From the NCBI RefSeq assembly GCF_003075525.1, contig NZ_QDDR01000011.1, positions 1 to 64,000 on the forward strand: a DNA stretch of 64,000 nt, given 5' to 3'. The stretch is from Pararhodobacter aggregans (GTDB lineage Bacteria; Pseudomonadota; Alphaproteobacteria; Rhodobacterales; Rhodobacteraceae). Both the position numbers and the translations under genes were made by a program. Below the pieces are notes generated by a model that saw only the letters and a list, made by a program, of their open reading frames with translations, was not told the origin of the DNA and searched no databases. Positions 1 through 64,000 of the stretch are shown piece after piece (position 1 is the first letter of the stretch; every line of letters begins with the position of its first letter).

Positions 1-387
1 CCGACGACGGCCGGTATCAGAGACCGACAAAACTTGAATACGGCGAGTGTCTTCGTGTGCGTCCATAAGGACACTCGATAAACGTTCTGCCCGCTCAACA
101 GCCAGACGGCCCTCCGCGAATGCTTACCTTTCTGTGGTCCCTGAGGTAGGAGGGCAGCGTGCCGGGGGGGATCACCGCCACCGCGCTCGCCTCATCAGCG
201 GCGAAGAGCGGCAGCGGCCGTTCGGCAAGCGACTCAGGGCGGGGGGCGGGACGGGGCATTCCCCAGCTTCGGCCGTGATTGGTGAAGGAAGCGTTAATGC
301 GGAACGGCGCCCCATGGGGCGCCGTTGGAAGGGGGAGGACCTGAGGTTGCGGCCGCCCTCGCCGGTCGGCTCGGTCGTACGCGGCTG
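1..387. other. Gene-free stretch at left edge
   Basis: I see no convincing coding region in these ~390 bases. The open frames here lack a ribosome site and family resemblance. Two structured pieces stand out: an 8-bp inverted repeat CGAGTGTC (44-51) with GACACTCG (70-77), and a perfect 24-bp palindrome at 303-326 centred on CCCATGGG. They could be the end of a gene or RNA lying to the left, but neither can be identified. Confidence 0.5.
303..326. repeat. Perfect 24-bp GC-rich palindrome
   Basis: AACGGCGCCCCA at 303-314 is followed directly by its exact reverse complement at 315-326. There is no T-run on either side. It may be a terminator or cruciform for an unseen gene to the left, or a protein-binding site. 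Confidence 0.5.
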
Positions 388-410
388 AAAAGGGTCCACT
401 GGACCCTTTT
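388..410 (-). terminator. Terminator of dnaJ
   Basis: AAAAGGGTCCA (388-398), one base, then TGGACCCTTTT (400-410) form a perfect inverted repeat about 30 bases after the dnaJ stop. On the minus strand the stem ends in TTTT, as expected of an intrinsic terminator. Confidence 0.8.
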
Positions 411-441
411 CGCCTCGGCTGCGGAGCAGCCGAAGCCGCCG

Positions 442-1599
442 CTAACCCTTCATCCCATCCCAGAAGCTTTTGACCTTGGAGAAGAAGGAATTCCCCTCCG
501 GGTGGTTATCCGCCGACAACCCCTCGAATTCGCGCAGCAATTCCTTCTGCCGCGTGGTCAGGTTCACCGGCGTCTCGACGCCCAGCTCGATCAGCATGTC
601 ACCAAAGCCGCCACCGCGCAGCGCCGGCATCCCCTTGCCGCGCAGCCGCATCTGCTTGCCCGATTGCGCGCCCGCCGGGACCTTCACCCGGCTGCGGCCG
701 CCGTCGATGGTCGGCACTTCCACCTCGCCGCCCAAAGCGGCGGTGGTGAAGCTGACCGGCACCAGACAATGCAGATCCAGCCCGTCACGCTGGAAGATCG
801 GATGCTCGCGCACCTCGATGAAGATATAGAGGTCGCCCGCCGGACCGCCCCTGAGCCCCGCCTCGCCCTCGCCGGACAGACGGATGCGGGTGCCCGTCTC
901 GACCCCGGCCGGGATGTTGACCGACAGCTGGCGCTCCTTCTCGACGCGGCCGGCGCCCTTGCAGCTGGTGCAGGGGTTCTTGACGATCTGCCCCAGCCCG
1001 CCACAGGTCGGACAGGTGCGCTCGACGGTGAAGAAGCCCTGCTGCGCCCGCACCTTGCCCATGCCCGAACAGGTCGGACAGGTCACGGGCTCGGCGCCGC
1101 CCTCGGCGCCCGAGCCGTTGCAGGCGTCACAGGCGGCGAGCGTCGGCACGCGGATCGACTTCTGGACGCCCTTGTAGGCCTCTTCCAGCGTGACCCGCAG
1201 GTTGTAGCGCAGATCGCTGCCCCGGCTGGCGCGGGCCCGCGCGCCACCGGCACCGCCACCGCGCCCGCCCATGAAATCGCCGAACAGATCCTCGAACACA
1301 TCCGAGAAGGAGGCGCCGAAATCGGCCCCGCCCGGACGGCCGCCGCCCGGCCGCGGACCGCCACCCATGCCGCCGTCAAAGGCCGCATGGCCGAAGCGGT
1401 CATAGGCGGCCTTCTTGTCGGCATCCTTCAGGACCTCGTAGGCCTCGTTCACTTCCTTGAACTGGGACTCGGCCTCGGGGTTGTCCTTGTTGCGGTCGGG
1501 GTGCAGCTCCTTGGCCTTGCCGCGATAGGCTTTCTTCAGCTCCTCGGCCGAGGCGCCCCGCGCAACACCCAGAACGTCGTAATAATCGCGCTTGGCCAT
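442..1599 (-). CDS. dnaJ: Chaperone DnaJ (Hsp40)
   Basis: Co-chaperone of 385 residues, the usual full length. It delivers unfolded clients to DnaK and stimulates its ATPase in the cytoplasm. The N-terminal J domain carries the HPD tripeptide (KELHPDRN). It is followed by a Gly/Phe-rich linker, then four CxxCxGxG zinc-binding repeats ([32 protein letters not shown]) and the C-terminal substrate-binding beta domain. It lies 75 bases downstream of dnaK on the same strand, with a GC hairpin between the two that may lower its expression relative to dnaK. A strong terminator follows it. Assignment is essentially certain. Confidence 0.98.
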
Positions 1600-1625
1600 T
1601 TCGTGGACCTCACTTTCATAGACAA

Positions 1626-1657
1626 GGCCCCGGCTCGGTATCTCTCCGGCCGGGGCC
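1626..1657 (-). terminator. Hairpin between dnaK and dnaJ
   Basis: GGCCCCGGC (1626-1634) pairs with GCCGGGGCC (1649-1657) across a 14-base loop in the dnaK-dnaJ gap. No T-run follows, so I infer a partial attenuator or an mRNA-stabilising stem giving more dnaK than dnaJ transcript. Confidence 0.55.
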
Positions 1658-1674
1658 CCGCGTTAGATCACACG

Positions 1675-3588
<1,914 letters not shown>

Positions 3589-3699
3589 GATGAAATCCTC
3601 TTTCCTTCGGCGATGTTGTGAGGCGGCGATCCCGTCAGGCTTCGCCTCCCCGATCCCAGAACCGGGATCCCCCTCAGGGCGCTCTCCCGGCTTCGAGGG

Positions 3700-3730
3700 C
3701 TATATAGGGAGGGGTCAGAGGGGCTGCAAG
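3700..3730 (-). promoter_or_regulatory. RpoH (sigma-32) promoter of dnaK-dnaJ
   Basis: On the minus strand CTTG (3730-3727) is separated by exactly 17 bases from CCCTATATAG (3709-3700), about 110 bases upstream of dnaK. This fits the alphaproteobacterial heat-shock consensus CTTG-N17-CYTATnT. Confidence 0.75.
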
Positions 3731-3765
3731 CGGCTGGACAGGGCCAAAATGGCAAGAATGTCACA

Positions 3766-4692
3766 TCACCCGGCAAAGCGGGCGATGATGACCGGCAGTG
3801 TCAGCACGCTGGCCGCCGTGGAAAGCAGGATCGCGGCCGAGACGCGGGCGACGCAGACCCCGTAATGCTGGGCGAGGATATAGACATTGCCCGCCACCGG
3901 CAGCGCCGCGGCGCAGATCAGCACCCCCGCGGCGAAGGGGTCGACGTCGAAGATCCAGAAGGCGGCGGCGCCGACGGCCAGCGGATGGAGCACCAGTTTC
4001 GCGGCGCTCAGCCAGCCCGCAACGGTCAGCCGCTCGGCCCGGTTGCCCGACAGGCTGGCGCCGATGGCGAAAAGCGCGCCGGGCGTGGCGGCGGCACCCA
4101 GCAGGGTTGTCGTCGCGGCAACGAAGCCCGGCAGCGGCAGGCCGGTCGCGGACCAAAGCAGCCCCGCCGCCATCGCCACCACCATCGGGTTCTTCGCGAG
4201 GCCAATGGCGATCACCCGCGGCAGATCGGGCGAGATCCGCCCCTCGCGCGCCAGGGTGATGATGATGGTCAGGAGGCTGGAAAAGACGATCAGGTCGATG
4301 GCCAGCACCAGGAGCACGGTCCCCGCCGCCTGCGGCCCCAGCAGCAGCACCAGCATCGGCACGCCCAGAAAGCCGGTGTTGCCGATGATCGCCGTATGCG
4401 CCTCCATCACCGCCTCGGGCAGCGGGCGGCGGCGGGCAAAGGCCACGGCCAGCGCGACCAGATAGACGACGGCGCAGCCGAGGAGATAGGCGGCGGCCGC
4501 CCGCGGCTCGAAGATGTCGCCCAGCGACATGCTGGCCGAGAAGCCGAACAGCATGGCCGAGAGCGCGAAATAGAAGACGAAGCGGGTCAGCCAGGCCGTC
4601 GCCTCGGGCGGGAAGAACCCGGTCTTTCCCGCGCCATAGCCCAGGACGATGACGGCGAAGAACGGCAGGGTCTGGAGGAAGACGGTGAGCAT
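3766..4692 (-). CDS. AEC-family transporter (auxin efflux carrier type)
   Basis: Inner-membrane protein of about 308 residues with roughly ten hydrophobic segments, the fold of the AEC family (PF03547), whose bacterial members move organic acids such as malonate or malate. Recognisable features are the opening helix FFAVIVLGYGAGKTGFFP and the repeated glycine/proline-rich broken helices (NTGFLGVPMLVLLL, KNPMVVAMAAGLL). I prefer the ATG at 4692. An upstream in-frame start at 4725 would lie inside the terminator hairpin of the preceding TRAP operon. The substrate cannot be read from sequence. Confidence 0.85.
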   Translation of the reverse strand: MLTVFLQTLPFFAVIVLGYGAGKTGFFPPEATAWLTRFVFYFALSAMLFGFSASMSLGDIFEPRAAAAYLLGCAVVYLVALAVAFARRRPLPEAVMEAHTAIIGNTGFLGVPMLVLLLGPQAAGTVLLVLAIDLIVFSSLLTIIITLAREGRISPDLPRVIAIGLAKNPMVVAMAAGLLWSATGLPLPGFVAATTTLLGAAATPGALFAIGASLSGNRAERLTVAGWLSAAKLVLHPLAVGAAAFWIFDVDPFAAGVLICAAALPVAGNVYILAQHYGVCVARVSAAILLSTAASVLTLPVIIARFAG

Positions 4693-4712
4693 CGGGCCTG
4701 TCGGAAATGAAA

Positions 4713-4737
4713 CGGCCCGCCACATCGGGGCGGGCCG
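4713..4737 (-). terminator. Terminator after dctM
   Basis: CGGCCCGCC (4713-4721) and GGCGGGCCG (4729-4737) form a 9-bp stem with a short loop just past the dctM stop on the minus strand, followed by GTTTC. It separates the TRAP operon from the AEC carrier gene. Confidence 0.7.
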
Positions 4738-4745
4738 AAGAGGGG

Positions 4746-6134
4746 TCAGTAAACCACGCTTGGCAACCAGGTCACCAATCCGGGGAAGAGGAACAGGATG
4801 ACGATGGCGACGATCTGCAGCAGCACGAAGGGGATCGCCCCGCGATAGATCGTCCCGGTCGAGACCGAGCCCGGCGCCACCCCCCGCAGGTAGAAAAGCG
4901 CAAAGCCGAAGGGCGGCGTCAGGAACGAGGTCTGCAGGTTCACGCCGACCATCACCCCCAGCCAGATCGGATCGACGCCCAACAGCAGCAGGGTCGGCGC
5001 GGTAATCGGCAGCACGATGAAGATGATCTCGAACGTGTCCAGGATGAAGCCCAGCACGAACATCACCACCATGACGGCGATCATCGCCCCCATGGCCCCG
5101 CCCGGGATCCCGGTCAGGAACTCATGCACCAGATCGTCGCCGCCCATCTGGCGGAACACCACCGAAAAGACCGAGGCGCCGAACAGGATGATGAACACCA
5201 TGGCGGTGATCTTGGCGGTCGAGCGCACTGTATCGAGAACGATCGAGGCCCGCAGCCGCCCGCGCAGCGCCGCCAGCAGCGTGGCCCCCACGGCCCCCAC
5301 GGAGGCGGCTTCGGTCGGGGTGGCGATGCCGCCCAGGATCGAGCCCAGCACGGCGATGATCAGCATCAGCGGCGGCACCAGCGCCACGACGATCTCGCGC
5401 GGCAGGCCGCGGCGCTCTTCGGCGCTCATCGGCATTGCCGGGCAGCTGGACGGGTCGGTCACGGCCTTGAACAGGATATAGGCGATGTAGACGGCGACCA
5501 GCAGCATCCCGGGGATGAAGGCCCCGGCAAAGAGGTCACCGACCGAGACCGCGCTCGGCGCGAAATTGCCCAGGCTCATCTGCGCCTGCGCATGCATGCC
5601 GGCGATCATGTCGCCCATGAAGATCAGCACGGTCGAGGGCGGGATGATCTGCCCCAGCGTGCCCGAAGCGCAGATCGTGCCGGTGGCGAGTTTCGGGTCG
5701 TAGCCCGCGCGCAGCATCGCCGGCAGCGAGATCAGGCCCATCGTCACCACGGTGGCGCCGACCACGCCGGTCGAGGCCGCTAGCAGCGCCCCCACCACCA
5801 CGACGGAAATCCCCAGCCCGCCGCGCATCGAACCGAAGAGCTTGCCCATGGTGGACAGAAGCTGCTCGGCGATGTTGGAGCGTTCCAGCATCACCCCCAT
5901 GAAGATGAACAAGGGCACCGCGACCAGCACCTCGTTGGTCATGTAGCCCGTGTAGCGCCCGGCCAGGGCGCTGAGGTTCGACATGTCGAACACACCGAGC
6001 GACAGGCCGATCAGCGCAAACAGGATCGAGGTCCCGGCCAGGGTGAAGGCCACCGGGAAGCCCAGCATCAGGAAGCCGATCACGCCCAGGAACATCAGCC
6101 CCGAGAGGATCTCTCCGACAAGTACAAGATCCAT
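4746..6134 (-). CDS. dctM: TRAP transporter large permease (DctM)
   Basis: Ion-transporter-superfamily subunit of 462 residues with about twelve membrane helices. It is the translocating subunit of a sodium-driven TRAP carrier. Family landmarks include FAGAFIPGMLL, the region around GATLLAALRGRL and the conserved PPFGFALFYLRGVAP near the C-terminus. It starts 6 bases after the stop of the small permease and is followed by a terminator, so it is last in the dctP-dctQ-dctM operon. The TakP-like binding protein suggests 2-oxo acids or related carboxylates as cargo. Confidence 0.93.
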   Translation of the reverse strand: MDLVLVGEILSGLMFLGVIGFLMLGFPVAFTLAGTSILFALIGLSLGVFDMSNLSALAGRYTGYMTNEVLVAVPLFIFMGVMLERSNIAEQLLSTMGKLFGSMRGGLGISVVVVGALLAASTGVVGATVVTMGLISLPAMLRAGYDPKLATGTICASGTLGQIIPPSTVLIFMGDMIAGMHAQAQMSLGNFAPSAVSVGDLFAGAFIPGMLLVAVYIAYILFKAVTDPSSCPAMPMSAEERRGLPREIVVALVPPLMLIIAVLGSILGGIATPTEAASVGAVGATLLAALRGRLRASIVLDTVRSTAKITAMVFIILFGASVFSVVFRQMGGDDLVHEFLTGIPGGAMGAMIAVMVVMFVLGFILDTFEIIFIVLPITAPTLLLLGVDPIWLGVMVGVNLQTSFLTPPFGFALFYLRGVAPGSVSTGTIYRGAIPFVLLQIVAIVILFLFPGLVTWLPSVVY

Positions 6135-6140
6135 GGGCGG

Positions 6141-6692
6141 TTACTCCGGGACGGCTTCGTAGCGGTAGGATTTCGGCACGAGATCCTCGCGCCCGCGGAT
6201 GATAAGGATCGACCGGATCAGCATCGACAGGCCCTGCAACGCCAGCGTCACGGCAAAGACCAGGATGAAGCCCTTGACCAGATAGAGGCCGGGCGCGCCG
6301 CCGGGGTTCGCCGACCCCTCCTGCAGGCGCCACGATCGGGCGACGAAGACATAGCAATAGGTCCAGACGACCCAGGTGAAGGGCAAAAGGAACAGGATCA
6401 CGCCGATCAGATCGAGCCAGGCCTTCTTCAGGTTGGTGGCGGGGCGGTAGAAGATGTCCACCCGCACGTGATCGTTGGTGTAAAGCGCATAGGCCGCGAC
6501 AGAGGTGAACATCACCCCGTTCAGCCAGGGATACAGGTCCTGCATCCACAGCCGCGTGGTCGAGAACAGGTAGCGTTCGACGACGACCCAGAAACAGACC
6601 AGAACGATGGCGAGCGCAAGCCATGAAAAGACATTGCCGATCAGCCGGTTCACGCCGTTGATGGCGCGCATGATGGCGGAAAGACCGTTCAA
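6141..6692 (-). CDS. dctQ: TRAP transporter small permease (DctQ)
   Basis: Four-helix membrane subunit that docks the binding protein to DctM. The ERYLF...LWMQDLYPWLNG segment and DHVRVDIFY are characteristic of the DctQ family. I place the start at the TTG at 6692, six bases after an AGGAGG ribosome site, giving 183 residues. The GTG at 6713 lies upstream of that site and is less likely. It is separated from dctP by a strong terminator. Confidence 0.9.
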   Translation of the reverse strand: MNGLSAIMRAINGVNRLIGNVFSWLALAIVLVCFWVVVERYLFSTTRLWMQDLYPWLNGVMFTSVAAYALYTNDHVRVDIFYRPATNLKKAWLDLIGVILFLLPFTWVVWTYCYVFVARSWRLQEGSANPGGAPGLYLVKGFILVFAVTLALQGLSMLIRSILIIRGREDLVPKSYRYEAVPE

Positions 6693-6771
6693 GGGGACCT
6701 CCTGGATCCGCACGGGGATAACAAGGCGCCGGCCGTCGCAACGGGGTCGGGCATCCGGCGCTCGGGATGGG

Positions 6772-6805
6772 AAAAACCCCGCGCTCGGGTCTACCGGGCG
6801 CGGGG
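6772..6805 (-). terminator. Terminator between dctP and dctQ
   Basis: CCCCGCGC (6777-6784) and GCGCGGGG (6798-6805) form the stem, extended by CGGG/CCGG inside. On the minus strand the stem is followed by TTTTT. Partial termination here would give more binding protein than permease, a common arrangement in binding-protein-dependent transport. Confidence 0.85.
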
Positions 6806-6813
6806 CTGTCGGA

Positions 6814-7920
6814 TCAGAGGTCCGACGTGTCGAAGAAGCGCTGGCGGGCCGTGGTGAACACCTGGTCGGTGCCCTCGGTCCGGGTGCGCATCAGCTTCAG
6901 TGCGTCGACGAAGCTGCGGGCGGTGCGCGCCGTCAGGTCGTCGCTCGAGGCCAGCAGTTCCTGGATCATCGCCTTCGATTCGCGGGCGCCCGCTTCCAGG
7001 ATGTCGTCCGGGAAGGACGCATGCGCGGTCACGCCGTGGTCGTTGACGATGGTCGCCAGCGCGCGCGGGTCATTGGCCACGAAGTCCGAATAGACGTTCT
7101 CGTATTCCGCCTGGCAGGCGTCGCGGACGATGGCCTGCAGGTTCGAGGGCAGCTCCATGAATTTCGCCTTGTCGACGACGAGTTCGGTCGCAAGGCCCGG
7201 CTCGACGAAGGACGAGGTGTAGTAGTGCTTGCAGACCTGATAGAAGCCCAGCGCCAGATCGTTGTAGGGGCCGACGAATTCGGCCGCATCCAGCGTGCCC
7301 GATTGCAGCGCCTGGAAGATCTCGCCGCCGGCCATGTTGGTGACCGAGGCGCCGAGGCGCTGCCAGACCTGACCGCCCAGACCCGGGGTGCGGAAGCGCA
7401 GACCCTGCAGGTCGGCGAGGCTGGTCAGCTCATTGCGGAACCAGCCGCCGGTCTGGGTGCCGGTGTTGCCCGACAGGAAGCCCTGAACGCCGAACTGGTC
7501 ATAGACCTCGTCCCACATCTCCTGGCCGCCCAGGAAGCGCATCCAGGCCGAATGCTCGGCCGCGGTCAGGCCGAAGGGCACGCCGGTGAAAAACGACAGC
7601 GCGACCGACTTGTTCTGCCAGTAGTAGGCGGCGCCGTGGCTCATCTCGGCGGTGCCGTCGATGACCGCGTCGAGCGATTGCAGCGCGGGCACCATCTCAC
7701 CGGCCGAGAAGACCTCGACGGTCAGCTGGCCGTCCGAGGCGGCGGTGATACGGTCGGCCAGGCGCTGCGCGCCGACGCCGAGGCCGGGAAAGTTGCGCGG
7801 CCAGGTGGTGACCATGCGCCAGGTGGTCCGGCCCTGCGCGACGGCCGGGGCGGCCAGCGTCGAGGCCGCGGCCGCAGCCCCGCCAAAGGTCGAGGTGCGC
7901 AGGAATGAACGACGATCCAT
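6814..7920 (-). CDS. dctP: TRAP transporter solute-binding protein (DctP, TakP-like)
   Basis: Periplasmic substrate-binding protein of 368 residues. The N-terminus has a twin-arginine signal (MDRRSFLRTSTF...AAPAVAQ). The mature part shows the landmarks of the TakP subgroup: TTWRMVTTWPRNF, VFSAGEMVPALQ, GNTGTQTGGWFR, AGGEIFQALQSGTLDAAEFVGPYND. TakP of Rhodobacter sphaeroides binds 2-oxo acids through a sodium ion. The similarity in these motifs suggests the same substrate class here, though lactate or other carboxylates remain possible. A clear GGGAGGA site precedes the start. First gene of the operon. Confidence 0.92.
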   Translation of the reverse strand: MDRRSFLRTSTFGGAAAAASTLAAPAVAQGRTTWRMVTTWPRNFPGLGVGAQRLADRITAASDGQLTVEVFSAGEMVPALQSLDAVIDGTAEMSHGAAYYWQNKSVALSFFTGVPFGLTAAEHSAWMRFLGGQEMWDEVYDQFGVQGFLSGNTGTQTGGWFRNELTSLADLQGLRFRTPGLGGQVWQRLGASVTNMAGGEIFQALQSGTLDAAEFVGPYNDLALGFYQVCKHYYTSSFVEPGLATELVVDKAKFMELPSNLQAIVRDACQAEYENVYSDFVANDPRALATIVNDHGVTAHASFPDDILEAGARESKAMIQELLASSDDLTARTARSFVDALKLMRTRTEGTDQVFTTARQRFFDTSDL

Positions 7921-8016
7921 GAGTATTCCTCCCAGAGTTTCTTTTGGTCATTTCGGCTGACCAATATCGCGGTATATACACGGCATTTTCGCCGTTAGAA
8001 CCCGAATTCCGCAAAC

Positions 8017-8028
8017 GTTAGCGCTAGA
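8017..8028. promoter_or_regulatory. Possible operator upstream of dctP
   Basis: GTTAGCGCTAGA contains the 8-bp palindrome TAGCGCTA (8019-8026), about 100 bases upstream of dctP. Its GCGC centre resembles LacI-family operators. No regulator gene lies beside it, so this is tentative. Confidence 0.3.
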
Positions 8029-8096
8029 ATCCGCAGGCCCTGCGCATCCTAGCGCAGACGCCGGAGGCGTCCAGTGTTTTCGCGGCCGACGGCGGG

Positions 8097-8978
8097 TCAG
8101 GCCCGCGCGGTCCGGCGGGAATTCAGGCGCAGATTCAGGAAGTTTGCCGAAAAGATGATGGCCGCGCCCAGGAAGACCATCGGGTCCAGCGCCTCGGCAT
8201 AGAGCCAGACGCCGACCAGCGCGACGATCGGCAGCCGGGCGAATTCCATCGGCGCCACCAGCGTCGCAGGCGCCAGCCCCAGGGCCGAGGTCAGCGAGTA
8301 ATGGGCGCTGAGCCCGGTCAGGGCGATGATGCCGAGCCAGGGCAGCAGATGCAGGCTGGGCCAGGTGAAGCCGCCGGCCAGCGCCAGCACCAGCGCCATT
8401 CCCGTCTGGCTGAGCGTCATCCAGAACAGCACCGTCAGCACATGGTCATGCAGCATGATCTTGCGGGTGAAGATCAGGTTCATGGCAAAGCCGACCGCCG
8501 CCAGAACCCCCGCCAGATGGCCCAGGTTCAGGGGCTGGACGCCCGGTTGCGCCACCACCAGCACGCCGATGAACCCCACGAGGGTGATGGCCAGCTTCAC
8601 CCCGGTCAGCCGCTCGCCCAGAAACACCGGCGCCAGCAGCACCACCCAGATCGGCCCGGTGAATTCCAGCGCCACCAGCTGCGACAAGGGGATCATCATC
8701 AGCCCGTAGAACCACAGGTTCTGGCCAGCGAAATGGAAGGTGTTGCGCACCAGATGCAGGCCCCAGTGCTGCGTGCGCACGATGGCGAAATCGCCGCGCC
8801 GGACACGGATGATCGCCGCGACCAGCACGAAGCCCATGAACGAGCGCCAGAACATCAGCTCGAAGGTGTTAAGCTCGACCTGCACCGCCCGCCCGGCCAC
8901 CGCCATCAGCACGAAGGAAACGATGGCGCCGCACATCCACAGCGCCGCCTTCAGCGGCTGGGATTGTGTCTGGGTCAT
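8097..8978 (-). CDS. EamA/DMT-family membrane transporter
   Basis: Protein of 293 residues with ten predicted membrane helices in two EamA repeats, a drug/metabolite transporter fold. The first repeat includes FELMFWRSFMGFVLV and FHFAGQNLWFYGLMMIPLSQ. The second ends with AEALDPMVFLGAAIIFSANFLNL. The start at 8978 is preceded by GGAGGA; the longer open frame to 9056 adds residues with no family match. Substrate unknown; such exporters often move amino acids or nucleosides. Two small GC hairpins at 8040-8072 follow it. Confidence 0.88.
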   Translation of the reverse strand: MTQTQSQPLKAALWMCGAIVSFVLMAVAGRAVQVELNTFELMFWRSFMGFVLVAAIIRVRRGDFAIVRTQHWGLHLVRNTFHFAGQNLWFYGLMMIPLSQLVALEFTGPIWVVLLAPVFLGERLTGVKLAITLVGFIGVLVVAQPGVQPLNLGHLAGVLAAVGFAMNLIFTRKIMLHDHVLTVLFWMTLSQTGMALVLALAGGFTWPSLHLLPWLGIIALTGLSAHYSLTSALGLAPATLVAPMEFARLPIVALVGVWLYAEALDPMVFLGAAIIFSANFLNLRLNSRRTARA

Positions 8979-9122
8979 GGCGTCCTCCTCCGGGCGTTTG
9001 GCACGCCAGAGGATGCATAGGCCGCCGCCCGACCGGAAGGCAAGCCCGCTTCGCACGTTAACTATCGACCGCGGGAACCGGCTCCCCTGCCCTCTCCGCG
9101 GGGATCAGGCTGCCGGAAAGCG

Positions 9123-9143
9123 GACAATTTTAATCAAATTGTC
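9123..9143. repeat. AT-rich inverted repeat near secA
   Basis: GACAATTT (9123-9130) and AAATTGTC (9136-9143) are exact reverse complements with a 5-base loop, in the gap between secA and the DMT gene. It may be an operator for the DMT gene or part of the adjacent interspersed element. Confidence 0.5.
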
Positions 9144-9144
9144 T

Positions 9145-9197
9145 ATCTTTGTTCCCCAAATATCCTCGGGGGGTGCGGGGGGCAGACGGCCCCCCGC
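9145..9197 (-). repeat. Interspersed element copy R1 with terminator stem
   Basis: The core resembling CTTTGTTCCCCAAATATCC is followed by the stem GCGGGGGGC (9175-9183) / GCCCCCCGC (9189-9197). It lies 10 bases past the secA stop, so in secA sense it reads stem then core. One of seven copies in this window. Confidence 0.8.
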
Positions 9198-9206
9198 TGC
9201 AACGCC

Positions 9207-11954
<2,748 letters not shown>

Positions 11955-12134
11955 CTGATCTCCGCTCGCCTTTGTGTGACCGGCTGGCTGCACCGGCGGT
12001 CTTGCCGGTCGGCGGCTGCTTTCTTAAACAGGGCGCGGCTGGCCAGCCCGTGAAAAATCCGTTCTGGCATGTAAGGGGCGGCCATCTGAGTGTCAATCAC
12101 AGCGGCCCGAAGGGACGCGATTCAGGAGCCTTGC

Positions 12135-12992
12135 ATGTTCAAAAACGCTCGATATGCGGCCGCAGCCGTGCTGCTGTCGGTGCTCGCCGCGCCGGCCTTG
12201 GCGCAGGACGCCCCGACTGCCGCAACGGTCATCGCCCGCGTCGGCGAGACCGAGATCACCCTTGGTCAGGCCATCGCGCTCCGCGCCCAGCTGCCGCAGC
12301 AATTCGCCCAGGTGCCCGACGAAACCCTGTTCCCGGCGCTGGTCGAACAGCTCATCGAACAGGAACTTCTGGCACAGGCGCAAGCCGGTGACCTGACGCT
12401 GCGCAACCAGCTGATGCTGCAAAACGAGACGCGCAACTTCCTGGCCAATGCCGCGCTGGTCGAGGTCGCCACCGCCGCCGTCACCGACGAAAGCGTGCAG
12501 GCCGCCTATGACGCCTTCGTCGCCGATTACGCCCAGGGCGAGCCGGTGACCGAATACCACGCCGCGCATATCCTCGTGCGCAGCGAGGAAGAGCGCGACC
12601 AGGTGGTCGCCGCGCTGGCCGAAGGCCGCGATTTCGCCGAGGTGGCGCAGGAGTTCTCGGCCGATGGCTCGGCCCAGCAGGGCGGCGATCTGGGCTGGTT
12701 CGCGGCGGGCGTGATGATCCCCGAGTTCCAGGCCGCGGTCGAGGCGCTGGAACCCGGCCAGGTGTCCGAGCCGGTGCAGACCCGCTTCGGATGGCATGTG
12801 GTGAAACTGCTGGAGACCCGCAACGCCACCGCGCCGACGCTGGATCAGGTGCGCGAGGATCTGGTCACCCAGATCCAGCGCGAGGCGACCCGCGCCTATA
12901 TCGAGGAGCTGCGCGCGGCCAGCACCGCCGAGAACCTCTCGGAAGGCATGGACCCCACGCTCCTGAGCCAGACGACCCTGCTGGACGAGTAA
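12135..12992 (+). CDS. Parvulin-type peptidyl-prolyl isomerase
   Basis: Exported PpiC/SurA-like foldase of 285 residues. It has a Sec signal peptide ending ALAQ and an N-terminal helical chaperone part (residues ~20-140). The parvulin domain (~145-245) carries HAAHILVRSEEE, FAEVAQEFSADGSA, GGDLGWFAAGVM and FGWHVVKLLETR. It catalyses proline isomerisation during periplasmic protein folding, a logical partner to the divergent secA. Start chosen at 12135 behind an AGGAG site. A strong terminator follows. Confidence 0.93.
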   Translation: MFKNARYAAAAVLLSVLAAPALAQDAPTAATVIARVGETEITLGQAIALRAQLPQQFAQVPDETLFPALVEQLIEQELLAQAQAGDLTLRNQLMLQNETRNFLANAALVEVATAAVTDESVQAAYDAFVADYAQGEPVTEYHAAHILVRSEEERDQVVAALAEGRDFAEVAQEFSADGSAQQGGDLGWFAAGVMIPEFQAAVEALEPGQVSEPVQTRFGWHVVKLLETRNATAPTLDQVREDLVTQIQREATRAYIEELRAASTAENLSEGMDPTLLSQTTLLDE

Positions 12993-13023
12993 GGGCCGGG
13001 CGTCTATCCTCCGCCCCGCAACC

Positions 13024-13054
13024 GGCCCGTACCCTCCCGGGGGTGCGGGCCTTT
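13024..13054 (+). terminator. Terminator after the parvulin gene
   Basis: GGCCCGTACCC (13024-13034) pairs with GGGTGCGGGCC (13041-13051), one wobble, followed by TTTC. It sits between the isomerase stop and argJ. Confidence 0.85.
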
Positions 13055-13079
13055 CTCATGCCTGAGGAGCCCGCTGGCT

Positions 13080-14420
13080 ATGGCCAAGACGTACAAAGAG
13101 AAAGCGAAGAAGTGGAAGGCCCGCGCCAAGGCGCTGGAGGGGCAGGTCGCTGCCACCCCGGCCCCGGCGCCCAAGGCCAAGGTCACCCTCGTCTCGCCGC
13201 TCGCCCCCAAGGACGGCTTCCCGGCCCTGCCCGCCATCGCGGGCGTCGAGTTCGCCACCGCCCAGGCGGGCGTGCGCTACAAGAACCGCACCGATGTCAT
13301 GCTGGCCCGCCTCGCGCCCGGCTCGGTCGTCGCCGGGACCTTCACCCGCTCGGCCACCCGCTCGGCGGCGGTCCTCGATTGCCAGGCCAAGATCGGCCTG
13401 CCCGCCCCGGCCGAGACCGGCGCCGCGATCCTGGTGAACTCGGGCAATTCCAACGCTTTCACCGGCGCCCGCGGCTGGGCCTCGGTCAATGCGCTTTCGG
13501 CCGCGGTGGCGGAAAAGCTGGGCCTGCCGGAAACCCGGGTCTTCACCTCCTCGACCGGGGTGATCGGCGAGCCGCTGCCGCATGACAAGATCGAGGCCGC
13601 GCTCGACGGGCTGGTCGCGGGCCTCGCGCCCGGCGGCATCACCGACGCCGCCCGCGCCATCATGACGACGGACACCTATCCCAAGGGCGCCATGGCCCTG
13701 GTCGAGACCGAGGCCGGCCCGATCACCATCGCCGGCATCGCCAAGGGCTCGGGCATGATCGCGCCCGACATGGCGACGATGCTGGTCTATGTCTTCACCG
13801 ATGCGGCGATCAGCCAGAAGGCGCTGCAGACCATGGTCAGCCGCCACACCGACCGCAGCTTCAACGCCATCACCGTGGACAGCGACACCTCGACCTCGGA
13901 CACGCTCTTGGTCGCTGCCACCGGCCAGGGCCCTGCGGTGGGCAACGGCCGCTCGGCCAGCGCCCGCGCCTTCGAGAAGGCGCTGGGCGCGGTGATGCTG
14001 GACCTCGCGCATCAGGTGGTGCGCGACGGCGAGGGGGCGACCAAATTCGTCGGCATCACCGTGACCGGCGCCGCCTCGGACGCGGATGCCAAACGCTGCG
14101 CCCTCTCGATCGCCAATTCGCCGCTGGTCAAGACCGCCATCGCCGGTGAGGATCCGAACTGGGGCCGCATCGTCATGGCGGTGGGCAAATCCGGCGCCGC
14201 CGCCGACCGCGACAAGCTCGCCATCAGCTTCGGCAAGATCCAGGTGGCGACGGACGGCCTTGTCGACCCCGCCTACAAGGAAGAGGACGGCGCCGCCTAC
14301 ATGAAACAGGAAGAGCTGGAAATCGGCGTCGACCTCGGCCTCGGCAAGGGCCGCGCCAAGGTCTGGACCTGCGATCTCACGCATCGCTACATCGACATCA
14401 ACGCCGATTACCGCTCCTGA
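13080..14420 (+). CDS. argJ: Bifunctional ornithine acetyltransferase / N-acetylglutamate synthase
   Basis: ArgJ recycles acetyl groups in arginine synthesis: it moves acetyl from N-acetylornithine to glutamate, and bifunctional forms also use acetyl-CoA. The protein self-cleaves before the nucleophilic threonine, visible in GMIAPDMATMLVYV. Other family segments are NSGNSNAFTGARG and GEDPNWGRI. At 446 residues it is about 35 longer than typical ArgJ because of a lysine/alanine-rich N-terminal extension (MAKTYKEKAKKWKARAKALEG). The real start could lie further in, but a GGAG site precedes the ATG used here. Confidence 0.96.
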   Translation: MAKTYKEKAKKWKARAKALEGQVAATPAPAPKAKVTLVSPLAPKDGFPALPAIAGVEFATAQAGVRYKNRTDVMLARLAPGSVVAGTFTRSATRSAAVLDCQAKIGLPAPAETGAAILVNSGNSNAFTGARGWASVNALSAAVAEKLGLPETRVFTSSTGVIGEPLPHDKIEAALDGLVAGLAPGGITDAARAIMTTDTYPKGAMALVETEAGPITIAGIAKGSGMIAPDMATMLVYVFTDAAISQKALQTMVSRHTDRSFNAITVDSDTSTSDTLLVAATGQGPAVGNGRSASARAFEKALGAVMLDLAHQVVRDGEGATKFVGITVTGAASDADAKRCALSIANSPLVKTAIAGEDPNWGRIVMAVGKSGAAADRDKLAISFGKIQVATDGLVDPAYKEEDGAAYMKQEELEIGVDLGLGKGRAKVWTCDLTHRYIDINADYRS

Positions 14421-14426
14421 GAGGCA

Positions 14427-14447
14427 GGGTTAACAGGGCCTTAACCC
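14427..14447 (+). terminator. Terminator after argJ
   Basis: GGGTTAA (14427-14433) and TTAACCC (14441-14447) form a perfect stem immediately after the argJ stop, next to interspersed element copy R2. Confidence 0.65.
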
Positions 14448-14454
14448 GCCCCTT

Positions 14455-14505
14455 CTTTGTTCCTCAAATATCCTCGGGGGGTCCGGGGGGCAGAAGGCCC
14501 CCCGG
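14455..14505 (+). repeat. Interspersed element copy R2
   Basis: Core CTTTGTTCCTCAAATATCC followed by CCGGGGGGC (14483-14491) / GCCCCCCGG (14497-14505). This copy lies upstream of mutT rather than downstream of a converging gene, so the element is not tied strictly to 3' ends. Confidence 0.8.
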
Positions 14506-14532
14506 CGCCTGCCGCCTGCGAAAGCTCTGCTG

Positions 14533-14931
14533 ATGAAGACCCTCCTCGTCTCTGCCGTGGCCCTGATCGACGCCGACGGCCGCGTCCTCCTCGCCCAGCG
14601 CCCGCCGGGCAAAACCATGGCCGGGCTCTGGGAATTCCCCGGCGGCAAGGTGGAGGCCGGCGAGACGCCGGAAGCCGCCCTGATCCGCGAGCTGCACGAG
14701 GAGCTGGGGATCGAGACATGGCATTCCTGCCTTGCCCCCCTGACCTTCGCCAGCCATTCCTACCCCGATTTCCACCTGCTGATGCCGCTCTTCGCCTGCC
14801 GCCGCTGGCAGGGAATCGTCACCCCGCGCGAGGGGCAGACTCTGGCCTGGGTACGGGCGCGCGACCTCACCGACTATCCGATGCCGCCGGCCGATATCCC
14901 GCTGATCCCGATCCTGCGCGACTGGCTGTAG
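14533..14931 (+). CDS. mutT: 8-oxo-dGTP diphosphatase MutT
   Basis: Nudix hydrolase of 132 residues that removes oxidised GTP/dGTP from the nucleotide pool and so prevents A:T to C:G transversions. The Nudix box runs from G38 to I60 (GKVEAGETPEAALIRELHEE then LGI) with R52/E53 and E56/E57 as the metal site. GLWEFPGGK just before it is typical of MutT itself. It lies downstream of argJ with an interspersed element between. Confidence 0.92.
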   Translation: MKTLLVSAVALIDADGRVLLAQRPPGKTMAGLWEFPGGKVEAGETPEAALIRELHEELGIETWHSCLAPLTFASHSYPDFHLLMPLFACRRWQGIVTPREGQTLAWVRARDLTDYPMPPADIPLIPILRDWL

Positions 14932-15089
14932 AGGCTTGCGAAACAATCGGGCGATTATGTCCATACTGTCGCCAATCGGACGCCAATGGAACAATCAAGT
15001 TCCTGATGCCAAACGATAAATGTGACGTTTTTCTGGCGGACCTGCCGGGAATGTGGCAGAAATGGGGCACGGTGAACGAGGGACTAACC

Positions 15090-15230
15090 ATGCTGAAAAC
15101 GATCATGATCGGCCGCTACCTGAGCATCCAGGGGCAGTTCGTGCGCACGACGCCATCGGGGCTGGTCGTGGTCAAGGTCGGCAACAAGACCTTCATGGGT
15201 CGGCCGGTGCAAAAGCGCCACGCCGCCTGA
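15090..15230 (+). CDS. Small conserved protein, 46 residues
   Basis: A short basic protein (MLKTIMIGRYLSIQGQFV... ending GRPVQKRHAA) with a beta-strand-rich look. I chose the ATG at 15090 because GAGGGA precedes it; an upstream ATG at 15006 has no ribosome site. It is followed by a textbook terminator, supporting a real transcript. I recall similar short proteins in Rhodobacteraceae but know no function. Confidence 0.7.
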   Translation: MLKTIMIGRYLSIQGQFVRTTPSGLVVVKVGNKTFMGRPVQKRHAA

Positions 15231-15292
15231 GGGTTCGGCCCGGCGGCGCGAGACCGGGCGCACAGAAAAACACACCAGTGTAACGAGTGACC

Positions 15293-15325
15293 GGGTGCGG
15301 ATTCGCGAGATTCCGCACCCTTTTT
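15293..15325 (+). terminator. Strong intrinsic terminator
   Basis: GGGTGCGGA (15293-15301) pairs with TCCGCACCC (15312-15320), followed by TTTTT. It ends the transcript of the 46-residue gene. Confidence 0.9.
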
Positions 15326-15463
15326 CATGGCCTTCCCGGCCGGGGCCGGTGTGTCCTTCCCGCCTCACTTCCCGCCCCCGGCCCCGTCTCTCCGGAGAAA
15401 ATTGGAACCCTCGGCCGCTCTCGCCCGTCTAACCCTGCAGAGAAGTCTGCCAGAGAGAGTTCC

Positions 15464-16096
15464 ATGCCCCTGCTGTCCCGCCGCGCGCTGCTCGCCGGTC
15501 TCGCCACGCTCCCCGTCGCCGGCTGCGTCTTGGTCGCGCCGCCGCCGCCCGAGCTTCCCGTCCTCGACTACGCCACCCGCGCCGATGGCCGCTTCACCGT
15601 CCCCGCCGTGCCGATCGACGAGGTCCCCGAGGGCCTGCGCCGTCAGGTCGTGCCCTGGGAGGGGGAGCAGGCACCGGGCCAGATCGTCATCCTGCCCGAC
15701 CAGCGCGCGCTGCATCTGGTGTTGGAGAACGGCTACGCCCTGCGCTACGGCGTCTCGGTCGGTCGCGAGGGGTTGCTGTGGCGCGGCGAGGCCGAGATCT
15801 ATCGCACCGCCCGCTGGCCGAGCTGGACCCCGACGCCCTCGATGATCGAACGCGACCCCGCGCTGGAACAATGGGCCGAGGGCCAGCCGGGCGGTCCCCG
15901 CAACCCGCTGGGCGCCCGCGCGCTCTATTTGCGGACGGTGGCGAGTGGCCATGACGAGGGCATCCGCATCCATGGCACGCCCAGCTGGCGCTCCATCGGC
16001 CGCGCCGCCTCGTCGGGCTGTTTCCGCATGATTAATCACGATGTCATCGACCTGGCCGAACGGGTCGGCCCCGGCACGCGGGTGTCGGTGCTTTAG
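15464..16096 (+). CDS. L,D-transpeptidase (YkuD domain) lipoprotein
   Basis: Periplasmic enzyme of 210 residues that cross-links peptidoglycan or attaches proteins to it using a catalytic cysteine. The N-terminus combines a twin-arginine-like SRRALLAGL with a lipobox ending VAGC, so it is probably lipid-anchored. The YkuD signature is complete: His at ~170 in IHGTPSW and Cys at ~186 in SSGCFRM. It ends overlapping the last 4 bases of the converging TetR gene. Confidence 0.93.
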   Translation: MPLLSRRALLAGLATLPVAGCVLVAPPPPELPVLDYATRADGRFTVPAVPIDEVPEGLRRQVVPWEGEQAPGQIVILPDQRALHLVLENGYALRYGVSVGREGLLWRGEAEIYRTARWPSWTPTPSMIERDPALEQWAEGQPGGPRNPLGARALYLRTVASGHDEGIRIHGTPSWRSIGRAASSGCFRMINHDVIDLAERVGPGTRVSVL

Positions 16097-16695
16097 ACCC
16101 CGAGGCCGCGGGCGAAAAGCCGCGCCAGCCGCGCCATCGCCACCCTGAGCGCGGCATAGCTGCGCACCTGATGCTTGAGGCCGTGCAATGCCGCGACAAT
16201 CGCCTCGGCCAGCGCGGCGGCCTCGCCGTCGAAGGCCGCCAGCGTCACGCGCCCGGCCCCGGCCTCGGCCCGCAGCCAGTCGGCGATCATCCCCGCCAGC
16301 CGGGCCTCGGCCGCCTCGACCAGATCGGCGGCGGTGGCGAAATTGGCGTCGATCAGCTCTTCGCCATGCGGCGATTCGATGAGCGGCATCATCTCGGGGC
16401 CGAGCTTGGCCTCGAAGGCCCCGCGCAGCGCCGTTTCGGGGTCGAGGCCGGGCACCAGCGCCGCCTGCATCCGCGCCTCGGTCAGTTCGAAATACCCCTG
16501 CACCAGCGAGCGGAAGATGTCCTGCTTGTTGCGGTAATGCAGATAGAGCGCCGCGCGCGAGACCCCGGCGGCACGGGCGATATCCTCCATCGCCGTGCGC
16601 TTGAAACCATAGCGCGCAAAAACCTCGACCGCCGCAGCCAAGATCGCGGCGCGGCGGGGATCATCTTCATCAATCGGCAAGGTCTGGCTGGCCAT
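16093..16695 (-). CDS. TetR-family transcriptional regulator
   Basis: Protein of 200 residues. The N-terminal DNA-binding domain has the TetR helix-turn-helix (FKRTAMEDIARAAGVSRAALYLHYRNKQDIF). The C-terminal ligand domain is not specific to a known effector. It is divergent from the molybdenum hydroxylase genes across 102 bases that contain paired TGACA-type half sites, so it most likely represses itself and that operon, released by a substrate-like ligand. Confidence 0.93.
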   Translation of the reverse strand: MASQTLPIDEDDPRRAAILAAAVEVFARYGFKRTAMEDIARAAGVSRAALYLHYRNKQDIFRSLVQGYFELTEARMQAALVPGLDPETALRGAFEAKLGPEMMPLIESPHGEELIDANFATAADLVEAAEARLAGMIADWLRAEAGAGRVTLAAFDGEAAALAEAIVAALHGLKHQVRSYAALRVAMARLARLFARGLGV

Positions 16696-16705
16696 GGTGA
16701 AGCGA

Positions 16706-16763
16706 TGACACTTTCCGTCCAGTTTGTCAATTTACACACTGACATTTTTGCGCAATAGTGTCA
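16706..16763. promoter_or_regulatory. Divergent operator region of TetR and hydroxylase genes
   Basis: Nested inverted half-sites: TGACACT (16706-16712) with AGTGTCA (16757-16763), and TGTCA (16725-16729) with TGACA (16740-16744). They lie between the two divergent starts, where a TetR dimer would be expected to bind. Confidence 0.5.
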
Positions 16764-16797
16764 GAACGTAAGCGGACGGCCGATTCGGGAGGTTCCC

Positions 16798-17268
16798 ATG
16801 CCAACGACCCTGACCATCAACGGCACCGACCAGGTGATCGACGCACCCGACGACACCCCCCTGCTGTGGGTGTTGCGCGACGAACTGGGCATGACCGGCA
16901 CCAAGTTCGGCTGCGGCGTGGGGGCCTGCGGCGCCTGCACCGTGCATATCGACGGCGAGGCGATGCGCAGCTGCCAGGTGGCGCTGGGCGATGTCTGGGG
17001 CGAGGTCACCACCATCGAGGGGCTGGGCAACCCGGCGGCGATGCACGCGGTGCAGGCCGCCTGGCTGCGCCATCAGGTGGCGCAATGCGGCTATTGCCAG
17101 TCCGGGCAGATCATGCAGGCCGCCGATCTTCTGGCCCGCAACCCCGATCCGACCGACGCCGATATTGACGAGGCGATGGCGGGCAACCTCTGCCGCTGCG
17201 GCACCTACAACCGGATCCGCGCCGCCATCCACGACGCCGCAACCCAGATGCGGGAGGACGCGATATGA
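16798..17268 (+). CDS. (2Fe-2S) small subunit of a molybdenum hydroxylase
   Basis: Electron-transfer subunit of 156 residues, as in isoquinoline 1-oxidoreductase IorA or aldehyde dehydrogenase small subunits. Plant-ferredoxin-type cysteines occur in [12 protein letters not shown] with a partner in RSCQ. A second cluster is carried by CGYCQSGQ and CRCGTY. It passes electrons from the Mo site of the next gene to an acceptor, probably a cytochrome since no FAD subunit is present. A GGGAGG site precedes the start, and its stop overlaps the ATG of the large subunit. Confidence 0.93.
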
Positions 17269-19493
17269 GCCGCCTTGGCACCATCACCCGCCGCAGCTTT
17301 CTGGTCGGCGCCGCCGCCATCACCGGGGGCGTGGCCTTCGGCGTCTGGAAGGTCCGCCAGCCCATCCCCAACCCGCTGGACCCCGGCCAGGGCGCGGCGA
17401 TGAACGCCTATCTGGTGATCGACCAGGACGGCATCACCGTGGTCTCGGGCCGCGCCGACATGGGCCAAGGGGCGCAATCCTCGCTGGCCATGCTGGTGGC
17501 CGAGGAACTGGACGTCGACTGGCAGGAGGTCCGCGTGGCCCATGGCCCGGCCTCGGCCGCCTATTACAACGCGGCGATGGGGGAATCGCTGTTCCCGGTG
17601 CCCGATTACGCCATGTCCGACTGGATGCGCAGCCTCGGCGGCGCGGTGGGCGAGGTCGGCAAGCTGCTCGGCACGCAGATCACCGGCGGCTCGACCTCGA
17701 TCCGCGACGGCTACGAGAAGATGCGCCACGCCGGGGCCTCGGCCCGCGAGGCGCTGAAACTGGCCGCCAGCGCCCGGCTCGATGTTCCCGTGGCCCGGCT
17801 CAGGACCGAAGCGGGCGCCGTGGTCGCCCCGGACGGCACGCGGCTCGCCTATGCCGAGCTGGCCGAGGCCGCCGCGCGGATCGAACCGCCGCAGGTTGAT
17901 CCCCGGCCGCGCGCCGAGTGGCGGCTGATCGGCACCGAGGTGCCGCGCGCCGACATGCCGGCCAAGGTCACCGGCACCCAGGCCTATGGCATCGACACCC
18001 GCCTGCCGGGGATGAAATTCGCCACGATCCGCATGACCCCGCGCCTCGGTGGCACAATGCGCAGCGTCGATACCGCCCCGGCGCTGGCCGTGCCGGGGGT
18101 CGAGCGGGTCATCGACCTCGGCACCGGCGTGGCGGTGATCGCCCGCAACACCTGGGCGGCGTTCCAGGGCGCCGAGGCGCTGGCGCCCGACTGGTCCGAG
18201 GCCCCCTACCCCGCCGATCAGGCGGCGATCATGGCCACCATCGAGGCCGCCTTCGACGACAGCCCCAATTCCACCATGCGCGACGACGGCGACGAGGATC
18301 AGCCCGGCACCGAGATCAGCGCCGAGTACCGCCTGCCCTATCTGGCCCATGCGCCGATGGAACCGCAGAACGCCACCGCCCTCTGGGACGGGGACCGGCT
18401 GACCCTCTGGTCGCCGAACCAGTCGCCCCTGCTGCAGGAGCGCCGCGTGGCCGAGGCGCTGGGGATCGAGCGCGAGGCGGTGACCGTCAACACCACCGCC
18501 ATGGGCGGCGGCTTCGGTCGGCGCGGGGAGTATGACTTCTCGGTCTTGGCGGCGCGGGTCGCGCGGGAAATGCCCGGCACGCCCGTGCAAGTCACCTGGT
18601 CGCGGGAAGAGGACATGACGCATGACTTCTTCCGCCCGGCGGTGATCGCCCGGATGCGCGGCAAGGTCGACGGCGGCCGGGCCACGCTTCTGGACGGCCA
18701 GATCGCCGGGCAAGGGGTGATGGGCCAGCTGCTGCCGCGCTATTTCGGCTTCTCGGCGATGGGGCCGGACCGGGCGCTGGTCGAGGGGCTCTTCGATCAG
18801 CCCTATGCCATCCCGCGCTACCGCATCCGCGGCTACACGGCCGACCTGCCGCTGCCGATCGGCCCCTGGCGCTCGGTCGGCTCCAGCCACAACGGCTTCG
18901 TGATGGAGAGTTTCATCGACGAGCTGGCCCATGAGGCAGGCCGCGACCCGCTGGACTTCCGGCTGGACCTGGCGCGCCCGGAAAGCCCGGTGGCGGCGGG
19001 CGTGCTGGAGGCGGTGCGCGCGATGTCGGACTGGGACGCGCCCCGCGCGCCCGGCACGGCGCTGGGCGTGGCCATGGTCTGGTCCTTCGGCACGCCGGTG
19101 GCGCAGGTGATCGAACTGGTGCAGGAGGACGCGGGCATCCGCATCGCCCGCGCCTGGATCGCCTGCGACGCGGGCATCGCCATCGACCCGCAGAACCTGC
19201 GGGCGCAGATGGAGGGCGGGCTGATCTACGGGCTCTCGGCGGCGGTGCACGGACAGATCACCTTCGCCGACGGGATGGTGGAACAGCGCAACTTCCCCGA
19301 CACCGACGGGCTGCGCATGCCCGGCGCGCCGCGGATCGAGACGCGGATCCTGCAGGACAATCCCCATATCGGCGGCGTCGGCGAACCCGGCACCCCGCCC
19401 GCCGCCCCGGCGCTGGCCAATGCCCTCTTCGCCCTGACCGGGACGCGGGCGCGGGAACTGCCGCTGGACCGGACCTTCCGCTTCATCCTCTGA
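17265..19493 (+). CDS. Molybdopterin-binding large subunit (xanthine dehydrogenase/IorB family)
   Basis: Catalytic subunit of 742 residues that hydroxylates an aromatic heterocycle or aldehyde using Mo-cytosine dinucleotide. A twin-arginine signal ([19 protein letters not shown]) implies export of the folded complex, as for the IorB subgroup. Cofactor motifs include [13 protein letters not shown], and the catalytic glutamate lies in [10 protein letters not shown] near the C-terminus. It forms a two-gene operon with the small subunit. The missing CoxM-type FAD subunit points to periplasmic electron transfer. Substrate unknown. Confidence 0.93.
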
Positions 19494-19513
19494 CCGCGAC
19501 GCCCGCCGCGACC

Positions 19514-19538
19514 CCGGGAGGGTTTTGCACCCTCCCGG
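19514..19538 (+). terminator. Terminator of the hydroxylase operon
   Basis: CCGGGAGGGT (19514-19523) and ACCCTCCCGG (19529-19538) form a perfect 10-bp stem with a 5-base loop, 20 bases after the large-subunit stop. It forms the stem of interspersed element copy R3a. Confidence 0.8.
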
Positions 19539-19546
19539 ACCCTCCC

Positions 19547-19644
19547 GCAGGATATTTGAGGAACAAAGATCAAGGTTAATAAGGGCTTAAGCCCCATCTT
19601 TGTTCTGCAAATATCCCGGGGGGTCCGGGGGGCTGGCCCCCCGG
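19547..19644. repeat. Two facing interspersed element copies (R3a, R3b)
   Basis: R3a core GCAGGATATTTGAGGAACAAAGAT-like (19547-19570) and R3b ATCTTTGTTCTGCAAATATCC (19596-19616) face each other around the palindrome GGGCTTAAGCCC (19583-19594). R3b ends in the stem CCGGGGGGC (19625-19633) / GCCCCCCGG (19636-19644). Each copy follows one of two convergent genes. Confidence 0.85.
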
Positions 19645-19666
19645 CTGCCCACGACGGGGGCAGAGC

Positions 19667-20863
19667 CTAGTCAGCGCGCGCTCCCACCGCCGCCCCGTCG
19701 CGAAGCGTCGCGGCGGGGTAGAGGATCACCGCCTCGCCCTCGTCGAGCCCGCCCAGAACCTCGGCCATGCCTTCGGCCTGCTGGCCGATCGCGACCGGGG
19801 TTTGCACCGCGCGGCCGTCCAGCGCCCGGAACACCGCCCAGCCGCCCTCGACCCGGAAGAGCGCGGCCTGCGGCACCAGCAGCAGGTCCGCGCCCTCCCA
19901 GACCACCACCCGCACGAAGACCCGGTAGCGGTCGCCCAGCCCCGGGCGCGCCTCGGGCGGGGTGGTGAAATCGAGCCTGAGCCGCACGCGCTGTTCCTCG
20001 ATCCCCAGGGCCGAGACGCGGGTGAAGGCGGCGGGCTCGATCCGGCGCACCACGGCGTCGAGCTGACCCGCGCCGCCCCAGCGTTCGATCAGTGCCGGCG
20101 CGCCCTCGGCCACCCGCACGGCGTCGGTGGACAGCAGGTCCGTCTCCAGATCCAGATCCCCCAGATCGCCCAGCGCCAGCAGCGGCGCGCCGGCGGCGAC
20201 CAGCCGCGACGAGGGGTCCTCGACCGAGAGCACCGTCCCCGAGATCGGCGCGAAGAGCCGCACCGCCGAGGTCACGCCCTCGTCGCCCCCCGGTTCCATC
20301 AGCTGCACCCGGGTCCGGCCCAGCACCGCCTGTTGCAGGTCCCGTTCCTGCCGCGCCGCCGCCAGCGCCTGCGACGCCTCGGTGAAGGCGGTCTCCACCT
20401 CCTCGAGCGCGTGTTGCGAGATCGTGCCCGAGGCGCGCAGCGCCCGCGCCCGCTGCAACTCGCCCTGCGCCCGGCTGACCGCGCTGAGTGCGCCGCGCAG
20501 ATTGGTTTCGGCCAGCGCCAGCGCGGCTTCCGCCTCGCGCACCGCCGCCTCGGCCTGGGCGCGGCTGCGGGCGTCCATCAGCGCGGGCGCCGCCGGGCGG
20601 ATCACCGCCAGCACCGTCTCGCCCCGCACCACCGCATCGCCCACCGCCACCGGCGAGCGCTCGACGATCCCGGCGATGGGCGCGGTGACCGAATAGGGTT
20701 CGCGCACCCGGGTGATCCCCTCGGCCGAGACGGTGACGCGCAGATCGCCCCGCGTCACGGTCGCGAAATCCACCGCCGCGGGCATGGGCCAGAGCGCCCA
20801 GCCTAGCCCGCCCGCCAGCACCAGGGCGCCGCCCGCGACCGCGATCCGCCGTGTCCAGCTCAT
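19667..20863 (-). CDS. Periplasmic adaptor (HlyD/RND-type) of an ABC exporter
   Basis: Membrane-fusion protein of 398 residues with one N-terminal anchor (GGALVLAGGLGWALWPM). Barrel-sandwich halves (VTAPIAGIVERSPVAVGDAV... and LFAPISGTVLSVEDPSSR) flank a long alpha-hairpin rich in Ala/Glu/Arg. It links the inner-membrane permease to the periplasm or an outer-membrane channel. Last gene of an ATPase-permease-adaptor operon, transcribed 10 bases after the permease. The arrangement resembles DevBCA/MacAB exporters. Confidence 0.9.
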   Translation of the reverse strand: MSWTRRIAVAGGALVLAGGLGWALWPMPAAVDFATVTRGDLRVTVSAEGITRVREPYSVTAPIAGIVERSPVAVGDAVVRGETVLAVIRPAAPALMDARSRAQAEAAVREAEAALALAETNLRGALSAVSRAQGELQRARALRASGTISQHALEEVETAFTEASQALAAARQERDLQQAVLGRTRVQLMEPGGDEGVTSAVRLFAPISGTVLSVEDPSSRLVAAGAPLLALGDLGDLDLETDLLSTDAVRVAEGAPALIERWGGAGQLDAVVRRIEPAAFTRVSALGIEEQRVRLRLDFTTPPEARPGLGDRYRVFVRVVVWEGADLLLVPQAALFRVEGGWAVFRALDGRAVQTPVAIGQQAEGMAEVLGGLDEGEAVILYPAATLRDGAAVGARAD

Positions 20864-20873
20864 CCGCCTCTCC

Positions 20874-23234
20874 TCATTCCCGCGCCTTCAGCGCCATTGC
20901 CAGATCCACCCGGTCGAGCCGCCGCCGGACCAGCAGCACCGCCCCCAGCGAGGCCGCGAAGACCGCCAGCGCCGCCATCGCATAGGTGCGCCGGGTGATG
21001 ACGAAGGGGATCGAGATCAGATCGCTCGACATCGCCCCGACCAGCCCCGCCGCCAGCCCGTAGCCCAGCGCCCAGCCCAGCGGGATCGCCAGCAGCGTCA
21101 GCAGCATGATCTCGCCCACCAGCACGAAGCCCACCTCCCCGCGGGTGAAGCCCAGCACCCTGAGCGAGGCCAGCTCGTGGCTGCGTTCCGAGACCTGGAT
21201 GCGTGCGGCGTTATAGACCACACCCACCGCCGTCATCAGCCCGATGATGGTCTGCAGGGTCAGCATGGTCACCATGCTGGTCTGCAGGGTGGCGTCGAAC
21301 TGGCGGCGCACCTCGTGCCAGTCGGTCAGCCCTGCGACCGCGGGCACCGACTTGATCGCCGAGGTGAGGGCGGGCAACGCCTCGGGGTCGGCCAGCAGAT
21401 GGATGCGGTTGACCTGCGGCGCCACGCCCATCGCCGCAAAGAGGGGGGCGGCGGCGATATGCGCCTCCTGCCCCATGCCCTGGGCGATGATCCGGGCGAC
21501 CGGCAGGTCCAGCACCGCGCGCGGCGCCGCCAGCATCTCCAGCCGCAGGCTGTCGCCCACCGCCACATCCAGCGCCGCCGCCAGCCGCTCGGGCAGCACC
21601 AGCCCCTCGGCGGGCAGCGGCACGTCCTGCCCGCTGTCGTCCAGAAGCCGTGCCAGCGTCTCGCCCTCGACATGGGCCGAGACCGCGGTCAGCCGTTCGC
21701 GATGGCCATGCACCAGCCGCACCGGCATCGAAAAGGCGCCCTCGGCCTGCCGCACGCCGGGCAGGCCGAGCGCGTCCAGCACCGCGCGCTCGGGCTGGGC
21801 CCGCGACAGGACCAGCGTGACCTGCTGGCGGTTCGACTGGGTGAACAGCGTATCGGCCATGATCTGCACGGAATCGATCATGAAATAACTCGCGACCAGC
21901 AGCGCGACCGAGGTCATGACGCCGAAGAGCGTGATCGCCGCCCGTCCCGGCCAGCGCAGGATCGAGCGCAGGATCATCATGCTGGTCTGCCGCACCCTGA
22001 GCGCGCTGACCGCCCGGTCGAGCCATCCGCGCGAGAAGGCAGGCGGCGCGGGGGGCGACATCGCCTCGGCCGGGGGCAGCCGGACCGAGGCCCGGACCGC
22101 CTGCAACCCGCCCAGCGCCGCCGTGGCCAGCCCCAGCCCGCCCGCCAGCAGCATCGCGCCGGTGGCCGGGTCGCGCAGATAGACCGGGAAGCGGAAATAC
22201 TGCTGGTACTGGGCGATCAGCCCGCTGCCGATCCATTGCCCGGCCAGCACCCCCAGCCCGACCCCGGTGACCCCGATCAGCAGCGCCAGCTTCAGGTAAT
22301 GCCAGGCGATCCCGGCCGAGCCATAGCCGATGGCCTTAAGAAGGCCGATCTGGGTGCGCTCCATCTTGATAAGCCGCCCCAGCACCATGTTGACCAGAAA
22401 GGCCGCGACCAGCAGGAAGATCGGCGGGATGGTGGTGGCCATGACCGTGAGCTGGCTCATCTCGCCCTCCAGAAAGGCGTGGCTCATCTGCCGGTCACGG
22501 CCATAGGCGCCGGTCCCGCCGTAAGGGTCGATCAGCCGGTCCAGCGCCGCGATCACCGCGCGTTCATCGGCGCCCCGGGTCAGGCGCAGGGCGATCTCGT
22601 TGACCGCGCCGCCCATGTCCATCGACGCCTCGGCCGCCGCCTGCCCCATCCAGACCACGCCATAGCGCCGGTCGTCGGGCATCATGGCACCCGGCGCGAT
22701 CGTGTAGACGAATTCGGGCGACAGAACCCAGCCGGTGACAATCAGCTCCCTCAGCCGCCCGTTCAGCACGGCGCGGAAACGGGTGCCGGGCTGCAGGCCA
22801 TTGGCCTCGCCGAAGGGTTCGTTGATCGCCACCTCGTCGGGCTGCAGCGGATCGGGCAGGCGTCCCCGGCGCAGCACCGGCAGGTTCAGCACGGCCCCCG
22901 TCGCCGGCAGCGAGACGATCCGCGCCGAAGCCGGGGCCTCCTGCCCCGCCAGATCCAGCACCGCCTGAAAACCGATCCGCCCTTCGGCCTGCGCCACGCC
23001 GTCGAGCGCCTGCGCCCCGGCCACCAGCGAGGCGGGGGCCCTTGTCAGCGAGGCGAAGACATCGGCGAAGCGGGCACGTTCGTAATAGGCGGCCTGCGTG
23101 CCGCCGAGCGTGGCCCGGGTCATCGACATGCCGACCATCATCAGGATGCCGCAGGCCAGCACCGCGGCGATGGCCAAAGCCTGGGCCCAGACCCGCCGCA
23201 GATCGCGCAGCATCTTGCGGTCGAGCGCCCTCAC
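20874..23234 (-). CDS. FtsX-like ABC permease
   Basis: Inner-membrane permease of 786 residues with two FtsX domains and two large periplasmic parts, the architecture of mechanotransmitting type VII ABC systems. Helices are seen at residues ~15-35 ([19 protein letters not shown]), three around the middle and three at the C-terminus. FRDX-like [14 protein letters not shown] marks the last domain. It overlaps the ATPase gene by 4 bases. Such systems extrude lipids, peptides or lipoproteins; the substrate is not evident. Confidence 0.9.
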
Positions 23235-23953
23235 CAGCTGACCTCGCGGGGCTCAAGGCGGGTCTCGTTGCGCTCGTCGGCCTTGATCTGCCCGTCGCCC
23301 ATGCGGACCACGCGATGGGCGATCTGCCGGATCGCCGCGTTATGCGTGACCATGACCGTGGCGGTGCCGAGATCGGCATTGACCGCGGTCAGCGCCTCCA
23401 GCACCTGCACCCCGGTCGCGCTGTCGAGCGCCCCGGTCGGCTCGTCGCAGAGGAGGACGTCGGGGCGCTTGGCGATGGCCCGGGCGATGGCCACCCGCTG
23501 CTGCTCGCCGCCCGAGAGTTCGGCCGGGAAATGGTCCATCCGCGCGCCGAGCCCCACGCGCTCCAGCGCCTCCTCGGGGCGCATCGGGTGGCGGGCGATC
23601 TCGGTCACCAGCGCCACGTTCTCGCGCGCGGTCAGGCTGGGAACCAGATTGTAGAACTGGAAGACAAAGCCGACATGGTCGCGGCGGAAGGCGGTCAGCG
23701 CCCGGTCCGAGGCGCGCGTGAGCTCGGTCTGGCGGAAGAACACCCGCCCGCCGCTGGGCCGGTCGAGCCCGCCGAGGATATTGAGAAGCGTCGACTTGCC
23801 CGAGCCCGAGGCGCCGAGCAGCACCACCAGCTCGCCCTCGGCCAGGGCCAGATCGACGCCCCTGAGCGCCTGCACCTCGACCGCGCCGGTCCGGTAGACC
23901 CGCGTCAGCCCCGAGACCCGGAACACCGTCCCTGTGGTTTGTGCCTCATCCAT
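23231..23953 (-). CDS. ABC transporter ATPase (LolD/MacB type)
   Basis: Nucleotide-binding subunit of 240 residues. Walker [11 protein letters not shown]-loop [12 protein letters not shown], signature [14 protein letters not shown], Walker [12 protein letters not shown] and the H-loop VMVTHN are all intact. It powers the adjacent FtsX-like permease and HlyD-type adaptor. First gene of the three-gene operon; an interspersed element lies about 110 bases upstream. Confidence 0.94.
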
Positions 23954-24571
23954 GCGCCTGTTCTAACCGCCTGCGCCGCGCCCGCCTTGACCCAGCGCAA
24001 GAACCCTGGGCGCGCCTCGGCCCCGGGGCAGGCCCCTCACCGGCGTCTCATCCGGGCAGGAAGCGGGGGGCCAGCCCCCCGCACCCCCCGCCAAAGGGGG
24101 TTTTCCACCCCCTTTGGGAACCCCCGAGGATATTTCCAGAACAAAGATCAAGGTTAAGAGAGCGTTACGCCGATTTCCCAGCGCGTCATCGCGCCTCGGG
24201 CGAGAGGGCCGCCCGGACGAGGCGCCGGGGATGCGTCGTCAGGCCCGGAATGCGGAAGCCATGGTGTTGAGGCGGTGCCGGGTGTCGGCGAAGGCCCGTC
24301 ACAAAGGCGCGACCTCAGGCGTCCAGCGAGAATCGTGGCGGCCATGGACGCGCAGGCCGGGACTGGCGGCCGATCGTCGGCGCCTTGGGGAAAAGCTTGA
24401 GGGTTGCCCGGGAGGTCATGACGTCTTGATTGCCGGATTGACCGGCGAAGCGCGGGTTACGGCGGTCTGGCAAGACCGGAAAGCGGAGGCGGCCGTGCCG
24501 CTGCCGGAACCACCCTGTCCCCTGGCGCCCTCCGCCCGAGGAGAAAATCCTGTCGCCGCCTCGCGGGTCGC
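23954..24571. other. 618-bp gene-free gap
   Basis: The left part holds interspersed element copy R4. In 24160-24560 I see only GC-rich sequence with no frame showing a ribosome site or family resemblance. A small RNA or decayed gene cannot be excluded. Confidence 0.5.
24063..24152 (+). repeat. Interspersed element copy R4 with two stems
   Basis: Stem GCGGGGGG/CCCCCCGC (24063-24082), stem CCAAAGGGGG/CCCCCTTTGG (24091-24117), then core GAGGATATTTCCAGAACAAAG running into ATCAAGGTTAA, a tail shared with R3a. It lies upstream of the ABC exporter operon. Confidence 0.8.
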
Positions 24572-25102
24572 TCAATCCCGGGCGTGTTCGGACCAGTATT
24601 CCTGCAGGCGGTCGGCCATGGCCTGACGCTCGGTCGGGCTCAGGTCCGCAACCTCGGTCGCGAAGGCCTCGCGCGCGGCATCGAGGCGCCTTGCCAGCGC
24701 CTCGCGGTCGCCGTCGATCAGCCGCGAGAAGCCGGGCGCGTCAAACGGCTCGGCCCTGAGCGCGTCGAGGATCCGGGCGTTCAGCGCCTCGGTCCTGGCG
24801 CGGCGCTCCTCGCGGCCGGGGCGCGGACCTGGCTCGCCCGGCAGGCCCCGCTCGCGGCCCATGGCCCGCAGATCGGCGCGCGCCTCGGCGGGCAGTGCCC
24901 GCCAGAGGGCGCGGATATCGGGCTGGCCGGGCATGCCGGGCGGCGCGAAATGCGGACCGCGCAGGGCGCCGCCCGCCAGAACGCCGACCACGAGAAGGTT
25001 CAGCATCACCGACAGCACCAGCGCCACGCGCAGGCCGCGGCCGGGCTTGCGGGCCCCGGGCGCGGGGGGGGAAGCGGGGGAAGGGGTCACAGGCTCGGTC
25101 AT
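24572..25102 (-). CDS. Periplasmic CnrX-like (heavy-metal resistance fold) protein
   Basis: Protein of 176 residues: proline-rich cytoplasmic N-terminus, one membrane helix (ALVLSVMLNLLVVGVLAGG), then a long helical periplasmic domain ending in LSPTERQAMADRLQEYW. It resembles the CnrX/CpxP-like PF13801 group of periplasmic stress or metal sensors. It is last in an operon with an EF-hand protein, an ECF sigma factor and a single-helix membrane protein, so it probably takes part in controlling that sigma factor. No metal-binding cysteines are seen. Confidence 0.75.
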   Translation of the reverse strand: MTEPVTPSPASPPAPGARKPGRGLRVALVLSVMLNLLVVGVLAGGALRGPHFAPPGMPGQPDIRALWRALPAEARADLRAMGRERGLPGEPGPRPGREERRARTEALNARILDALRAEPFDAPGFSRLIDGDREALARRLDAAREAFATEVADLSPTERQAMADRLQEYWSEHARD

Positions 25103-25109
25103 ATCCGCC

Positions 25110-25535
25110 TCATTGCGTCTCGTCGCCGATCAGGGTCAAGAGGTCGCCCAGCGCCAGCGTCTCGCCGGAGGTGGCGGGCGCCCAGTCGGAGACCGAGGGC
25201 GAGACACTGGCCGCCCCCTGCCAGAAAGTCGTCACCAGATCCGAGGTCGAGCCCGGCGCGGCAAAGCCGATCCAGACGCCCGCCAGCCCGGCCACGCCCA
25301 TCCCGGCGAGCGAGGGCGCGCCGCCGACATCGGCCAGCATCGCCCGGAACCGCGCCAGCCAGCCGGGCCGCGGGGCCATGGCCCCCGGCCGGGCGGCCAG
25401 CGCCGCCGCCACCAGCCTTGCCTCGAATGCCTGCGCAAGCGGCGCCGGGGCCTCGTCCCGGGCCTCGGCGAAGAGCGCGTCGAGCAGGCTCTCGTCGAAG
25501 CCGCCCGCGTCATCCGTCCTGCGATCCGTCGTCAT
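25110..25535 (-). CDS. Single-helix membrane protein, candidate anti-sigma factor
   Basis: Protein of 141 residues with an acidic, helical cytoplasmic N-terminus (FDESLLDALFAEARDEAP), one hydrophobic segment (SLAGMGVAGLAGVWIGFAAPG) and a short periplasmic tail. No named domain is recognised. Its start overlaps the sigma gene stop, and the topology is that expected of a membrane-bound anti-sigma factor. That role is inferred from context and topology only. Confidence 0.7.
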   Translation of the reverse strand: MTTDRRTDDAGGFDESLLDALFAEARDEAPAPLAQAFEARLVAAALAARPGAMAPRPGWLARFRAMLADVGGAPSLAGMGVAGLAGVWIGFAAPGSTSDLVTTFWQGAASVSPSVSDWAPATSGETLALGDLLTLIGDETQ

Positions 25536-26131
25536 CGGTCATACCCCAGTTCATCGCGCCGGCCCTCAAGCAGCTGGGCCAGACGCCGTTTTCCCCGCGC
25601 GGTCAGGCTTTCCACCGCCTCGACCCCGATCCCCATCGCCGCACCGATCTCGGGATTGGTCAATCCCTCCAGATGGCGCAGCACCACCGCCACGCGCTGC
25701 CGTTCGGGCAGCGCCGCCAGCGCCTGATCCAGCGCCCGGCGGCGGTCGTCCTCGATCATCGTCTCGACCGCCGCCGGGGCGGGATCGTCCGGCTCGTCGA
25801 TACTGTCGAAATCCACGCCCCGCCGCCGCCGGAGCCGGTCGGTCGCCAGATTCACCGCCACCCGGTGCAGCCAGGTCGAGGGCTGGGCGCCGCCCGCTTC
25901 CCAGCGCGGCGCGATCTGCCAGAGCCGGAGCAGCGCCTCCTGCGTCACGTCCTCGGCCTCGGCCCGGTCCTGCAACAGCCTTGTGGCCAGCCGCAGGATG
26001 CGGGGGGCCAGCCGGTCGACCAGCACCCGCGCGGCCGAGGCATCGCCCGCCGCATAGCGACCGAGCAGCGCGTCGTCGCTGAGGCTCTCGCTCTCGGGGG
26101 CGGTCATTCGGTCGGTGGTATCCCTTGGCAT
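25532..26131 (-). CDS. ECF-type RNA polymerase sigma factor
   Basis: Sigma-70 family protein, 199 residues from the ATG at 26131. Region 2 is seen in DALLGRYAAGDASAARVLVDRLAPRILRLATRLLQDRAEAEDVTQEALLRLWQIAP-type sequence; region 4 in LPERQRVAVVLRHLEGLTNPEIGAAMGIGVEAVESL. Other possible starts are 26107 (ATG) and 26209. It is followed without a gap by a candidate anti-sigma membrane protein and a CnrX-like periplasmic protein, suggesting control by an envelope signal, perhaps a metal. Confidence 0.9.
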   Translation of the reverse strand: MPRDTTDRMTAPESESLSDDALLGRYAAGDASAARVLVDRLAPRILRLATRLLQDRAEAEDVTQEALLRLWQIAPRWEAGGAQPSTWLHRVAVNLATDRLRRRRGVDFDSIDEPDDPAPAAVETMIEDDRRRALDQALAALPERQRVAVVLRHLEGLTNPEIGAAMGIGVEAVESLTARGKRRLAQLLEGRRDELGYDR

Positions 26132-26229
26132 GACTTTCCGGTAGGTCGCCGGGGTTCGGGAACCCGGGCGCCGAGGCTTCGGCCTAGCGCCCGGGAGGTC
26201 ATCGTGCAACCGTTACGCGGTCGCCCGGG

Positions 26230-26865
26230 TCAGTTGCGGACCGGACGCTGCGCCATCCAGTTGATCATCTCCTGCGCGTGGGCCAGTTCCTCGGCGTCGA
26301 TCTGACCGTCGCCATTGGCGTCGATCCGGGCGAAGCCGTGGCCGCCAGGCCCGCCGCGCATGCCGTCGCGCATTCCGGCGCGGTCCCCGCCGCGGTCGCC
26401 ACCGCGGTCGCCATGCATCCCGCCGCGCTCACCGCCACGCTCACCGCGCATTTCACGGCGCTCGCCGTCCCGGCCCCAGCGGCCGTGATCGTCGCCGCCG
26501 TGGTGACGGGCCATCATCGCCCGCATGCGGCCGCGACCCTCGCCGCGTGCCTCACGGCGCTCGTCGGCCTGGGCGGTCATCGCCGCGATCAACTCGTCAC
26601 GGTCCAGCGCGGTATCGCCATTTGCATCGCCCGCCGCGATCAGCGCATCGGCGCGGGTGGCGATCCGCTGGGCCCGCATCTCGCTGTGCAGCGTCGCCGA
26701 ATAGGCGGTCCATTCCTCGGCCGAGATACCGCCCGAGCCGTCGGTATCGGCCGCCGCGAAATCCAGCGTCGGCGGAGCCGGACGGACCGGGGCGCTCTGG
26801 GCGAAGGACGCGGCCGGCAGGGCAGCCATCAGCAGGGCGACGGCGGTCAGGGTCTTGGCGTTCAT
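26230..26865 (-). CDS. Exported EF-hand calcium-binding-type protein
   Basis: Protein of 211 residues with a Sec signal ending SFAQ. Three EF-hand loops are visible: DTDGSGGISAEEW, DANGDTALDRDEL and DANGDGQIDAEEL. Between the second and third lies a low-complexity stretch of Arg/Gly/Asp/His (GERGGERGGMHGDRGGDRGG), probably flexible. It precedes the ECF sigma gene by ~100 bases and may be part of the same regulon, sensing divalent cations in the periplasm (inference). Confidence 0.85.
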   Translation of the reverse strand: MNAKTLTAVALLMAALPAASFAQSAPVRPAPPTLDFAAADTDGSGGISAEEWTAYSATLHSEMRAQRIATRADALIAAGDANGDTALDRDELIAAMTAQADERREARGEGRGRMRAMMARHHGGDDHGRWGRDGERREMRGERGGERGGMHGDRGGDRGGDRAGMRDGMRGGPGGHGFARIDANGDGQIDAEELAHAQEMINWMAQRPVRN

Positions 26866-27087
26866 TCTCTCTCTCTCCTATCCGGCGCCGAAGCCTGTGC
26901 CGGCGCGTTGATGCCTGTCTAACGGGCCACGCCGGTCATTCCGTCGCAGGGTTTCGGCAAAAGGCGAACTTGACCTGTCCCTTTGCTTGGACCATCTTCT
27001 GGCCGACCCCGACATGCCAACCCGACAGGCCGGCGCGCCACTGAAACCCGGCACCCCGCTTGGCCGGTCCGCGACGAAAGGCACCTC

Positions 27088-27486
27088 ATGACCCTGACCG
27101 TCACCTCGACCGAACCCGTCGACGACCGCCCGCTGGGCCCGGCCCTGCGCCGCGGCTGGGCGCGCCGCTGTCCGAATTGCGGCACCGGGCGGATGATGAC
27201 GGGCTATCTGAAGGTGGCCGATGCCTGCCCCGATTGCGGCGAGGACCTGCATCATCACCGCGCCGATGACGGCCCGGCCTATCTGACCATCCTGGTGGTC
27301 GGCAAATCCATCATGGCGCTGTATCTGGCCGTCTTCCTCGCCTTCCGCCCCGAGCCCTGGGTGATGATCACGCTGTGCTGGACGCTGGCGCTGGTCATGG
27401 CGCTGTGGCTGCTGCCGCGCTTCAAGGGGGCGCTTGTCGCCCTGCAATGGTCGCGCCGGATGCACGGCTTCGGCGGCGAGGATTGA
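27088..27486 (+). CDS. DUF983 membrane protein
   Basis: Protein of 132 residues with a zinc-ribbon-like start (CPNCGTGRMMTGYLKVADACPDCGED) and two C-terminal membrane helices, matching the DUF983 family of alphaproteobacteria. Start at 27088 behind GAAAGG. No function is established. It is 8 bases upstream of a Nudix gene on the same strand. Confidence 0.85.
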   Translation: MTLTVTSTEPVDDRPLGPALRRGWARRCPNCGTGRMMTGYLKVADACPDCGEDLHHHRADDGPAYLTILVVGKSIMALYLAVFLAFRPEPWVMITLCWTLALVMALWLLPRFKGALVALQWSRRMHGFGGED

Positions 27487-27493
27487 GCGCGCG

Positions 27494-28189
27494 ATGAAGG
27501 ACGAGGCCCCCGCCCCGCCGCCGATCCGCGATGCCGCGACGATTGTCCTCGTGCGTGACGGCGGCACCGACCGTGCCCGCGTGCTGATGGGCCAGCGCGG
27601 GGCCGGTGCGGTCTTCATGCCGTCGAAATACGTCTTTCCGGGCGGCGCCGTCGATCCGGGCGACCGCAGCGTCACTCCCGCCGCGCCGCTGCCCGAGGCC
27701 GAGCGTCGGCGGCTGGTGCAATTGCCGGTGACCAAGACCGCCCCCTCGCCCGAGGCCATGGCCGCCGCCGCCGTGCGCGAGCTGTGGGAAGAGGCCGGTC
27801 TGATGCTGGGCCGTCCCGGCCCCTGGCCGGGCGAGGCGCCCGCCGACTGGGCCGATTTCGCCAGCGCCGGGATGCTGCCCGCGGGCGATTGCCTGCGCTT
27901 CGTGTTCCGCGCCGTGACGCCCACCGGCCGCCCGCGCCGCTTCGATGCGCGCTTCTTCCTGGCCCGGGCCGAGGATCTGGCGAATGATCCCGACGATTTC
28001 TCGCGCGCGACGGATGAGCTGAGCCACCTGCACTGGATCGGCCTGGCCGAGGCCCGGGCGCTGGATCTGCCCTTCATCACCGAAGTGGTGCTGGCCGAGG
28101 CCGAGGCGGTGCTGCGCGAGGGGCCGCAGGACTCCGTGCCCTTCTTCGACAATTCGGGCCCCGAATCGATGTTCCGCCGGATCGCCTGA
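27494..28189 (+). CDS. Nudix hydrolase
   Basis: Protein of 231 residues. The fold begins with ATIVLVRDGG and has the FPGGAVDPGD segment ahead of the box. The catalytic helix AAAVRELWEEAGLMLG sits after an insertion, as in the NUDT7/NUDT19-like coenzyme A and long-loop Nudix groups. Substrate not predictable. Translationally close to the DUF983 gene upstream. Confidence 0.88.
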   Translation: MKDEAPAPPPIRDAATIVLVRDGGTDRARVLMGQRGAGAVFMPSKYVFPGGAVDPGDRSVTPAAPLPEAERRRLVQLPVTKTAPSPEAMAAAAVRELWEEAGLMLGRPGPWPGEAPADWADFASAGMLPAGDCLRFVFRAVTPTGRPRRFDARFFLARAEDLANDPDDFSRATDELSHLHWIGLAEARALDLPFITEVVLAEAEAVLREGPQDSVPFFDNSGPESMFRRIA

Positions 28190-28287
28190 TCCGCGCGGCG
28201 AGCGGCTGACAAGCCCGTGACGCCCTCTTGCCTTGAGGGCCAAGGCGCGAGAATACTTCCCGGTTTTCAACTACCGGGATTGACCCA

Positions 28288-30186
28288 ATGCCTTCATCCT
28301 TCCGGCCGCTGCTTTTGGCCCTTGCCGTACCGACCGCCCTGCCCGTTCTGGCGCAGACCACCCCCGTCACCCCCCGCACGATGATCGTCATGGACGGATC
28401 GGGCTCCATGTGGGGCCAGATCGACGGCGTGCCGAAGCTGGAGATCGCCCGCAACGTGGTGGCCGATGTGCTGGCCGGGATGGAACCCAGCGCCACGCTG
28501 GGCCTGATCGCCTATGGCCACCGCCGCCGGGGCGATTGCTCGGATATCGAGGTGATGGTCGAGCCCGCGCCGGGCAGCGCCTCGGCCATTGCCGAGCGGG
28601 TCAACACGATGCGGTTTCAGGGGCGGACGCCGCTGACCGAGGCGGTGCGCCGCGCGGCCGAGGTGCTGCGCTCGTCCGAGGATCCGGCGACGGTGGTGCT
28701 GGTCACCGACGGGATCGAGACCTGCGAGGCCGATCCCTGCGCCCTGGGGCGCGAACTCGAAGCCTCGGGCGTGAATTTCACCGCGCATGTGGTGGGCTTC
28801 GGCCTCAGCGCCGAGGAAGGCGCGCAGGTGGCCTGTCTGGCCGAGGAAACTGGCGGGCGCTATTTCCAGGCCGATGACGCGGCGGCGCTGACCGAGGCGC
28901 TGACCCAGACGCTGGCCGCCCCCGCCCCGGAGCCCACCCCCGAACCCCGGCCCGAGCCGCTGCCGGTCGAACCCGCCGTCCAGCCCGGCCCCTGGTATCA
29001 AGGCCCCGGCTTCACCAACGGGCTGCAATTGCAGCCGACCGGCCGCAGCCGCGAGACCGGCGCGCCGATGCCGGCCGAGATCAGCTTCCCCGCCGAGGGT
29101 ACGGCCGAGATGTGCCAGACCGCCTGCGCCTCGGACGCCCTCTGCACCGCCTGGCAATACGAGCCGCCCGGGTCGCTGTTCGTCGCCGAGGCGCGCTGCC
29201 ACCTCTACGGCGCCGATGCCGAACTCGATTATTCCTTCGACGCGGGCTTTGCCGCCGGGACCAACCCCGAGGTGCCGCAGCTGACCCGGCCCTTCGAGCG
29301 GCCGCTGCCGGATGCGAGCCTCTCGGCACCGCTGAGCGCGCCCGCCCTCAGCACGCTCACCGTCGAGGTGGGCGGCCCGCTCAACCCGCTCGATTACCTC
29401 GATATCATCGAGGAGGGTGGCAACCGCCTCAACGCCGTGCCGAGCTATGCCTATCTGCGTGACGGCGTGCCGGTGCGGATCGCCGTGCCCGCCACGCCCG
29501 GCCGCTATACCCTGCGCTATGTCGAGGAGGTCGAGGGCCAGCCGCCCCGGATCCTGGCCTCGCAGCCGCTGGAGGTGACAGAGCTGACCTATGCGCTCAT
29601 GGCGCCGGACAGCGCCCAGGGCGGCGGCATGCTCAGCGTTGATTGGGTCGGCCCCGCCGGTGAGCGCGACTACATCGACATCATCGAGGCGGGCGCCGAG
29701 CGCACCAATGCCGCGGCCTCGGATGCCTATGTGAACGAGGGCAATCCCCTGCCCCTGATCCTGCCGCTGGCGCCCGGTCTCTATGACATCCGCTATATCG
29801 TCGAAGGGTCCGAGGGCCGCGTCGTGGCGCTGACCCGGCCGCTGACGGTGACCGCGCCGCAGGCGACGCTCAGCGCGCCCGAGCGGGTCGGCCCGGGCAC
29901 CGAATTCGCCATCGACTTCACCGGCCCCGCCAATGGCCGCAGCTGGATCGACCTCAGCCCGGTCGGCAATGCGGAATTCTCGGGCGAGCTGACCTATGAT
30001 TACCTCGCGCCGGGCTCGTCGCGGGTGATGCTCTGGGCTCCGGCCGAGAATGGCGATTACGAGCTGCGCTTCGTGGCCGAGGACATGCGCGGCAACCGCC
30101 AGATTCTGGCGCGGCGGGCGATCACCGTGGTGCCGGGGATCGTGCCGCCCCCGGCCTCCGCGGCTCCGGCGGCGCCCGGCAAGTGA
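28288..30186 (+). CDS. Exported VWA-PAN protein with three C-terminal repeats
   Basis: Protein of 632 residues with a Sec signal ending VLAQ. Residues ~31-212 form a von Willebrand A domain with an intact metal site (DGSGSM ... TPLTEA ... LVTDGIETCEADPC). Residues ~233-324 form a PAN/apple-like domain with several cysteines (MCQTACASDALCTAWQYE). Residues ~350-615 contain three related beta-sandwich-like units, each with a D-Y-[LI]-D-[LI] or SWIDL motif and a closing GRYTLRYV / GLYDIRYI / GDYELRFV. Probably an envelope adhesion or scaffold protein; function unknown. Confidence 0.85.
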   Translation: MPSSFRPLLLALAVPTALPVLAQTTPVTPRTMIVMDGSGSMWGQIDGVPKLEIARNVVADVLAGMEPSATLGLIAYGHRRRGDCSDIEVMVEPAPGSASAIAERVNTMRFQGRTPLTEAVRRAAEVLRSSEDPATVVLVTDGIETCEADPCALGRELEASGVNFTAHVVGFGLSAEEGAQVACLAEETGGRYFQADDAAALTEALTQTLAAPAPEPTPEPRPEPLPVEPAVQPGPWYQGPGFTNGLQLQPTGRSRETGAPMPAEISFPAEGTAEMCQTACASDALCTAWQYEPPGSLFVAEARCHLYGADAELDYSFDAGFAAGTNPEVPQLTRPFERPLPDASLSAPLSAPALSTLTVEVGGPLNPLDYLDIIEEGGNRLNAVPSYAYLRDGVPVRIAVPATPGRYTLRYVEEVEGQPPRILASQPLEVTELTYALMAPDSAQGGGMLSVDWVGPAGERDYIDIIEAGAERTNAAASDAYVNEGNPLPLILPLAPGLYDIRYIVEGSEGRVVALTRPLTVTAPQATLSAPERVGPGTEFAIDFTGPANGRSWIDLSPVGNAEFSGELTYDYLAPGSSRVMLWAPAENGDYELRFVAEDMRGNRQILARRAITVVPGIVPPPASAAPAAPGK

Positions 30187-30244
30187 GCGCGCGGGCGGCG
30201 TCTGTCCCCGGATTGACGCCGCCCCTGCCCTGCCCCAGATTAGG

Positions 30245-30402
30245 GGGACAGGACCGCCCCGATGGGCGGAAGGGATCATGAAAGCGACCCGACGAACCCA
30301 CTGAAGACGGCCCCGCCTGCGGGTGGGGCGAGGCGGCCGGACCCTTGGGTCCGTGCCGGGTTTTCGCTTGCGCTGCGCAGGCTCTTCAGAACGGAGTCTC
30401 TC
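30245..30402 (+). promoter_or_regulatory. Structured leader of the CatB-like gene
   Basis: The 5' region contains CCGCCC/GGGCGG around 30253-30270, a very short open frame starting at the ATG at 30278 with AAGGG ahead of it (MKATRRTH then stop), and the GC hairpins GCCCCGCC/GGTGGGGC and CGGACCC/GGGTCCG before the acetyltransferase start. This could be a leader-peptide attenuator; no known riboswitch class was recognised. Confidence 0.4.
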
Positions 30403-31026
30403 ATGACCCAGGTATTCGACAGCCCCTTCCGGGGGATCACCCTTGACCGTCTGGTCACCAATCCCAACATCGAGGTCGGCCGCTACAGCTATTATTCAGG
30501 CTGGTATCACGGCCATGGCTTCGACGATTGCGCGCGCTATCTGTCGCCCGAACCGGGCGCCGACCGGCTGGTGATCGGCAGCTTCTGCTCGATCGGCACG
30601 GGGGCGGCCTTCATCATGGCCGGCAATCAGGGCCATCGGGCCGAGTGGATCAGCACCTTCCCCTTCTTCTGGATGCCCGAGGTCGCGGCCTTCGCGGGCG
30701 CGGCGAACGGCTACCTGCCCGCGGGCGACACGGTGATCGGCAACGATGTCTGGATCGGGGCCGAGGCGGTGATCCTGCCGGGCGTCACGGTGGGCGACGG
30801 GGCGGTGATCGGCACGCGGGCGCTGGTGACGAAGGACGTGGCGCCCTACAGCATCGTCGGCGGCAATCCGGCCCGGCCGATCCGGGCGCGGTTCACGCCC
30901 GAGCGGATCGCCCTCTTGCAGGCGATGCGCTGGTGGGACTGGCCGGAGGAGCGGCTGAAAGCCGCGATGCCGCTTCTGACCAGCGGCGATGTCGAGGGGC
31001 TGCACCGCTTCTGGCGCGCGGGCTGA
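30403..31026 (+). CDS. CatB/Vat-type xenobiotic acetyltransferase
   Basis: Hexapeptide-repeat (left-handed beta helix) acyltransferase of 207 residues. The N-terminus [16 protein letters not shown] and the catalytic-histidine segment [14 protein letters not shown] are those of chloramphenicol (CatB) and streptogramin (Vat) acetyltransferases. The helix repeats ([27 protein letters not shown]) follow. Many chromosomal members act on unknown metabolites, so drug resistance is only possible. Preceded by an unusual structured leader. Confidence 0.9.
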
Positions 31027-31058
31027 GGCCCGGGGGGGCTGCCCGGGCCGGGCGGCCC

Positions 31059-31637
31059 TTACCGCGCGGGCCGGACCAGCAGCCAATAGGGCTGGCCGGT
31101 CCCCGGATCGTCCAGCGCCTTTGCCTCGGTGAAGCCGTGGCGGGCGTAGAATGGCAGGCTCGCCCGATTGAACGTCTCCAGATAACTCACCGCCCGCGCC
31201 GCGTCGGCCCTGGTCAGGGTCCGGGACAGCAGACGCGAGGCCAGCCCCTGCCCCTGCGCGGCGGGATCGGTGCCAAGGATCGAGAGATACCAGGCCGAGG
31301 TCAGCGCCCGGGGCGTCTGCGCCGCCATCGCCGCGCAGAGGGTTTCATAGGCGGCCAGCCCCTCGGCCCCGATGGACCCAAGGAACGCGGCCTTCTTGGC
31401 CTTGGTCGCGGCGTCGGCGACCTCGGCCGCGATGCCCGGCAGATGCCAGAAGGCCCCCGCCTGCGCGCCCTCCTCCTCGACCATGCCGATCACCCGCGCC
31501 TCGGTGCGCGAGGCGTCGAGGTAGCGGGCCAGCAAATCCAGCCGCGCGCCCTCGTCCCCCGCCCGGTCGGTCACCGCGCGATAGAACGGATCGCCGATCA
31601 GGGCGCGGGCCAGCGCGTGGCAGAGGGCGTCGGGCAT
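31059..31637 (-). CDS. GNAT-family N-acetyltransferase
   Basis: Protein of 192 residues with the acetyl-CoA-binding signature in LGTDPAAQGQGLASRLL and the closing strand of the fold in LETFNRASLPFYARHGF. Substrate unknown. It lies just downstream of the gltX terminator with its own GAGGA ribosome site. Confidence 0.87.
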   Translation of the reverse strand: MPDALCHALARALIGDPFYRAVTDRAGDEGARLDLLARYLDASRTEARVIGMVEEEGAQAGAFWHLPGIAAEVADAATKAKKAAFLGSIGAEGLAAYETLCAAMAAQTPRALTSAWYLSILGTDPAAQGQGLASRLLSRTLTRADAARAVSYLETFNRASLPFYARHGFTEAKALDDPGTGQPYWLLVRPAR

Positions 31638-31650
31638 TGGCTTTCCTCAA

Positions 31651-31680
31651 GAAAAACGCCACCCGTTGCGGGGCGGCGTC
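31651..31680 (-). terminator. Terminator of gltX
   Basis: On the minus strand GACGCCGCCC and CGGGTGGCGT form the stem, followed by TTTTTC (31655-31650). It lies 20 bases after the gltX stop. Confidence 0.85.
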
Positions 31681-31701
31681 GGTCTGGCCTGCAAGGCGGG
31701 G

Positions 31702-33027
31702 TCAGCCCCGGCCCGGCACCTTTTGCAGAAGCGGCATGAGCGAGGCCATGTCCGGCCCGTGCTCCATCCCGGTGACGGCCTTGCGCAGCGGCATGAACAG
31801 GCCCTTGCCCTTGCGGCCGGTCGCGGCCTTCACCGCATTGGTCCAGTCCGACCAGCTGGTCGCGCTGTAGGGCGGCGGCGGCAGCAGCTTCATGGCCTCG
31901 GCGATGAACTCGGCATCCTCGGGCGCGACCAGCGGCTCGGCGCCATCGCGGCAGAGGGTCCACCAGCCGTCCACATCGGCCAACCTGGTCACGTTCTCTT
32001 TCGCCACGGCCCAGAAATCGGGCGCGATTTCAGCCGGAACGCCAAGGGCGGCCAGCCGCTCGGCCACCGCCTCATAGGGCAGCGCCTGCACATGGGCGCG
32101 GGTCAGGGGCCACAGATCCTCGGCGTCGAACTTGGTGGGCGCGGCGCCGAATTGCGACAGGTCGAAACCCTCGGCGATCTCGTCGAGATTGGCGCGCAGC
32201 TCGACCGGCTGCGACGAGCCGAGGCGGGCCATCAGGCTCAGCAGCGCCATCCGCTCCACCCCCTGCGCGCGCAGGTCGCGCAGCGAGAGGGTGCCAAGGC
32301 GCTTGGACAGAGCCTCGCCTTGCGCGCCGGTCAGCAGCGAATGGTGGGCAAACGAGGGCGGCGTGCCGCCGATGGCCTCGATGATCTGGATCTGCGTCGC
32401 GGTATTGGTCACGTGGTCGGCGCCGCGCACGATATGCGTGACCCCCATGTCGGTGTCATCGACCGAGGAGGCGAAGGTATAGAGCACCTGCCCGTCCGCC
32501 CGGATCAGCACCGGGTCGGAAACCGAGGCCGCGTCGATGGAAATCGGGCCGAGGATGCCGTCGGTCCATTCGATGCGTTCCTGCACCAGCTCGAAGCGCC
32601 AATACCCCTCGCGCCCCTCGGCCCGGTACTTGGCCTTGTCGGCCTCGCTCAGGGCCAGCGCCGCGCGGTCATAGACCGGGGGCTTGCCCATGTTCAGCTG
32701 CTTCTTGCGCTTGAGGTCCAGCTCGGTCGGGCTTTCGAAGCATTCGTAGAACTTGCCCGCGGCGCGCAGCTGCCCGGCCACCTCGGCGTAGCGGTCCAGC
32801 CGTTCCGACTGCCGCTCGATCCGGTCCCAATGCAGGCCCAGCCAGTCAAGGTCGGTCAGGATGCCGTCCACATATTCCTGTTTCGACCGCTCCTGATCGG
32901 TATCGTCGAGGCGCAGGATGAACTGCCCCCCGGTCTTTTTCGCGATCAGGTAGTTGAACAGCGCCGTGCGCAGGTTGCCGATATGCAGGTAGCCGGTGGG
33001 GGACGGGGCGAAACGGGTGACGGTCAT
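31702..33027 (-). CDS. gltX: Glutamyl-tRNA synthetase
   Basis: Class I aminoacyl-tRNA synthetase of 441 residues from the ATG at 33027. The HIGH-type motif is in FAPSPTGYLHIGNLRTAL and the KMSKS-type motif in GEALSKRLG. It charges tRNA-Glu (and in many alphaproteobacteria tRNA-Gln, for later amidation). At 441 residues it is shorter than the ~470 of the other common GltX form, so it is probably one of two paralogues. An upstream in-frame start at 33108 is rejected, since those residues are unlike the family. Confidence 0.95.
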   Translation of the reverse strand: MTVTRFAPSPTGYLHIGNLRTALFNYLIAKKTGGQFILRLDDTDQERSKQEYVDGILTDLDWLGLHWDRIERQSERLDRYAEVAGQLRAAGKFYECFESPTELDLKRKKQLNMGKPPVYDRAALALSEADKAKYRAEGREGYWRFELVQERIEWTDGILGPISIDAASVSDPVLIRADGQVLYTFASSVDDTDMGVTHIVRGADHVTNTATQIQIIEAIGGTPPSFAHHSLLTGAQGEALSKRLGTLSLRDLRAQGVERMALLSLMARLGSSQPVELRANLDEIAEGFDLSQFGAAPTKFDAEDLWPLTRAHVQALPYEAVAERLAALGVPAEIAPDFWAVAKENVTRLADVDGWWTLCRDGAEPLVAPEDAEFIAEAMKLLPPPPYSATSWSDWTNAVKAATGRKGKGLFMPLRKAVTGMEHGPDMASLMPLLQKVPGRG

Positions 33028-33122
33028 GGCGAACTCCTGTTGGCCGCTGTCTTGAACCAGCGGCCGCGATTTGTCCATATCGTCGCCCGTCCCGCCCCTT
33101 GGGTTCACTCAGCCTTGGGGCT

Positions 33123-33848
33123 TCAGTCGCGCCCGGCCTTCATGATGCCCCCGGCGAGCGCCCCGGGGTCGGTGAAGCACAGCTCGTGACTGCCCGGGAT
33201 GGCGATCAGCCGGAAGAGCCCCAGCTTTTCCGACAGCCGAGGGTGCCAGCCAAGGCTCTGCGGCAGCGCGCAATCCTCGGTGCAATAGAGGTAGGACTTC
33301 GGCAGCTCCATCTCGGCCGGGTTCTTCGACAGGCGGATCTTGTCGGTGAAGGTGGCATAGGGATGCGGGTTCAGCACGTCATAGGCGGCCTGCGCTGTCG
33401 CCAGATCGGCATCGTTGATGAAAGCCTCGCGCCAGATCGGGAAGGGCAGCACCACGGAATTGTCCGGGCTCGCCTGCGACACCGCATCGAAGAGCGCGAC
33501 GTAATGGGGCGGCACCAGATCGTTCAGCGCCTCGCCGTCGTTCGGCACGAAAGCGTTCCAGTAGACCAGGCGCCGGATCCGTTCGGGCACCCGGTCGGCC
33601 ACGCCGGTGATGACCATGCCGCCATAGGAATGACCCAGCAGCACGACATCCTCCAGCCCGTTCCCGGCCAGGTAGTCGACGATCGAGGCGATGGCCTCCT
33701 CAAGCCCGACCCGCTTGCTGTCGCCCGGGCGGTTGCCGGCGACGGTCGGGCAATGGACGGTGTGACCTTCGGCGCGGATCGCCGCGGCGACGGGTTCGAA
33801 TTCGGCGCCCGTGTGCCAGGCACCATGGACGAGTACATAGGTGGTCAT
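33123..33848 (-). CDS. Alpha/beta hydrolase (EstC-like esterase group)
   Basis: Cytoplasmic hydrolase of 241 residues. The oxyanion segment LVHGAWHTG, nucleophile elbow GHSYGG and catalytic His in GSHELCF are present. The overall pattern resembles the salicylate/polyneuridine-aldehyde esterase group. It is divergent from an AraC regulator, which probably controls it. Confidence 0.88.
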   Translation of the reverse strand: MTTYVLVHGAWHTGAEFEPVAAAIRAEGHTVHCPTVAGNRPGDSKRVGLEEAIASIVDYLAGNGLEDVVLLGHSYGGMVITGVADRVPERIRRLVYWNAFVPNDGEALNDLVPPHYVALFDAVSQASPDNSVVLPFPIWREAFINDADLATAQAAYDVLNPHPYATFTDKIRLSKNPAEMELPKSYLYCTEDCALPQSLGWHPRLSEKLGLFRLIAIPGSHELCFTDPGALAGGIMKAGRD

Positions 33849-33906
33849 CGGCTCCTCCCTCAGCTTTGACTGGACGCCATGCTGGCAGAGGGTCCATCAT
33901 CCGGCC

Positions 33907-34860
33907 ATGACCCAACCCGCCGCCGCGATGACCCAAACCGCCGCCCCGCCCCGCATCTGGGACACACGCGACGTCCGCGCCGAAGAGGCGTTCGATTTCT
34001 ACCGCGAGGGGATCTGCGCCGCCTTCACCCCGCTCGCCCCCGAGCTGCCGCCGGCGGCGCGGGCCGGGTTCCGCTCTGTCGTGCGCTCCCATCCCATGCC
34101 GGAGGGGGCGCTGAACCATGTCTCGGCCCGCGCCCATGAGGTGCGGCGCACCCCGGCCGGGATCGCCGCCTCGCCCGAACCCTGCTGGTACGTGAACCTG
34201 CAATTCGACGGCATCTGCGGTATCGAACAGGCCGGGCGGCGGCTGGATCTGCATCCGGGCGAGGTCGGGCTGTTCGACAGCGACCGGATCTTCACGCTGG
34301 ATCATTCGCGGCGCCCGGGCCTCAGGGTCGCCTCGCTGCTGCTGCCCAAGCGGCTGGTCGCGGCCGACTTCGCCCCGGGGCCGCACCGGCTGTCCGATCA
34401 CCCGCTCTATGGGCGCCTGCTGACCGAGGCCGCCGAGGCGCTTGTCGCCGGGGCCGCACGCGGGGCGCCGGTTGCCGGGCTGCATGACGTGCTGCGCACG
34501 CTGGTCGGGCTGGCGGCGGGGGCGGAGGCGGGCGAGGCCGGGCCGCTCCTGCGGCTCCGCGCGCTGATCCGCGCCAATGCCGCCCGGCCCGGCTGGAGCC
34601 TGGGCGATTGCGCCGCCGAGCTTGGGCTGTCCCCCCGGCAGGTGCAGCGACTGCTCGCGGGCGAAGACGATGGTTTCACCGCGGCGCTCAGCCGCGAGCG
34701 GCTGGCGCTGGCGGCGCGGATGCTGCGCGACCCGGCCGAGGCGCATCGCCCGGTGGCCGAGATCGCGCTCGCCGTGGGCTATGGCGACCCGGCGCCCTTT
34801 TCGCGCGCCTTCCGGGCCGCCTATGGCGTGGCGCCCGGCGGCTGGAGGCGCGGCGCATGA
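33907..34860 (+). CDS. AraC-family transcriptional regulator
   Basis: Protein of 317 residues: an N-terminal AraC_binding_2-type domain and a C-terminal double helix-turn-helix (WSLGDCAAELGLSPRQVQRLL ... PVAEIALAVGYGDPAPFSRAFRAAYG). Divergent from the hydrolase gene, and its stop overlaps the start of the next gene (ATGA). Alternative starts at 33841 and 33928 exist. Confidence 0.9.
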   Translation: MTQPAAAMTQTAAPPRIWDTRDVRAEEAFDFYREGICAAFTPLAPELPPAARAGFRSVVRSHPMPEGALNHVSARAHEVRRTPAGIAASPEPCWYVNLQFDGICGIEQAGRRLDLHPGEVGLFDSDRIFTLDHSRRPGLRVASLLLPKRLVAADFAPGPHRLSDHPLYGRLLTEAAEALVAGAARGAPVAGLHDVLRTLVGLAAGAEAGEAGPLLRLRALIRANAARPGWSLGDCAAELGLSPRQVQRLLAGEDDGFTAALSRERLALAARMLRDPAEAHRPVAEIALAVGYGDPAPFSRAFRAAYGVAPGGWRRGA

Positions 34861-35261
34861 GCTGGGAAGGACGTTTCGCGCCCTCGCTGGACGAGGTGCT
34901 GGCGCTGGCCGAGGCCGCGGTTGCCGCCCTGCCCGAGCCCTTCGCCACCGCCGCCCGGGGCGTGGCCGTGCAGGTCGAGGAAATAGCGCCCGACGACATC
35001 CTGGACGAATTGGGCATCGACGATCCGCTTGAACTGACGGGGCTTTATGACGGGGTGCCGCTGACCCAGAAATCCCTGATGGATGTGGCGCAGCAGCCCG
35101 ACATGATCTGGCTCTTTCGCGCCGCGATCCTGGACGAATGGTGCGCGCGCGGGGATGTGGCGCTGGATGCGCTGGTCACCCATGTCTATGTCCACGAACT
35201 GGCCCATCACCTGGGCTGGTCGGACGAGGACATCGCCACGATAGACCGTTGGTGGGAATAG
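34857..35261 (+). CDS. Minimal zincin-like metallopeptidase (DUF1025/PF06262)
   Basis: Protein of 134 residues with the zinc motif HELAHHLGWSDEDI near the C-terminus, characteristic of the compact PF06262 metallopeptidase family. The ATG overlaps the AraC stop. Substrate unknown. A near-perfect hairpin follows. Confidence 0.88.
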   Translation: MSWEGRFAPSLDEVLALAEAAVAALPEPFATAARGVAVQVEEIAPDDILDELGIDDPLELTGLYDGVPLTQKSLMDVAQQPDMIWLFRAAILDEWCARGDVALDALVTHVYVHELAHHLGWSDEDIATIDRWWE

Positions 35262-35264
35262 GAA

Positions 35265-35286
35265 GAAGGGGCCCGTGGGCCCCTTC
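35265..35286. terminator. Terminator between convergent genes
   Basis: GAAGGGGCCC (35265-35274) and GGGCCCCTTC (35277-35286) form a 10-bp perfect stem between the converging metallopeptidase and DUF2852 genes. It could serve both strands. Confidence 0.75.
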
Positions 35287-35337
35287 CGGTGTCGGTCTTG
35301 GGTTCGTTTCGGGATCGTCTCGGGCAGGAAGCCCGGA

Positions 35338-35748
35338 TCAGTTGTCGACCGGCTGGACGCTGCGGGCCTCGTCGGCACGGCGGCGGGCGCGGTCATCCAT
35401 GAACTGGTCGAACTCGGCCTTGTCCTTGGCCTCGCGCAGCCGGCGCAGGAAGTCCGAGAAGGCCTCCTGCTCTTCTTCGAGCCGCTTCAGCGTTTCGGTC
35501 TTGTAGGCGTCGAAGGCGGCGTTGCCCGAGGGGCGGTGCATCGCCCAGGCATGGCTTTGGTTGTGGCGGTGCGAGCGGTTGCAGGATTTGTTGAACATGC
35601 GCTTTCCCCAGATCATATAGGCAAGAATGGCCAGCCCGATGGGCCAGAAGACGATGAAGCCGAGCACCATGGCGGCGATCCACGCCCCCTTGCCCCGTTC
35701 GTCGAGCCACGTTTCGGCACTGCGCGGCCAGGCGGCGATGGCGGTCAT
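35338..35748 (-). CDS. DUF2852 protein
   Basis: Protein of 136 residues with one or two membrane helices (GAWIAAMVLGFIVFWPIGLAILAYMIW) and a charged helical C-terminus (ETLKRLEEEQEAFSDFLRRLREAKDKAEFDQFM). Matches the alphaproteobacterial DUF2852 family of unknown function. I chose the ATG at 35748 behind GGAGA. The upstream open frame to 35889 crosses the operator palindrome and is not used. Confidence 0.85.
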   Translation of the reverse strand: MTAIAAWPRSAETWLDERGKGAWIAAMVLGFIVFWPIGLAILAYMIWGKRMFNKSCNRSHRHNQSHAWAMHRPSGNAAFDAYKTETLKRLEEEQEAFSDFLRRLREAKDKAEFDQFMDDRARRRADEARSVQPVDN

Positions 35749-35771
35749 TGTGAGGTCTCCTTCGGTTGCGG

Positions 35772-35788
35772 TGTAAATGTTATTTACA
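35772..35788. promoter_or_regulatory. Perfect palindromic operator upstream of DUF2852
   Basis: TGTAAATGTTATTTACA is a 7-bp perfect inverted repeat with a 3-base centre, ending 24 bases before the DUF2852 start. Position and symmetry indicate a repressor or activator site. The regulator is not identified. Confidence 0.6.
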
Positions 35789-35886
35789 TTCACATAGGTG
35801 GGGATGGCAAGCCGGGGTTCAAGAGAGAGGTGGAGATTTTTTTGGTTGTGTGTGCGTTGACAGATATTCCTGCAGTAAGGCGGGAT

Positions 35887-36223
35887 CACGTGGGAAGAGC
35901 CGGTAGCAGGCGGGAAACACTAGGGATTACAGGGCTTTGGCACGAGCCTGAGCGAACCCGCGGGGCCTCCGACAAAGTTGCAGAAACCGCGCGAAAAGGC
36001 GTGTTCGGGACGGTGCCAGGAGCTCGCGACAAGGCCGTTGAACAGGGCCTTGAAGGCTGTTTCTAAAGGCTTTTTCGGACGCACAGTGACCTCTGAGCGG
36101 AATTGGAACCTACACGTGGGCGGTAAGTTCCGGCTCTGGCGTGTAAGTTCGCCATAACATGCTGAAATTATGGGATATCCCGACCATACGATCCTCCCGA
36201 CCAGTCCTACGAACCTACACGCG
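35887..36223 (+). repeat. Homologous island block, copy A
   Basis: The first ~112 bases match copy B (45075-45411) at roughly 89% by eye, including GGGAAACACTAGGGATTACAG-like sequence. After a diverged middle, four octamers follow at the same spacing as in copy B: GAACCTAC at 36106, two inverted copies (reading GTAAGTTC at 36123 and 36143) and GAACCTAC at 36211. No gene is assigned; the frame shared with copy B has many non-synonymous differences. Confidence 0.75.
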
Positions 36224-36508
36224 ATTTCCTTTCGTCACGTGGGCGTTGCGCCCCGACCCGCAGTCTACGACACGCTGACCGCATGCTGCGCAGCCGACCG
36301 CCGCGCTCAGCATAACTCGATTCGATCGCTCCACGCTGCTTGGTGGCCAAGCAGGAGTGTGTTCGACAAGTCTGGGCGGAAAGCCGACCTTCGCTGTGCA
36401 TCTCGCGAACGACCGCATTGGCGCAGGAAGCGAACCTACGGTGCAGCAAGGATCGGACATTGCGAAGTTCGTCGCCGAGGAGCTTGGACAAGCCGTGGGA
36501 CTTATTAG
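36224..36508. other. Gene-free stretch right of block A
   Basis: No convincing gene between block A and the protease stop. One further octamer GAACCTAC occurs at 36432. Base composition begins to drop here. Confidence 0.5.
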
Positions 36509-37378
36509 TCAGGTATCGAACCTGACATCACCCACATCCGCATTCTTGGGAATTTCAGCGGAAAAGCGAGCCTTAATCAGTTCCTCAATGCCGTGCAATT
36601 GCGATGATCGAATGGCATTTCCTAAGTGCATCATGGCAGAGACTTCAACTTTCGGCTGCTGTTGCAATACAATTTTCCCATCGTTGGTAATTAATGGGCC
36701 GCTGTAAAGTACTCCGACGAACCTGACTCTGCTTACGCCAATTTTAAAACTATTGGTCTTTCGGTCGAGATATCCGTTGCGGTCATATACAAAGATTGGC
36801 GAGCCAGACGACCCTGGAAAGCAGGCCATATCCACCATGAATTCTTGTTTTCCGCCATATAGCTTAGTCAGTGATGAAGCTGTGTTTCCTCGCCGCGTTA
36901 TCGGTAGGTTGTTAAAGTCGTCAAATATGCCTCTGGGGCATCCTATCATGATGACCTCTTCAAAGGCATCAAAGTATTGCCAATCGTCATCTTCCGGCAC
37001 GAGTCCGAAATCTAGGCCAGTATAGAACAGAGGGGTTCCATTGGCCTCAGCTTGATTCAAGATGGGTCCAAATGGCACTGCGCAGAGGTCAACGTCCGGA
37101 TCCGGATGAGAAATTATAGCGCCAGGACGTGCATCTAAGTGGCAAGGTATGAAACTCCCTGAAGGTTTGGGCCCTTCTGCGGTGTGGCAAACTATAGTGA
37201 CTTGATCGCACCCCGCAACGACATGCTTATTTGTGATGACGGCCGGGATGAATAGATCATCTGAAACCTTAAAGTTAAAGAAGAATCCAGTTCCGAATCC
37301 CACTTGAGCACCGCCTCGAAATGCCGAAATGCGTGTCGTAGTGAGAGTTAATTGCTCCGCCAAAGTCAATCCAGGCAT
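36509..37378 (-). CDS. Stand-alone S1 (trypsin-like) serine protease
   Basis: Protein of 289 residues from the ATG at 37378, behind GAGGGG. Catalytic triad: His52 (ITNKHVVAG), Asp97 (PDVDLCAVPF) and Ser191 (FPGSSGSPIF). No signal peptide is seen, so it is probably cytoplasmic, unlike DegP-type proteases. GC and codon use are much lower than in the flanking chromosome. It sits between island block A and an SOS-type promoter. Cytoplasmic trypsin-like proteases of this kind often act in bacterial conflict systems; that role is inferred here. Confidence 0.85.
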   Translation of the reverse strand: MPGLTLAEQLTLTTTRISAFRGGAQVGFGTGFFFNFKVSDDLFIPAVITNKHVVAGCDQVTIVCHTAEGPKPSGSFIPCHLDARPGAIISHPDPDVDLCAVPFGPILNQAEANGTPLFYTGLDFGLVPEDDDWQYFDAFEEVIMIGCPRGIFDDFNNLPITRRGNTASSLTKLYGGKQEFMVDMACFPGSSGSPIFVYDRNGYLDRKTNSFKIGVSRVRFVGVLYSGPLITNDGKIVLQQQPKVEVSAMMHLGNAIRSSQLHGIEELIKARFSAEIPKNADVGDVRFDT

Positions 37379-37608
37379 ACCCGCAGCCCCTCTGCAATGA
37401 TAGCTATTCAAGCGCAATGTTCTACAGCCCGAGGTGCAACGCAAGGACTTCTGCGCTTCCACGTTCGAGTGATGCTATTTCCCTTTTGGTGACGCATTTT
37501 CGACGGCGAACGTCCGCGTGGGCTGGCAGCGGCGGCATGCTGCGCCTGTTGCGAACGTCCGCAATGGGCCGCAAACCGCCCTTAGGCCAAGACCGACGGA
37601 ACGGCTCG

Positions 37609-37775
37609 GTTTGAACATTCGTTCCCCATGTGTTCTCATGGCGCGACGGAGAATCGCCCATGCCAGCAGTCCCAGCCAGCAACCGTTTCAGCAACCGATC
37701 GATCCGAGACTGCGCTCGCGACGGCATGATCATCGTCATGCGCTGCAACCACTGCCGTAGGCAGGTCAACTACTG
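37609..37775 (+). repeat. LexA-box / zinc-ribbon segment, copy 1
   Basis: From 37609 about 93 bases are nearly identical to 47729 onward, and similarity continues less strongly to about 37775. The segment carries the promoter, LexA box, ribosome site and start of the zinc-ribbon gene. Confidence 0.85.
37611..37639 (+). promoter_or_regulatory. SOS promoter with LexA box (copy 1)
   Basis: GTTCCCCATGTGTTC (37621-37635) is an exact GTTC-N7-GTTC alphaproteobacterial LexA site. It lies between a possible -35 TTGAAC (37611-37616) and -10 TCTCAT (37634-37639), so LexA would block polymerase. The next two genes should be DNA-damage inducible. Confidence 0.8.
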
Positions 37776-37977
37776 GGCATCCGACCTTGCCCAGGTCATC
37801 GAGGATCCCTTCCACGAAGCGCACATCCCGCCCTGGGGCTGCGCCAAATGCCGCACCAGCGAATACATGGTCATGCGCTGGCGCGTGCCCTCGGCCCTGG
37901 AGTTGTCCAAGGGATTGACGGTGCGCAGGCCGGTCCGCAAGGTCACAAAGTGGATCTGGAAGGACGAGCGGATCTGA
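37660..37977 (+). CDS. Zinc-ribbon protein in an SOS operon
   Basis: Small protein of 105 residues from the ATG at 37660 (GGAGA ahead). Two cysteine pairs, MRCNHCRR and WGCAKCRT, predict a zinc ribbon, followed by a basic C-terminal tail. An internal ATG at 37726 would give an 83-residue form that still contains the ribbon. Its stop overlaps the start of the SRAP gene, so the two are co-translated. Function unknown; damage-inducible expression is predicted from the LexA box. Confidence 0.8.
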   Translation: MPAVPASNRFSNRSIRDCARDGMIIVMRCNHCRRQVNYWASDLAQVIEDPFHEAHIPPWGCAKCRTSEYMVMRWRVPSALELSKGLTVRRPVRKVTKWIWKDERI

Positions 37978-38594
37978 TGTGCAATCTCTACAGCAACACC
38001 ACCACGCAAGAGGCCATGCTCCGACTGGTCGAAGGGATGACCGACAGGGCTGGCAACCTCACGCCTGGCGAGGTCTATCCCGACCAGCTCGGCGCGATCA
38101 TCCGCCATTCCAGCGATGGCCTGGAACTGGTCAAGGCGCGGTGGGGCATGCCGTCGCCCCAGTTCGCTTTGAAGACCGAACGCGACCCGGGCGTGACCAA
38201 CGTTCGCAACCTGTCTTCGCCGCACTGGCGTCGCTGGCTGGGTGCCGAGCATCGTTGCCTGGTGCCGCTGACCAGCTTCGCCGAGCCTCGCGGCAAGGGG
38301 AAGGGCAACCAGTGGTTCGCCTCCACTGACGGTCGGCCGATGATGTTTGCCGGGATCGAGGTCAGGGGCTGGACCAGCCTGCGCAAGGTGAAAGATGGCG
38401 AGACGACTGACGACCTCTTCGCATTCCTCACCTGCGAGCCCAATGCCGAGGTGGCCCCGATCCATCCCAAGGCAATGCCGGTTATCCTGATTGAGCCAGA
38501 CGACTGGCAGGCGTGGCTGCAGGGCGCCCCCGCGGCCGAGTTCCAGCGGCCACTGCCGGACGGGTCACTTGCGTTGGGTGATGGCGCGACTTGA
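37977..38594 (+). CDS. SOS response-associated peptidase (SRAP/HMCES family)
   Basis: Protein of 205 residues that shields abasic sites in single-stranded DNA by covalent attachment through Cys2 (MCNLYSN). Other active-site positions are kept: Asn in TNVRNLSS, Glu in TSFAEP and His in PIHPKAMPVIL. Second gene of the LexA-controlled operon. High GC and usual family length. It converges with a small exported-protein gene of the prophage region. Confidence 0.94.
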   Translation: MCNLYSNTTTQEAMLRLVEGMTDRAGNLTPGEVYPDQLGAIIRHSSDGLELVKARWGMPSPQFALKTERDPGVTNVRNLSSPHWRRWLGAEHRCLVPLTSFAEPRGKGKGNQWFASTDGRPMMFAGIEVRGWTSLRKVKDGETTDDLFAFLTCEPNAEVAPIHPKAMPVILIEPDDWQAWLQGAPAAEFQRPLPDGSLALGDGAT

Positions 38595-38642
38595 TCCGCG
38601 CCGAGGCGCCTCACCAGGGCGACCGGGTGCCAAATCCAGTAG

Positions 38643-39041
38643 TCAGCGGCGCGGCATTCTGGCCAAGCAGGTGTTCAGAACACGTTCCTGCTCGTCAGGT
38701 TGCTGACCCGCCAGTGAGATCAGGACAAACTGCTCCTGGCCCGAATTCTCTGTCACCAGGGACCCCATGAAGGGCGCGAAATCTGAGATCCCGCCAAAGC
38801 CATTCCGGCCTGCAACCATACCGCAAACCCAGATCATCCCCTCAAGCGACGGATCTGTTGCTGCGATGACGTCGCGAAACTGAGCGCTTTCAGGCTCCCG
38901 CAGACGGCTGGACACCACCGAATGGATCGCCGCGTCCTGATCCCCAGAAAGCGCGACGAGCTCCTGCGCTAGAGCGCTGGTCGAAGCACCCAGGGCAAAC
39001 GTCATGGCACACACCAAAGCAGATCGCATCGCTACTCTCAT
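38643..39041 (-). CDS. Small exported protein downstream of the phage repressor
   Basis: Protein of 132 residues with a Sec signal (ALVCAMTFALGASTSALAQ). The mature domain has two cysteines (VCGMVAG and LNTCLA) that could form a disulfide. No family recognised. Its ATG lies 4 bases after the stop of the repressor gene, so it should be expressed with the repressor in the prophage state, like a lysogenic conversion gene (inference). Alternative start at 39029. Confidence 0.75.
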   Translation of the reverse strand: MRVAMRSALVCAMTFALGASTSALAQELVALSGDQDAAIHSVVSSRLREPESAQFRDVIAATDPSLEGMIWVCGMVAGRNGFGGISDFAPFMGSLVTENSGQEQFVLISLAGQQPDEQERVLNTCLARMPRR

Positions 39042-39045
39042 TAAC

Positions 39046-39717
39046 TCATTCCCAACTATGCCCGCTCCAAACGACTCTCCCCAGGCAGCGCACGCGTGCA
39101 GCGTCTGACCCCGTGCGGGCTTCTGGCAGATGCGCCGGATTGTCCGACATGAGGACGAGCGCACGGCCCTTGTCCAGGAGGATGCGCTTGATCCTCACCC
39201 CTCCATCTAGATCGACAAGGGCGAAGACCTTGTTGTGTTCCCAGGTCGCGCGGTCCTGATCGATCAGAGCCAGATCGCCAGGGCGCAGCTCTGGCGCCAT
39301 GCTGTCGCCGGTGACGGTGATCAGCGTCGCTCGATCCGGCTTCACCCCAATCTTCCGCAACCAGTCTCGGCGAAAGGCGAGCCTGCCTGCCACTTCGGGC
39401 GTATCGTGGTTCAGCGCGCCGGTTCCGGCGCTGGCCTCGACGGCGAGGCGGAGGATCGGCGCGAAATCGTCGCCATCAACTTCGAGCGCTGGCTGCGCTC
39501 CCGGATTGTCACGCCGCTTCCCGAGATAGAGCTCAAGATCGAGCGCCTCAGCGATAGCCGCCATCCTCTCAACAGAGGGCGCTGAACCCTTCTTGATACT
39601 CTGGATCGCTGTGTTGTCGGCCTTTCCGAACGCCCTCATGCCAACATCAGTCTGGCTGAGGCCCAGCTCGCGCCGCCTCGACTCAATCAGATCATAGATG
39701 GCGGCGGCACTGAGCAT
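39046..39717 (-). CDS. CI-type phage repressor with S24 peptidase domain
   Basis: Protein of 223 residues: N-terminal XRE helix-turn-helix (LGLSQTDVGMRAFGKADNTAIQSIKKG) and C-terminal LexA/S24 self-cleavage domain with Ser in TVTGDSMAPELRPGD and Lys in VRIKRILL. It should hold the Mu-like prophage silent and be inactivated by RecA during DNA damage. Divergent from the Ner/Cro-like gene across operator-like repeats. Confidence 0.92.
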   Translation of the reverse strand: MLSAAAIYDLIESRRRELGLSQTDVGMRAFGKADNTAIQSIKKGSAPSVERMAAIAEALDLELYLGKRRDNPGAQPALEVDGDDFAPILRLAVEASAGTGALNHDTPEVAGRLAFRRDWLRKIGVKPDRATLITVTGDSMAPELRPGDLALIDQDRATWEHNKVFALVDLDGGVRIKRILLDKGRALVLMSDNPAHLPEARTGSDAARVRCLGRVVWSGHSWE

Positions 39718-39760
39718 GGTGGAAAATTACACCAATGCGCATTTTGCACAAGTCCGCCCC

Positions 39761-39842
39761 TATGGAAATAGTCCGTTTCTAAGCGGTGCAAAATTTCCAT
39801 TGACCATCGGTATAAAATTTCCATAATGGCCTTATGGAAACG
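39761..39842. promoter_or_regulatory. Prophage operator/promoter region
   Basis: AAAATTTCCAT occurs twice as direct repeats (in 39787-39800 and 39811-39824), with inverted TATGGAAA at 39761 and 39833. A promoter TTGACC (39800) - 16 bases - CATAAT (39822) drives the rightward genes. Its predicted start falls at the ATG at 39834, suggesting a leaderless mRNA. Confidence 0.6.
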
Positions 39843-40082
39843 AACCACCTCATCACCCTCGCCGCCATCCTCGCCGCCCATAAGGGCCGGTCGGAAACGA
39901 CCGTCGCTGGCTGGTGCGGCGTCCACAAGCGTCTGTTCGCCCGGTTGAGCGAGGGGAAAGGCTGCCGTGTGGACACCTACAACACGGCCCTGAGGTCCTT
40001 TTCGGAGCTCTGGCCCGCCGACCTGGAATGGCCGCGCGACATTCCCCGTCCCCCCAAAAGCAAGAAGGAGAAGGCAGCATGA
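39834..40082 (+). CDS. Ner/Cro-like small DNA-binding protein
   Basis: Protein of 82 residues with a probable helix-turn-helix (LAAILAAHKGRSETTVAGWCGVHKRLFARL). It occupies the place of Ner/Cro, right of the CI gene and first in the early operon. No ribosome site is seen before the ATG, in line with a leaderless start. Confidence 0.75.
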   Translation: METNHLITLAAILAAHKGRSETTVAGWCGVHKRLFARLSEGKGCRVDTYNTALRSFSELWPADLEWPRDIPRPPKSKKEKAA

Positions 40083-40201
40083 TGCGCTTCATCCGGGCGC
40101 TGCGTGCGCTCGAGGATCATTGGCTGGGCGACCTGATCGGGGCGCTATGCCTCTTCGCCGCGCTCTGGCTGGGCCTGATGGCCGGGGCGGTGATGCAATG
40201 A
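40079..40201 (+). CDS. Very small phage membrane protein, 40 residues
   Basis: MMRFIRALRALEDHW, then one hydrophobic helix LIGALCLFAALWLGLMAGAV. GGAG precedes it. The start overlaps the preceding stop and its own stop overlaps the next start (ATGA), so it is embedded in the early operon by translational coupling. Function unknown. Confidence 0.75.
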   Translation: MMRFIRALRALEDHWLGDLIGALCLFAALWLGLMAGAVMQ

Positions 40202-40548
40202 CCGTCTCGACCAGGATGCACAACCAGCCCAAACCCGTGCACGCCCGGTTTCGCGCCGAGTACGCGACCGGCCGCGGTTTCGAGATCATCGATCCGACCG
40301 GGCGGGTGGTCGGCCGCGAACAGAACCGCGCCATCGCCCTGAACCGCGCCGAAGCCCTGCAGAAGGAGGCGGACACCGCCGCCAAGCGCGGCCCCCGCCC
40401 CTGCCTGTGCTGCGGGCGGGAATTCCTCAGCGACGGCATCCACAACCGGATGTGCAATCCCTGCCGCGGCCGGGCGGATCCGCTCGACCGTTACGGCTAT
40501 GCGGGTGGCGAAGGCGGCCGCAAGGCGCGCCGGGGCTCGGGGTTCTGA
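40198..40548 (+). CDS. Phage early-operon zinc-finger-like protein
   Basis: Protein of 116 residues with a Cys4 cluster CLCCGREFLSDGIHNRMCNPC near the C-terminus, a basic tail and no recognised family. Coupled to its neighbours by ATGA overlap upstream and a 1-base gap downstream. Confidence 0.75.
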   Translation: MTVSTRMHNQPKPVHARFRAEYATGRGFEIIDPTGRVVGREQNRAIALNRAEALQKEADTAAKRGPRPCLCCGREFLSDGIHNRMCNPCRGRADPLDRYGYAGGEGGRKARRGSGF

Positions 40549-40549
40549 C

Positions 40550-41398
40550 ATGACACCGAGGCTGATGACAATCGACCGGGTGAAGGTCGAGGAGATCGAC
40601 ACCAAGGGGCGGCTGCGCCCGGTGTCCGAGGCAGGCGTTGCGGCGCTCATGGCCTCGATCGACGAGACCGGCGTGATGAAGGACGCGATCCATGTCCGCC
40701 AGAAGAAGAACGGCACGCTGGCGCTGATCGCGGGCGGGCACCGGCTGGAGGCGGCGAAGCGGCTGGGCTGGGCCGAGATCGAGGCCAAGGTCTGGACGGA
40801 CGTGACCGACGACTGGTCGCGGCTGATGGAGATCGACGACAATATCGCCGGGGCCGAGCTGAACCCGCTCGACACCGCGCTGTTCCTGGCCGAGCGCAAG
40901 CGGGTCTATGAGAAGCTGCACCCGGAAGCAAAGCGGGGGGTCGCGGGCGCGGCAGCACGTTGGGATGCAACTGACACGATGTCAGTTGCATCTTTCGCCG
41001 ACGCGACGGCTGAGAAGTTCGGCCTTTCGCAGCGCCATATCTTCCGCCTGATCGCCGCCGGAACCCGCCTTGATGCCCGCGATGTGGCCCTGCTGCGCAA
41101 GGCGCCGCGGCCCATCACGCTCAAGGACCTGGCCGAGATCGCCAAGATCAGCCAGCCGACCGACCGTTATGAGGTGGTCGAGGCGCTGGCCGAGGGGCGC
41201 GCAAAATCCGCCGCCGAGGCGCGCCGGGCAATCGCCGCGAGCGAGGGCAGTGCTGCCCCCGTTGAAGACCCTGTTGAAGCGGGTTTGAAGGCCCTCAAGA
41301 CCGCCTGGTCCCGCGCCCCGAAAGAGGCCCGTCGCCGGTTCTGCCGCGACCATGGCGACGAGATCTCTGCCCTTCTCTTCGAGGGGTCGCCGGAATGA
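40550..41398 (+). CDS. ParB/Srx-domain protein of a Mu-like phage
   Basis: Protein of 282 residues. The N-terminal ParB-like domain has SEAGVAALMASIDETGVMKDAIHVR and the box LIAGGHRLEAAKRLGW. A helix-turn-helix (AEKFGLSQRHIFRLIAAG) follows. It lies just before the transposase gene, a usual place in Mu-like phages of Rhodobacteraceae. Probably DNA binding in early phage functions. Stop overlaps the next start by 4 bases. Confidence 0.88.
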   Translation: MTPRLMTIDRVKVEEIDTKGRLRPVSEAGVAALMASIDETGVMKDAIHVRQKKNGTLALIAGGHRLEAAKRLGWAEIEAKVWTDVTDDWSRLMEIDDNIAGAELNPLDTALFLAERKRVYEKLHPEAKRGVAGAAARWDATDTMSVASFADATAEKFGLSQRHIFRLIAAGTRLDARDVALLRKAPRPITLKDLAEIAKISQPTDRYEVVEALAEGRAKSAAEARRAIAASEGSAAPVEDPVEAGLKALKTAWSRAPKEARRRFCRDHGDEISALLFEGSPE

Positions 41399-42084
41399 CC
41401 GAACTCGCCCCCGCAAAGCATTGGTGGACGGCGCAGGAGCTCGCAGATGCGGCCCTGCCCGATCTGCCGACGACGCGCCAGAATGTTGAGCGCTGGATCG
41501 CCCGCGTGAACCTTCGGGCCAATCCCGGCCTCGCGCGCCGTCGCACGGGCCGCGGGGGCGGCTGGGAGTATCATTGGAGTGCCCTGCCCCTCGCCGCCCG
41601 GCGCATGCTGCTGGCGGGCGCGGCGGAACCAGTGCGGGCCAATGCCGTGACGCGGGGCCAAGCCTGGGACTGGTTCGAGGGTCTGCCCGAGGACGTCCAG
41701 GCAAAGGCGCGCGAGCGCCTGGCCGCCGTGCAATCGGTCGAAGCGCTGGAGGGACGGCTGGGCCGCGATCTGGCCGCGCGCGAGGTGGCGGCGATGCGCG
41801 GCGTGAGCCCGCGCACCCTGTGGAACTGGCTGGCTCTGGTCGAGGGCGTGCGCCCTGACGACCGGCTTCCGCATCTGGCCCCGAAGCACCGTGCGGTGGT
41901 GCGCAAGATGCAGCGGGCCGAGTTCGACGAGGAGTTCTTCGACTGGCTGAAGGCTGATTACCTGCGCCTTGCCGGGCCAAGCTTCTCATCCTGCTATCGC
42001 CGCGCCGAACGGGTGGCGAAGGACAAGGGCTGGACGCCTGCCCCCGAGCGGACCATGCGCCGCTATCTGGACGCGCGGGTCTGT
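41395..42084 (+). pseudogene. MuA-type transposase, truncated after its N-terminal domains
   Basis: About 230 residues are recognisable: the Mu DNA-binding start (KHWWTAQELADAALPDLPTTRQNVERWI), the winged-helix region and AAREVAAMRGVSPRTLWNWLALVEGVRP. The DDE catalytic core (normally several hundred more residues) is missing. The open frame runs on to 42372 but, after about 42084, encodes out-of-frame methyltransferase sequence. A deletion has therefore joined this gene to a downstream phage gene. Confidence 0.85.
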
Positions 42085-42581
42085 CCCTTGGTTTCGACCG
42101 TGTCGCCGCAGACCTTCAGGACATGGGCTACCGGGCTGCTGCGTGCGTCGTATCAGCGGCGGAAGTCGGTGCGTCGCACATCCGCGAGCGGATGTTCATT
42201 CTGGCCCACGCCGACCTTCAAGAGCGCAGGCAATCGGGCCTGCATCATGTTGACGCCGGAGCGGGGGGTGGTGTTTCAGACCGACATGAACCAGACCGGG
42301 AGCCAGGTCGGACTGAAAAACGCGGCGAGCTCCTGGACGCTGATGTGGACCTTGCTGATGGCCGCGGGCTGAACACCCCAGAACCCGGTCTCTTCCCCCC
42401 GATGCCGGGTGATCTTGCTCAGTGGGGAAAAACACTCCGAACGCGCCCTTATCTTCAACCCTGCCTTCACCGACTGGATGATGGGATGGCCTTCGGGCTG
42501 GACCGACCCGCTGCGGCCGGTAACGGGGTGGTCCCAATGGCTGCGGCGAGGGCGTGGCGGATGTTGATGCACCAACTCTAG
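42085..42581 (+). pseudogene. C-terminal fragment of a phage cytosine-5 DNA methyltransferase
   Basis: Read in the frame of the ATG at 42123, and extending upstream without a start (LGFDRVAADLQDMGYR), this has the Dcm-type run SAAEVGASHIRERMFILAHAD and the C-terminal motif X region GNGVVPMAAARAWRML. The catalytic PCQ and ENV motifs are absent, so it is inactive. It is a different reading frame from the MuA fragment it abuts. Confidence 0.8.
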
Positions 42582-42978
42582 TCCTGGCACCGCTACGTTT
42601 GAGGCGGCGTAGATCCCTTCCCCGCGCGCCGGATCTGGCCGCGCTCGAACTCGACCGACAAAGAAGCGCGCGACCAAGACAACTGCACGGTCGCCAACCA
42701 CGATCAGGGCTAGTGCTTGGGACATTCGTCGCTGGCGCGGCTGAAGCTGTAGCGGTAGCTGTAGCTGTAGCTGTAGCTGTAGCTGAGGAAAAGAGTAACC
42801 GTGCCCCCACGGGCTGCGTCTCGTCCATTCTGCTCAGAAGTTGGAGCCTCTGGCAAACTCGGCGCGGTTCACAGCGATCATTTTCGCACTACGACTCTGC
42901 TTGGCAGACTTATAAAAACATGCAAAAAATAAAGAGCTAAGTCCGCGTGGGAACGAAACGGCTACCGAACCAAATCGT
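42582..42978. other. Gene-free gap with hexanucleotide tandem repeat
   Basis: No supported gene. GC drops sharply to the right of 42880, marking a junction between phage DNA and the low-GC segment that follows. The short tandem array at 42746-42787 is described separately. Confidence 0.5.
42746..42787. repeat. Tandem hexanucleotide GCTGTA, about 6-7 units
   Basis: Seven consecutive hexamers, five exact GCTGTA plus GCGGTA and GCTGAG. On the plus strand it encodes alternating Val-Ala in an unsupported frame. Units are multiples of three, so copy change would not shift a frame. Confidence 0.85.
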
Positions 42979-43005
42979 TTGCCGTTTGAAGACGAAGTTG
43001 TGGGA

Positions 43006-43854
43006 ATGACGCAGAACGATCCAGAACCATTGCAAATCAAGCACCTGAATCGAGTGGATCTCTGCTCGCTGTCACTCAGATATGCTTTTTCGGATCTAAT
43101 TTATCGCTTCAATGAACGCGAGAAGTTTGAGACCCGGAAGGTACTGGACAAACAGAAAAAACTCATGGCAGCACGAAAACTTCGGCAAGCGGTCAACAGG
43201 ACGCTGATACATCACCAAGAAGGGATCTTGCGAACCTACAACCGCGACACACGGCCAGACGACGCAGCGCTTGCGCAAGCGATGATTGTGACAATTCCTG
43301 CGATATGGAGGACCGCAAGGTTTTTTTATCGCAACGCCCTTCCAATTCAAAGTGTCGGAAATCTGTCGGAGATTACAAATATATCTAGACAGATTATATC
43401 TAATAAGCTGAGCCTATTTCGAAAGGACCACGACGGATACATAAAAATTGGCAAAGTATCTGGGATCATGATGGAGATGGTCGACATTCCAGGACGCGAG
43501 CAAAAAGGGCACAAAATGGTCTTGCTCGAGCCAGCGAATATCGCCGGCCACCTCCCCAATGCGATTGTCATCTACGGGCCAGACCCTAGTATTGGAAAGC
43601 AAATAGAGGGGGAGGAGATTACCGAGGAACTTGCTAGAGCTCGACTTTTTAAGGAAATAGGGCGCCCCATTTTGGAGCTCCAAGGAGAATCTAAGAATCT
43701 TATAGAAATTATCAAATTTTTAGACGACAAAATCTTCGCCTCAAGGTACTTCGTTGAGGGTAACAAGGCACGTCTTATCCACGGTGACGAGCCGCTTGCA
43801 TTTCGAACGCTGAGCATTCATGCTGGAAGCTGGCGGCGTAGCTCAGTTGGTTAG
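43006..43854 (+). CDS. Unknown low-GC protein running into a tRNA-like gene
   Basis: Protein of 282 residues from the first ATG (43006); a TTG at 42979 is possible. No family recognised. It is basic and mostly helical; residues ~120-145 (NLSEITNISRQIISNKLSLFRKD) look like a helix-turn-helix, so DNA or RNA binding is conceivable. GC and codon use differ strongly from the chromosome. The stop codon (43852-43854) lies inside the D arm of the tRNA-like gene, so the last ~8 residues are tRNA-derived and the natural end may have been lost. Confidence 0.65.
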   Translation: MTQNDPEPLQIKHLNRVDLCSLSLRYAFSDLIYRFNEREKFETRKVLDKQKKLMAARKLRQAVNRTLIHHQEGILRTYNRDTRPDDAALAQAMIVTIPAIWRTARFFYRNALPIQSVGNLSEITNISRQIISNKLSLFRKDHDGYIKIGKVSGIMMEMVDIPGREQKGHKMVLLEPANIAGHLPNAIVIYGPDPSIGKQIEGEEITEELARARLFKEIGRPILELQGESKNLIEIIKFLDDKIFASRYFVEGNKARLIHGDEPLAFRTLSIHAGSWRRSSVG

Positions 43855-43921
43855 AGCGCAGCCCTGATCAGCCGTGTGGCCCAGGCTAAGGTCGGACGTT
43901 CGAATCGTCCCGTCGCTACCA
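43832..43921 (+). tRNA. tRNA-Ile(GAU)-like gene with a 13-base anticodon-loop insertion
   Basis: Acceptor GGCGGCG (43832-43838) pairs with CGTCGCT (43911-43917; two G-T wobbles), then ACCA is encoded. D stem GCTC/GAGC, T stem GGACG/CGTCC with loop TTCGAAT are perfect. The anticodon stem CAGCC (43859-43863) pairs with GGCTA (43884-43888; one mismatch), but the loop is 20 bases, CTGATCAGCCGTGTGGCCCA, instead of 7. The normal loop would begin CTGAT, giving anticodon GAU. Probably a decayed, disrupted or unusual island-borne tRNA. Confidence 0.6.
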
Positions 43922-44180
43922 TCTTCCGCCAGAGACGAGGCAAGAATGATCGCTTCAGCCGCGCAAGAGATCAAAGCAAGCAAAAACATACTGTTACATA
44001 AGTTATCGGTCGCAAGACGCTTCAATCCGACGGATGCACGGATCGCGCACAACCAACGGATAGTAAAGACTTTATTCCCAACCATAAGTCCGTGAGCGCT
44101 GGGTTTGCGCAGATGCGTCAAACTTCTCGTGTCGGGAACGAAGAAGCCGGCAGCGCAAACCCATAACATGGAGTATGGAA

Positions 44181-44699
44181 ATGAACTTCAGCAGCAGAGT
44201 TGCGTCCGCAACCTCGGCACTTGCTCTCGTCATTTCGGTGACTGGCGCGGCGCAGGCCGCGTCCTCCGGAGTGTGCAACCGAGCGCACAGCAATGCTGTG
44301 GCACAGACCAACCAGCATATGAACCAATGGGCCGCGGGCATCGAAGATGCCGGCCTGCCCCGCAACCTCACGGTTGCGATGCTGGAGGTCATCGAAGCAA
44401 CTCGCGCAAATGCACTGGCTGAAGCAGCCGCAGCCCGCGACGATTGCACCAACAGCACTGCAGCGCCTCAGGACATCATCGACGCATCTGTGTTGGTTAT
44501 CTCCGGCGGCCTGTCGGCGCTCTTCCCAAACAACATGGCGTACGTCGATATATCGGAGATAATGGGCGGCTACCCACTCGGCGGCCCCGATGCCCTGATC
44601 CCGCGCTTTCGCGAGCAGATTCTTGGCAACGGTAACGGCACCATTGCCAACATCATTCGCGACCCTATCCGTTGCGTGACCTTTCGTCGCCGCTGCTAA
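44181..44699 (+). CDS. Exported protein, 172 residues, no family recognised
   Basis: Sec signal (SATSALALVISVTGAAQA) followed by a mature domain with four cysteines (GVCN, DDCTN, IRCVTF and the final C), suggesting disulfides. I chose the ATG at 44181 (GGAG 7 bases ahead) over 44175. GC is higher than in the gene to its left, so the two have different origins. A hairpin follows the stop. Confidence 0.75.
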   Translation: MNFSSRVASATSALALVISVTGAAQAASSGVCNRAHSNAVAQTNQHMNQWAAGIEDAGLPRNLTVAMLEVIEATRANALAEAAAARDDCTNSTAAPQDIIDASVLVISGGLSALFPNNMAYVDISEIMGGYPLGGPDALIPRFREQILGNGNGTIANIIRDPIRCVTFRRRC

Positions 44700-45074
44700 G
44701 CACCGTTGACAAACCATCTGGGGTGGCGCTGCCGCCCCAGAACCGCCTTTGGGTCGCCAGTCCGAAGAACACCCGCCTAGCGGCCAACGCTATGCTTCCA
44801 CGCGACCTCGCGCCGTTGCTGCCGGAATCTAATGAGATAGAAGGGCTCCCAAGACATGCATCAACGCGACAGACACACTTTTCGGTATCAGCATCGAATG
44901 CTATCCACAGCTGTACGCAATGAGGGTGGCGCAGCAATTGTATTGATCGCTTGCCGCCCGGCCAAACCGTTTGATAGGCGATGACTTGCGGCACAAAGAC
45001 CGCCGGGCGCCCCCACTGCGGGCTTAGCCTGGTGCAACAAACCGTGTCAGACTCTGCAAGAATTGCTGGCGCGC
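44700..45074. other. Gene-free stretch with terminator
   Basis: CTGGGGTGGC (44718-44727) and GCCGCCCCAG (44731-44740) form a stem that should end the 44181 transcript. Nothing else supported. Confidence 0.5.
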
Positions 45075-45411
45075 CACATGGGAAGGGCCGCTAGCAGGCA
45101 GGAAACACTAGGGATTACAGAGCTTTGGCAGGCGGCTGGGCGAGCCCGCGGGGCCTCCGGCAAAGTTGCAGAAACCGCGCGAAAATGGGCACCCGGCGCC
45201 TCGACAGGGGCTGACCGAGAAGGCCTAAGATGTTGCCTTGAAGGCTGTTTTTAAAGGGTTTTCAAGGGCGCGTGGACTGACCTGGCACGCTCGGAACCTT
45301 CAACTGGGCGGAAAGTTCGCGCCTTCAGTAGAAAGTTCCGGTTAAGTTTATGAAAAAACGAGGAAAAGGAAGAGACCTGCTTCAAGATTGATCCAACCGA
45401 ACCTTCAACTG
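45075..45411 (+). repeat. Homologous island block, copy B
   Basis: Matches copy A (35887-36223) in length and layout. The first ~112 bases are about 89% identical. The four octamers sit at the same offsets but read GAACCTTC at 45294 and 45399, and GAAAGTTC (inverted) at 45311 and 45331, where copy A has the TAC form. The block precedes the small membrane protein and zincin genes. Confidence 0.75.
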
Positions 45412-45851
45412 ATTTTCGCCGGATCTGGAGCGGCCGAGACAGAAGGCCCGGCAACATGCGATCTGCTGCGAAGCGCGCAGCACACCTGGACACCACATGC
45501 ACCAACCCTCTGAGCGAGGCACAGTTGCCCAAAAGCTCTCGTAAAAGCGGCAGGAATGGGCAGGGAGCTGCCATCTGCTGCGAAAGTCACGAGTGGCAGA
45601 AGTGCGCAGATAGTGAACCTTGCAAAGTTTGGCGCGCTTCCCGACAGCGGACCTTCGTGCAGACTTCGGCGACCGACGACAGATAGCCTTCTTTGATAGA
45701 TGCTGCAGCGTGGACGAATGGCTCCTTTCGCATTTCAAGGTAGTCTCTGAATTACCACTTGCATCGTGAGAATTATAGACCCACAATACAAACCGTAGTA
45801 GTCGCTTTCAGATAGCTTTCACACAAGACTCTCGCTTCTCAGGAAGGAAAA
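45412..45851. other. Gene-free stretch right of block B
   Basis: No supported gene in about 440 bases. It presumably holds the promoter of the following two-gene unit, but no clear -35/-10 stands out. A degenerate octamer GAACCTTG is seen at 45615. Confidence 0.45.
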
Positions 45852-46148
45852 ATGCAACACATAGCAATAGAAGTGACCGAGCGGGATATTGACGAATTGA
45901 GGAGCGAATTCAATAATAGAAATATAAAGGTCGATGTAGTTCGATCGAATGGATTCGATGCCTCTTCAATTGTTACATTGATTGTAGAGCTTTCTCCAGT
46001 CACTGCCGGCCTAGTTGCCACTTTGTATGGCATTAGAAAGAGATCGGAAAAACATATAAAATTGAAGCATCGTGGAATCGAAATTAAAGGTGTATCGGAA
46101 GCCGCCCTCTTGAAGATACTGGAGCGCGCAGAGAAGCTGGATAATTAG
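45852..46148 (+). CDS. Small membrane-anchored protein, effector-associated-domain-like
   Basis: Protein of 98 residues behind a clear AGGAAGG site: an alpha/beta N-terminus (residues 1-38), one hydrophobic helix (40-60, SIVTLIVELSPVTAGLVATL), a basic turn (IRKRSEK), then a beta-hairpin and helix (HIKLKHRGIEIKGVSEAALLKILERAEK). This plan resembles EACC1-type constant components found beside protease effectors in conflict systems. The resemblance is by eye only. It is 8 bases upstream of a metalloprotease gene. Confidence 0.7.
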   Translation: MQHIAIEVTERDIDELRSEFNNRNIKVDVVRSNGFDASSIVTLIVELSPVTAGLVATLYGIRKRSEKHIKLKHRGIEIKGVSEAALLKILERAEKLDN

Positions 46149-46156
46149 CTCTTGAT

Positions 46157-47356
46157 ATGAGTATTGACAGTTATATCCATGCCACGCGGAAAAATTTCCC
46201 GAAACGAGCAACCAACTCAGTTTATAGAGACGAAATTTTCCCGCTGTTAGATATTCCTTCGGCAGCGTCCGGTCTGAAATTTTGCCCCCTTATCCCGATT
46301 GTCACTTATTCGTACTCACGTCGCGTCGAATGCGTTGAGTTCGAAGGTCAGGAATATCTGATTTATGACCAATACATGGGGCAAACATTTAACGTCTTTA
46401 ACAGACTGGCATTTGATGACGGTAATACCGAAGCGCGCGTGATATACTTTATGAAGTATGCGGCAGAGCGGCTGTTGCAGCTTGGCGACGAGCGCAACGC
46501 TCTCATCTTGGCAATTATCCATAGCAATCTAAAAAGGAACTCCACATATTTCTCGAACGCAAGTCCGACAGAGGAGCGCGGTCTGTCGATTTTCGTTCAA
46601 GAGCTTTATCTGATGGCTCATGAAATATATCACTCTCTCCTCAAGCGGAGCAATGGCTTGAGTAGAGATTCAAGAGATCATGCAAAGGAGTTCTTGGAAG
46701 GTAGACTACGGACACCCAATGAAGAAAATTTATCAAGTATGAGCAGCCAAGTTGATCGCGACTTTCATGCCGTTATGAGTGTTGCGTTAGGCTTTGAATT
46801 GGATATTGATGAGGAGCTAATTCGCGAACTGTGCTGCGACAGGCTTGCGTTGAATTTCTGCGCAACTACAGTTCCGCACTTGTTCGGTCAGAGTGTTTTG
46901 CAGCGAGTCCTGACATCTTGTTATACAGCACATCTGTTCACTAGGATGCTTACATTTATTGATCAGGATTTGGCGAAATTTTCCGAGGGCATTGTCGACG
47001 GTGAAGGAAATTTTGATAGTATGTTGAGCAGAGACTATGCAGTCCATCAGGCTAGAAAGGCATACATTCGCCAATGCAGCTTCTACTATGCGGCGGATAT
47101 AAACCAAGGCTCAGAGAAGACTGGCGTCGCGGGCGGTCAAGCGGTACTATCATCGATAGATTTATTTAAAGCACTCGAAGAAGTCCAGAGTTCCATCCAA
47201 GAGAATCTTTCTGGCCCCCTACTCAGTATTAACCGTGCCTTTGTAACGGGCGAAATATTAGATGATTTTTCATTTGTAGGAGACGCTGTTGATGAACTTA
47301 GATCGACAAGGGAGTCAGACTTGGCCGGTTTAGCTGAAAGACTCCTTGGCTGGTGA
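46157..47356 (+). CDS. Predicted zincin metalloprotease of an accessory two-gene module
   Basis: Protein of 399 residues, no signal peptide. The zinc motif HEIYH (His155, Glu156, His159) lies in a helix (FVQELYLMAHEIYHSLL). A likely third ligand is Glu224 in IRELCCDRLALN, whose E-x-x-x-D layout resembles M48/M56-like gluzincins. The N-terminal ~130 residues match nothing I know. The strongly AT-rich codon use marks it as acquired. Co-transcribed with the small membrane protein, which may tether or gate it. A defence or toxin role is inferred. Confidence 0.7.
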   Translation: MSIDSYIHATRKNFPKRATNSVYRDEIFPLLDIPSAASGLKFCPLIPIVTYSYSRRVECVEFEGQEYLIYDQYMGQTFNVFNRLAFDDGNTEARVIYFMKYAAERLLQLGDERNALILAIIHSNLKRNSTYFSNASPTEERGLSIFVQELYLMAHEIYHSLLKRSNGLSRDSRDHAKEFLEGRLRTPNEENLSSMSSQVDRDFHAVMSVALGFELDIDEELIRELCCDRLALNFCATTVPHLFGQSVLQRVLTSCYTAHLFTRMLTFIDQDLAKFSEGIVDGEGNFDSMLSRDYAVHQARKAYIRQCSFYYAADINQGSEKTGVAGGQAVLSSIDLFKALEEVQSSIQENLSGPLLSINRAFVTGEILDDFSFVGDAVDELRSTRESDLAGLAERLLGW

Positions 47357-47728
47357 ACACATGTTGTCCGCAAACTTGCATCACGCTGTACCGGTTTCTA
47401 ATGAGCTAGCATTTGAAGCGAGCGGAGTAGTTTTGGAGCAATACCGGAAAAGTTGTTGACGCCGTGTTCTGGCGATTTTCGACCCGGACGTCCGTAATGT
47501 GACACTCTTTTCCTTAAATTCTCGGATGGCGACCGCTGGCTGGTGATCTCACGGGAAGCAGCCATTGGCGTCACCGATCCAAATGATAGTTTTGTCTCGC
47601 ATTGTGTGAGTTCGCGACCTTCGTGGTGAAGGTCTGCTAGCACAACTCCGCATCTGGGGCCTTGGGTCCGTTTTGGGCTCAAAGCTACTCACGGCCCCGC
47701 TGCCAGGCGTGATCCACACCGCGGCGCA
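47357..47728. other. Gene-free stretch after the zincin gene
   Basis: About 370 bases with no supported gene. The transition from low to higher GC takes place here. The shared LexA segment begins abruptly at 47729. Confidence 0.45.
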
Positions 47729-47740
47729 GTTTGAACATTC

Positions 47741-47755
47741 GTTCCCCATGTGTTC
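47741..47755 (+). promoter_or_regulatory. LexA box, copy 2
   Basis: GTTCCCCATGTGTTC, identical to copy 1, upstream of a broken zinc-ribbon gene. It probably still binds LexA but now drives only a truncated frame. Confidence 0.75.
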
Positions 47756-47779
47756 TCATGGCGCGACGGAGAATCGCCC

Positions 47780-47898
47780 ATGCCAGCAGTCCCAGCCAGC
47801 AACCGCTTCAGCAACCGATCGATCCGAGATTGTCCCCGGCACAGCATGATTATCGACATGCGCTGCAACAGCTGCCGCAGGCCGGTCAACTACAGGGC
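47780..47898 (+). pseudogene. Zinc-ribbon gene fragment (copy 2)
   Basis: About 40 codons matching the intact gene at 37660, up to MRCNSCRRPVNYRA. The second cysteine pair and the C-terminus are replaced by transposase sequence. Confidence 0.8.
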
Positions 47899-47903
47899 AT
47901 GCC

Positions 47904-48113
47904 CGCGACCTGATCGCCACCTGGGTTACCGACTACAACACCGAAAGGCCCCACTCGGCTCTCGACTACCAGTCGCCCGCAGGCTTCGCACTGCACCTGA
48001 CCACCGTAATCGCCCGACCCGCTGCACGCGATGAATGCTCCGCGCGTCGGGCGATTGCCCACCCCGCGCCAAAAGGCGTAGATCAACGACCGGCTCCGGT
48101 CGCGGCTGGATGA
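47904..48113 (+). pseudogene. IS3-family transposase (OrfB) C-terminal remnant
   Basis: About 69 codons reading RDLIATWVTDYNTERPHSAL then DYQSPAGFA, the hallmark end of the IS3-group integrase domain, up to a TGA at 48111. The rest of the element is gone. It is fused to the truncated zinc-ribbon gene. Confidence 0.88.
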
Positions 48114-48137
48114 AAGACCAGTGGCAAGTCACGCCAT

Positions 48138-48387
48138 ATGGTTGTGACGCCGCATGTCGCCCAGAAGTCCCGGCACTCCGCCATCGACGGCAGAACCGCC
48201 CGGCACCTCAGCCATGCCAAATCTCAACAATGCTGGAAGAAAAATCGAGAAACCTTTCGACTGGGTCAAAACCGTCGGCGGCATGGCACAGACCATGTAT
48301 CGCGGCATCGAGCGCGTGCGGGCCCGGTTCACTCCGACAATGACGGCCTGCAATCGGGTGCGGCTGCCGAAACTGCTTGCGGGCTGA
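48138..48387 (+). pseudogene. IS5-family transposase remnant with frameshift
   Basis: The first part (VTPHVAQKSRHSAIDGRTAR) and second part (GRKIEKPFDWVKTVGGMAQ ... CNRVRLPKLLAG) of an IS5-type C-terminus lie in different frames, with the shift near 48225-48240. Inactive. Confidence 0.82.
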
Positions 48388-48545
48388 CGAGGGAAAGCGC
48401 CGCCGGGGCTTCCGTCCCATGAGCCAGCTCACCCCGGCATCCGCGCAGAGGGAAACCGCTCCTCCCTGCAGGCTTTTTCAGCGGCCTTCTAAACCCCAGA
48501 ACTACAAACATGAATCTGTCGGTCGGATGGATAGGGCGACAAAGC

Positions 48546-49442
48546 CTAGTCAGCGTAGCATTGGCTTACTATTTGCTGGGCATCGACGAAAGTCTCCTGG
48601 TATGTTTGGCCATTTGAAAAGGCCTCATCATAGAGCAAGCGCATCATAATTTGGTCGCGCAGTCCGTAATTGTAGTAGAGCGGTGGGGGAAGTGCTTGTC
48701 CGCGCCAACGGACATTGGAGAACAAGCCAATATCTCCCTGAGGATCGCCACGCAGCCCACTTGCATTGTAGAGCTCCTGCCGGACGCAGGAGGAGATATA
48801 GTCTGGAGAACGGTTGAACTCTGTATTGATAAAAACAAACGAAATCTCTCGATGCCGGGTCCACTCTGGCATGGAGGTGAAACAGGTGTTTTCTGGTCGA
48901 ACAAACCTTGAGAGTTCACGTTGGAAACCGGGCCGACCGTCGAAGAGGTCGATGGCATCATGGACGTTACTCCTGTCTATAAAGAAAATAGCGATCCAGC
49001 CACCGAGCAATGGCTCACCGAGACTCGCAGTCTCAAACTCCACGGAGAGCATAGCCTCTTTCATCATCAAATAGGAGTACATTGCCAAGGCGCCTGCCAT
49101 GGAATCCAATTCCTGGAGAATGCTAATCCCATGTAGCGTAATGCGCACATCCATCCCTCTCCTCAGGAGCGACAGAAAGCAATCATTGCAATCCGGCCCA
49201 GAATCCACGTGATGAGCCATGTAAGAAAAATCAGACACAAGGGAATAATCGTTCTCGGAGTCATATCTTCGAATAAATGCACAATCATTTTCGCTAAGCA
49301 GCATCTGGGCAACGCTGGCATCAGGTGCGAGTACAATTAATGTCATCACACTAAGTGCGGCGCCCCTGCAAGTCCCTGAAATCGAAAATGCACCTTCCGC
49401 CCCTTGAGAAGCCGGATTGCGGGGAATATTCTTTAGGTTCAT
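48546..49442 (-). CDS. DUF2927-like exported protein
   Basis: Protein of 298 residues from the ATG at 49442 (a TTG at 49463 would add 7). A hydrophobic segment (ALSVMTLIVLAPDASVAQ) about 30 residues in looks like a late signal peptide. The C-terminus CVRQELYNASGLRGDPQGD ... LRDQIMMRLLYDEAFSNGQT matches the DUF2927 pattern (C-x-x-x-E-L...GL...D; LRLLYD...G). Function unknown. GC is lower than the chromosome. Confidence 0.78.
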   Translation of the reverse strand: MNLKNIPRNPASQGAEGAFSISGTCRGAALSVMTLIVLAPDASVAQMLLSENDCAFIRRYDSENDYSLVSDFSYMAHHVDSGPDCNDCFLSLLRRGMDVRITLHGISILQELDSMAGALAMYSYLMMKEAMLSVEFETASLGEPLLGGWIAIFFIDRSNVHDAIDLFDGRPGFQRELSRFVRPENTCFTSMPEWTRHREISFVFINTEFNRSPDYISSCVRQELYNASGLRGDPQGDIGLFSNVRWRGQALPPPLYYNYGLRDQIMMRLLYDEAFSNGQTYQETFVDAQQIVSQCYAD

Positions 49443-49836
49443 GCGAATACTTTTCGTTACCAAGCTCCAAGTTGAGACATAAGGAGCAATCGCGGATCGG
49501 AGAGAAGAGCCAGTGCTGCCCCCTTGCGCACCAATAGACTTTCAATTTCCGTACAACTTCACGAAGCAGTCGCCCCCAAAACACTTCGCGCGGTGGTCAA
49601 CCAGCTCAATTCATCTATGGTGCGCGGATCGGTCGCCTCCATATTTGCCCTTGTCGAAAACCTATGCGGTGCCCCAAAGTCGCAAGAGCTTCTTAAGGCT
49701 TACACTAGAAACTTGAGGTGATCCAGCGAGGTATGTTTCGGCGCGCCAATGTCCCTTCCACGGTCGATCTTTGGATGCGACTGGCTCTGCTGCTCTATTC
49801 GGAATGAGGTTTGATTCGTCTCGTTCCGAGATATCT

Positions 49837-50172
49837 TCAACGCATGCAGCCGGTCCCGGGCGCTCCGAGTGATCTGAAGCGGTTCATGAATGCGATGCCG
49901 ATCTGAACCTCTGCATCCAGACTGTCGAAGTCTCTGACCATGATGCGCTCGCCGCGGAGCTTGATGCATCTCATCTTGGCCTCACCGTGACTTCTTCGGT
50001 GATAGCTGGACCATTTCTGCCAGCGGGCGCGAGTGAAGCCTTTGCTGGCACGTAACGCATTGTCTCGCGCCTGCAGGCTGAGTTTGCGGCCCTTCCAGCC
50101 CCTGGCAACTCGCCTTGGTGCTATGGTGGCACGGTGGCAACGGCCACTCGCGCAGCGCTGGGCGTGCGGCAA
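49837..50172 (-). pseudogene. IS5-type transposase C-terminal remnant
   Basis: The frame ends RARWQKWSSYHRRSHGEAKM ... GERIMVRDFDSLDAEVQI ... NRFRSLGAPGT, matching the usual W-x-x-W-S-G-Y-H-R-R-S ... ETKM ... RDFDRQVAELQ end of IS5-group transposases. The catalytic part upstream is unrecognisable. Confidence 0.8.
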
Positions 50173-50471
50173 CCTTTGGTGTCATGGAATCCGCTGGCGG
50201 TGATAAGGCCGATCCGCCCTTCAGCCGGACTCTGCGCCAGCAGATCGGGCTAGAACGGGCGCATCCTCTGCTCGAAGGCTAACGTGCTCGCACATCTCAA
50301 GCGAGCTGCCGCATGCGTTGTCGCAAAGCAGGGGCTTCGTCGCTATCTCGAGAGGACCTACGCCAGGTCACTGGACAGAATAGTTGATGAAGGCGTTGGC
50401 GATGCATAGGTCGACCGAATGCTCGAGGACGCGTCTCCTCAAGACTGCTGGTCGAGCGCTGCAACTCTTCC

Positions 50472-50521
50472 TGTCAAACACTGCAAGACCTGTTGTCGCG
50501 CTACACTTGCAGTGTTTGACA
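50472..50521. repeat. Perfect 16-bp inverted repeat at island edge
   Basis: TGTCAAACACTGCAAG (50472-50487) and CTTGCAGTGTTTGACA (50506-50521) are exact reverse complements with an 18-base centre. It may be head-to-head IS ends, a recombination site or an operator. Confidence 0.75.
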
Positions 50522-50607
50522 TCGAAAGCTGCAACAGTCGGCCCGCCGCGCGGCCCGGGTCGCTTGGCGCCAGCCGGGCTGGGGCTGCCGATGGCGCCCG
50601 GCGGCGG

Positions 50608-50811
50608 TCAGTCGTCGGGTGGAGAGGGCAGGGTCAGGCGCTGGATGTCGGTCTCCAGCTGGGCGATCACCTGGGCGGTCTCGTCGACGCGCTTGCCGTC
50701 GGGCAGGGTGTAGATGGCGGCGCGGGTGCCGTTGCGGTAGTCCGACAGCAGCGCCTGCAGGTAGCTGCGCTGCGTTGTCAGCCAACGGCGGTATTCCTCA
50801 ATCTGTGTCAC
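50608..50811 (-). CDS. Small acidic coiled protein, 67 residues
   Basis: Protein from a GTG start: MTQIEEYRRWLTTQRSYLQA ... YTLPDGKRVDETAQVIAQLE. High GC and third-position bias suggest it is real. The pattern slightly resembles small phage head-tail joining proteins, but that is not firm. It lies between the island edge and a response-regulator gene. Confidence 0.5.
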   Translation of the reverse strand: MTQIEEYRRWLTTQRSYLQALLSDYRNGTRAAIYTLPDGKRVDETAQVIAQLETDIQRLTLPSPPDD

Positions 50812-50927
50812 GGGATCGCACTCGAACTGGGGCAGGACAACCAGGAGCAGATTGCCGCCTGCGTCACGCCGGGGCCATTCCCCATTTCAGGGGAGGCCGC
50901 CCTGCCCCGGCCGACCCCGCGCGGCGC

Positions 50928-51554
50928 TCAGTCCAGCAGGCCCAGCGCGATCGCCGCGCGGGCGGCATCGGCACGGTTGCCGAGGCCCAGCTTGCGGTAG
51001 ATGTCCTTGATGTACTGGTTCACCGTATGCTCGGATATCTGCAACTCGAAAGCGATCTCGACGGTGCGGATGCCGCGCCCCAGCAGACCCAGCACCTGTT
51101 GTTCGCGGCGCGACAGATGCGCCGGGGGCAGCTCGATCCTCGGCTCGGTCTGGGCCCGAAGACAGCGGGCATGCGCCAGCAGATTGGCGATCTTGAGATG
51201 CAGCTGGTCGAGGTCGATGGGCTTGGTGATGTAATCCGTGGCCCCCGCGCGCAGCCCCTCCAGATGCGACTCGCGGTCCGACAGCGCGGTCACGAACAGG
51301 AAGGCCGTCGCCGCATTGACCTTGCCCGCCCGGCGCAGGTCCTGCAGCAGCACGAACCCCGACCGGCCGGGCAGGATCACGTCGCAGAGCACGATGTCAG
51401 GGGTCACGGTGGCGAGGATCGCTTCGGCCTCGTCGCCGCTGGCAGCCGTCAGCACGCAATGTCCCGCCCCTGCCAGTTCGTCGCGCAGTTCCTCGAGCAG
51501 CGCCGCCTCGTCCTCGACGCACAGGATGGTTGCACCTTTGTCCGAAGCCGTCAT
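50928..51554 (-). CDS. Response regulator, NarL/LuxR type
   Basis: Protein of 208 residues. The receiver domain has acidic pocket VEDEA, phosphoacceptor Asp in IVLCDVILPG, Thr in FVTALS and Lys in YITKPID. A LuxR-type helix-turn-helix follows (LSRREQQVLGLLGRGIRTVEIAFELQISEHTVNQYIKDIYRKLG). Its start overlaps the kinase stop. It should be phosphorylated by that kinase; target genes unknown. The in-frame ATG at 51572 is inside the kinase gene. Confidence 0.92.
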   Translation of the reverse strand: MTASDKGATILCVEDEAALLEELRDELAGAGHCVLTAASGDEAEAILATVTPDIVLCDVILPGRSGFVLLQDLRRAGKVNAATAFLFVTALSDRESHLEGLRAGATDYITKPIDLDQLHLKIANLLAHARCLRAQTEPRIELPPAHLSRREQQVLGLLGRGIRTVEIAFELQISEHTVNQYIKDIYRKLGLGNRADAARAAIALGLLD

Positions 51555-52915
51555 GCCGGGTTGCTCCCCCATCCTTGCAGGCAGACCGAGAAGGTGGTCC
51601 CTTCGCCCAGCGTCGACGTGACGTCGATACGGCCCCCGTGCAGGTCCACGAATTGCGCGGCCAGGCTCAGCCCGACGCCGACACCGGGAAAGCGGTGCGC
51701 ATTCGGGGCCCGGTAATAGGGTTCGAAGATCGCGCCCATCGCCTCCTCGGGGATGCCGCAGCCGACATCGGTGATCGAGCAGCGGACCAATGTGCCGTCC
51801 TTCCAGGTCGTCACCTGCACCGGGCCGGTCGGGGCCGAGTATTTCAGGGCGTTCGACAGAAGGATGAGCACGACCTGTTCCAGAAGGACGGCGTCCCCGT
51901 CCAGAAGCAGGGGATCGGCGGCGAAATCGCAGTCGATCTTGCGGTCGGGTTGCGTCGCTCGGGTCTGCGCCACCGCGACGGAGGCGATCGCGTTGAAATC
52001 GACCCGGCTGCGCTTGCCCTCGATATCGCGTTTCTGAAAGGCGGCGGTTTCCAGAAAGCCGCCGATCAGCCGCTCGAGCCGCTCGGCCGCATCGACGATC
52101 TTGGAAAACCGCAGGCGCATTTCGGCGTCGATCTGCCCCTCGGGCCGGCGGACCTGACGCTGGGCGGTCATGTGAATGATCGACAGCGAGGTGCGGAACT
52201 GATGCGCCACGGTGACCACGAAACTGCGATAGACCTCTTTCGCGCGCCGCTCTGCCCCCAGCGCCTCGCGCAGCTTCACGGTGCGGTCGGCGATCGTCCG
52301 CTCCAGCTGCCGCTGATGCGCCTCAAGCTCGGTTCGGACCCGCAAGAGGCCGCGCGTTCGCCGGATCAGCAGCGTGGCCATCGCCAGCCCGGCCAGGACC
52401 GCGCCGATCACCGAGGCGGTGAGCAGGTTGGTGGCCCGATGCTCGCGGTCATGCAGCATGAAGCGGGTCCGCCGCTCGGCAAGATAGGTCGCAATCGCGA
52501 TGCCCCGCGACACCTCGGCCAGCTCGGCCGCCAGTCGGGCGCTGTCCGGGTCCGGCTCCGTCACCGGGGCCGCGTCAAGGGAGCGCAGCAGGGCCATCGC
52601 GCGATCCACCGCGGCGCCCTGCCCGATGGTGGCGAAATAGGCGCGCTGGGGGTTGGTCGCCAGCAGGTCGATGCGGCTGAAAAGGATCTCGAATTGCAGT
52701 GCCCGATCCTCGGCCGCGGCCTCGGCCGAGCGCAGCAAGAGCGAGAAGCGCAGGCTTTCCCGCTCGGCCTGGGAGGCCGCCCAGAGGTTCGATTCCGCAA
52801 GTTCCTGTTGCAGGGCGCGCTGGACGGCGACCAGCCAGACCATCGAAATCGCCGCGAGGATCAGGAAGGCCAGAATGGTCACCGCCGACAGGAACGTGCC
52901 CCGCGTGACGGTCAT
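51551..52915 (-). CDS. Membrane sensor histidine kinase
   Basis: Protein of 454 residues: membrane helix (~9-30), a periplasmic helical sensor of ~130 residues, a second helix (~165-185), coiled linker, HisKA with phospho-His at ~237 (VAHQFRTSLSIIH; note FRTS in place of the usual FRTP) and HATPase with N box LSNALKYS, DVGCGIP and GVGVGLSLA. Overlaps the regulator downstream and the SUOX-fold gene upstream by 4 bases each, forming a three-gene signalling operon. Confidence 0.92.
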   Translation of the reverse strand: MTVTRGTFLSAVTILAFLILAAISMVWLVAVQRALQQELAESNLWAASQAERESLRFSLLLRSAEAAAEDRALQFEILFSRIDLLATNPQRAYFATIGQGAAVDRAMALLRSLDAAPVTEPDPDSARLAAELAEVSRGIAIATYLAERRTRFMLHDREHRATNLLTASVIGAVLAGLAMATLLIRRTRGLLRVRTELEAHQRQLERTIADRTVKLREALGAERRAKEVYRSFVVTVAHQFRTSLSIIHMTAQRQVRRPEGQIDAEMRLRFSKIVDAAERLERLIGGFLETAAFQKRDIEGKRSRVDFNAIASVAVAQTRATQPDRKIDCDFAADPLLLDGDAVLLEQVVLILLSNALKYSAPTGPVQVTTWKDGTLVRCSITDVGCGIPEEAMGAIFEPYYRAPNAHRFPGVGVGLSLAAQFVDLHGGRIDVTSTLGEGTTFSVCLQGWGSNPA

Positions 52916-53424
52916 GTGATCTCGATCAGGGTCAGTTGCCAGACCCAGCGCTCGTCGAACTCGGGCGTCTGCAGGGCCGGGGTGGTGTCGCGGGGATAGA
53001 TCAGCCAGAGCGGGCCCTTGTCGCGCACCAGCATCGGCTGACCATTGGCGTTGCGGGCGAGGATCGGATCGAAGGCGAAGGCATCTCTGGCCGGGACGTC
53101 GACGCGGAAATCGTTCAGCGCGGTCAGCGTCAGCCGGCGGAGCGCCAGATCATCGGCCGTGACACCGGTCAGCACGAGGATATCGCGCAAATACGGGCCG
53201 CGGAAGGTCTGGAGCCCGTCGGTCCAGACCGTGTGGGTCACGATGTCGTGCCAGGTCAGGGCGGCAAGATCCTCTTCGTCATACCGCTGGCGGGACCCGT
53301 TCGGCGACACCACGGTCAGAAGCGGACGGTCCCGGGCCCGCGCCGGGCGCGGCAAGGCCGCCGCCGCAACAGCGGTCGTCAGCAAGCCACGACGAGACAT
53401 CGTGTCGGGGCGCAGCGTCGGCAT
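52912..53424 (-). CDS. Exported molybdopterin-binding-fold protein lacking cysteine
   Basis: Protein of 170 residues from the ATG at 53424. A twin-arginine-like signal (MSRRGLLTTAVAAAALPRPARA) precedes a domain with the pattern of the oxidoreductase molybdopterin-binding family (TFRGPYLRDILVLTGV ... ALNDFRVDVPARDAFAFDPILA ... RDKGPLWLIYP). Sulfite-oxidase-type enzymes use a cysteine ligand to Mo; no cysteine exists here, so it is probably a ligand-sensing protein for the kinase encoded next. Start could also be 53400 or 53451. Confidence 0.8.
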   Translation of the reverse strand: MPTLRPDTMSRRGLLTTAVAAAALPRPARARDRPLLTVVSPNGSRQRYDEEDLAALTWHDIVTHTVWTDGLQTFRGPYLRDILVLTGVTADDLALRRLTLTALNDFRVDVPARDAFAFDPILARNANGQPMLVRDKGPLWLIYPRDTTPALQTPEFDERWVWQLTLIEIT

Positions 53425-53829
53425 CAATCGGAGACTCCATCCCTCGGACAAAAAGGTTAAGCGGTTAACCGCCCCCTGTCAAAACGGTGGTCCTTCACGA
53501 CCGAAGGGCGATGCGCCGGACCGATCGGCCCTCGGACGCCAGCGCCTGCGCCGGCGGTTGGAACCGGCGCAGGGCTGGCGGCCGCATCCCATCGGGACAG
53601 CGCACCAGACGTCGTCGACCTCAATTGTCACTCGGGCCACGCATAAATTTCGCCGACTGCTTCCCAATCGCATCGCGCGGGCGCCTGCACCATTCCCCAA
53701 TTCGGGGGAGTGCCCCCGGCCAGCCGGCGCCCCGGCCGCCCCTCCGGCCCCGCCCCTCCGGCCCCGCCCCGGCGATTGCACGCGCCGGCCGGGACTTGTA
53801 TGGCAAGGAGAGGTTACGAGGAGATTGGC
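53425..53829. other. Intergenic region upstream of fabD
   Basis: No gene. It holds the palindrome GCGGTTAACCGC (53461-53472), upstream of the signalling operon, and two direct 14-base units GCCCCTCCGGCCCC (53738-53765) upstream of fabD. Confidence 0.5.
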
Positions 53830-54759
53830 ATGAGCCGCGCATTCGTCTTCCCCGGACAAGGGGCGCAAACCATCGGCATGGGGCGCGATCTGGCCCAGGC
53901 CTATCCGGCCGCGAAAGCCGTCTTCGACGAGGTCGACGCGGCGCTGGGCCAGACCCTGTCCTCGCTGATCTGGGAGGGCGATATCGCCGAGCTGACGCTG
54001 ACCGCCAATGCCCAGCCGGCGCTGATGGCCACCTCGCTCGCCGCACTGCGCGCGCTCGAGGCCGAGGGCTTCGCCCTGACCGACGCGGCCTTCGTCGCCG
54101 GGCATTCGCTGGGCGAATACTCGGCCCTCGCCGCGGCGGGCTCGCTCAGCGTGGCCGATACCGCGCGTCTCCTGCGGATCCGCGGCGAGGCCATGCAATC
54201 GGCGGTGCCGGTGGGTGTGGGCGCCATGGCCGCGCTTCTGGGCCTCGATTTCGCCACCGCCGCCGAGGTCGCGGCCGAAGCGGCCCAGGGCGAGGTCTGC
54301 CAGGCCGCCAACGACAACGACCCGGCGCAGGTGGTGGTCTCGGGCCACAAGGCGGCGGTCGAGCGGGCGGTGGAACTGGCCAAGGCCCGCGGCGCCAAAC
54401 GGGCGCTGATGCTGCCGGTCTCCGCCCCCTTCCATTGCGCGCTGATGCAGCCCGCGGCCGAGGCCATGGCCGAGGCGCTGGCCGGCGTCAGCATCGCCAC
54501 CCCGACGGTGCCGGTGGTGGCCAATGTCCGCGCCCAGGCGGTCAGCGACCCGGAGGCGATCCGCCAGTTGCTGGTCGAGCAGGTCACGGGCTCGGTCCGC
54601 TGGCGCGAGTCGGTGGCCTGGATGGGCGAGCAGGGCGTGCGCGAATTCTGGGAGATCGGCGCGGGCAAGGCGCTCTCCGGCATGATCCGCCGCATCGACC
54701 GCGAGGCCGAATGCAAGGCAATCGGCACGCCCGCCGATATCGCCGCGCTGAAGGGCTGA
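53830..54759 (+). CDS. fabD: Malonyl-CoA:ACP transacylase FabD
   Basis: Protein of 309 residues that loads malonyl onto acyl carrier protein for fatty acid synthesis. The start FVFPGQGAQTIGMG, nucleophile Ser in AGHSLGEYSALAAAG, and catalytic His in PVSAPFHCALM are seen. Start at 53830 behind GAGGAG. No other fab gene follows in this window; an interspersed-element pair lies downstream. Confidence 0.97.
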   Translation: MSRAFVFPGQGAQTIGMGRDLAQAYPAAKAVFDEVDAALGQTLSSLIWEGDIAELTLTANAQPALMATSLAALRALEAEGFALTDAAFVAGHSLGEYSALAAAGSLSVADTARLLRIRGEAMQSAVPVGVGAMAALLGLDFATAAEVAAEAAQGEVCQAANDNDPAQVVVSGHKAAVERAVELAKARGAKRALMLPVSAPFHCALMQPAAEAMAEALAGVSIATPTVPVVANVRAQAVSDPEAIRQLLVEQVTGSVRWRESVAWMGEQGVREFWEIGAGKALSGMIRRIDREAECKAIGTPADIAALKG

Positions 54760-54911
54760 GGGGTTTCACCCTCGCCCGCCGCTGCCGCGGCTGCCTCAGG
54801 CGACCGGAGGCGGGGGGGTGAGCGGCGTCTTGGAAACGCGCCAGTGGCGCGTTTCAGCCGCGAACGCCGCGCCCGTGGCGCGGCCGGGAGCCCGCCCCCC
54901 GCGCCCCCTGC

Positions 54912-54972
54912 TTCAAGGAGGGTTTTCCACCCTCCTTGAAAATCCTCCCGAGGATATTTGCAGAACAAAGAT
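54912..54972 (+). repeat. Interspersed element copy R5a with terminator stem
   Basis: TTCAAGGAGGG (54912-54922) and CCCTCCTTGAA (54930-54940) form a perfect stem downstream of fabD, then the core GAGGATATTTGCAGAACAAAG (54950-54970). Confidence 0.85.
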
Positions 54973-54997
54973 GGAGAACAGAGGGCGCTTGCCCCTC

Positions 54998-55047
54998 ATC
55001 TTCGTTCTGCAAATATCCTCGGGGGTCCGGGGGCAGAAGGCCCCCGG
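54998..55047 (+). repeat. Interspersed element copy R5b
   Basis: The facing copy: ATCTTCGTTCTGCAAATATCC then CCGGGGGC (55027-55034) / GCCCCCGG (55040-55047). It lies upstream of the phosphorylase gene, so here the pair separates two genes on the same strand. Confidence 0.85.
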
Positions 55048-55355
55048 GGCCAACCCCAAGCGCCGTCCTCTCCGCGGCGGGAGGCGCGCGGGGTGGGCGG
55101 GTGGGAGCGCGCCTCCCGCCGCTGTGCCCATCCGACAGGCGCCGCCGGATCGGGCAGCGGCGCCCAGCCAGCGGGCAGCGCCGGGGTGACGGCGCCTCTG
55201 GGCGGCCCGCGGCTTGTCCTTTGGCCCCCGGGCGATACACTTTCCCCGTCAGCCCAAGCCAAGTCGAGGTCCCCATCCCCGATCCTGCCGTCACCCGCAG
55301 CCTGCGCAGCCGCCTGCACGGCTTGCTCGTCACGCTCTACCCCGGGCGCGACGCG

Positions 55356-57023
55356 ATGGCCCTGACCGGCGCCGTGATCGCCGCCTTCTGGCCCGAGGGG
55401 CGCGCCCGGCGCCAGCGGCCGCGGCGGCCCTCGAACGCGCTCTGGTCCGAGCGGGACGCTATGGTCATCACCTATGGCAATTCCATCACCGACGGCAGCC
55501 ACAAGCCCTTGGACCTGCTGCTGGATTTCCTCGACCGGCGGCTGGGCGGCGCGCTGAACGGCGTGCATATCCTGCCCTTCTTCCCCTTTACCTCGGACGA
55601 TGGTTTCGCCGTCACCGATTACACCCGCGTCGATCCGGCGCTGGGCGACTGGCCCGATATCCGCCGCATCGGCGCAGCCTTCACGCTGATGTCCGACATG
55701 GTTCTCAACCATGTGTCGAGCCAGGGCCCCTGGTTCACCGAGTACCGGCAGGGCAAGCCGCCCTATGACGGCTTCTTCAAGGAGGCCTCGCCCGAGGACG
55801 ACCTCTCGGCCGTGGTCCGCCCCCGCACCACGCCCCTCCTGCGCGCGGTCGAGACCAACCGCGGCACCCGTCATGTCTGGTGCACCTTCAGCCACGATCA
55901 GGTCGACCTCGATTTCCACAATCCGGAGGTGCTGCTGGAGATCATCCGCCTCCTGCGCCTGCATATCGACCAGGGGGTGCGGATCATCCGGCTCGATGCC
56001 GTGGCCTTCGTCTGGAAGGAGCCCGGCTCGCCCTCGATCCACCTGCCGCAGACCCATGCCATCGTCAAACTGATGCGCGTTCTGGCGGATTTCGCCACCG
56101 AAAAGGTCGTCCTGCTGACCGAGACCAATGTCCCCAAGGCCGAGAACCTCAGCTATTTCGGCCGCCGGGACGAGGCGCATATGGTCTACAACTTCCCCCT
56201 GCCGCCCCTGGTGCTGCACGCGCTTCTGTCGGGGAATGTGCGCCATCTCAGGCGCTGGCTCCGGGCCATGCCGCCCGCGCCCCTGGGCTGCGCCTATTTC
56301 AACTTCACCGCCAGCCATGACGGGATCGGCATGCGCCCGGTCGAGGGGATCCTGCCGCCCGACGAGGTGCTGCGGCTTATAACCAGCATCCAGTCGGCGG
56401 GTGGTCTGGCGTCGATGCGGGCGCTGCCGGGCGGGCAGCAGGCCGTCTATGAACTGAATTGCGGCTATTTCGACGCCATGAGCCGGACCTTCAACGGCGA
56501 GGAAAGCGCGAAGATCGCCCGCTTCCTCTGCTCGCAGACCATCGTCATGTCGCTGGAGGGGATCCCGGCCTTCTACATCCATTCGCTGCTGGCCACGCCC
56601 AATGACCACGAGGCGGTGACGCGGCGCGGCATGAACCGGGCGATCAACCGCCATCGCTGGCATTATCCCGACCTGCTGGCGCGGCTCGACGATCCCGCCA
56701 GCGATCAGGCGCGGGTCCTGTCCGAGATGCAGCGCCGCCTCCGCATCCGCTCGCGGCAGGCCGGTTTCCATCCGAACGCCACGCAATTGACCTTGCAGCT
56801 GGAGGACCGGCTGCTCGGCGTCTGGCGGCAATCGCTTGACCGGCAGCAATCCATCTTCGCACTGCACAATGTCTCGGACGAGGCGCTGGAACTCGACGGC
56901 TATGCGCTGAACCTCATCGAGGACGAGGAATGGCGCGACCTCCTGAGCGGCGAGCGGATCACCCCCGACGGCCCGATCCCCTTCGCCCCCTATCAATGCC
57001 GCTGGATCAGCAATATCGGCTAG
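55356..57023 (+). CDS. GH13_18 phosphorylase, probably glucosylglycerate phosphorylase
   Basis: Retaining sugar phosphorylase of at least 555 residues. GH13 motifs: nucleophile Asp in GVRIIRLDAVAFVWKEPG, acid/base Glu in VVLLTETNVP, NFTASHDGIGMRPVEG. Overall pattern is close to the YcjM/glucosylglycerate group rather than true sucrose phosphorylases. It faces a glycosyltransferase and a phosphoglycerate-type phosphatase, fitting breakdown of glucosylglycerate to glucose 1-phosphate and glycerate. The first in-frame ATG (55356) has no ribosome site, and conserved residues (RLHGLLVTLYPGRDAM) lie upstream, so translation may begin earlier, for example at TTG 55323. Confidence 0.88.
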   Translation: MALTGAVIAAFWPEGRARRQRPRRPSNALWSERDAMVITYGNSITDGSHKPLDLLLDFLDRRLGGALNGVHILPFFPFTSDDGFAVTDYTRVDPALGDWPDIRRIGAAFTLMSDMVLNHVSSQGPWFTEYRQGKPPYDGFFKEASPEDDLSAVVRPRTTPLLRAVETNRGTRHVWCTFSHDQVDLDFHNPEVLLEIIRLLRLHIDQGVRIIRLDAVAFVWKEPGSPSIHLPQTHAIVKLMRVLADFATEKVVLLTETNVPKAENLSYFGRRDEAHMVYNFPLPPLVLHALLSGNVRHLRRWLRAMPPAPLGCAYFNFTASHDGIGMRPVEGILPPDEVLRLITSIQSAGGLASMRALPGGQQAVYELNCGYFDAMSRTFNGEESAKIARFLCSQTIVMSLEGIPAFYIHSLLATPNDHEAVTRRGMNRAINRHRWHYPDLLARLDDPASDQARVLSEMQRRLRIRSRQAGFHPNATQLTLQLEDRLLGVWRQSLDRQQSIFALHNVSDEALELDGYALNLIEDEEWRDLLSGERITPDGPIPFAPYQCRWISNIG

Positions 57024-58246
57024 CCGGGCTCGCTGTCCTTCATATCCGCCGCAACCGCGGCGCGGAAATCGGTCAGGAAATCGGGTTCGGCGGCGTTGAC
57101 CAGATTCCAGTTGGGGATGAAGGGCAGTTCCTGCGGGTTCTCCAGAAACACCTGCCCGGCCTGGATGATGTTCTCGGCGAAAAGCTGGATCGAGCGTTCC
57201 TCGGCCGGGCGGTCGAAGCTGAGGCCGTTCATCTGCGCGTCGTTGGAATAGACCTCCAGCATGTCCAGCGCGCGGCGATAATAGGTGGCCTTCAGCGTGC
57301 GGAAGATATTGGGGCTGAGCACCACGCCATCCGCCGCCATCTTGCGGAAGATCGCCTTGCAGATGTCCATCGACATGCGGTTGAGGCCGGTCTGCGCGTC
57401 CTCGGCCGAGAGGTCCTGATGCTTGTGGTCGTAGACATCGGCGATCTCGACCTGACAGACGGCGCGGGGCCCGAGGTTGCGCCAGGCCTCGGACAGGACG
57501 CCGATTTCGAGCCCCCAGTCGGAGGGCATGCGCAGGTCGGGCAGCGTCGCCGTGCGCATGGCGAATTCGCCGGACAAAGGGTAGCGGAAGGCGCGCAGGT
57601 AGTCGATGTAATCGCTGTCCCCCAGCACTTTCTTCAAGGAAATCAGCAGGGGGCTGACCAGATTGCGGGTCACCCGGCCGCCCAGCCGGTTGTTGCCGAT
57701 CCGCGGGTAAAAGCCCTTGGACAGGTGATAGGGAAAGGCCGGATGCGCCACAGGATAGACCAGCCGCGACAGCATTTCGCGGTTGTAGGTGACGATATCG
57801 CAATCGTGGATCGCCATCACCGCGCTGTCGGCGCAGGCGATCAGATAGCCGATGCAGCCCCAGACGTTGCGGCCCTTGCCCGCCTCGATCGGCCACAGGC
57901 CGTGCGGCTCCAGCCGCTGCATCAGGCTCTGGATCCGGGGCCCGTCGTTCCACAGCACCACATGGTTGATCGGCAACCGGGCAAAGAAGCGGCGGGCGGC
58001 GCGGAATTGCCCCTCATCGGCAGCGTCGAGGCCGATGATGATGCGGTGCAGGTATTTGACCTTGGCGAGTTCGGCCAGGATGTTCTCCAGCGCCGGACCT
58101 TCCAGTTCGGAATAGAGGGACGGAAGGATCAGGCTGATCTTGCGGGTCTGGGCGAAGGTCTCCAGCCGGTATTCCAGTTCCTCCAGCGGGCGGGTGCGCA
58201 GGTTGTGGAACTGGGCGATGTTGCCGTTCTGGTGGAAGTCAGCCAT
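57020..58246 (-). CDS. Glucosyl-3-phosphoglycerate synthase-like glycosyltransferase
   Basis: GT-A glycosyltransferase of 408 residues. The nucleotide-sugar site DCD at ~147-149 (AIHDCDIVTYN) and the ISLILPSLYSELEG start are seen. Length and motifs fit the GpgS-type family that joins a sugar nucleotide to 3-phosphoglycerate. Its start overlaps the phosphatase stop by 8 bases, and it ends against the converging phosphorylase, overlapping by 4. Together the two minus-strand genes would make glucosylglycerate, a compatible solute. Confidence 0.85.
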   Translation of the reverse strand: MADFHQNGNIAQFHNLRTRPLEELEYRLETFAQTRKISLILPSLYSELEGPALENILAELAKVKYLHRIIIGLDAADEGQFRAARRFFARLPINHVVLWNDGPRIQSLMQRLEPHGLWPIEAGKGRNVWGCIGYLIACADSAVMAIHDCDIVTYNREMLSRLVYPVAHPAFPYHLSKGFYPRIGNNRLGGRVTRNLVSPLLISLKKVLGDSDYIDYLRAFRYPLSGEFAMRTATLPDLRMPSDWGLEIGVLSEAWRNLGPRAVCQVEIADVYDHKHQDLSAEDAQTGLNRMSMDICKAIFRKMAADGVVLSPNIFRTLKATYYRRALDMLEVYSNDAQMNGLSFDRPAEERSIQLFAENIIQAGQVFLENPQELPFIPNWNLVNAAEPDFLTDFRAAVAADMKDSEPG

Positions 58247-58994
58247 CCGTCTCTCCGATCCCCAGGCGGTCCAGCACCGCCGCCATGCCCTCGCGCCAGC
58301 CTTCCGGGCCGGACGCCCCGGTGCGGATGACTCGCGTCTCGTCGGGCAAGGGCGCGATGCCCGGCCCGTGGTCGTTGCGGACGATCACCGCGTGATCAGC
58401 GGCGGCCAGCATCTCGGCATCGTTGGGCGCGTCGCCCAGCGCGATGGTCGTATCGGCCTTGAAGCGGGCGGCGAGGTCGGCCATCCGGCCCGCCTTGGTG
58501 CCGCCGAAAGACAGTGTCAGAAAGCGCCCGCCGCGCCGGGCGGTGATGCCCCGGGCCTTGAGCGTCTCGAGGAACGCGGGCAGCGCCGCCTCGGTTCCCT
58601 GCCAGAGGCCGGGCTCGGAATGGGCGCGGGTCTGCGCCAGCGCGGCGGTCTCGGGGGTCAGGCCGGTCAGCGCCGCGACCTCGGCCGGCTTCATGTCGCC
58701 GAAGCCGCGGAACGGGGCGGCGAGGCGCGCCAGTTCCGCCCGGATCCGCCGGTACGCGCTGTCGTCGAACGCCCCTTCGGCCAGCGCCGCGCCGTTCTCG
58801 ACAATGGCGGGCCAGCGGGTCAGGCCGAGGTCGCGCTGCCAGACCGCGATCTCGGCCGCGGTCTTCGAGGAGGCGAGGATCACCGGCACCCCCAGCCCCG
58901 CCAGCCTGTCCAGCATCGGCCGGGCGGGCCGCGCGTCATAGGTCCGGTGATTCAGCAAGGTCCCGTCGAGGTCGGTAAAGACGATCAGCCGCAC
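58239..58994 (-). CDS. HAD phosphatase, (glucosyl/mannosyl)-3-phosphoglycerate type
   Basis: HAD-IIB phosphatase of 251 residues from the GTG at 58994, five bases after GGGAGA. Catalytic Asp8 and Asp10 in FTDLDGTLL, Ser in LASSKT, Lys in GGTKAGR and ALGDAPND for metal binding. It should remove phosphate from the product of the co-translated glycosyltransferase. A GTG at 59024 lies upstream of the ribosome site and is rejected. Confidence 0.88.
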   Translation of the reverse strand: MRLIVFTDLDGTLLNHRTYDARPARPMLDRLAGLGVPVILASSKTAAEIAVWQRDLGLTRWPAIVENGAALAEGAFDDSAYRRIRAELARLAAPFRGFGDMKPAEVAALTGLTPETAALAQTRAHSEPGLWQGTEAALPAFLETLKARGITARRGGRFLTLSFGGTKAGRMADLAARFKADTTIALGDAPNDAEMLAAADHAVIVRNDHGPGIAPLPDETRVIRTGASGPEGWREGMAAVLDRLGIGETDG

Positions 58995-59092
58995 GCGATC
59001 TCCCTTCCCGACAAAGCCTAGCACGCTGCGGCGCGGCGACCACCCCGAAAGTCCGCTTTCCCCGGCCCCCGCCCTGCCCTAATGTCGCGCCC

Positions 59093-60625
59093 ATGACCGC
59101 CGCGACGACCCTCACCTTTTCCGATGACCAGGCCGCCGCCTGGGATGCCCTGGCCGACGTCATGCAGAAGGCGGGCGTCGATCTGGCGGGTGAATCCTCG
59201 GACGCGCCCGACCCCGACGCCGACAAGGCGCTGATGGCGGTGATCGGCAAGGCGGGCTCGGGCAAGACGATGCTGCTGGCCGAACTGACCAAGGCGCTGG
59301 ACGCGGCGGGGGTCGAAACCGTCAGCGGCGATTACGAGGGGCGGCGGCGCAAGGAGCGGCGCACGCTGGCGATCCTGGCGCCGACCAACAAGGCGGCCTC
59401 GGTCCTGCGTAACAGGGGCGTGCCCGCGACCACCATTCACCGCATCCTCTATACCCCGGTCTATGACCCGGAATACGAGAAGATCGCCGAATGGCTGGAG
59501 GGCAATATCGAGCGCCCGGTGATCGAGAACCTGCCCGACACGGCGCTGGACCGGGCCAAGGCGTTCTACGAGACCGTCAAGTCGATCCCCGGCGCGCTGG
59601 CCGCGGCGGGGCTCAGGGGCTCCGATTTCATCAAGGGCTGGAAACGGCGCGAGGATCCGCTCGATATCGGATTTGTGGATGAAAGCTCCATGCTGGACGC
59701 CCGCCAGATGGAGGATTTGCAGGAAATCTTCCAGACGCTGATCCTGTTCGGCGACCCGGCGCAGCTGGCGCCGGTCGGGCAATCGGGCGAGATGGTCTTC
59801 GACACGCTGCCCGAAAAGCAGAAGCTGGTCCTGCACCGCATCCACCGCCAGACGCAGGACAACCCGATCCTGGACCTGGCCCATGCGGTGGCCGATCCCG
59901 CGTTGGAATTCGAGCAATTCGAGCGGATGATCGAGGAGACCGCCCAGCGCGACGAGCGCGTGGTCTGGGCCGGGCGGGTGGAAAGCGACCTGATGGCGCG
60001 CTCGCCGGTGCTGGTCTGGCGCAACGCGACGCGGATCAAGCTGATCCACGCCTTCCGCGCCGCCCATGGCGCGCCGGAAACCGACCTCATGCCGGGCGAG
60101 CCGCTGATCTGCGACGGGCTGGAATTGCCGCTCAAGCACCGCAAGCGCCGCATCGACCTTGAGGCGCGGGGCCTCATCAAGGGCGCGCAATGCGTCTACC
60201 TCGGCCCCGGCAAGCGGCCCGGCTTCTCGCGGCTGCATGTCTTCGGCGCCGAGGAGCCGCAGGTCTCGGCCGCCTCGATCATCAAGATCGAGCGGGAGGG
60301 CGAGGAAGAGCCCTTCATCCCCTTCGCCGCGGGCATGGGCGCAGCCTTCCTGCATGGCGCGGCGGTGACGATCCACAAGGCGCAGGGCAGCCAATGGCCC
60401 GAGGTGCAGGTCTTCGCCCCCGACCTCTTTGTCGCGGCCCGGATGGGGCGGACAGAAGCCGGTGTGGCCCTGTGGAAACGGCTGGCCTATGTGGCGATCA
60501 CCCGGGCCGAGCACCGGCTCTATTGGGTGGTCAGAAACCGGCTGGCGCGGCCCTCGGGGCCCCTCAGGATTGACGATCTGGGCGGCACGCCTGCCCCCTT
60601 CGCGCTGGAAGCACAGGGCGAGTAA
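59093..60625 (+). CDS. RecD-like/UvrD-fold ATP-dependent DNA helicase
   Basis: SF1 helicase-like protein of 510 residues: Walker A GKAGSGKT, APTNKAASVL (motif Ia), Walker B VDESSM, GDPAQLAPVG (motif III), HRQTQDNP (motif IV) and C-terminal TIHKAQGSQWPEV and AYVAITRAEHRLYWV (motifs V-VI). Resembles stand-alone RecD2/Dda-like helicases. No recB or recC nearby. Role in DNA repair or recombination inferred. Confidence 0.92.
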   Translation: MTAATTLTFSDDQAAAWDALADVMQKAGVDLAGESSDAPDPDADKALMAVIGKAGSGKTMLLAELTKALDAAGVETVSGDYEGRRRKERRTLAILAPTNKAASVLRNRGVPATTIHRILYTPVYDPEYEKIAEWLEGNIERPVIENLPDTALDRAKAFYETVKSIPGALAAAGLRGSDFIKGWKRREDPLDIGFVDESSMLDARQMEDLQEIFQTLILFGDPAQLAPVGQSGEMVFDTLPEKQKLVLHRIHRQTQDNPILDLAHAVADPALEFEQFERMIEETAQRDERVVWAGRVESDLMARSPVLVWRNATRIKLIHAFRAAHGAPETDLMPGEPLICDGLELPLKHRKRRIDLEARGLIKGAQCVYLGPGKRPGFSRLHVFGAEEPQVSAASIIKIEREGEEEPFIPFAAGMGAAFLHGAAVTIHKAQGSQWPEVQVFAPDLFVAARMGRTEAGVALWKRLAYVAITRAEHRLYWVVRNRLARPSGPLRIDDLGGTPAPFALEAQGE

Positions 60626-60776
60626 GACGCCCAAGACGCACCCTGCATGCGTCATTTTGTAGCAAAAAGCGTCGCTTGCGGCCTTTCATGTCGGTAACAG
60701 ACGCGTTACGCAGGGCGATCCGGTGGGAGACGCCCCCGGAAAATAGCGAAACCGATAACCAAAAAGGAGGGAAGGC

Positions 60777-62399
60777 TTGTCCGATTCCACCGACGGCGAC
60801 GCCATACCCGCCCCCGAGGGGCCTGCAAATCTGATCGAGACCGATTACGAAATCGGTCAGAACAACGTCCAGCTTCTGGGTCTGGACATCCATAACCCGG
60901 TCTTTGCCGTGTCCGGTCTGTCGGTGGTGGCGTTCGTCATCATCACCATGGCCTTCCAGAACACCATCGGCCCGGTCTTCACCGGCATGAGGGATTTCCT
61001 CACCTCGACCTTCGACTGGTTCTTCCTGCTGGCCGGCAACATCTTCGTGCTGGTCTGCCTTGGCCTGATCGTCTCGCCCCTGGGCAAGGTGCGGATCGGC
61101 GGCCGGGATGCCACGCCCGATTACGGCTATGCCGGCTGGTTCGCCATGCTTTTTGCGGCCGGAATGGGTATCGGCCTCATGTTCTATGGCGTGAGCGAGC
61201 CGATCTCGCATTATTCCACCTCGTTCGGCGGGGTCACGCTGGAAAACGGCGTGCGCACCGACTGGGCGCCGCTGGGCGGGGCCGAGGGCGATGCCGCCGC
61301 CTCGCATGCGCTGGGGATGGCGGCGACGATCTTCCACTGGGGCCTGCACCCCTGGGCGATCTATGCCATCGTCGCCCTGTCGCTGGCGCTTTTCGCCTAT
61401 AACAAGGGCCTGCCGCTGACCGTGCGCTCGATCTTCTACCCGATCTTCGGCGAAAGGATCTGGGGCTGGCCCGGGCATGTCATCGACATCCTGGCGGTCT
61501 TTGCCACGCTCTTCGGGCTGGCCACCTCGCTGGGGGTCGGCGCGCAACAGGCGAATGCCGGGCTCAACTACCTGTTCGGCGTGCCGATCGGCACCACCTC
61601 GCAGATCGTGCTGATCGCGCTGATTACCGGCGCCGCGCTCTTCTCGGTGCTGCGGGGCCTCGATGGCGGGGTGAAACTGCTGTCCGAGGTCAACCTGGTG
61701 CTGGCCGCGGTGCTGGTGCTGTTCATCCTGTTCGCCGGGCCGACGATGACGCTGTTCGGCGATCTGGTCGACAATGTCGGCGCCTATGCCAGCGAGCTGA
61801 TCCCGCTGTCGAACCCCTTCGGCCGCGAGGATGCGAACTTCTCGCAGGGCTGGACGGCCTTCTACTGGGCCTGGTGGATCAGCTGGTCGCCGTTCGTCGG
61901 CATGTTCATCGCCCGCGTCAGCCGCGGCCGCACGGTGCGCGAGTTCATCACCTGCGTGCTGCTGATCCCGACCGCCGTCTCGATCGTCTGGATGACGGTG
62001 CTGGGCGGCGCGGCGCTGGACCAGCTGATCGTCGAAGGCTTCACCGGAGCCCAGGACGCGGCGCTGGAACTGAAGCTCTTCGAGATGCTGACGCAGATGC
62101 CGCTGACCTTCATCGCCTCGCTCTTGTCCATCGTGCTGGTGATCGTGTTCTTCGTCACCTCGTCGGACTCGGGTTCGCTGGTGATCGACACGATCACCGC
62201 GGGCGGCAAGGTCGATGCGCCGGTGGCGCAGCGGGTCTTCTGGGCCACGTTCGAGGGGCTGGTTGCGGCGGCGCTGTTGATCGGCGGCGGGCTGGGCGCG
62301 TTGCAGGCGATGGCGGTTTCGACCGGCTTCCCCTTCGCCATCGTGCTGCTTCTGGCCTGTTACGCCCTCATCAAGGGCCTGATGGACGAGCCTCGCTGA
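60777..62399 (+). CDS. BCCT-family betaine/carnitine/choline transporter
   Basis: Twelve-helix sodium- or proton-coupled carrier of 540 residues. Signature GMGIGLMFYGVSEPISHY and the substrate-site region WAWWISWSPFVGMFIARVSRGRTVREF are intact. Translation starts at a TTG preceded by a strong AAGGAGG. Probably imports glycine betaine or related osmolytes, in keeping with the solute cluster nearby. A perfect terminator follows. Confidence 0.94.
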   Translation: MSDSTDGDAIPAPEGPANLIETDYEIGQNNVQLLGLDIHNPVFAVSGLSVVAFVIITMAFQNTIGPVFTGMRDFLTSTFDWFFLLAGNIFVLVCLGLIVSPLGKVRIGGRDATPDYGYAGWFAMLFAAGMGIGLMFYGVSEPISHYSTSFGGVTLENGVRTDWAPLGGAEGDAAASHALGMAATIFHWGLHPWAIYAIVALSLALFAYNKGLPLTVRSIFYPIFGERIWGWPGHVIDILAVFATLFGLATSLGVGAQQANAGLNYLFGVPIGTTSQIVLIALITGAALFSVLRGLDGGVKLLSEVNLVLAAVLVLFILFAGPTMTLFGDLVDNVGAYASELIPLSNPFGREDANFSQGWTAFYWAWWISWSPFVGMFIARVSRGRTVREFITCVLLIPTAVSIVWMTVLGGAALDQLIVEGFTGAQDAALELKLFEMLTQMPLTFIASLLSIVLVIVFFVTSSDSGSLVIDTITAGGKVDAPVAQRVFWATFEGLVAAALLIGGGLGALQAMAVSTGFPFAIVLLLACYALIKGLMDEPR

Positions 62400-62423
62400 A
62401 GCAGGCCACGCTGAAACTGGATC

Positions 62424-62447
62424 GGGCGGCAGGGGAACCTGCCGCCC
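62424..62447. terminator. Bidirectional terminator
   Basis: GGGCGGCAGG (62424-62433), loop GGAA, CCTGCCGCCC (62438-62447): perfect 10-bp stem with a tetraloop between the convergent BCCT and DUF6455 genes, followed by GTTTC on the plus strand. Confidence 0.88.
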
Positions 62448-62467
62448 GTTTCGTCACGGGGAAAGTC

Positions 62468-62839
62468 TCAGCCCGCCAGCGACCGTGACAGATGGTCGAA
62501 GGTCGCCCGGTTCGGGCAGAAGGCCAGCGCCGCCGGATCGACCGGCGCCTCGGGCTCGGCCCGGGCCATGAAGCGGTGGCAGGTGGCCAGATCCGTGCAA
62601 TGGTTGCAGCCGTGCAAAAGCTCGTGCCAGACGCGGCGGTCGGCCAGCAGATCATCCACCTCAAGCCCGTAGATCCGTGCCATGGCGCCGACCCGTACGG
62701 GCACATCGTCGGGCAGCACCGCCAGCGACAGCGCCTCGGTCCGGCTGACGCCCAGATCGGCGAGTTCGGTGTCGGTCATCGCCTCGATCTCATGCATGTC
62801 GCGACTGAGCCGGAACATGCGCAGGAACCGTTCCATCAT
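62468..62839 (-). CDS. DUF6455 protein
   Basis: Protein of 123 residues: helical N-terminus and a cysteine cluster (GCNHCTDLATCHRFM ... FCPNRATF) typical of DUF6455. The four cysteines could bind metal or an Fe-S cluster. Function unknown. Start at 62839 or the next ATG. Confidence 0.82.
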   Translation of the reverse strand: MMERFLRMFRLSRDMHEIEAMTDTELADLGVSRTEALSLAVLPDDVPVRVGAMARIYGLEVDDLLADRRVWHELLHGCNHCTDLATCHRFMARAEPEAPVDPAALAFCPNRATFDHLSRSLAG

Positions 62840-62937
62840 CAGGAGCCTCCCTTGCGGCTGCGGATCTTCGCCCCTTTCCTAGCCGCCCCTGCCCCGCCGC
62901 GCCTTGATCTGGCTCAAGGCGCCCGTTACGCAGGGAC

Positions 62938-63477
62938 ATGATCCGCGCTTTTCTCGCCCTGCCGCTGCCCGAGCCGATCCTCGACCGGCTGACCATCGCG
63001 CAGCATCGCCTGCCCCTGCCCCGCCCGCTGGAGCCCGAGACCTTCCATATCACGCTGGTCTTTCTGGACCGGCAGCCCGAACCGGTGCTGGAGGACTTCC
63101 ACAATGCGCTGGAGGCGATGGCCCGGTATGCGCCCCTGCTCAGGCTGGACGGTCTGGGCAGTTTCGGCGGCAATGACCCCGACGCGGTCTTTGCCCGGAT
63201 CGCCGGCGACGCGCGGCTGAGCGCGCTGCACATGAAGAGCGCCCGCGCCGCGCGCGAGGTCGGGATCGAGGTGCCGGGACGCAAATACGTCCCCCATGTG
63301 ACGCTGGGCCGCTTCCGCAAGGGCGAGGCCCAGCCCGAAGCGCTGGCCCGCGCCATGCAGGCGGTCGAGCCCCTGACCTCGGACCTGTGGCTGGCCGAGG
63401 AAATGGTGCTCTACCGCTCCACCCTGCGCCCCGAGGGGCCGGTCTACGACCCGCTCGCCCGCTACAAGCTCGGCTGA
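62938..63477 (+). CDS. thpR: RNA 2',3'-cyclic phosphodiesterase ThpR
   Basis: 2H-phosphoesterase of 179 residues with both HxTL motifs: His37 (FHITLVFL) and the second at ~120 (PHVTLGRF). Hydrolyses 2',3'-cyclic phosphate ends of RNA. First gene of a possible group with the next two. Confidence 0.93.
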   Translation: MIRAFLALPLPEPILDRLTIAQHRLPLPRPLEPETFHITLVFLDRQPEPVLEDFHNALEAMARYAPLLRLDGLGSFGGNDPDAVFARIAGDARLSALHMKSARAAREVGIEVPGRKYVPHVTLGRFRKGEAQPEALARAMQAVEPLTSDLWLAEEMVLYRSTLRPEGPVYDPLARYKLG

Positions 63478-63530
63478 CCTTGCGCCGCCCGCGCCCTCTG
63501 CCTAACCTGCCCCGAAATCAGGAGGCCCCC

Positions 63531-63767
63531 ATGCATTGCGTCTTCGTCCAGTTCCGCTGCACCCCCGGCAAGACCTACGAGGTGGCCCGCGCCATCTATG
63601 ACCGCGAGATCGTGTCGGAATTGTTCTCGACCTCGGGCGATTGGGATCTGATCGCCAAGGTCTATATCCCGGCCGACGAGGATGTCGGCCATTACCTCAG
63701 CGAGAACCTGTTCGGCGTGCCCGATATCGTGCGCACGCTGACCACCATGACCTTCAAGGCGTTCTGA
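63531..63767 (+). CDS. Lrp/AsnC ligand-binding domain protein
   Basis: Stand-alone RAM domain of 78 residues (MHCVFVQFRCTPGKTYEVAR ... TSGDWDLIAKVYI ... VRTLTTMTFKAF) without the DNA-binding half. GGAGG precedes the start. Probably binds an amino acid or modulates an Lrp-type regulator. The next gene starts 3 bases after its stop. Confidence 0.88.
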   Translation: MHCVFVQFRCTPGKTYEVARAIYDREIVSELFSTSGDWDLIAKVYIPADEDVGHYLSENLFGVPDIVRTLTTMTFKAF

Positions 63768-63770
63768 GCC

Positions 63771-64000
63771 ATGCCGGTCATCGTCATCACCGGGGCCAGC
63801 GCCGGGATCGGGCGCGCCACGGCCGAACGCTTTCTGGCCGAGGGTTGGCAGGTCGCGCTGCTGGCTCGCAGCGCAGGCAAACTGGCCGAACTGGCGGGCG
63901 ACAATCCGGACGCGCTGGCGCTGGAATGCGACGTGACCGATGCGGCGGCGGTCGATGCGGCCTTTGCCGCGACCATCGCGCGTTTCGGCCGGGTCGATGT
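63771..64000 (+). CDS. Short-chain dehydrogenase (SDR), partial
   Basis: First ~76 residues of an SDR oxidoreductase cut by the window edge. The Rossmann nucleotide-binding motif TGASAGIG is at residues ~7-14 and CDVTDAAAV follows at the expected place. Substrate not predictable. Confidence 0.9.
   Translation, partial: MPVIVITGASAGIGRATAERFLAEGWQVALLARSAGKLAELAGDNPDALALECDVTDAAAVDAAFAATIARFGRVD

Follow-up and report, generated by a model that had tools for sequence, protein, structure and literature searches.

Introduction

Phage Mu and the Mu-like phages of Pseudomonas aeruginosa (D3112/Ab30 group) have a left-arm repressor, terminal ends and transposition. The accessible parts of two papers place the Mu repressor as the left-most gene (PMC5977238) and describe accessory regions A-I, lying mainly in the left arm, in the P. 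aeruginosa phages (PMC4378225). The Rhodobacterales transposable siphoviruses vB_RhkS_P1, vB_ThpS-P1 and vB_PeaS-P1 carry a MuA-type transposase, a ParB-like gene, a Ner-like gene and a reverse-strand repressor. Genes between left end and repressor were entered as hypothetical proteins in the available text of the vB_ThpS-P1/vB_PeaS-P1 genome paper, in which the terms “left end”, “SOS” and “defense” were absent (PMC5488378). In P2-like phages and P4-like satellites, hotspots at a fixed position of a temperate phage hold varied anti-phage systems (PMC9122126, PMC9519451, both accessible in part), and Mu-like phages appeared in the accessible text of PMC9519451 only among other prophage types with one of its systems. 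A literature search, with subscription papers mostly outside its coverage, returned no paper on a left-end defense slot in transposable phages, and the available parts of PMC12135933 and PMC13232261 held nothing on one.

Here we analyzed a stretch of 64,000 nt from Pararhodobacter aggregans (contig NZ_QDDR01000011.1), hereafter the window. We put a probability of about 0.8 on the reading that its central region is an array of decayed Mu-like prophages of a Rhodobacterales/Alphaproteobacteria family, in which the slot between left end and repressor holds interchangeable, often defense-like cargo. The early genes were ordered as in the three siphoviruses, and the arrangement left end, cargo, reverse-strand repressor, Ner, ParB and MuA was that of Rhodovulum vB_RhkS_P1, Thiobacimonas vB_ThpS-P1 and Sinorhizobium phage Aussie, with two unnamed genes in the equivalent slot of vB_ThpS-P1. 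The window elements were truncated, unlike the siphoviruses. Also unlike Mu, the family studied here had 0.4-6.7 kb outside the repressor. The slot resembled the P2-like and P4-like hotspots in its fixed position and varied anti-phage systems, but differed from what is described of them in phage type and position.

Repeat Pairs and Phage Ends in the Window

The preliminary description had proposed a cassette, present twice, with exchangeable protease cargo between two conserved flanks. Both homologous flank pairs were recovered at the places given. The left pair, 35887-36024 and 45075-45212, aligned ungapped over 138 nt at 83% identity with a further 28-nt piece at 93% (by BLAST, 35887-36074 and 45075-45262, 80%, E 7e-41), and the right pair, 37602-37780 and 47722-47900, was 91% identical over 179 nt (E 2e-65). 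BLAST gave no further match between the two enclosed intervals, so the cargo DNA was unrelated, as had been claimed, and it was also of low GC (about 0.41-0.56 in 500-bp steps vs. about 0.58-0.77 in the surroundings). The LexA box noted in the right segment was present in both copies (GTTC-CCCATGT-GTTC, at 37621 and 47741) among four GTTCN7GTTC sites in the window. A Mu-like phage left end starts at 35851, and the left block corresponds to its inner portion; the right block comprises a small zinc-ribbon gene together with its LexA box. The cassette appears twice because two prophages neighbor each other.

The pair of flanks was sought as DNA in related genomes, as the preliminary description had suggested, and was not found elsewhere. 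With few candidates scored per genome, the left block was seen in 0 of 247 other family genomes, a search that diverged copies could escape, and the right block in 4 of 247, over 21-32 bp only. Scored in the same way, 17 other genomes of the genus gave no right block; one of them had a 25-bp match to the left block, which proved to be a phage end, diverged in sequence, occupying the same site in the host. A 27-bp match to the left block in phage records (E 0.03) lay inside a terminase gene and was judged to be chance. Within its own genome the left block had two copies, both in the window, while the right block had a third (C6:296726-297100, 81%), 0.3 kb from tRNA-Gly and in a different context.

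A 25-bp end matrix was trained without window sequence. Its three highest scores in the window were 37.8 bits at 35851(+), a value that is partly circular because the window end was before us when the end pattern was picked by eye, 16.0 bits at 45078(-) and 11.1 bits at 50505(-). The next were 6.2 bits (the same right end as 50505) and 5.7 bits, and the best outside 35-51 kb was 4.4 bits. Scores of at least 16 bits occurred 3 times in 100 shuffled windows and 5 times in 1.34 Mb right of MuA, and those of at least 11 bits 13 and 11 times, respectively; chance would yield a score like that at 50505 about 0.1-0.5 times in every 64 kb. Unexplained matches of 14.4 and 18.6 bits were found in one genome (G265) and of 16.4 bits in one locus (L244). 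The left-end start of element 1 was common to three other genomes (G255, G257, G263), and two viral contigs (L128, L172) had the start of such an end motif as their first base. In genome G264, phage A, a relative, was bounded on either side by GCGGG, a target duplication of 5 bp and a likeness to the Mu group seen in this one relative. No such duplication was visible in the window, where a neighboring end is truncated.

Gene Content of the Two Elements

Element 1 (35851-45078) comprised the following features.

35851..36150 (+), element 1 (Mu-like), left end, beginning TGTGCGTTGACAGATATTCCTGCAG and including block 35887-36074; end matrix 37.8 bits, the top score in the window
36509..37462 (-), cargo 1, trypsin-like protease of defense candidate family PDC-S45; PF13365 (Trypsin_2) E 8.9e-10, PDC-S45 E 1.7e-96
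37621..37635 (+), LexA box GTTCN7GTTC
37630..37977 (+), small zinc-ribbon gene, copy 1, open; the right flank of the preliminary description
37977..38594 (+), SRAP (SOS response associated peptidase); PF02586 E 1.8e-20
38643..39164 (-), hypothetical protein adjoining the repressor; phmmer relatives adjoin the repressor in four loci (L018, L072, L081, L116)
39046..39717 (-), S24/HTH phage repressor; PF00717 E 1.5e-16
39834..40082 (+), Ner-like early gene, named from its position and from relatives with an equivalent location
40120..40548 (+), conserved early gene of unknown function; counting the window, 88 of 167 loci have a relative
40499..41398 (+), ParB-like early gene; PF02195 E 2e-6
41395..42372 (+), MuA-type transposase, N-terminal part only; PF09039 E 1.4e-16, PF02316 E 2.6e-5, homology stopping at about 42100
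42979..43854 (+), low-GC orphan gene within element 1; no significant family
44175..44699 (+), orphan gene close to the right end; no significant family
45054..45078 (-), element 1 right end, directly adjoining the element 2 left end; its matrix score of 16.0 bits ranks second in the window

By sequence, element 1 carried family-type TG..CA ends at its two termini (37.8 and 16.0 bits) and the left-arm order reverse-strand repressor, Ner, ParB and MuA. Its MuA part was 78, 72 and 51% identical to those of three same-genus prophages, and Ner-like relatives comprised 121 ORFs in 113 of 167 loci. The cargo 1 trypsin contained the motifs GSSG and TNKHV and covered positions 7-287 of the 293 of the PDC-S45 model, a candidate family by its prefix PDC (phage defense candidate). 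Its relatives were found in 4 viral contigs, Shigella phage SfII (2 records) showed a partial match at 33%, and a PDC-S45 relative lay directly outside the repressor of another Mu-like phage (L241). The zinc-ribbon gene of copy 1 matched no family at curated cut-off in family-profile scans, and the search used gave no relatives of its protein in viral contigs.

Element 2 (45079 to about 50505) comprised the following features.

45079..45340 (+), element 2 left end, missing its outermost 36-40 bp (block B); 82.9% identical to the inner part of the element 1 left end
45852..46148 (+), cargo 2a, 98-aa protein; no family, model pLDDT 57
46157..47356 (+), cargo 2b, putative zincin of 399 aa; HEIYH at positions 155-159, relatives sought and not found
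47722..47900 (+), truncated zinc-ribbon gene, copy 2; LexA box at 47741, gene ending abruptly at about 47900
47904..48050 (+), transposase C-terminal fragment; rve_3 E 3.6e-9, directly after the truncated zinc-ribbon gene
48546..49463 (-), orphan gene of element 2; no significant family
50481..50505 (-), probable element 2 right end; its matrix score of 11.1 bits ranks third in the window
50506..50546 (no strand), inner right-end sequence repeated in inverted orientation (repeat I1, 76% over 41 nt)

The matrix match at 45078 stopped precisely where the left-end similarity of element 2 started. Searches by tblastn gave no match to repressor, Ner, ParB or MuA in element 2; lacking early genes and its outer end, it is identified by the likeness of its inner left end and by a right end that could arise by chance. 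It is probably a tandem remnant, with the right end the weakest assignment of our analysis. The sequence at 50506..50546 is perhaps the truncated end of a third element. Among the scanned window proteins no head or tail genes were recognized, which we read as decay, and the window elements were therefore classed as remnants and not as phages.

Searches of PADLOC, Pfam and NCBIfam gave no significant match to the cargo of element 2. Both cargoes had been described as proteases: Trypsin_2 bears this out for cargo 1, whereas for cargo 2 the HEIYH motif alone is the basis, and the 399-aa protein is accordingly termed a putative zincin. This protein had no significant match among PDB sequences and no relatives in 389 other genomes of the order, plasmids or viral contigs, and its single-sequence structure model (pLDDT 38) was too poor to judge the fold. 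The proposed membrane protein, the 98-aa ORF, had no family and a low-confidence model, and that label was not confirmed. We also considered EACC1, a conflict-system component, as a name for it and rejected this for want of a match in the same three collections.

The Left-End-to-Repressor Slot in Related Phages

We assembled 167 loci, 166 with MuA, from the best 80 of 251 genome matches, the best 80 of 457 viral matches, the window, two further loci (L045, L046) and 4 phage records. An end of at least 13 bits was present in 98 loci; dropping 9 without a repressor call, 5 below 19 bits and 7 repeated left ends gave 77. Slot genes were called with a home-made scorer. In these 77 distinct loci, window included, 407-6720 bp separated left end and repressor, and many slots held one small gene only. 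Slot GC was below early-region GC in all 34 loaded loci.

Slot content differed between closely related phages. Less than 25% of slot DNA was in common in 26 of 30 close pairs (MuA identity at least 75%) and at least 30% in the other 4, with sharing scored on DNA only and the pairs not independent; one pair with 97% MuA identity (L201/L205) had 2-3% of a slot of more than 6 kb in common. These differing genes uphold the swappable cargo of the preliminary description, though not its free-standing cassette site, because the slot lies inside transposable prophages. At the sequence level they support cargo exchange as that of a phage cargo slot. Nor did the zinc-ribbon segment prove to be a fixed right flank: by phmmer its relatives occurred in 4 of 166 non-window loci (two of the 4 being one contig present in two collections), inverted beside the left end in two, and the third genomic copy lay elsewhere. 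The LexA box stood at -9 from the zinc-ribbon ORF start in the window and at -20 in two relatives (L045, L047), and was absent at those in L051/L138. The constant inner border of the slot is the repressor, the zinc-ribbon gene being no fixed flank.

Family scans showed different defense-type systems at one conserved position in related phages. PADLOC scans identified RmrA/RmrT, AriA/AriB (PARIS), PifA and type IIG RM as slot cargo, together with OLD/GajA/LmuB-like ATPases, methylases and PDC families. Among 34 singly scanned non-window slot proteins, which were the larger ones and not a random sample, 18 had a PADLOC match at 1e-5 or below (6 of these methylases only) and 16 had none. At 1e-4, PADLOC gave 288 families in 103 slot proteins vs. 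20 in 78 control proteins from outside the slot, counts that are inflated by overlapping methylase models and compare sets unmatched in length, the controls being 78 of 167.

Origin and Meaning of the Cargo

On this reading, the left flank is a phage left end, presumably the terminus bound by the transposase, and the right flank an SOS-type zinc-ribbon gene. Slot cargo, differing from phage to phage and often resembling anti-phage defenses, would be expressed in the lysogen and thereby protect the host, and hence the prophage, from other phages. Because the slot lies outside the repressor-to-transposase block, gene exchange may leave phage functions untouched. Element 1 carries the PDC-S45 trypsin-like protease as its cargo and element 2 the 98-aa protein with the putative zincin, each with a presumed defense role.

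A phage-independent cassette site, with cargo swapped by homologous recombination in two conserved flanks, would account for the duplication of both flanks around unrelated cargo, and the closer likeness of the right flank (91%) than of the left (80%) is what a recent exchange might leave. We nevertheless regard it as very improbable: the left flank sits inside a phage terminus, the right flank is a gene whose place and strand change, and the flank pair was not found as DNA in the other genomes searched, with few candidates scored in each. Recombination within shared flanks is possible as the route of cargo swap. Duplication of a single prophage followed by replacement of the cargo in one copy would suit a tandem in which the left end occurs twice and the right end probably twice as well. 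This too appears improbable, if less so, given that the left ends differ by about 17-20%, that the two right-end 25-mers are clearly different, and that an abutting element in G264 has its own 5-bp target duplication.

A third alternative accepts the slot and concerns its content, which might be mostly general accessory genes or passengers of a decayed island rather than defense genes. The arsenic-type operon in the slot of L045, YbjQ-like proteins (7 of 103 slot proteins) and the 16 of 34 proteins without a PADLOC match all point that way. RmrA/RmrT, AriA/AriB, PifA, type IIG RM, the OLD/GajA/LmuB-like ATPases and the PDC families in the slot argue against it, and we consider it rather unlikely, though a more serious contender than the other two. 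If the slot of the Mu-like prophages is indeed often defensive, the interval from left end to repressor would serve as a coordinate for seeking new defense genes in a widespread, little-studied phage family. Slot genes without a family, such as those for the 98-aa protein and the putative zincin, would become candidates, and transposable phages would join P2-like phages and P4-like satellites under the hotspot principle.

Neighboring Ends and Possible Prophage Arrays

Eighteen of 74 left ends lay within 28 bp of another end, 10 of them at exactly 5 bp. G264 contained a chain of three abutting ends, and in sister species different left ends lay at nearly the same host base pair. The right host flank of the window (50900-51600) did not adjoin the left flank in the relatives' loci, so a clean empty site spanning the entire island was lacking there.

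From target immunity in Mu one would expect the opposite of insertion end beside end. We tentatively propose, as a possibility that falls short of even odds, that new insertions of these phages land precisely next to the ends of related prophages already resident, so that arrays accumulate and their slots sum to a growing defense island. Such insertion would give an array of two or three elements with different cargo in the window, the 5-bp junctions in 10 of the 18 neighboring ends, the three-end chain in G264, and the differing left ends at a near-identical host position in sister species. If true, target choice in this family would depart, in a way open to test, from the immunity of Mu.

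The neighboring right ends were also considered as those of second full prophages; this was rejected, as each of 6 genomes searched gave one MuA match. Of 10 genes just inside neighboring ends, 4 matched PHROGs, none of them a tail or other late gene, and these genes thus do not alone prove a phage right arm. Element B of G264 measured 8.9 kb and consisted of a left end of about 0.65 kb and a right arm of 5.5 kb, 91-97% identical to phage A, with 2.7 kb between these parts that had no match to it. A non-autonomous satellite is a conceivable alternative for both element 2 and element B, an internally deleted copy being the simpler explanation for element B.

Repeated flanks mark a phage cargo slot

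The region of repeated flanks and dissimilar cargo is a phage cargo slot, lying between phage left end and S24 repressor and doubled by two tandem prophage remnants. The repeat pairs named in the preliminary description, a left block at 35887 and 45075 and a zinc-ribbon segment with a LexA box at 37609 and 47729, were both found, and the enclosed DNA was unrelated between the copies, with a GC below that of the DNA around it. The left block occurred only twice in its own genome, while the right block had a third copy on contig C6. The proposal of exchangeable cargo holds in substance, but the slot belongs to a phage and is not a free cassette site; two copies do exist, and their cause is two prophage remnants in tandem. 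Inward of the cargo of element 1 lies the left arm of the transposable phages of Rhodobacterales and Rhizobiales.

Left arm of element 1
39046-42372, S24 repressor (minus strand), Ner-like gene, conserved small gene, ParB-like gene, N-terminal half of a MuA-type transposase

Rhodovulum phage vB_RhkS_P1, Thiobacimonas phage vB_ThpS-P1 and Sinorhizobium phage Aussie showed the same order inward from the left end. The partial record of Pelagibaca phage vB_PeaS-P1 also showed this order, with no annotated genes outside the repressor. At about 42100-42580 the MuA frame passes, by reading, into what resembles the C-terminal portion of a phage DNA methylase, which reads like an internal deletion joint. 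A tRNA-like gene (43832-43918; Rfam tRNA 53.8 bits, no name from ARAGORN) lies inside the decayed prophage and overlaps the end of a low-GC ORF (42979-43854).

A terminus beginning TGTGCGTTGACA is common to window copy 1, prophages of two same-genus genomes (G255 and G263) and a site in G257, and starts 36 bp outside the left block. Such a terminus forms the exact start of L128 and L172, two viral contigs that seem to be one phage, and the vB_ThpS-P1 record finishes at one. We trained a weight matrix on 46 distinct 25-bp ends, leaving the window out. Its top three matches in the window were 35851 (+) at 37.8 bits, 45078 (-) at 16.0 bits and 50505 (-) at 11.1 bits, followed by 6.2 bits, again within the right end at 50505, and 5.7 bits; the best match outside 35-51 kb was 4.4 bits. 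The 37.8 bits at 35851 are partly circular, because we picked the pattern by eye while looking at the left end in the window. One hundred shuffled windows gave 13 matches of at least 11 bits and 3 of at least 16 (top 26.0), and 1.34 Mb to the right of MuA in the collected loci gave 11 and 5, respectively. Matches with no evident end were seen in genome G265 (14.4 and 18.6 bits) and viral contig L244 (16.4 bits). Given this chance rate, what mainly supports the right end at 45078 is its position, a single base ahead of where the left end of element 2 starts. At 50505, the right end of element 2 is only probable. These end calls place element 1 at 35851-45078 and let element 2 extend from 45079 to roughly 50505.

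Element 2 lacks the outer 36-40 bp of its left end, which joins element 1's right end at a CAC common to both, a junction that looks like a small deletion. Repressor, Ner, ParB and MuA were sought in element 2 by tblastn and none was found; its zinc-ribbon gene is truncated, with a transposase fragment behind it. Outside its probable right end, 50506-50811 holds an inverted copy of the inner right-end sequence and a minus-strand 67-aa ORF with no significant Pfam match, perhaps a truncated third element in opposite orientation.

Size, turnover and content of the slot

To the best 80 of 251 genome hits and the best 80 of 457 viral hits we added the window, two prophages from the same genus and four phage records; 77 distinct loci in this set had a called left end and repressor. 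The distance from left end to repressor ranged from 407 to 6720 bp (median 1252, interquartile 919-2970), and that from repressor to transposase from 750 to 4192 bp (median 2518, interquartile 2089-2887). The slot exceeded 1.6 kb in 34 loci, the window among them, and in all 34 its GC was below that of the early region and transposase (medians 0.571 vs 0.634). Among 30 pairs with MuA identity of at least 75%, in which members recur, 26 shared less than 25% of slot DNA in both directions, as compared at the DNA level. L201 and L205 were 97% identical in MuA, yet had 2-3% of a slot of more than 6 kb in common, and blastn found no shared slot DNA for L086/L206 (93% MuA), L061/L120 (92%) and L049/L141 (88%). 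Counting against turnover, L174/L175, L092/L098, L085/L197 and L049/L134 had at least 30% of slot DNA in common in at least one direction.

We scanned 103 slot proteins of at least 150 aa, excluding those of the window, L017 and L018. Pfam gave 10 D12 methylases and 7 YbjQ-like proteins. The 103 proteins matched 288 PADLOC families, compared with 20 for 78 control proteins from outside the slot, whose matches included TnsC-like ones in 4 proteins and single ThsB, PDC (PADLOC candidate defence family), HNH and methylase matches. Scanned one by one, 18 of 34 larger non-window slot proteins had a PADLOC match at 1e-5 or better, 6 of these being methylases only, and the other 16 had no PADLOC match.

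PADLOC matches of slot proteins
AriA and AriB, slot of phage Aussie
LmuB-like ATPase, slot of the G255 prophage
Type IIG restriction-methylase
PDC-S20 and a methylase
Partial PD-Lambda-5_A match
PDC-S15
RmrA and RmrT
Five methylases and PifA
PDC-M41B/M30B
AriA/GajA/OLD-like ATPase

Cargo at the left end of the G263 prophage
L045:5712-8685, HTH_20 regulator, LMWPc phosphatase-type protein, SBF transporter, ArsC, FMN reductase

We read the G263 cargo as an arsenic operon, with genes that we take to be ArsR, ACR3 and ArsH. The Mu-like prophage that carries it has an open, full-length MuA frame.

In the window, the trypsin-like protease of element 1 matched PDC-S45 (PADLOC, E 1.7e-96) and, by its membership of this candidate family, is likely a defence gene. 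A relative (51%) in viral contig L241 lies directly outside the S24 repressor, with ParB and MuA behind, which puts the same cargo into the corresponding slot of a distant phage. A second PDC-S45 relative, in contig stretch L244:1-12810, lies among ORFs that by reading resemble an OLD-type ATPase, an SRAP protein, a portal and a terminase, which places it in another phage type. The 98-aa protein and putative zincin of element 2 matched no family in PADLOC, Pfam or NCBIfam, and no relative of the zincin was found in 389 other genomes of the order, plasmids, viral contigs or PDB sequences.

The zinc-ribbon segment had been proposed as the conserved right flank, which its relatives contradict. 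They were found in L045, L047 and L051/L138 (a single contig present in two collections); a LexA box lies near the gene start in the window, L045 and L047 and is absent from L051/L138. Since place and strand vary, the gene is itself mobile cargo and not the right border of the slot. The copy on contig C6 is a full ORF (L006:8784-9101) 0.3 kb before tRNA-Gly and, by reading, downstream of a phage amidase-like ORF in a phage-like lysis region; GTTCTCTATGTGTTC, again by reading, stands upstream of it (L006:8727-9101).

Defence hotspots are already known from P2-like phages and P4-like satellites (PMC9122126, PMC9519451). The accessory regions A-I reported for P. aeruginosa Mu-like phages lie mostly in the left arm (PMC4378225), and the vB_ThpS-P1 and vB_PeaS-P1 genome paper gives the slot genes as hypothetical (PMC5488378). 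Within the literature searched, no paper came up that describes a defence slot at the left end of these transposable phages.

Probable successive insertions and the host site

Neighbouring ends (at least 11 bits) were counted for those 74 distinct left ends whose upstream sequence exceeded 70 bp. Another end lay outside 18 of them, at 2-28 bp and in 10 cases at exactly 5 bp, against 0 of 1260 random 70-bp stretches from the same loci. Left ends beside another end include window 45054-45079, L057, L048, L071, L110, L134, L141, L163 and L170. In genome G264, phage A (1163010 to 1123381) has GCGGG on both outer sides, a 5-bp target duplication; 5 bp beyond its left end is the right end of the 8.9-kb element B, and 5 bp beyond the left end of B is one more right end. 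Element B matches phage A across 0.65 kb on its left side and 5.5 kb on its right, and of the 8 kb seen beyond B only about 0.8 kb matches phage A.

MuA matched once per genome in the genomes of L057, L094, L110, L071, L049 and L096, and 10 genes located immediately inside neighbouring ends gave no PHROG match to a late phage family; at best, therefore, the older neighbours are remnants. Alternatively, circular or concatemer assembly of one phage could account for the junction in some of the draft or viral contigs. From the neighbouring ends, the G264 chain and the remnants, arrays of successive decaying insertions seem common among these phages, and the window reads as one such array. For Ab30, only 0.4% of insertions are reported to lie within resident copies, and the genome ends are described as two small domains of their own (PMC5977238).

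A DUF2852 gene adjoins the left end in the window and was matched in 15 of 18 genus genomes, its own included. A Mu-like end lies at the same place beside it in four species of the genus: its own, G248, G255 and G257; the site is represented by window 35751-35851 and loci L015, L044, L212/L246 and L211. In the other 11 of 14 genomes with DUF2852, G222 among them, BLAST gave no match beyond the gene region. G248 and G255 have one element in common (89.7% over 1197 bp including the end). Between the window and G257, 450 bp of host DNA were 95.9% alike, compared with 75.3% of 283 aligned positions within the outermost 300 bp of the end, where shuffled controls aligned 149-208 positions at 71-77%; the two therefore differ in their left ends, which sit at almost the same base pair. 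These may reflect replacement, repeated insertion, or insertion beside an older end whose element was lost.

By reading, L094 holds an apparent head-to-head pair. The genes just outside abutted left ends vary (L048:270-1010, L071:105-1226, L170:3948-5435), one being formyltransferase-like and the others having no PHROG match; given this variation, the right end may offer another site for cargo, or the genes may belong to the host.
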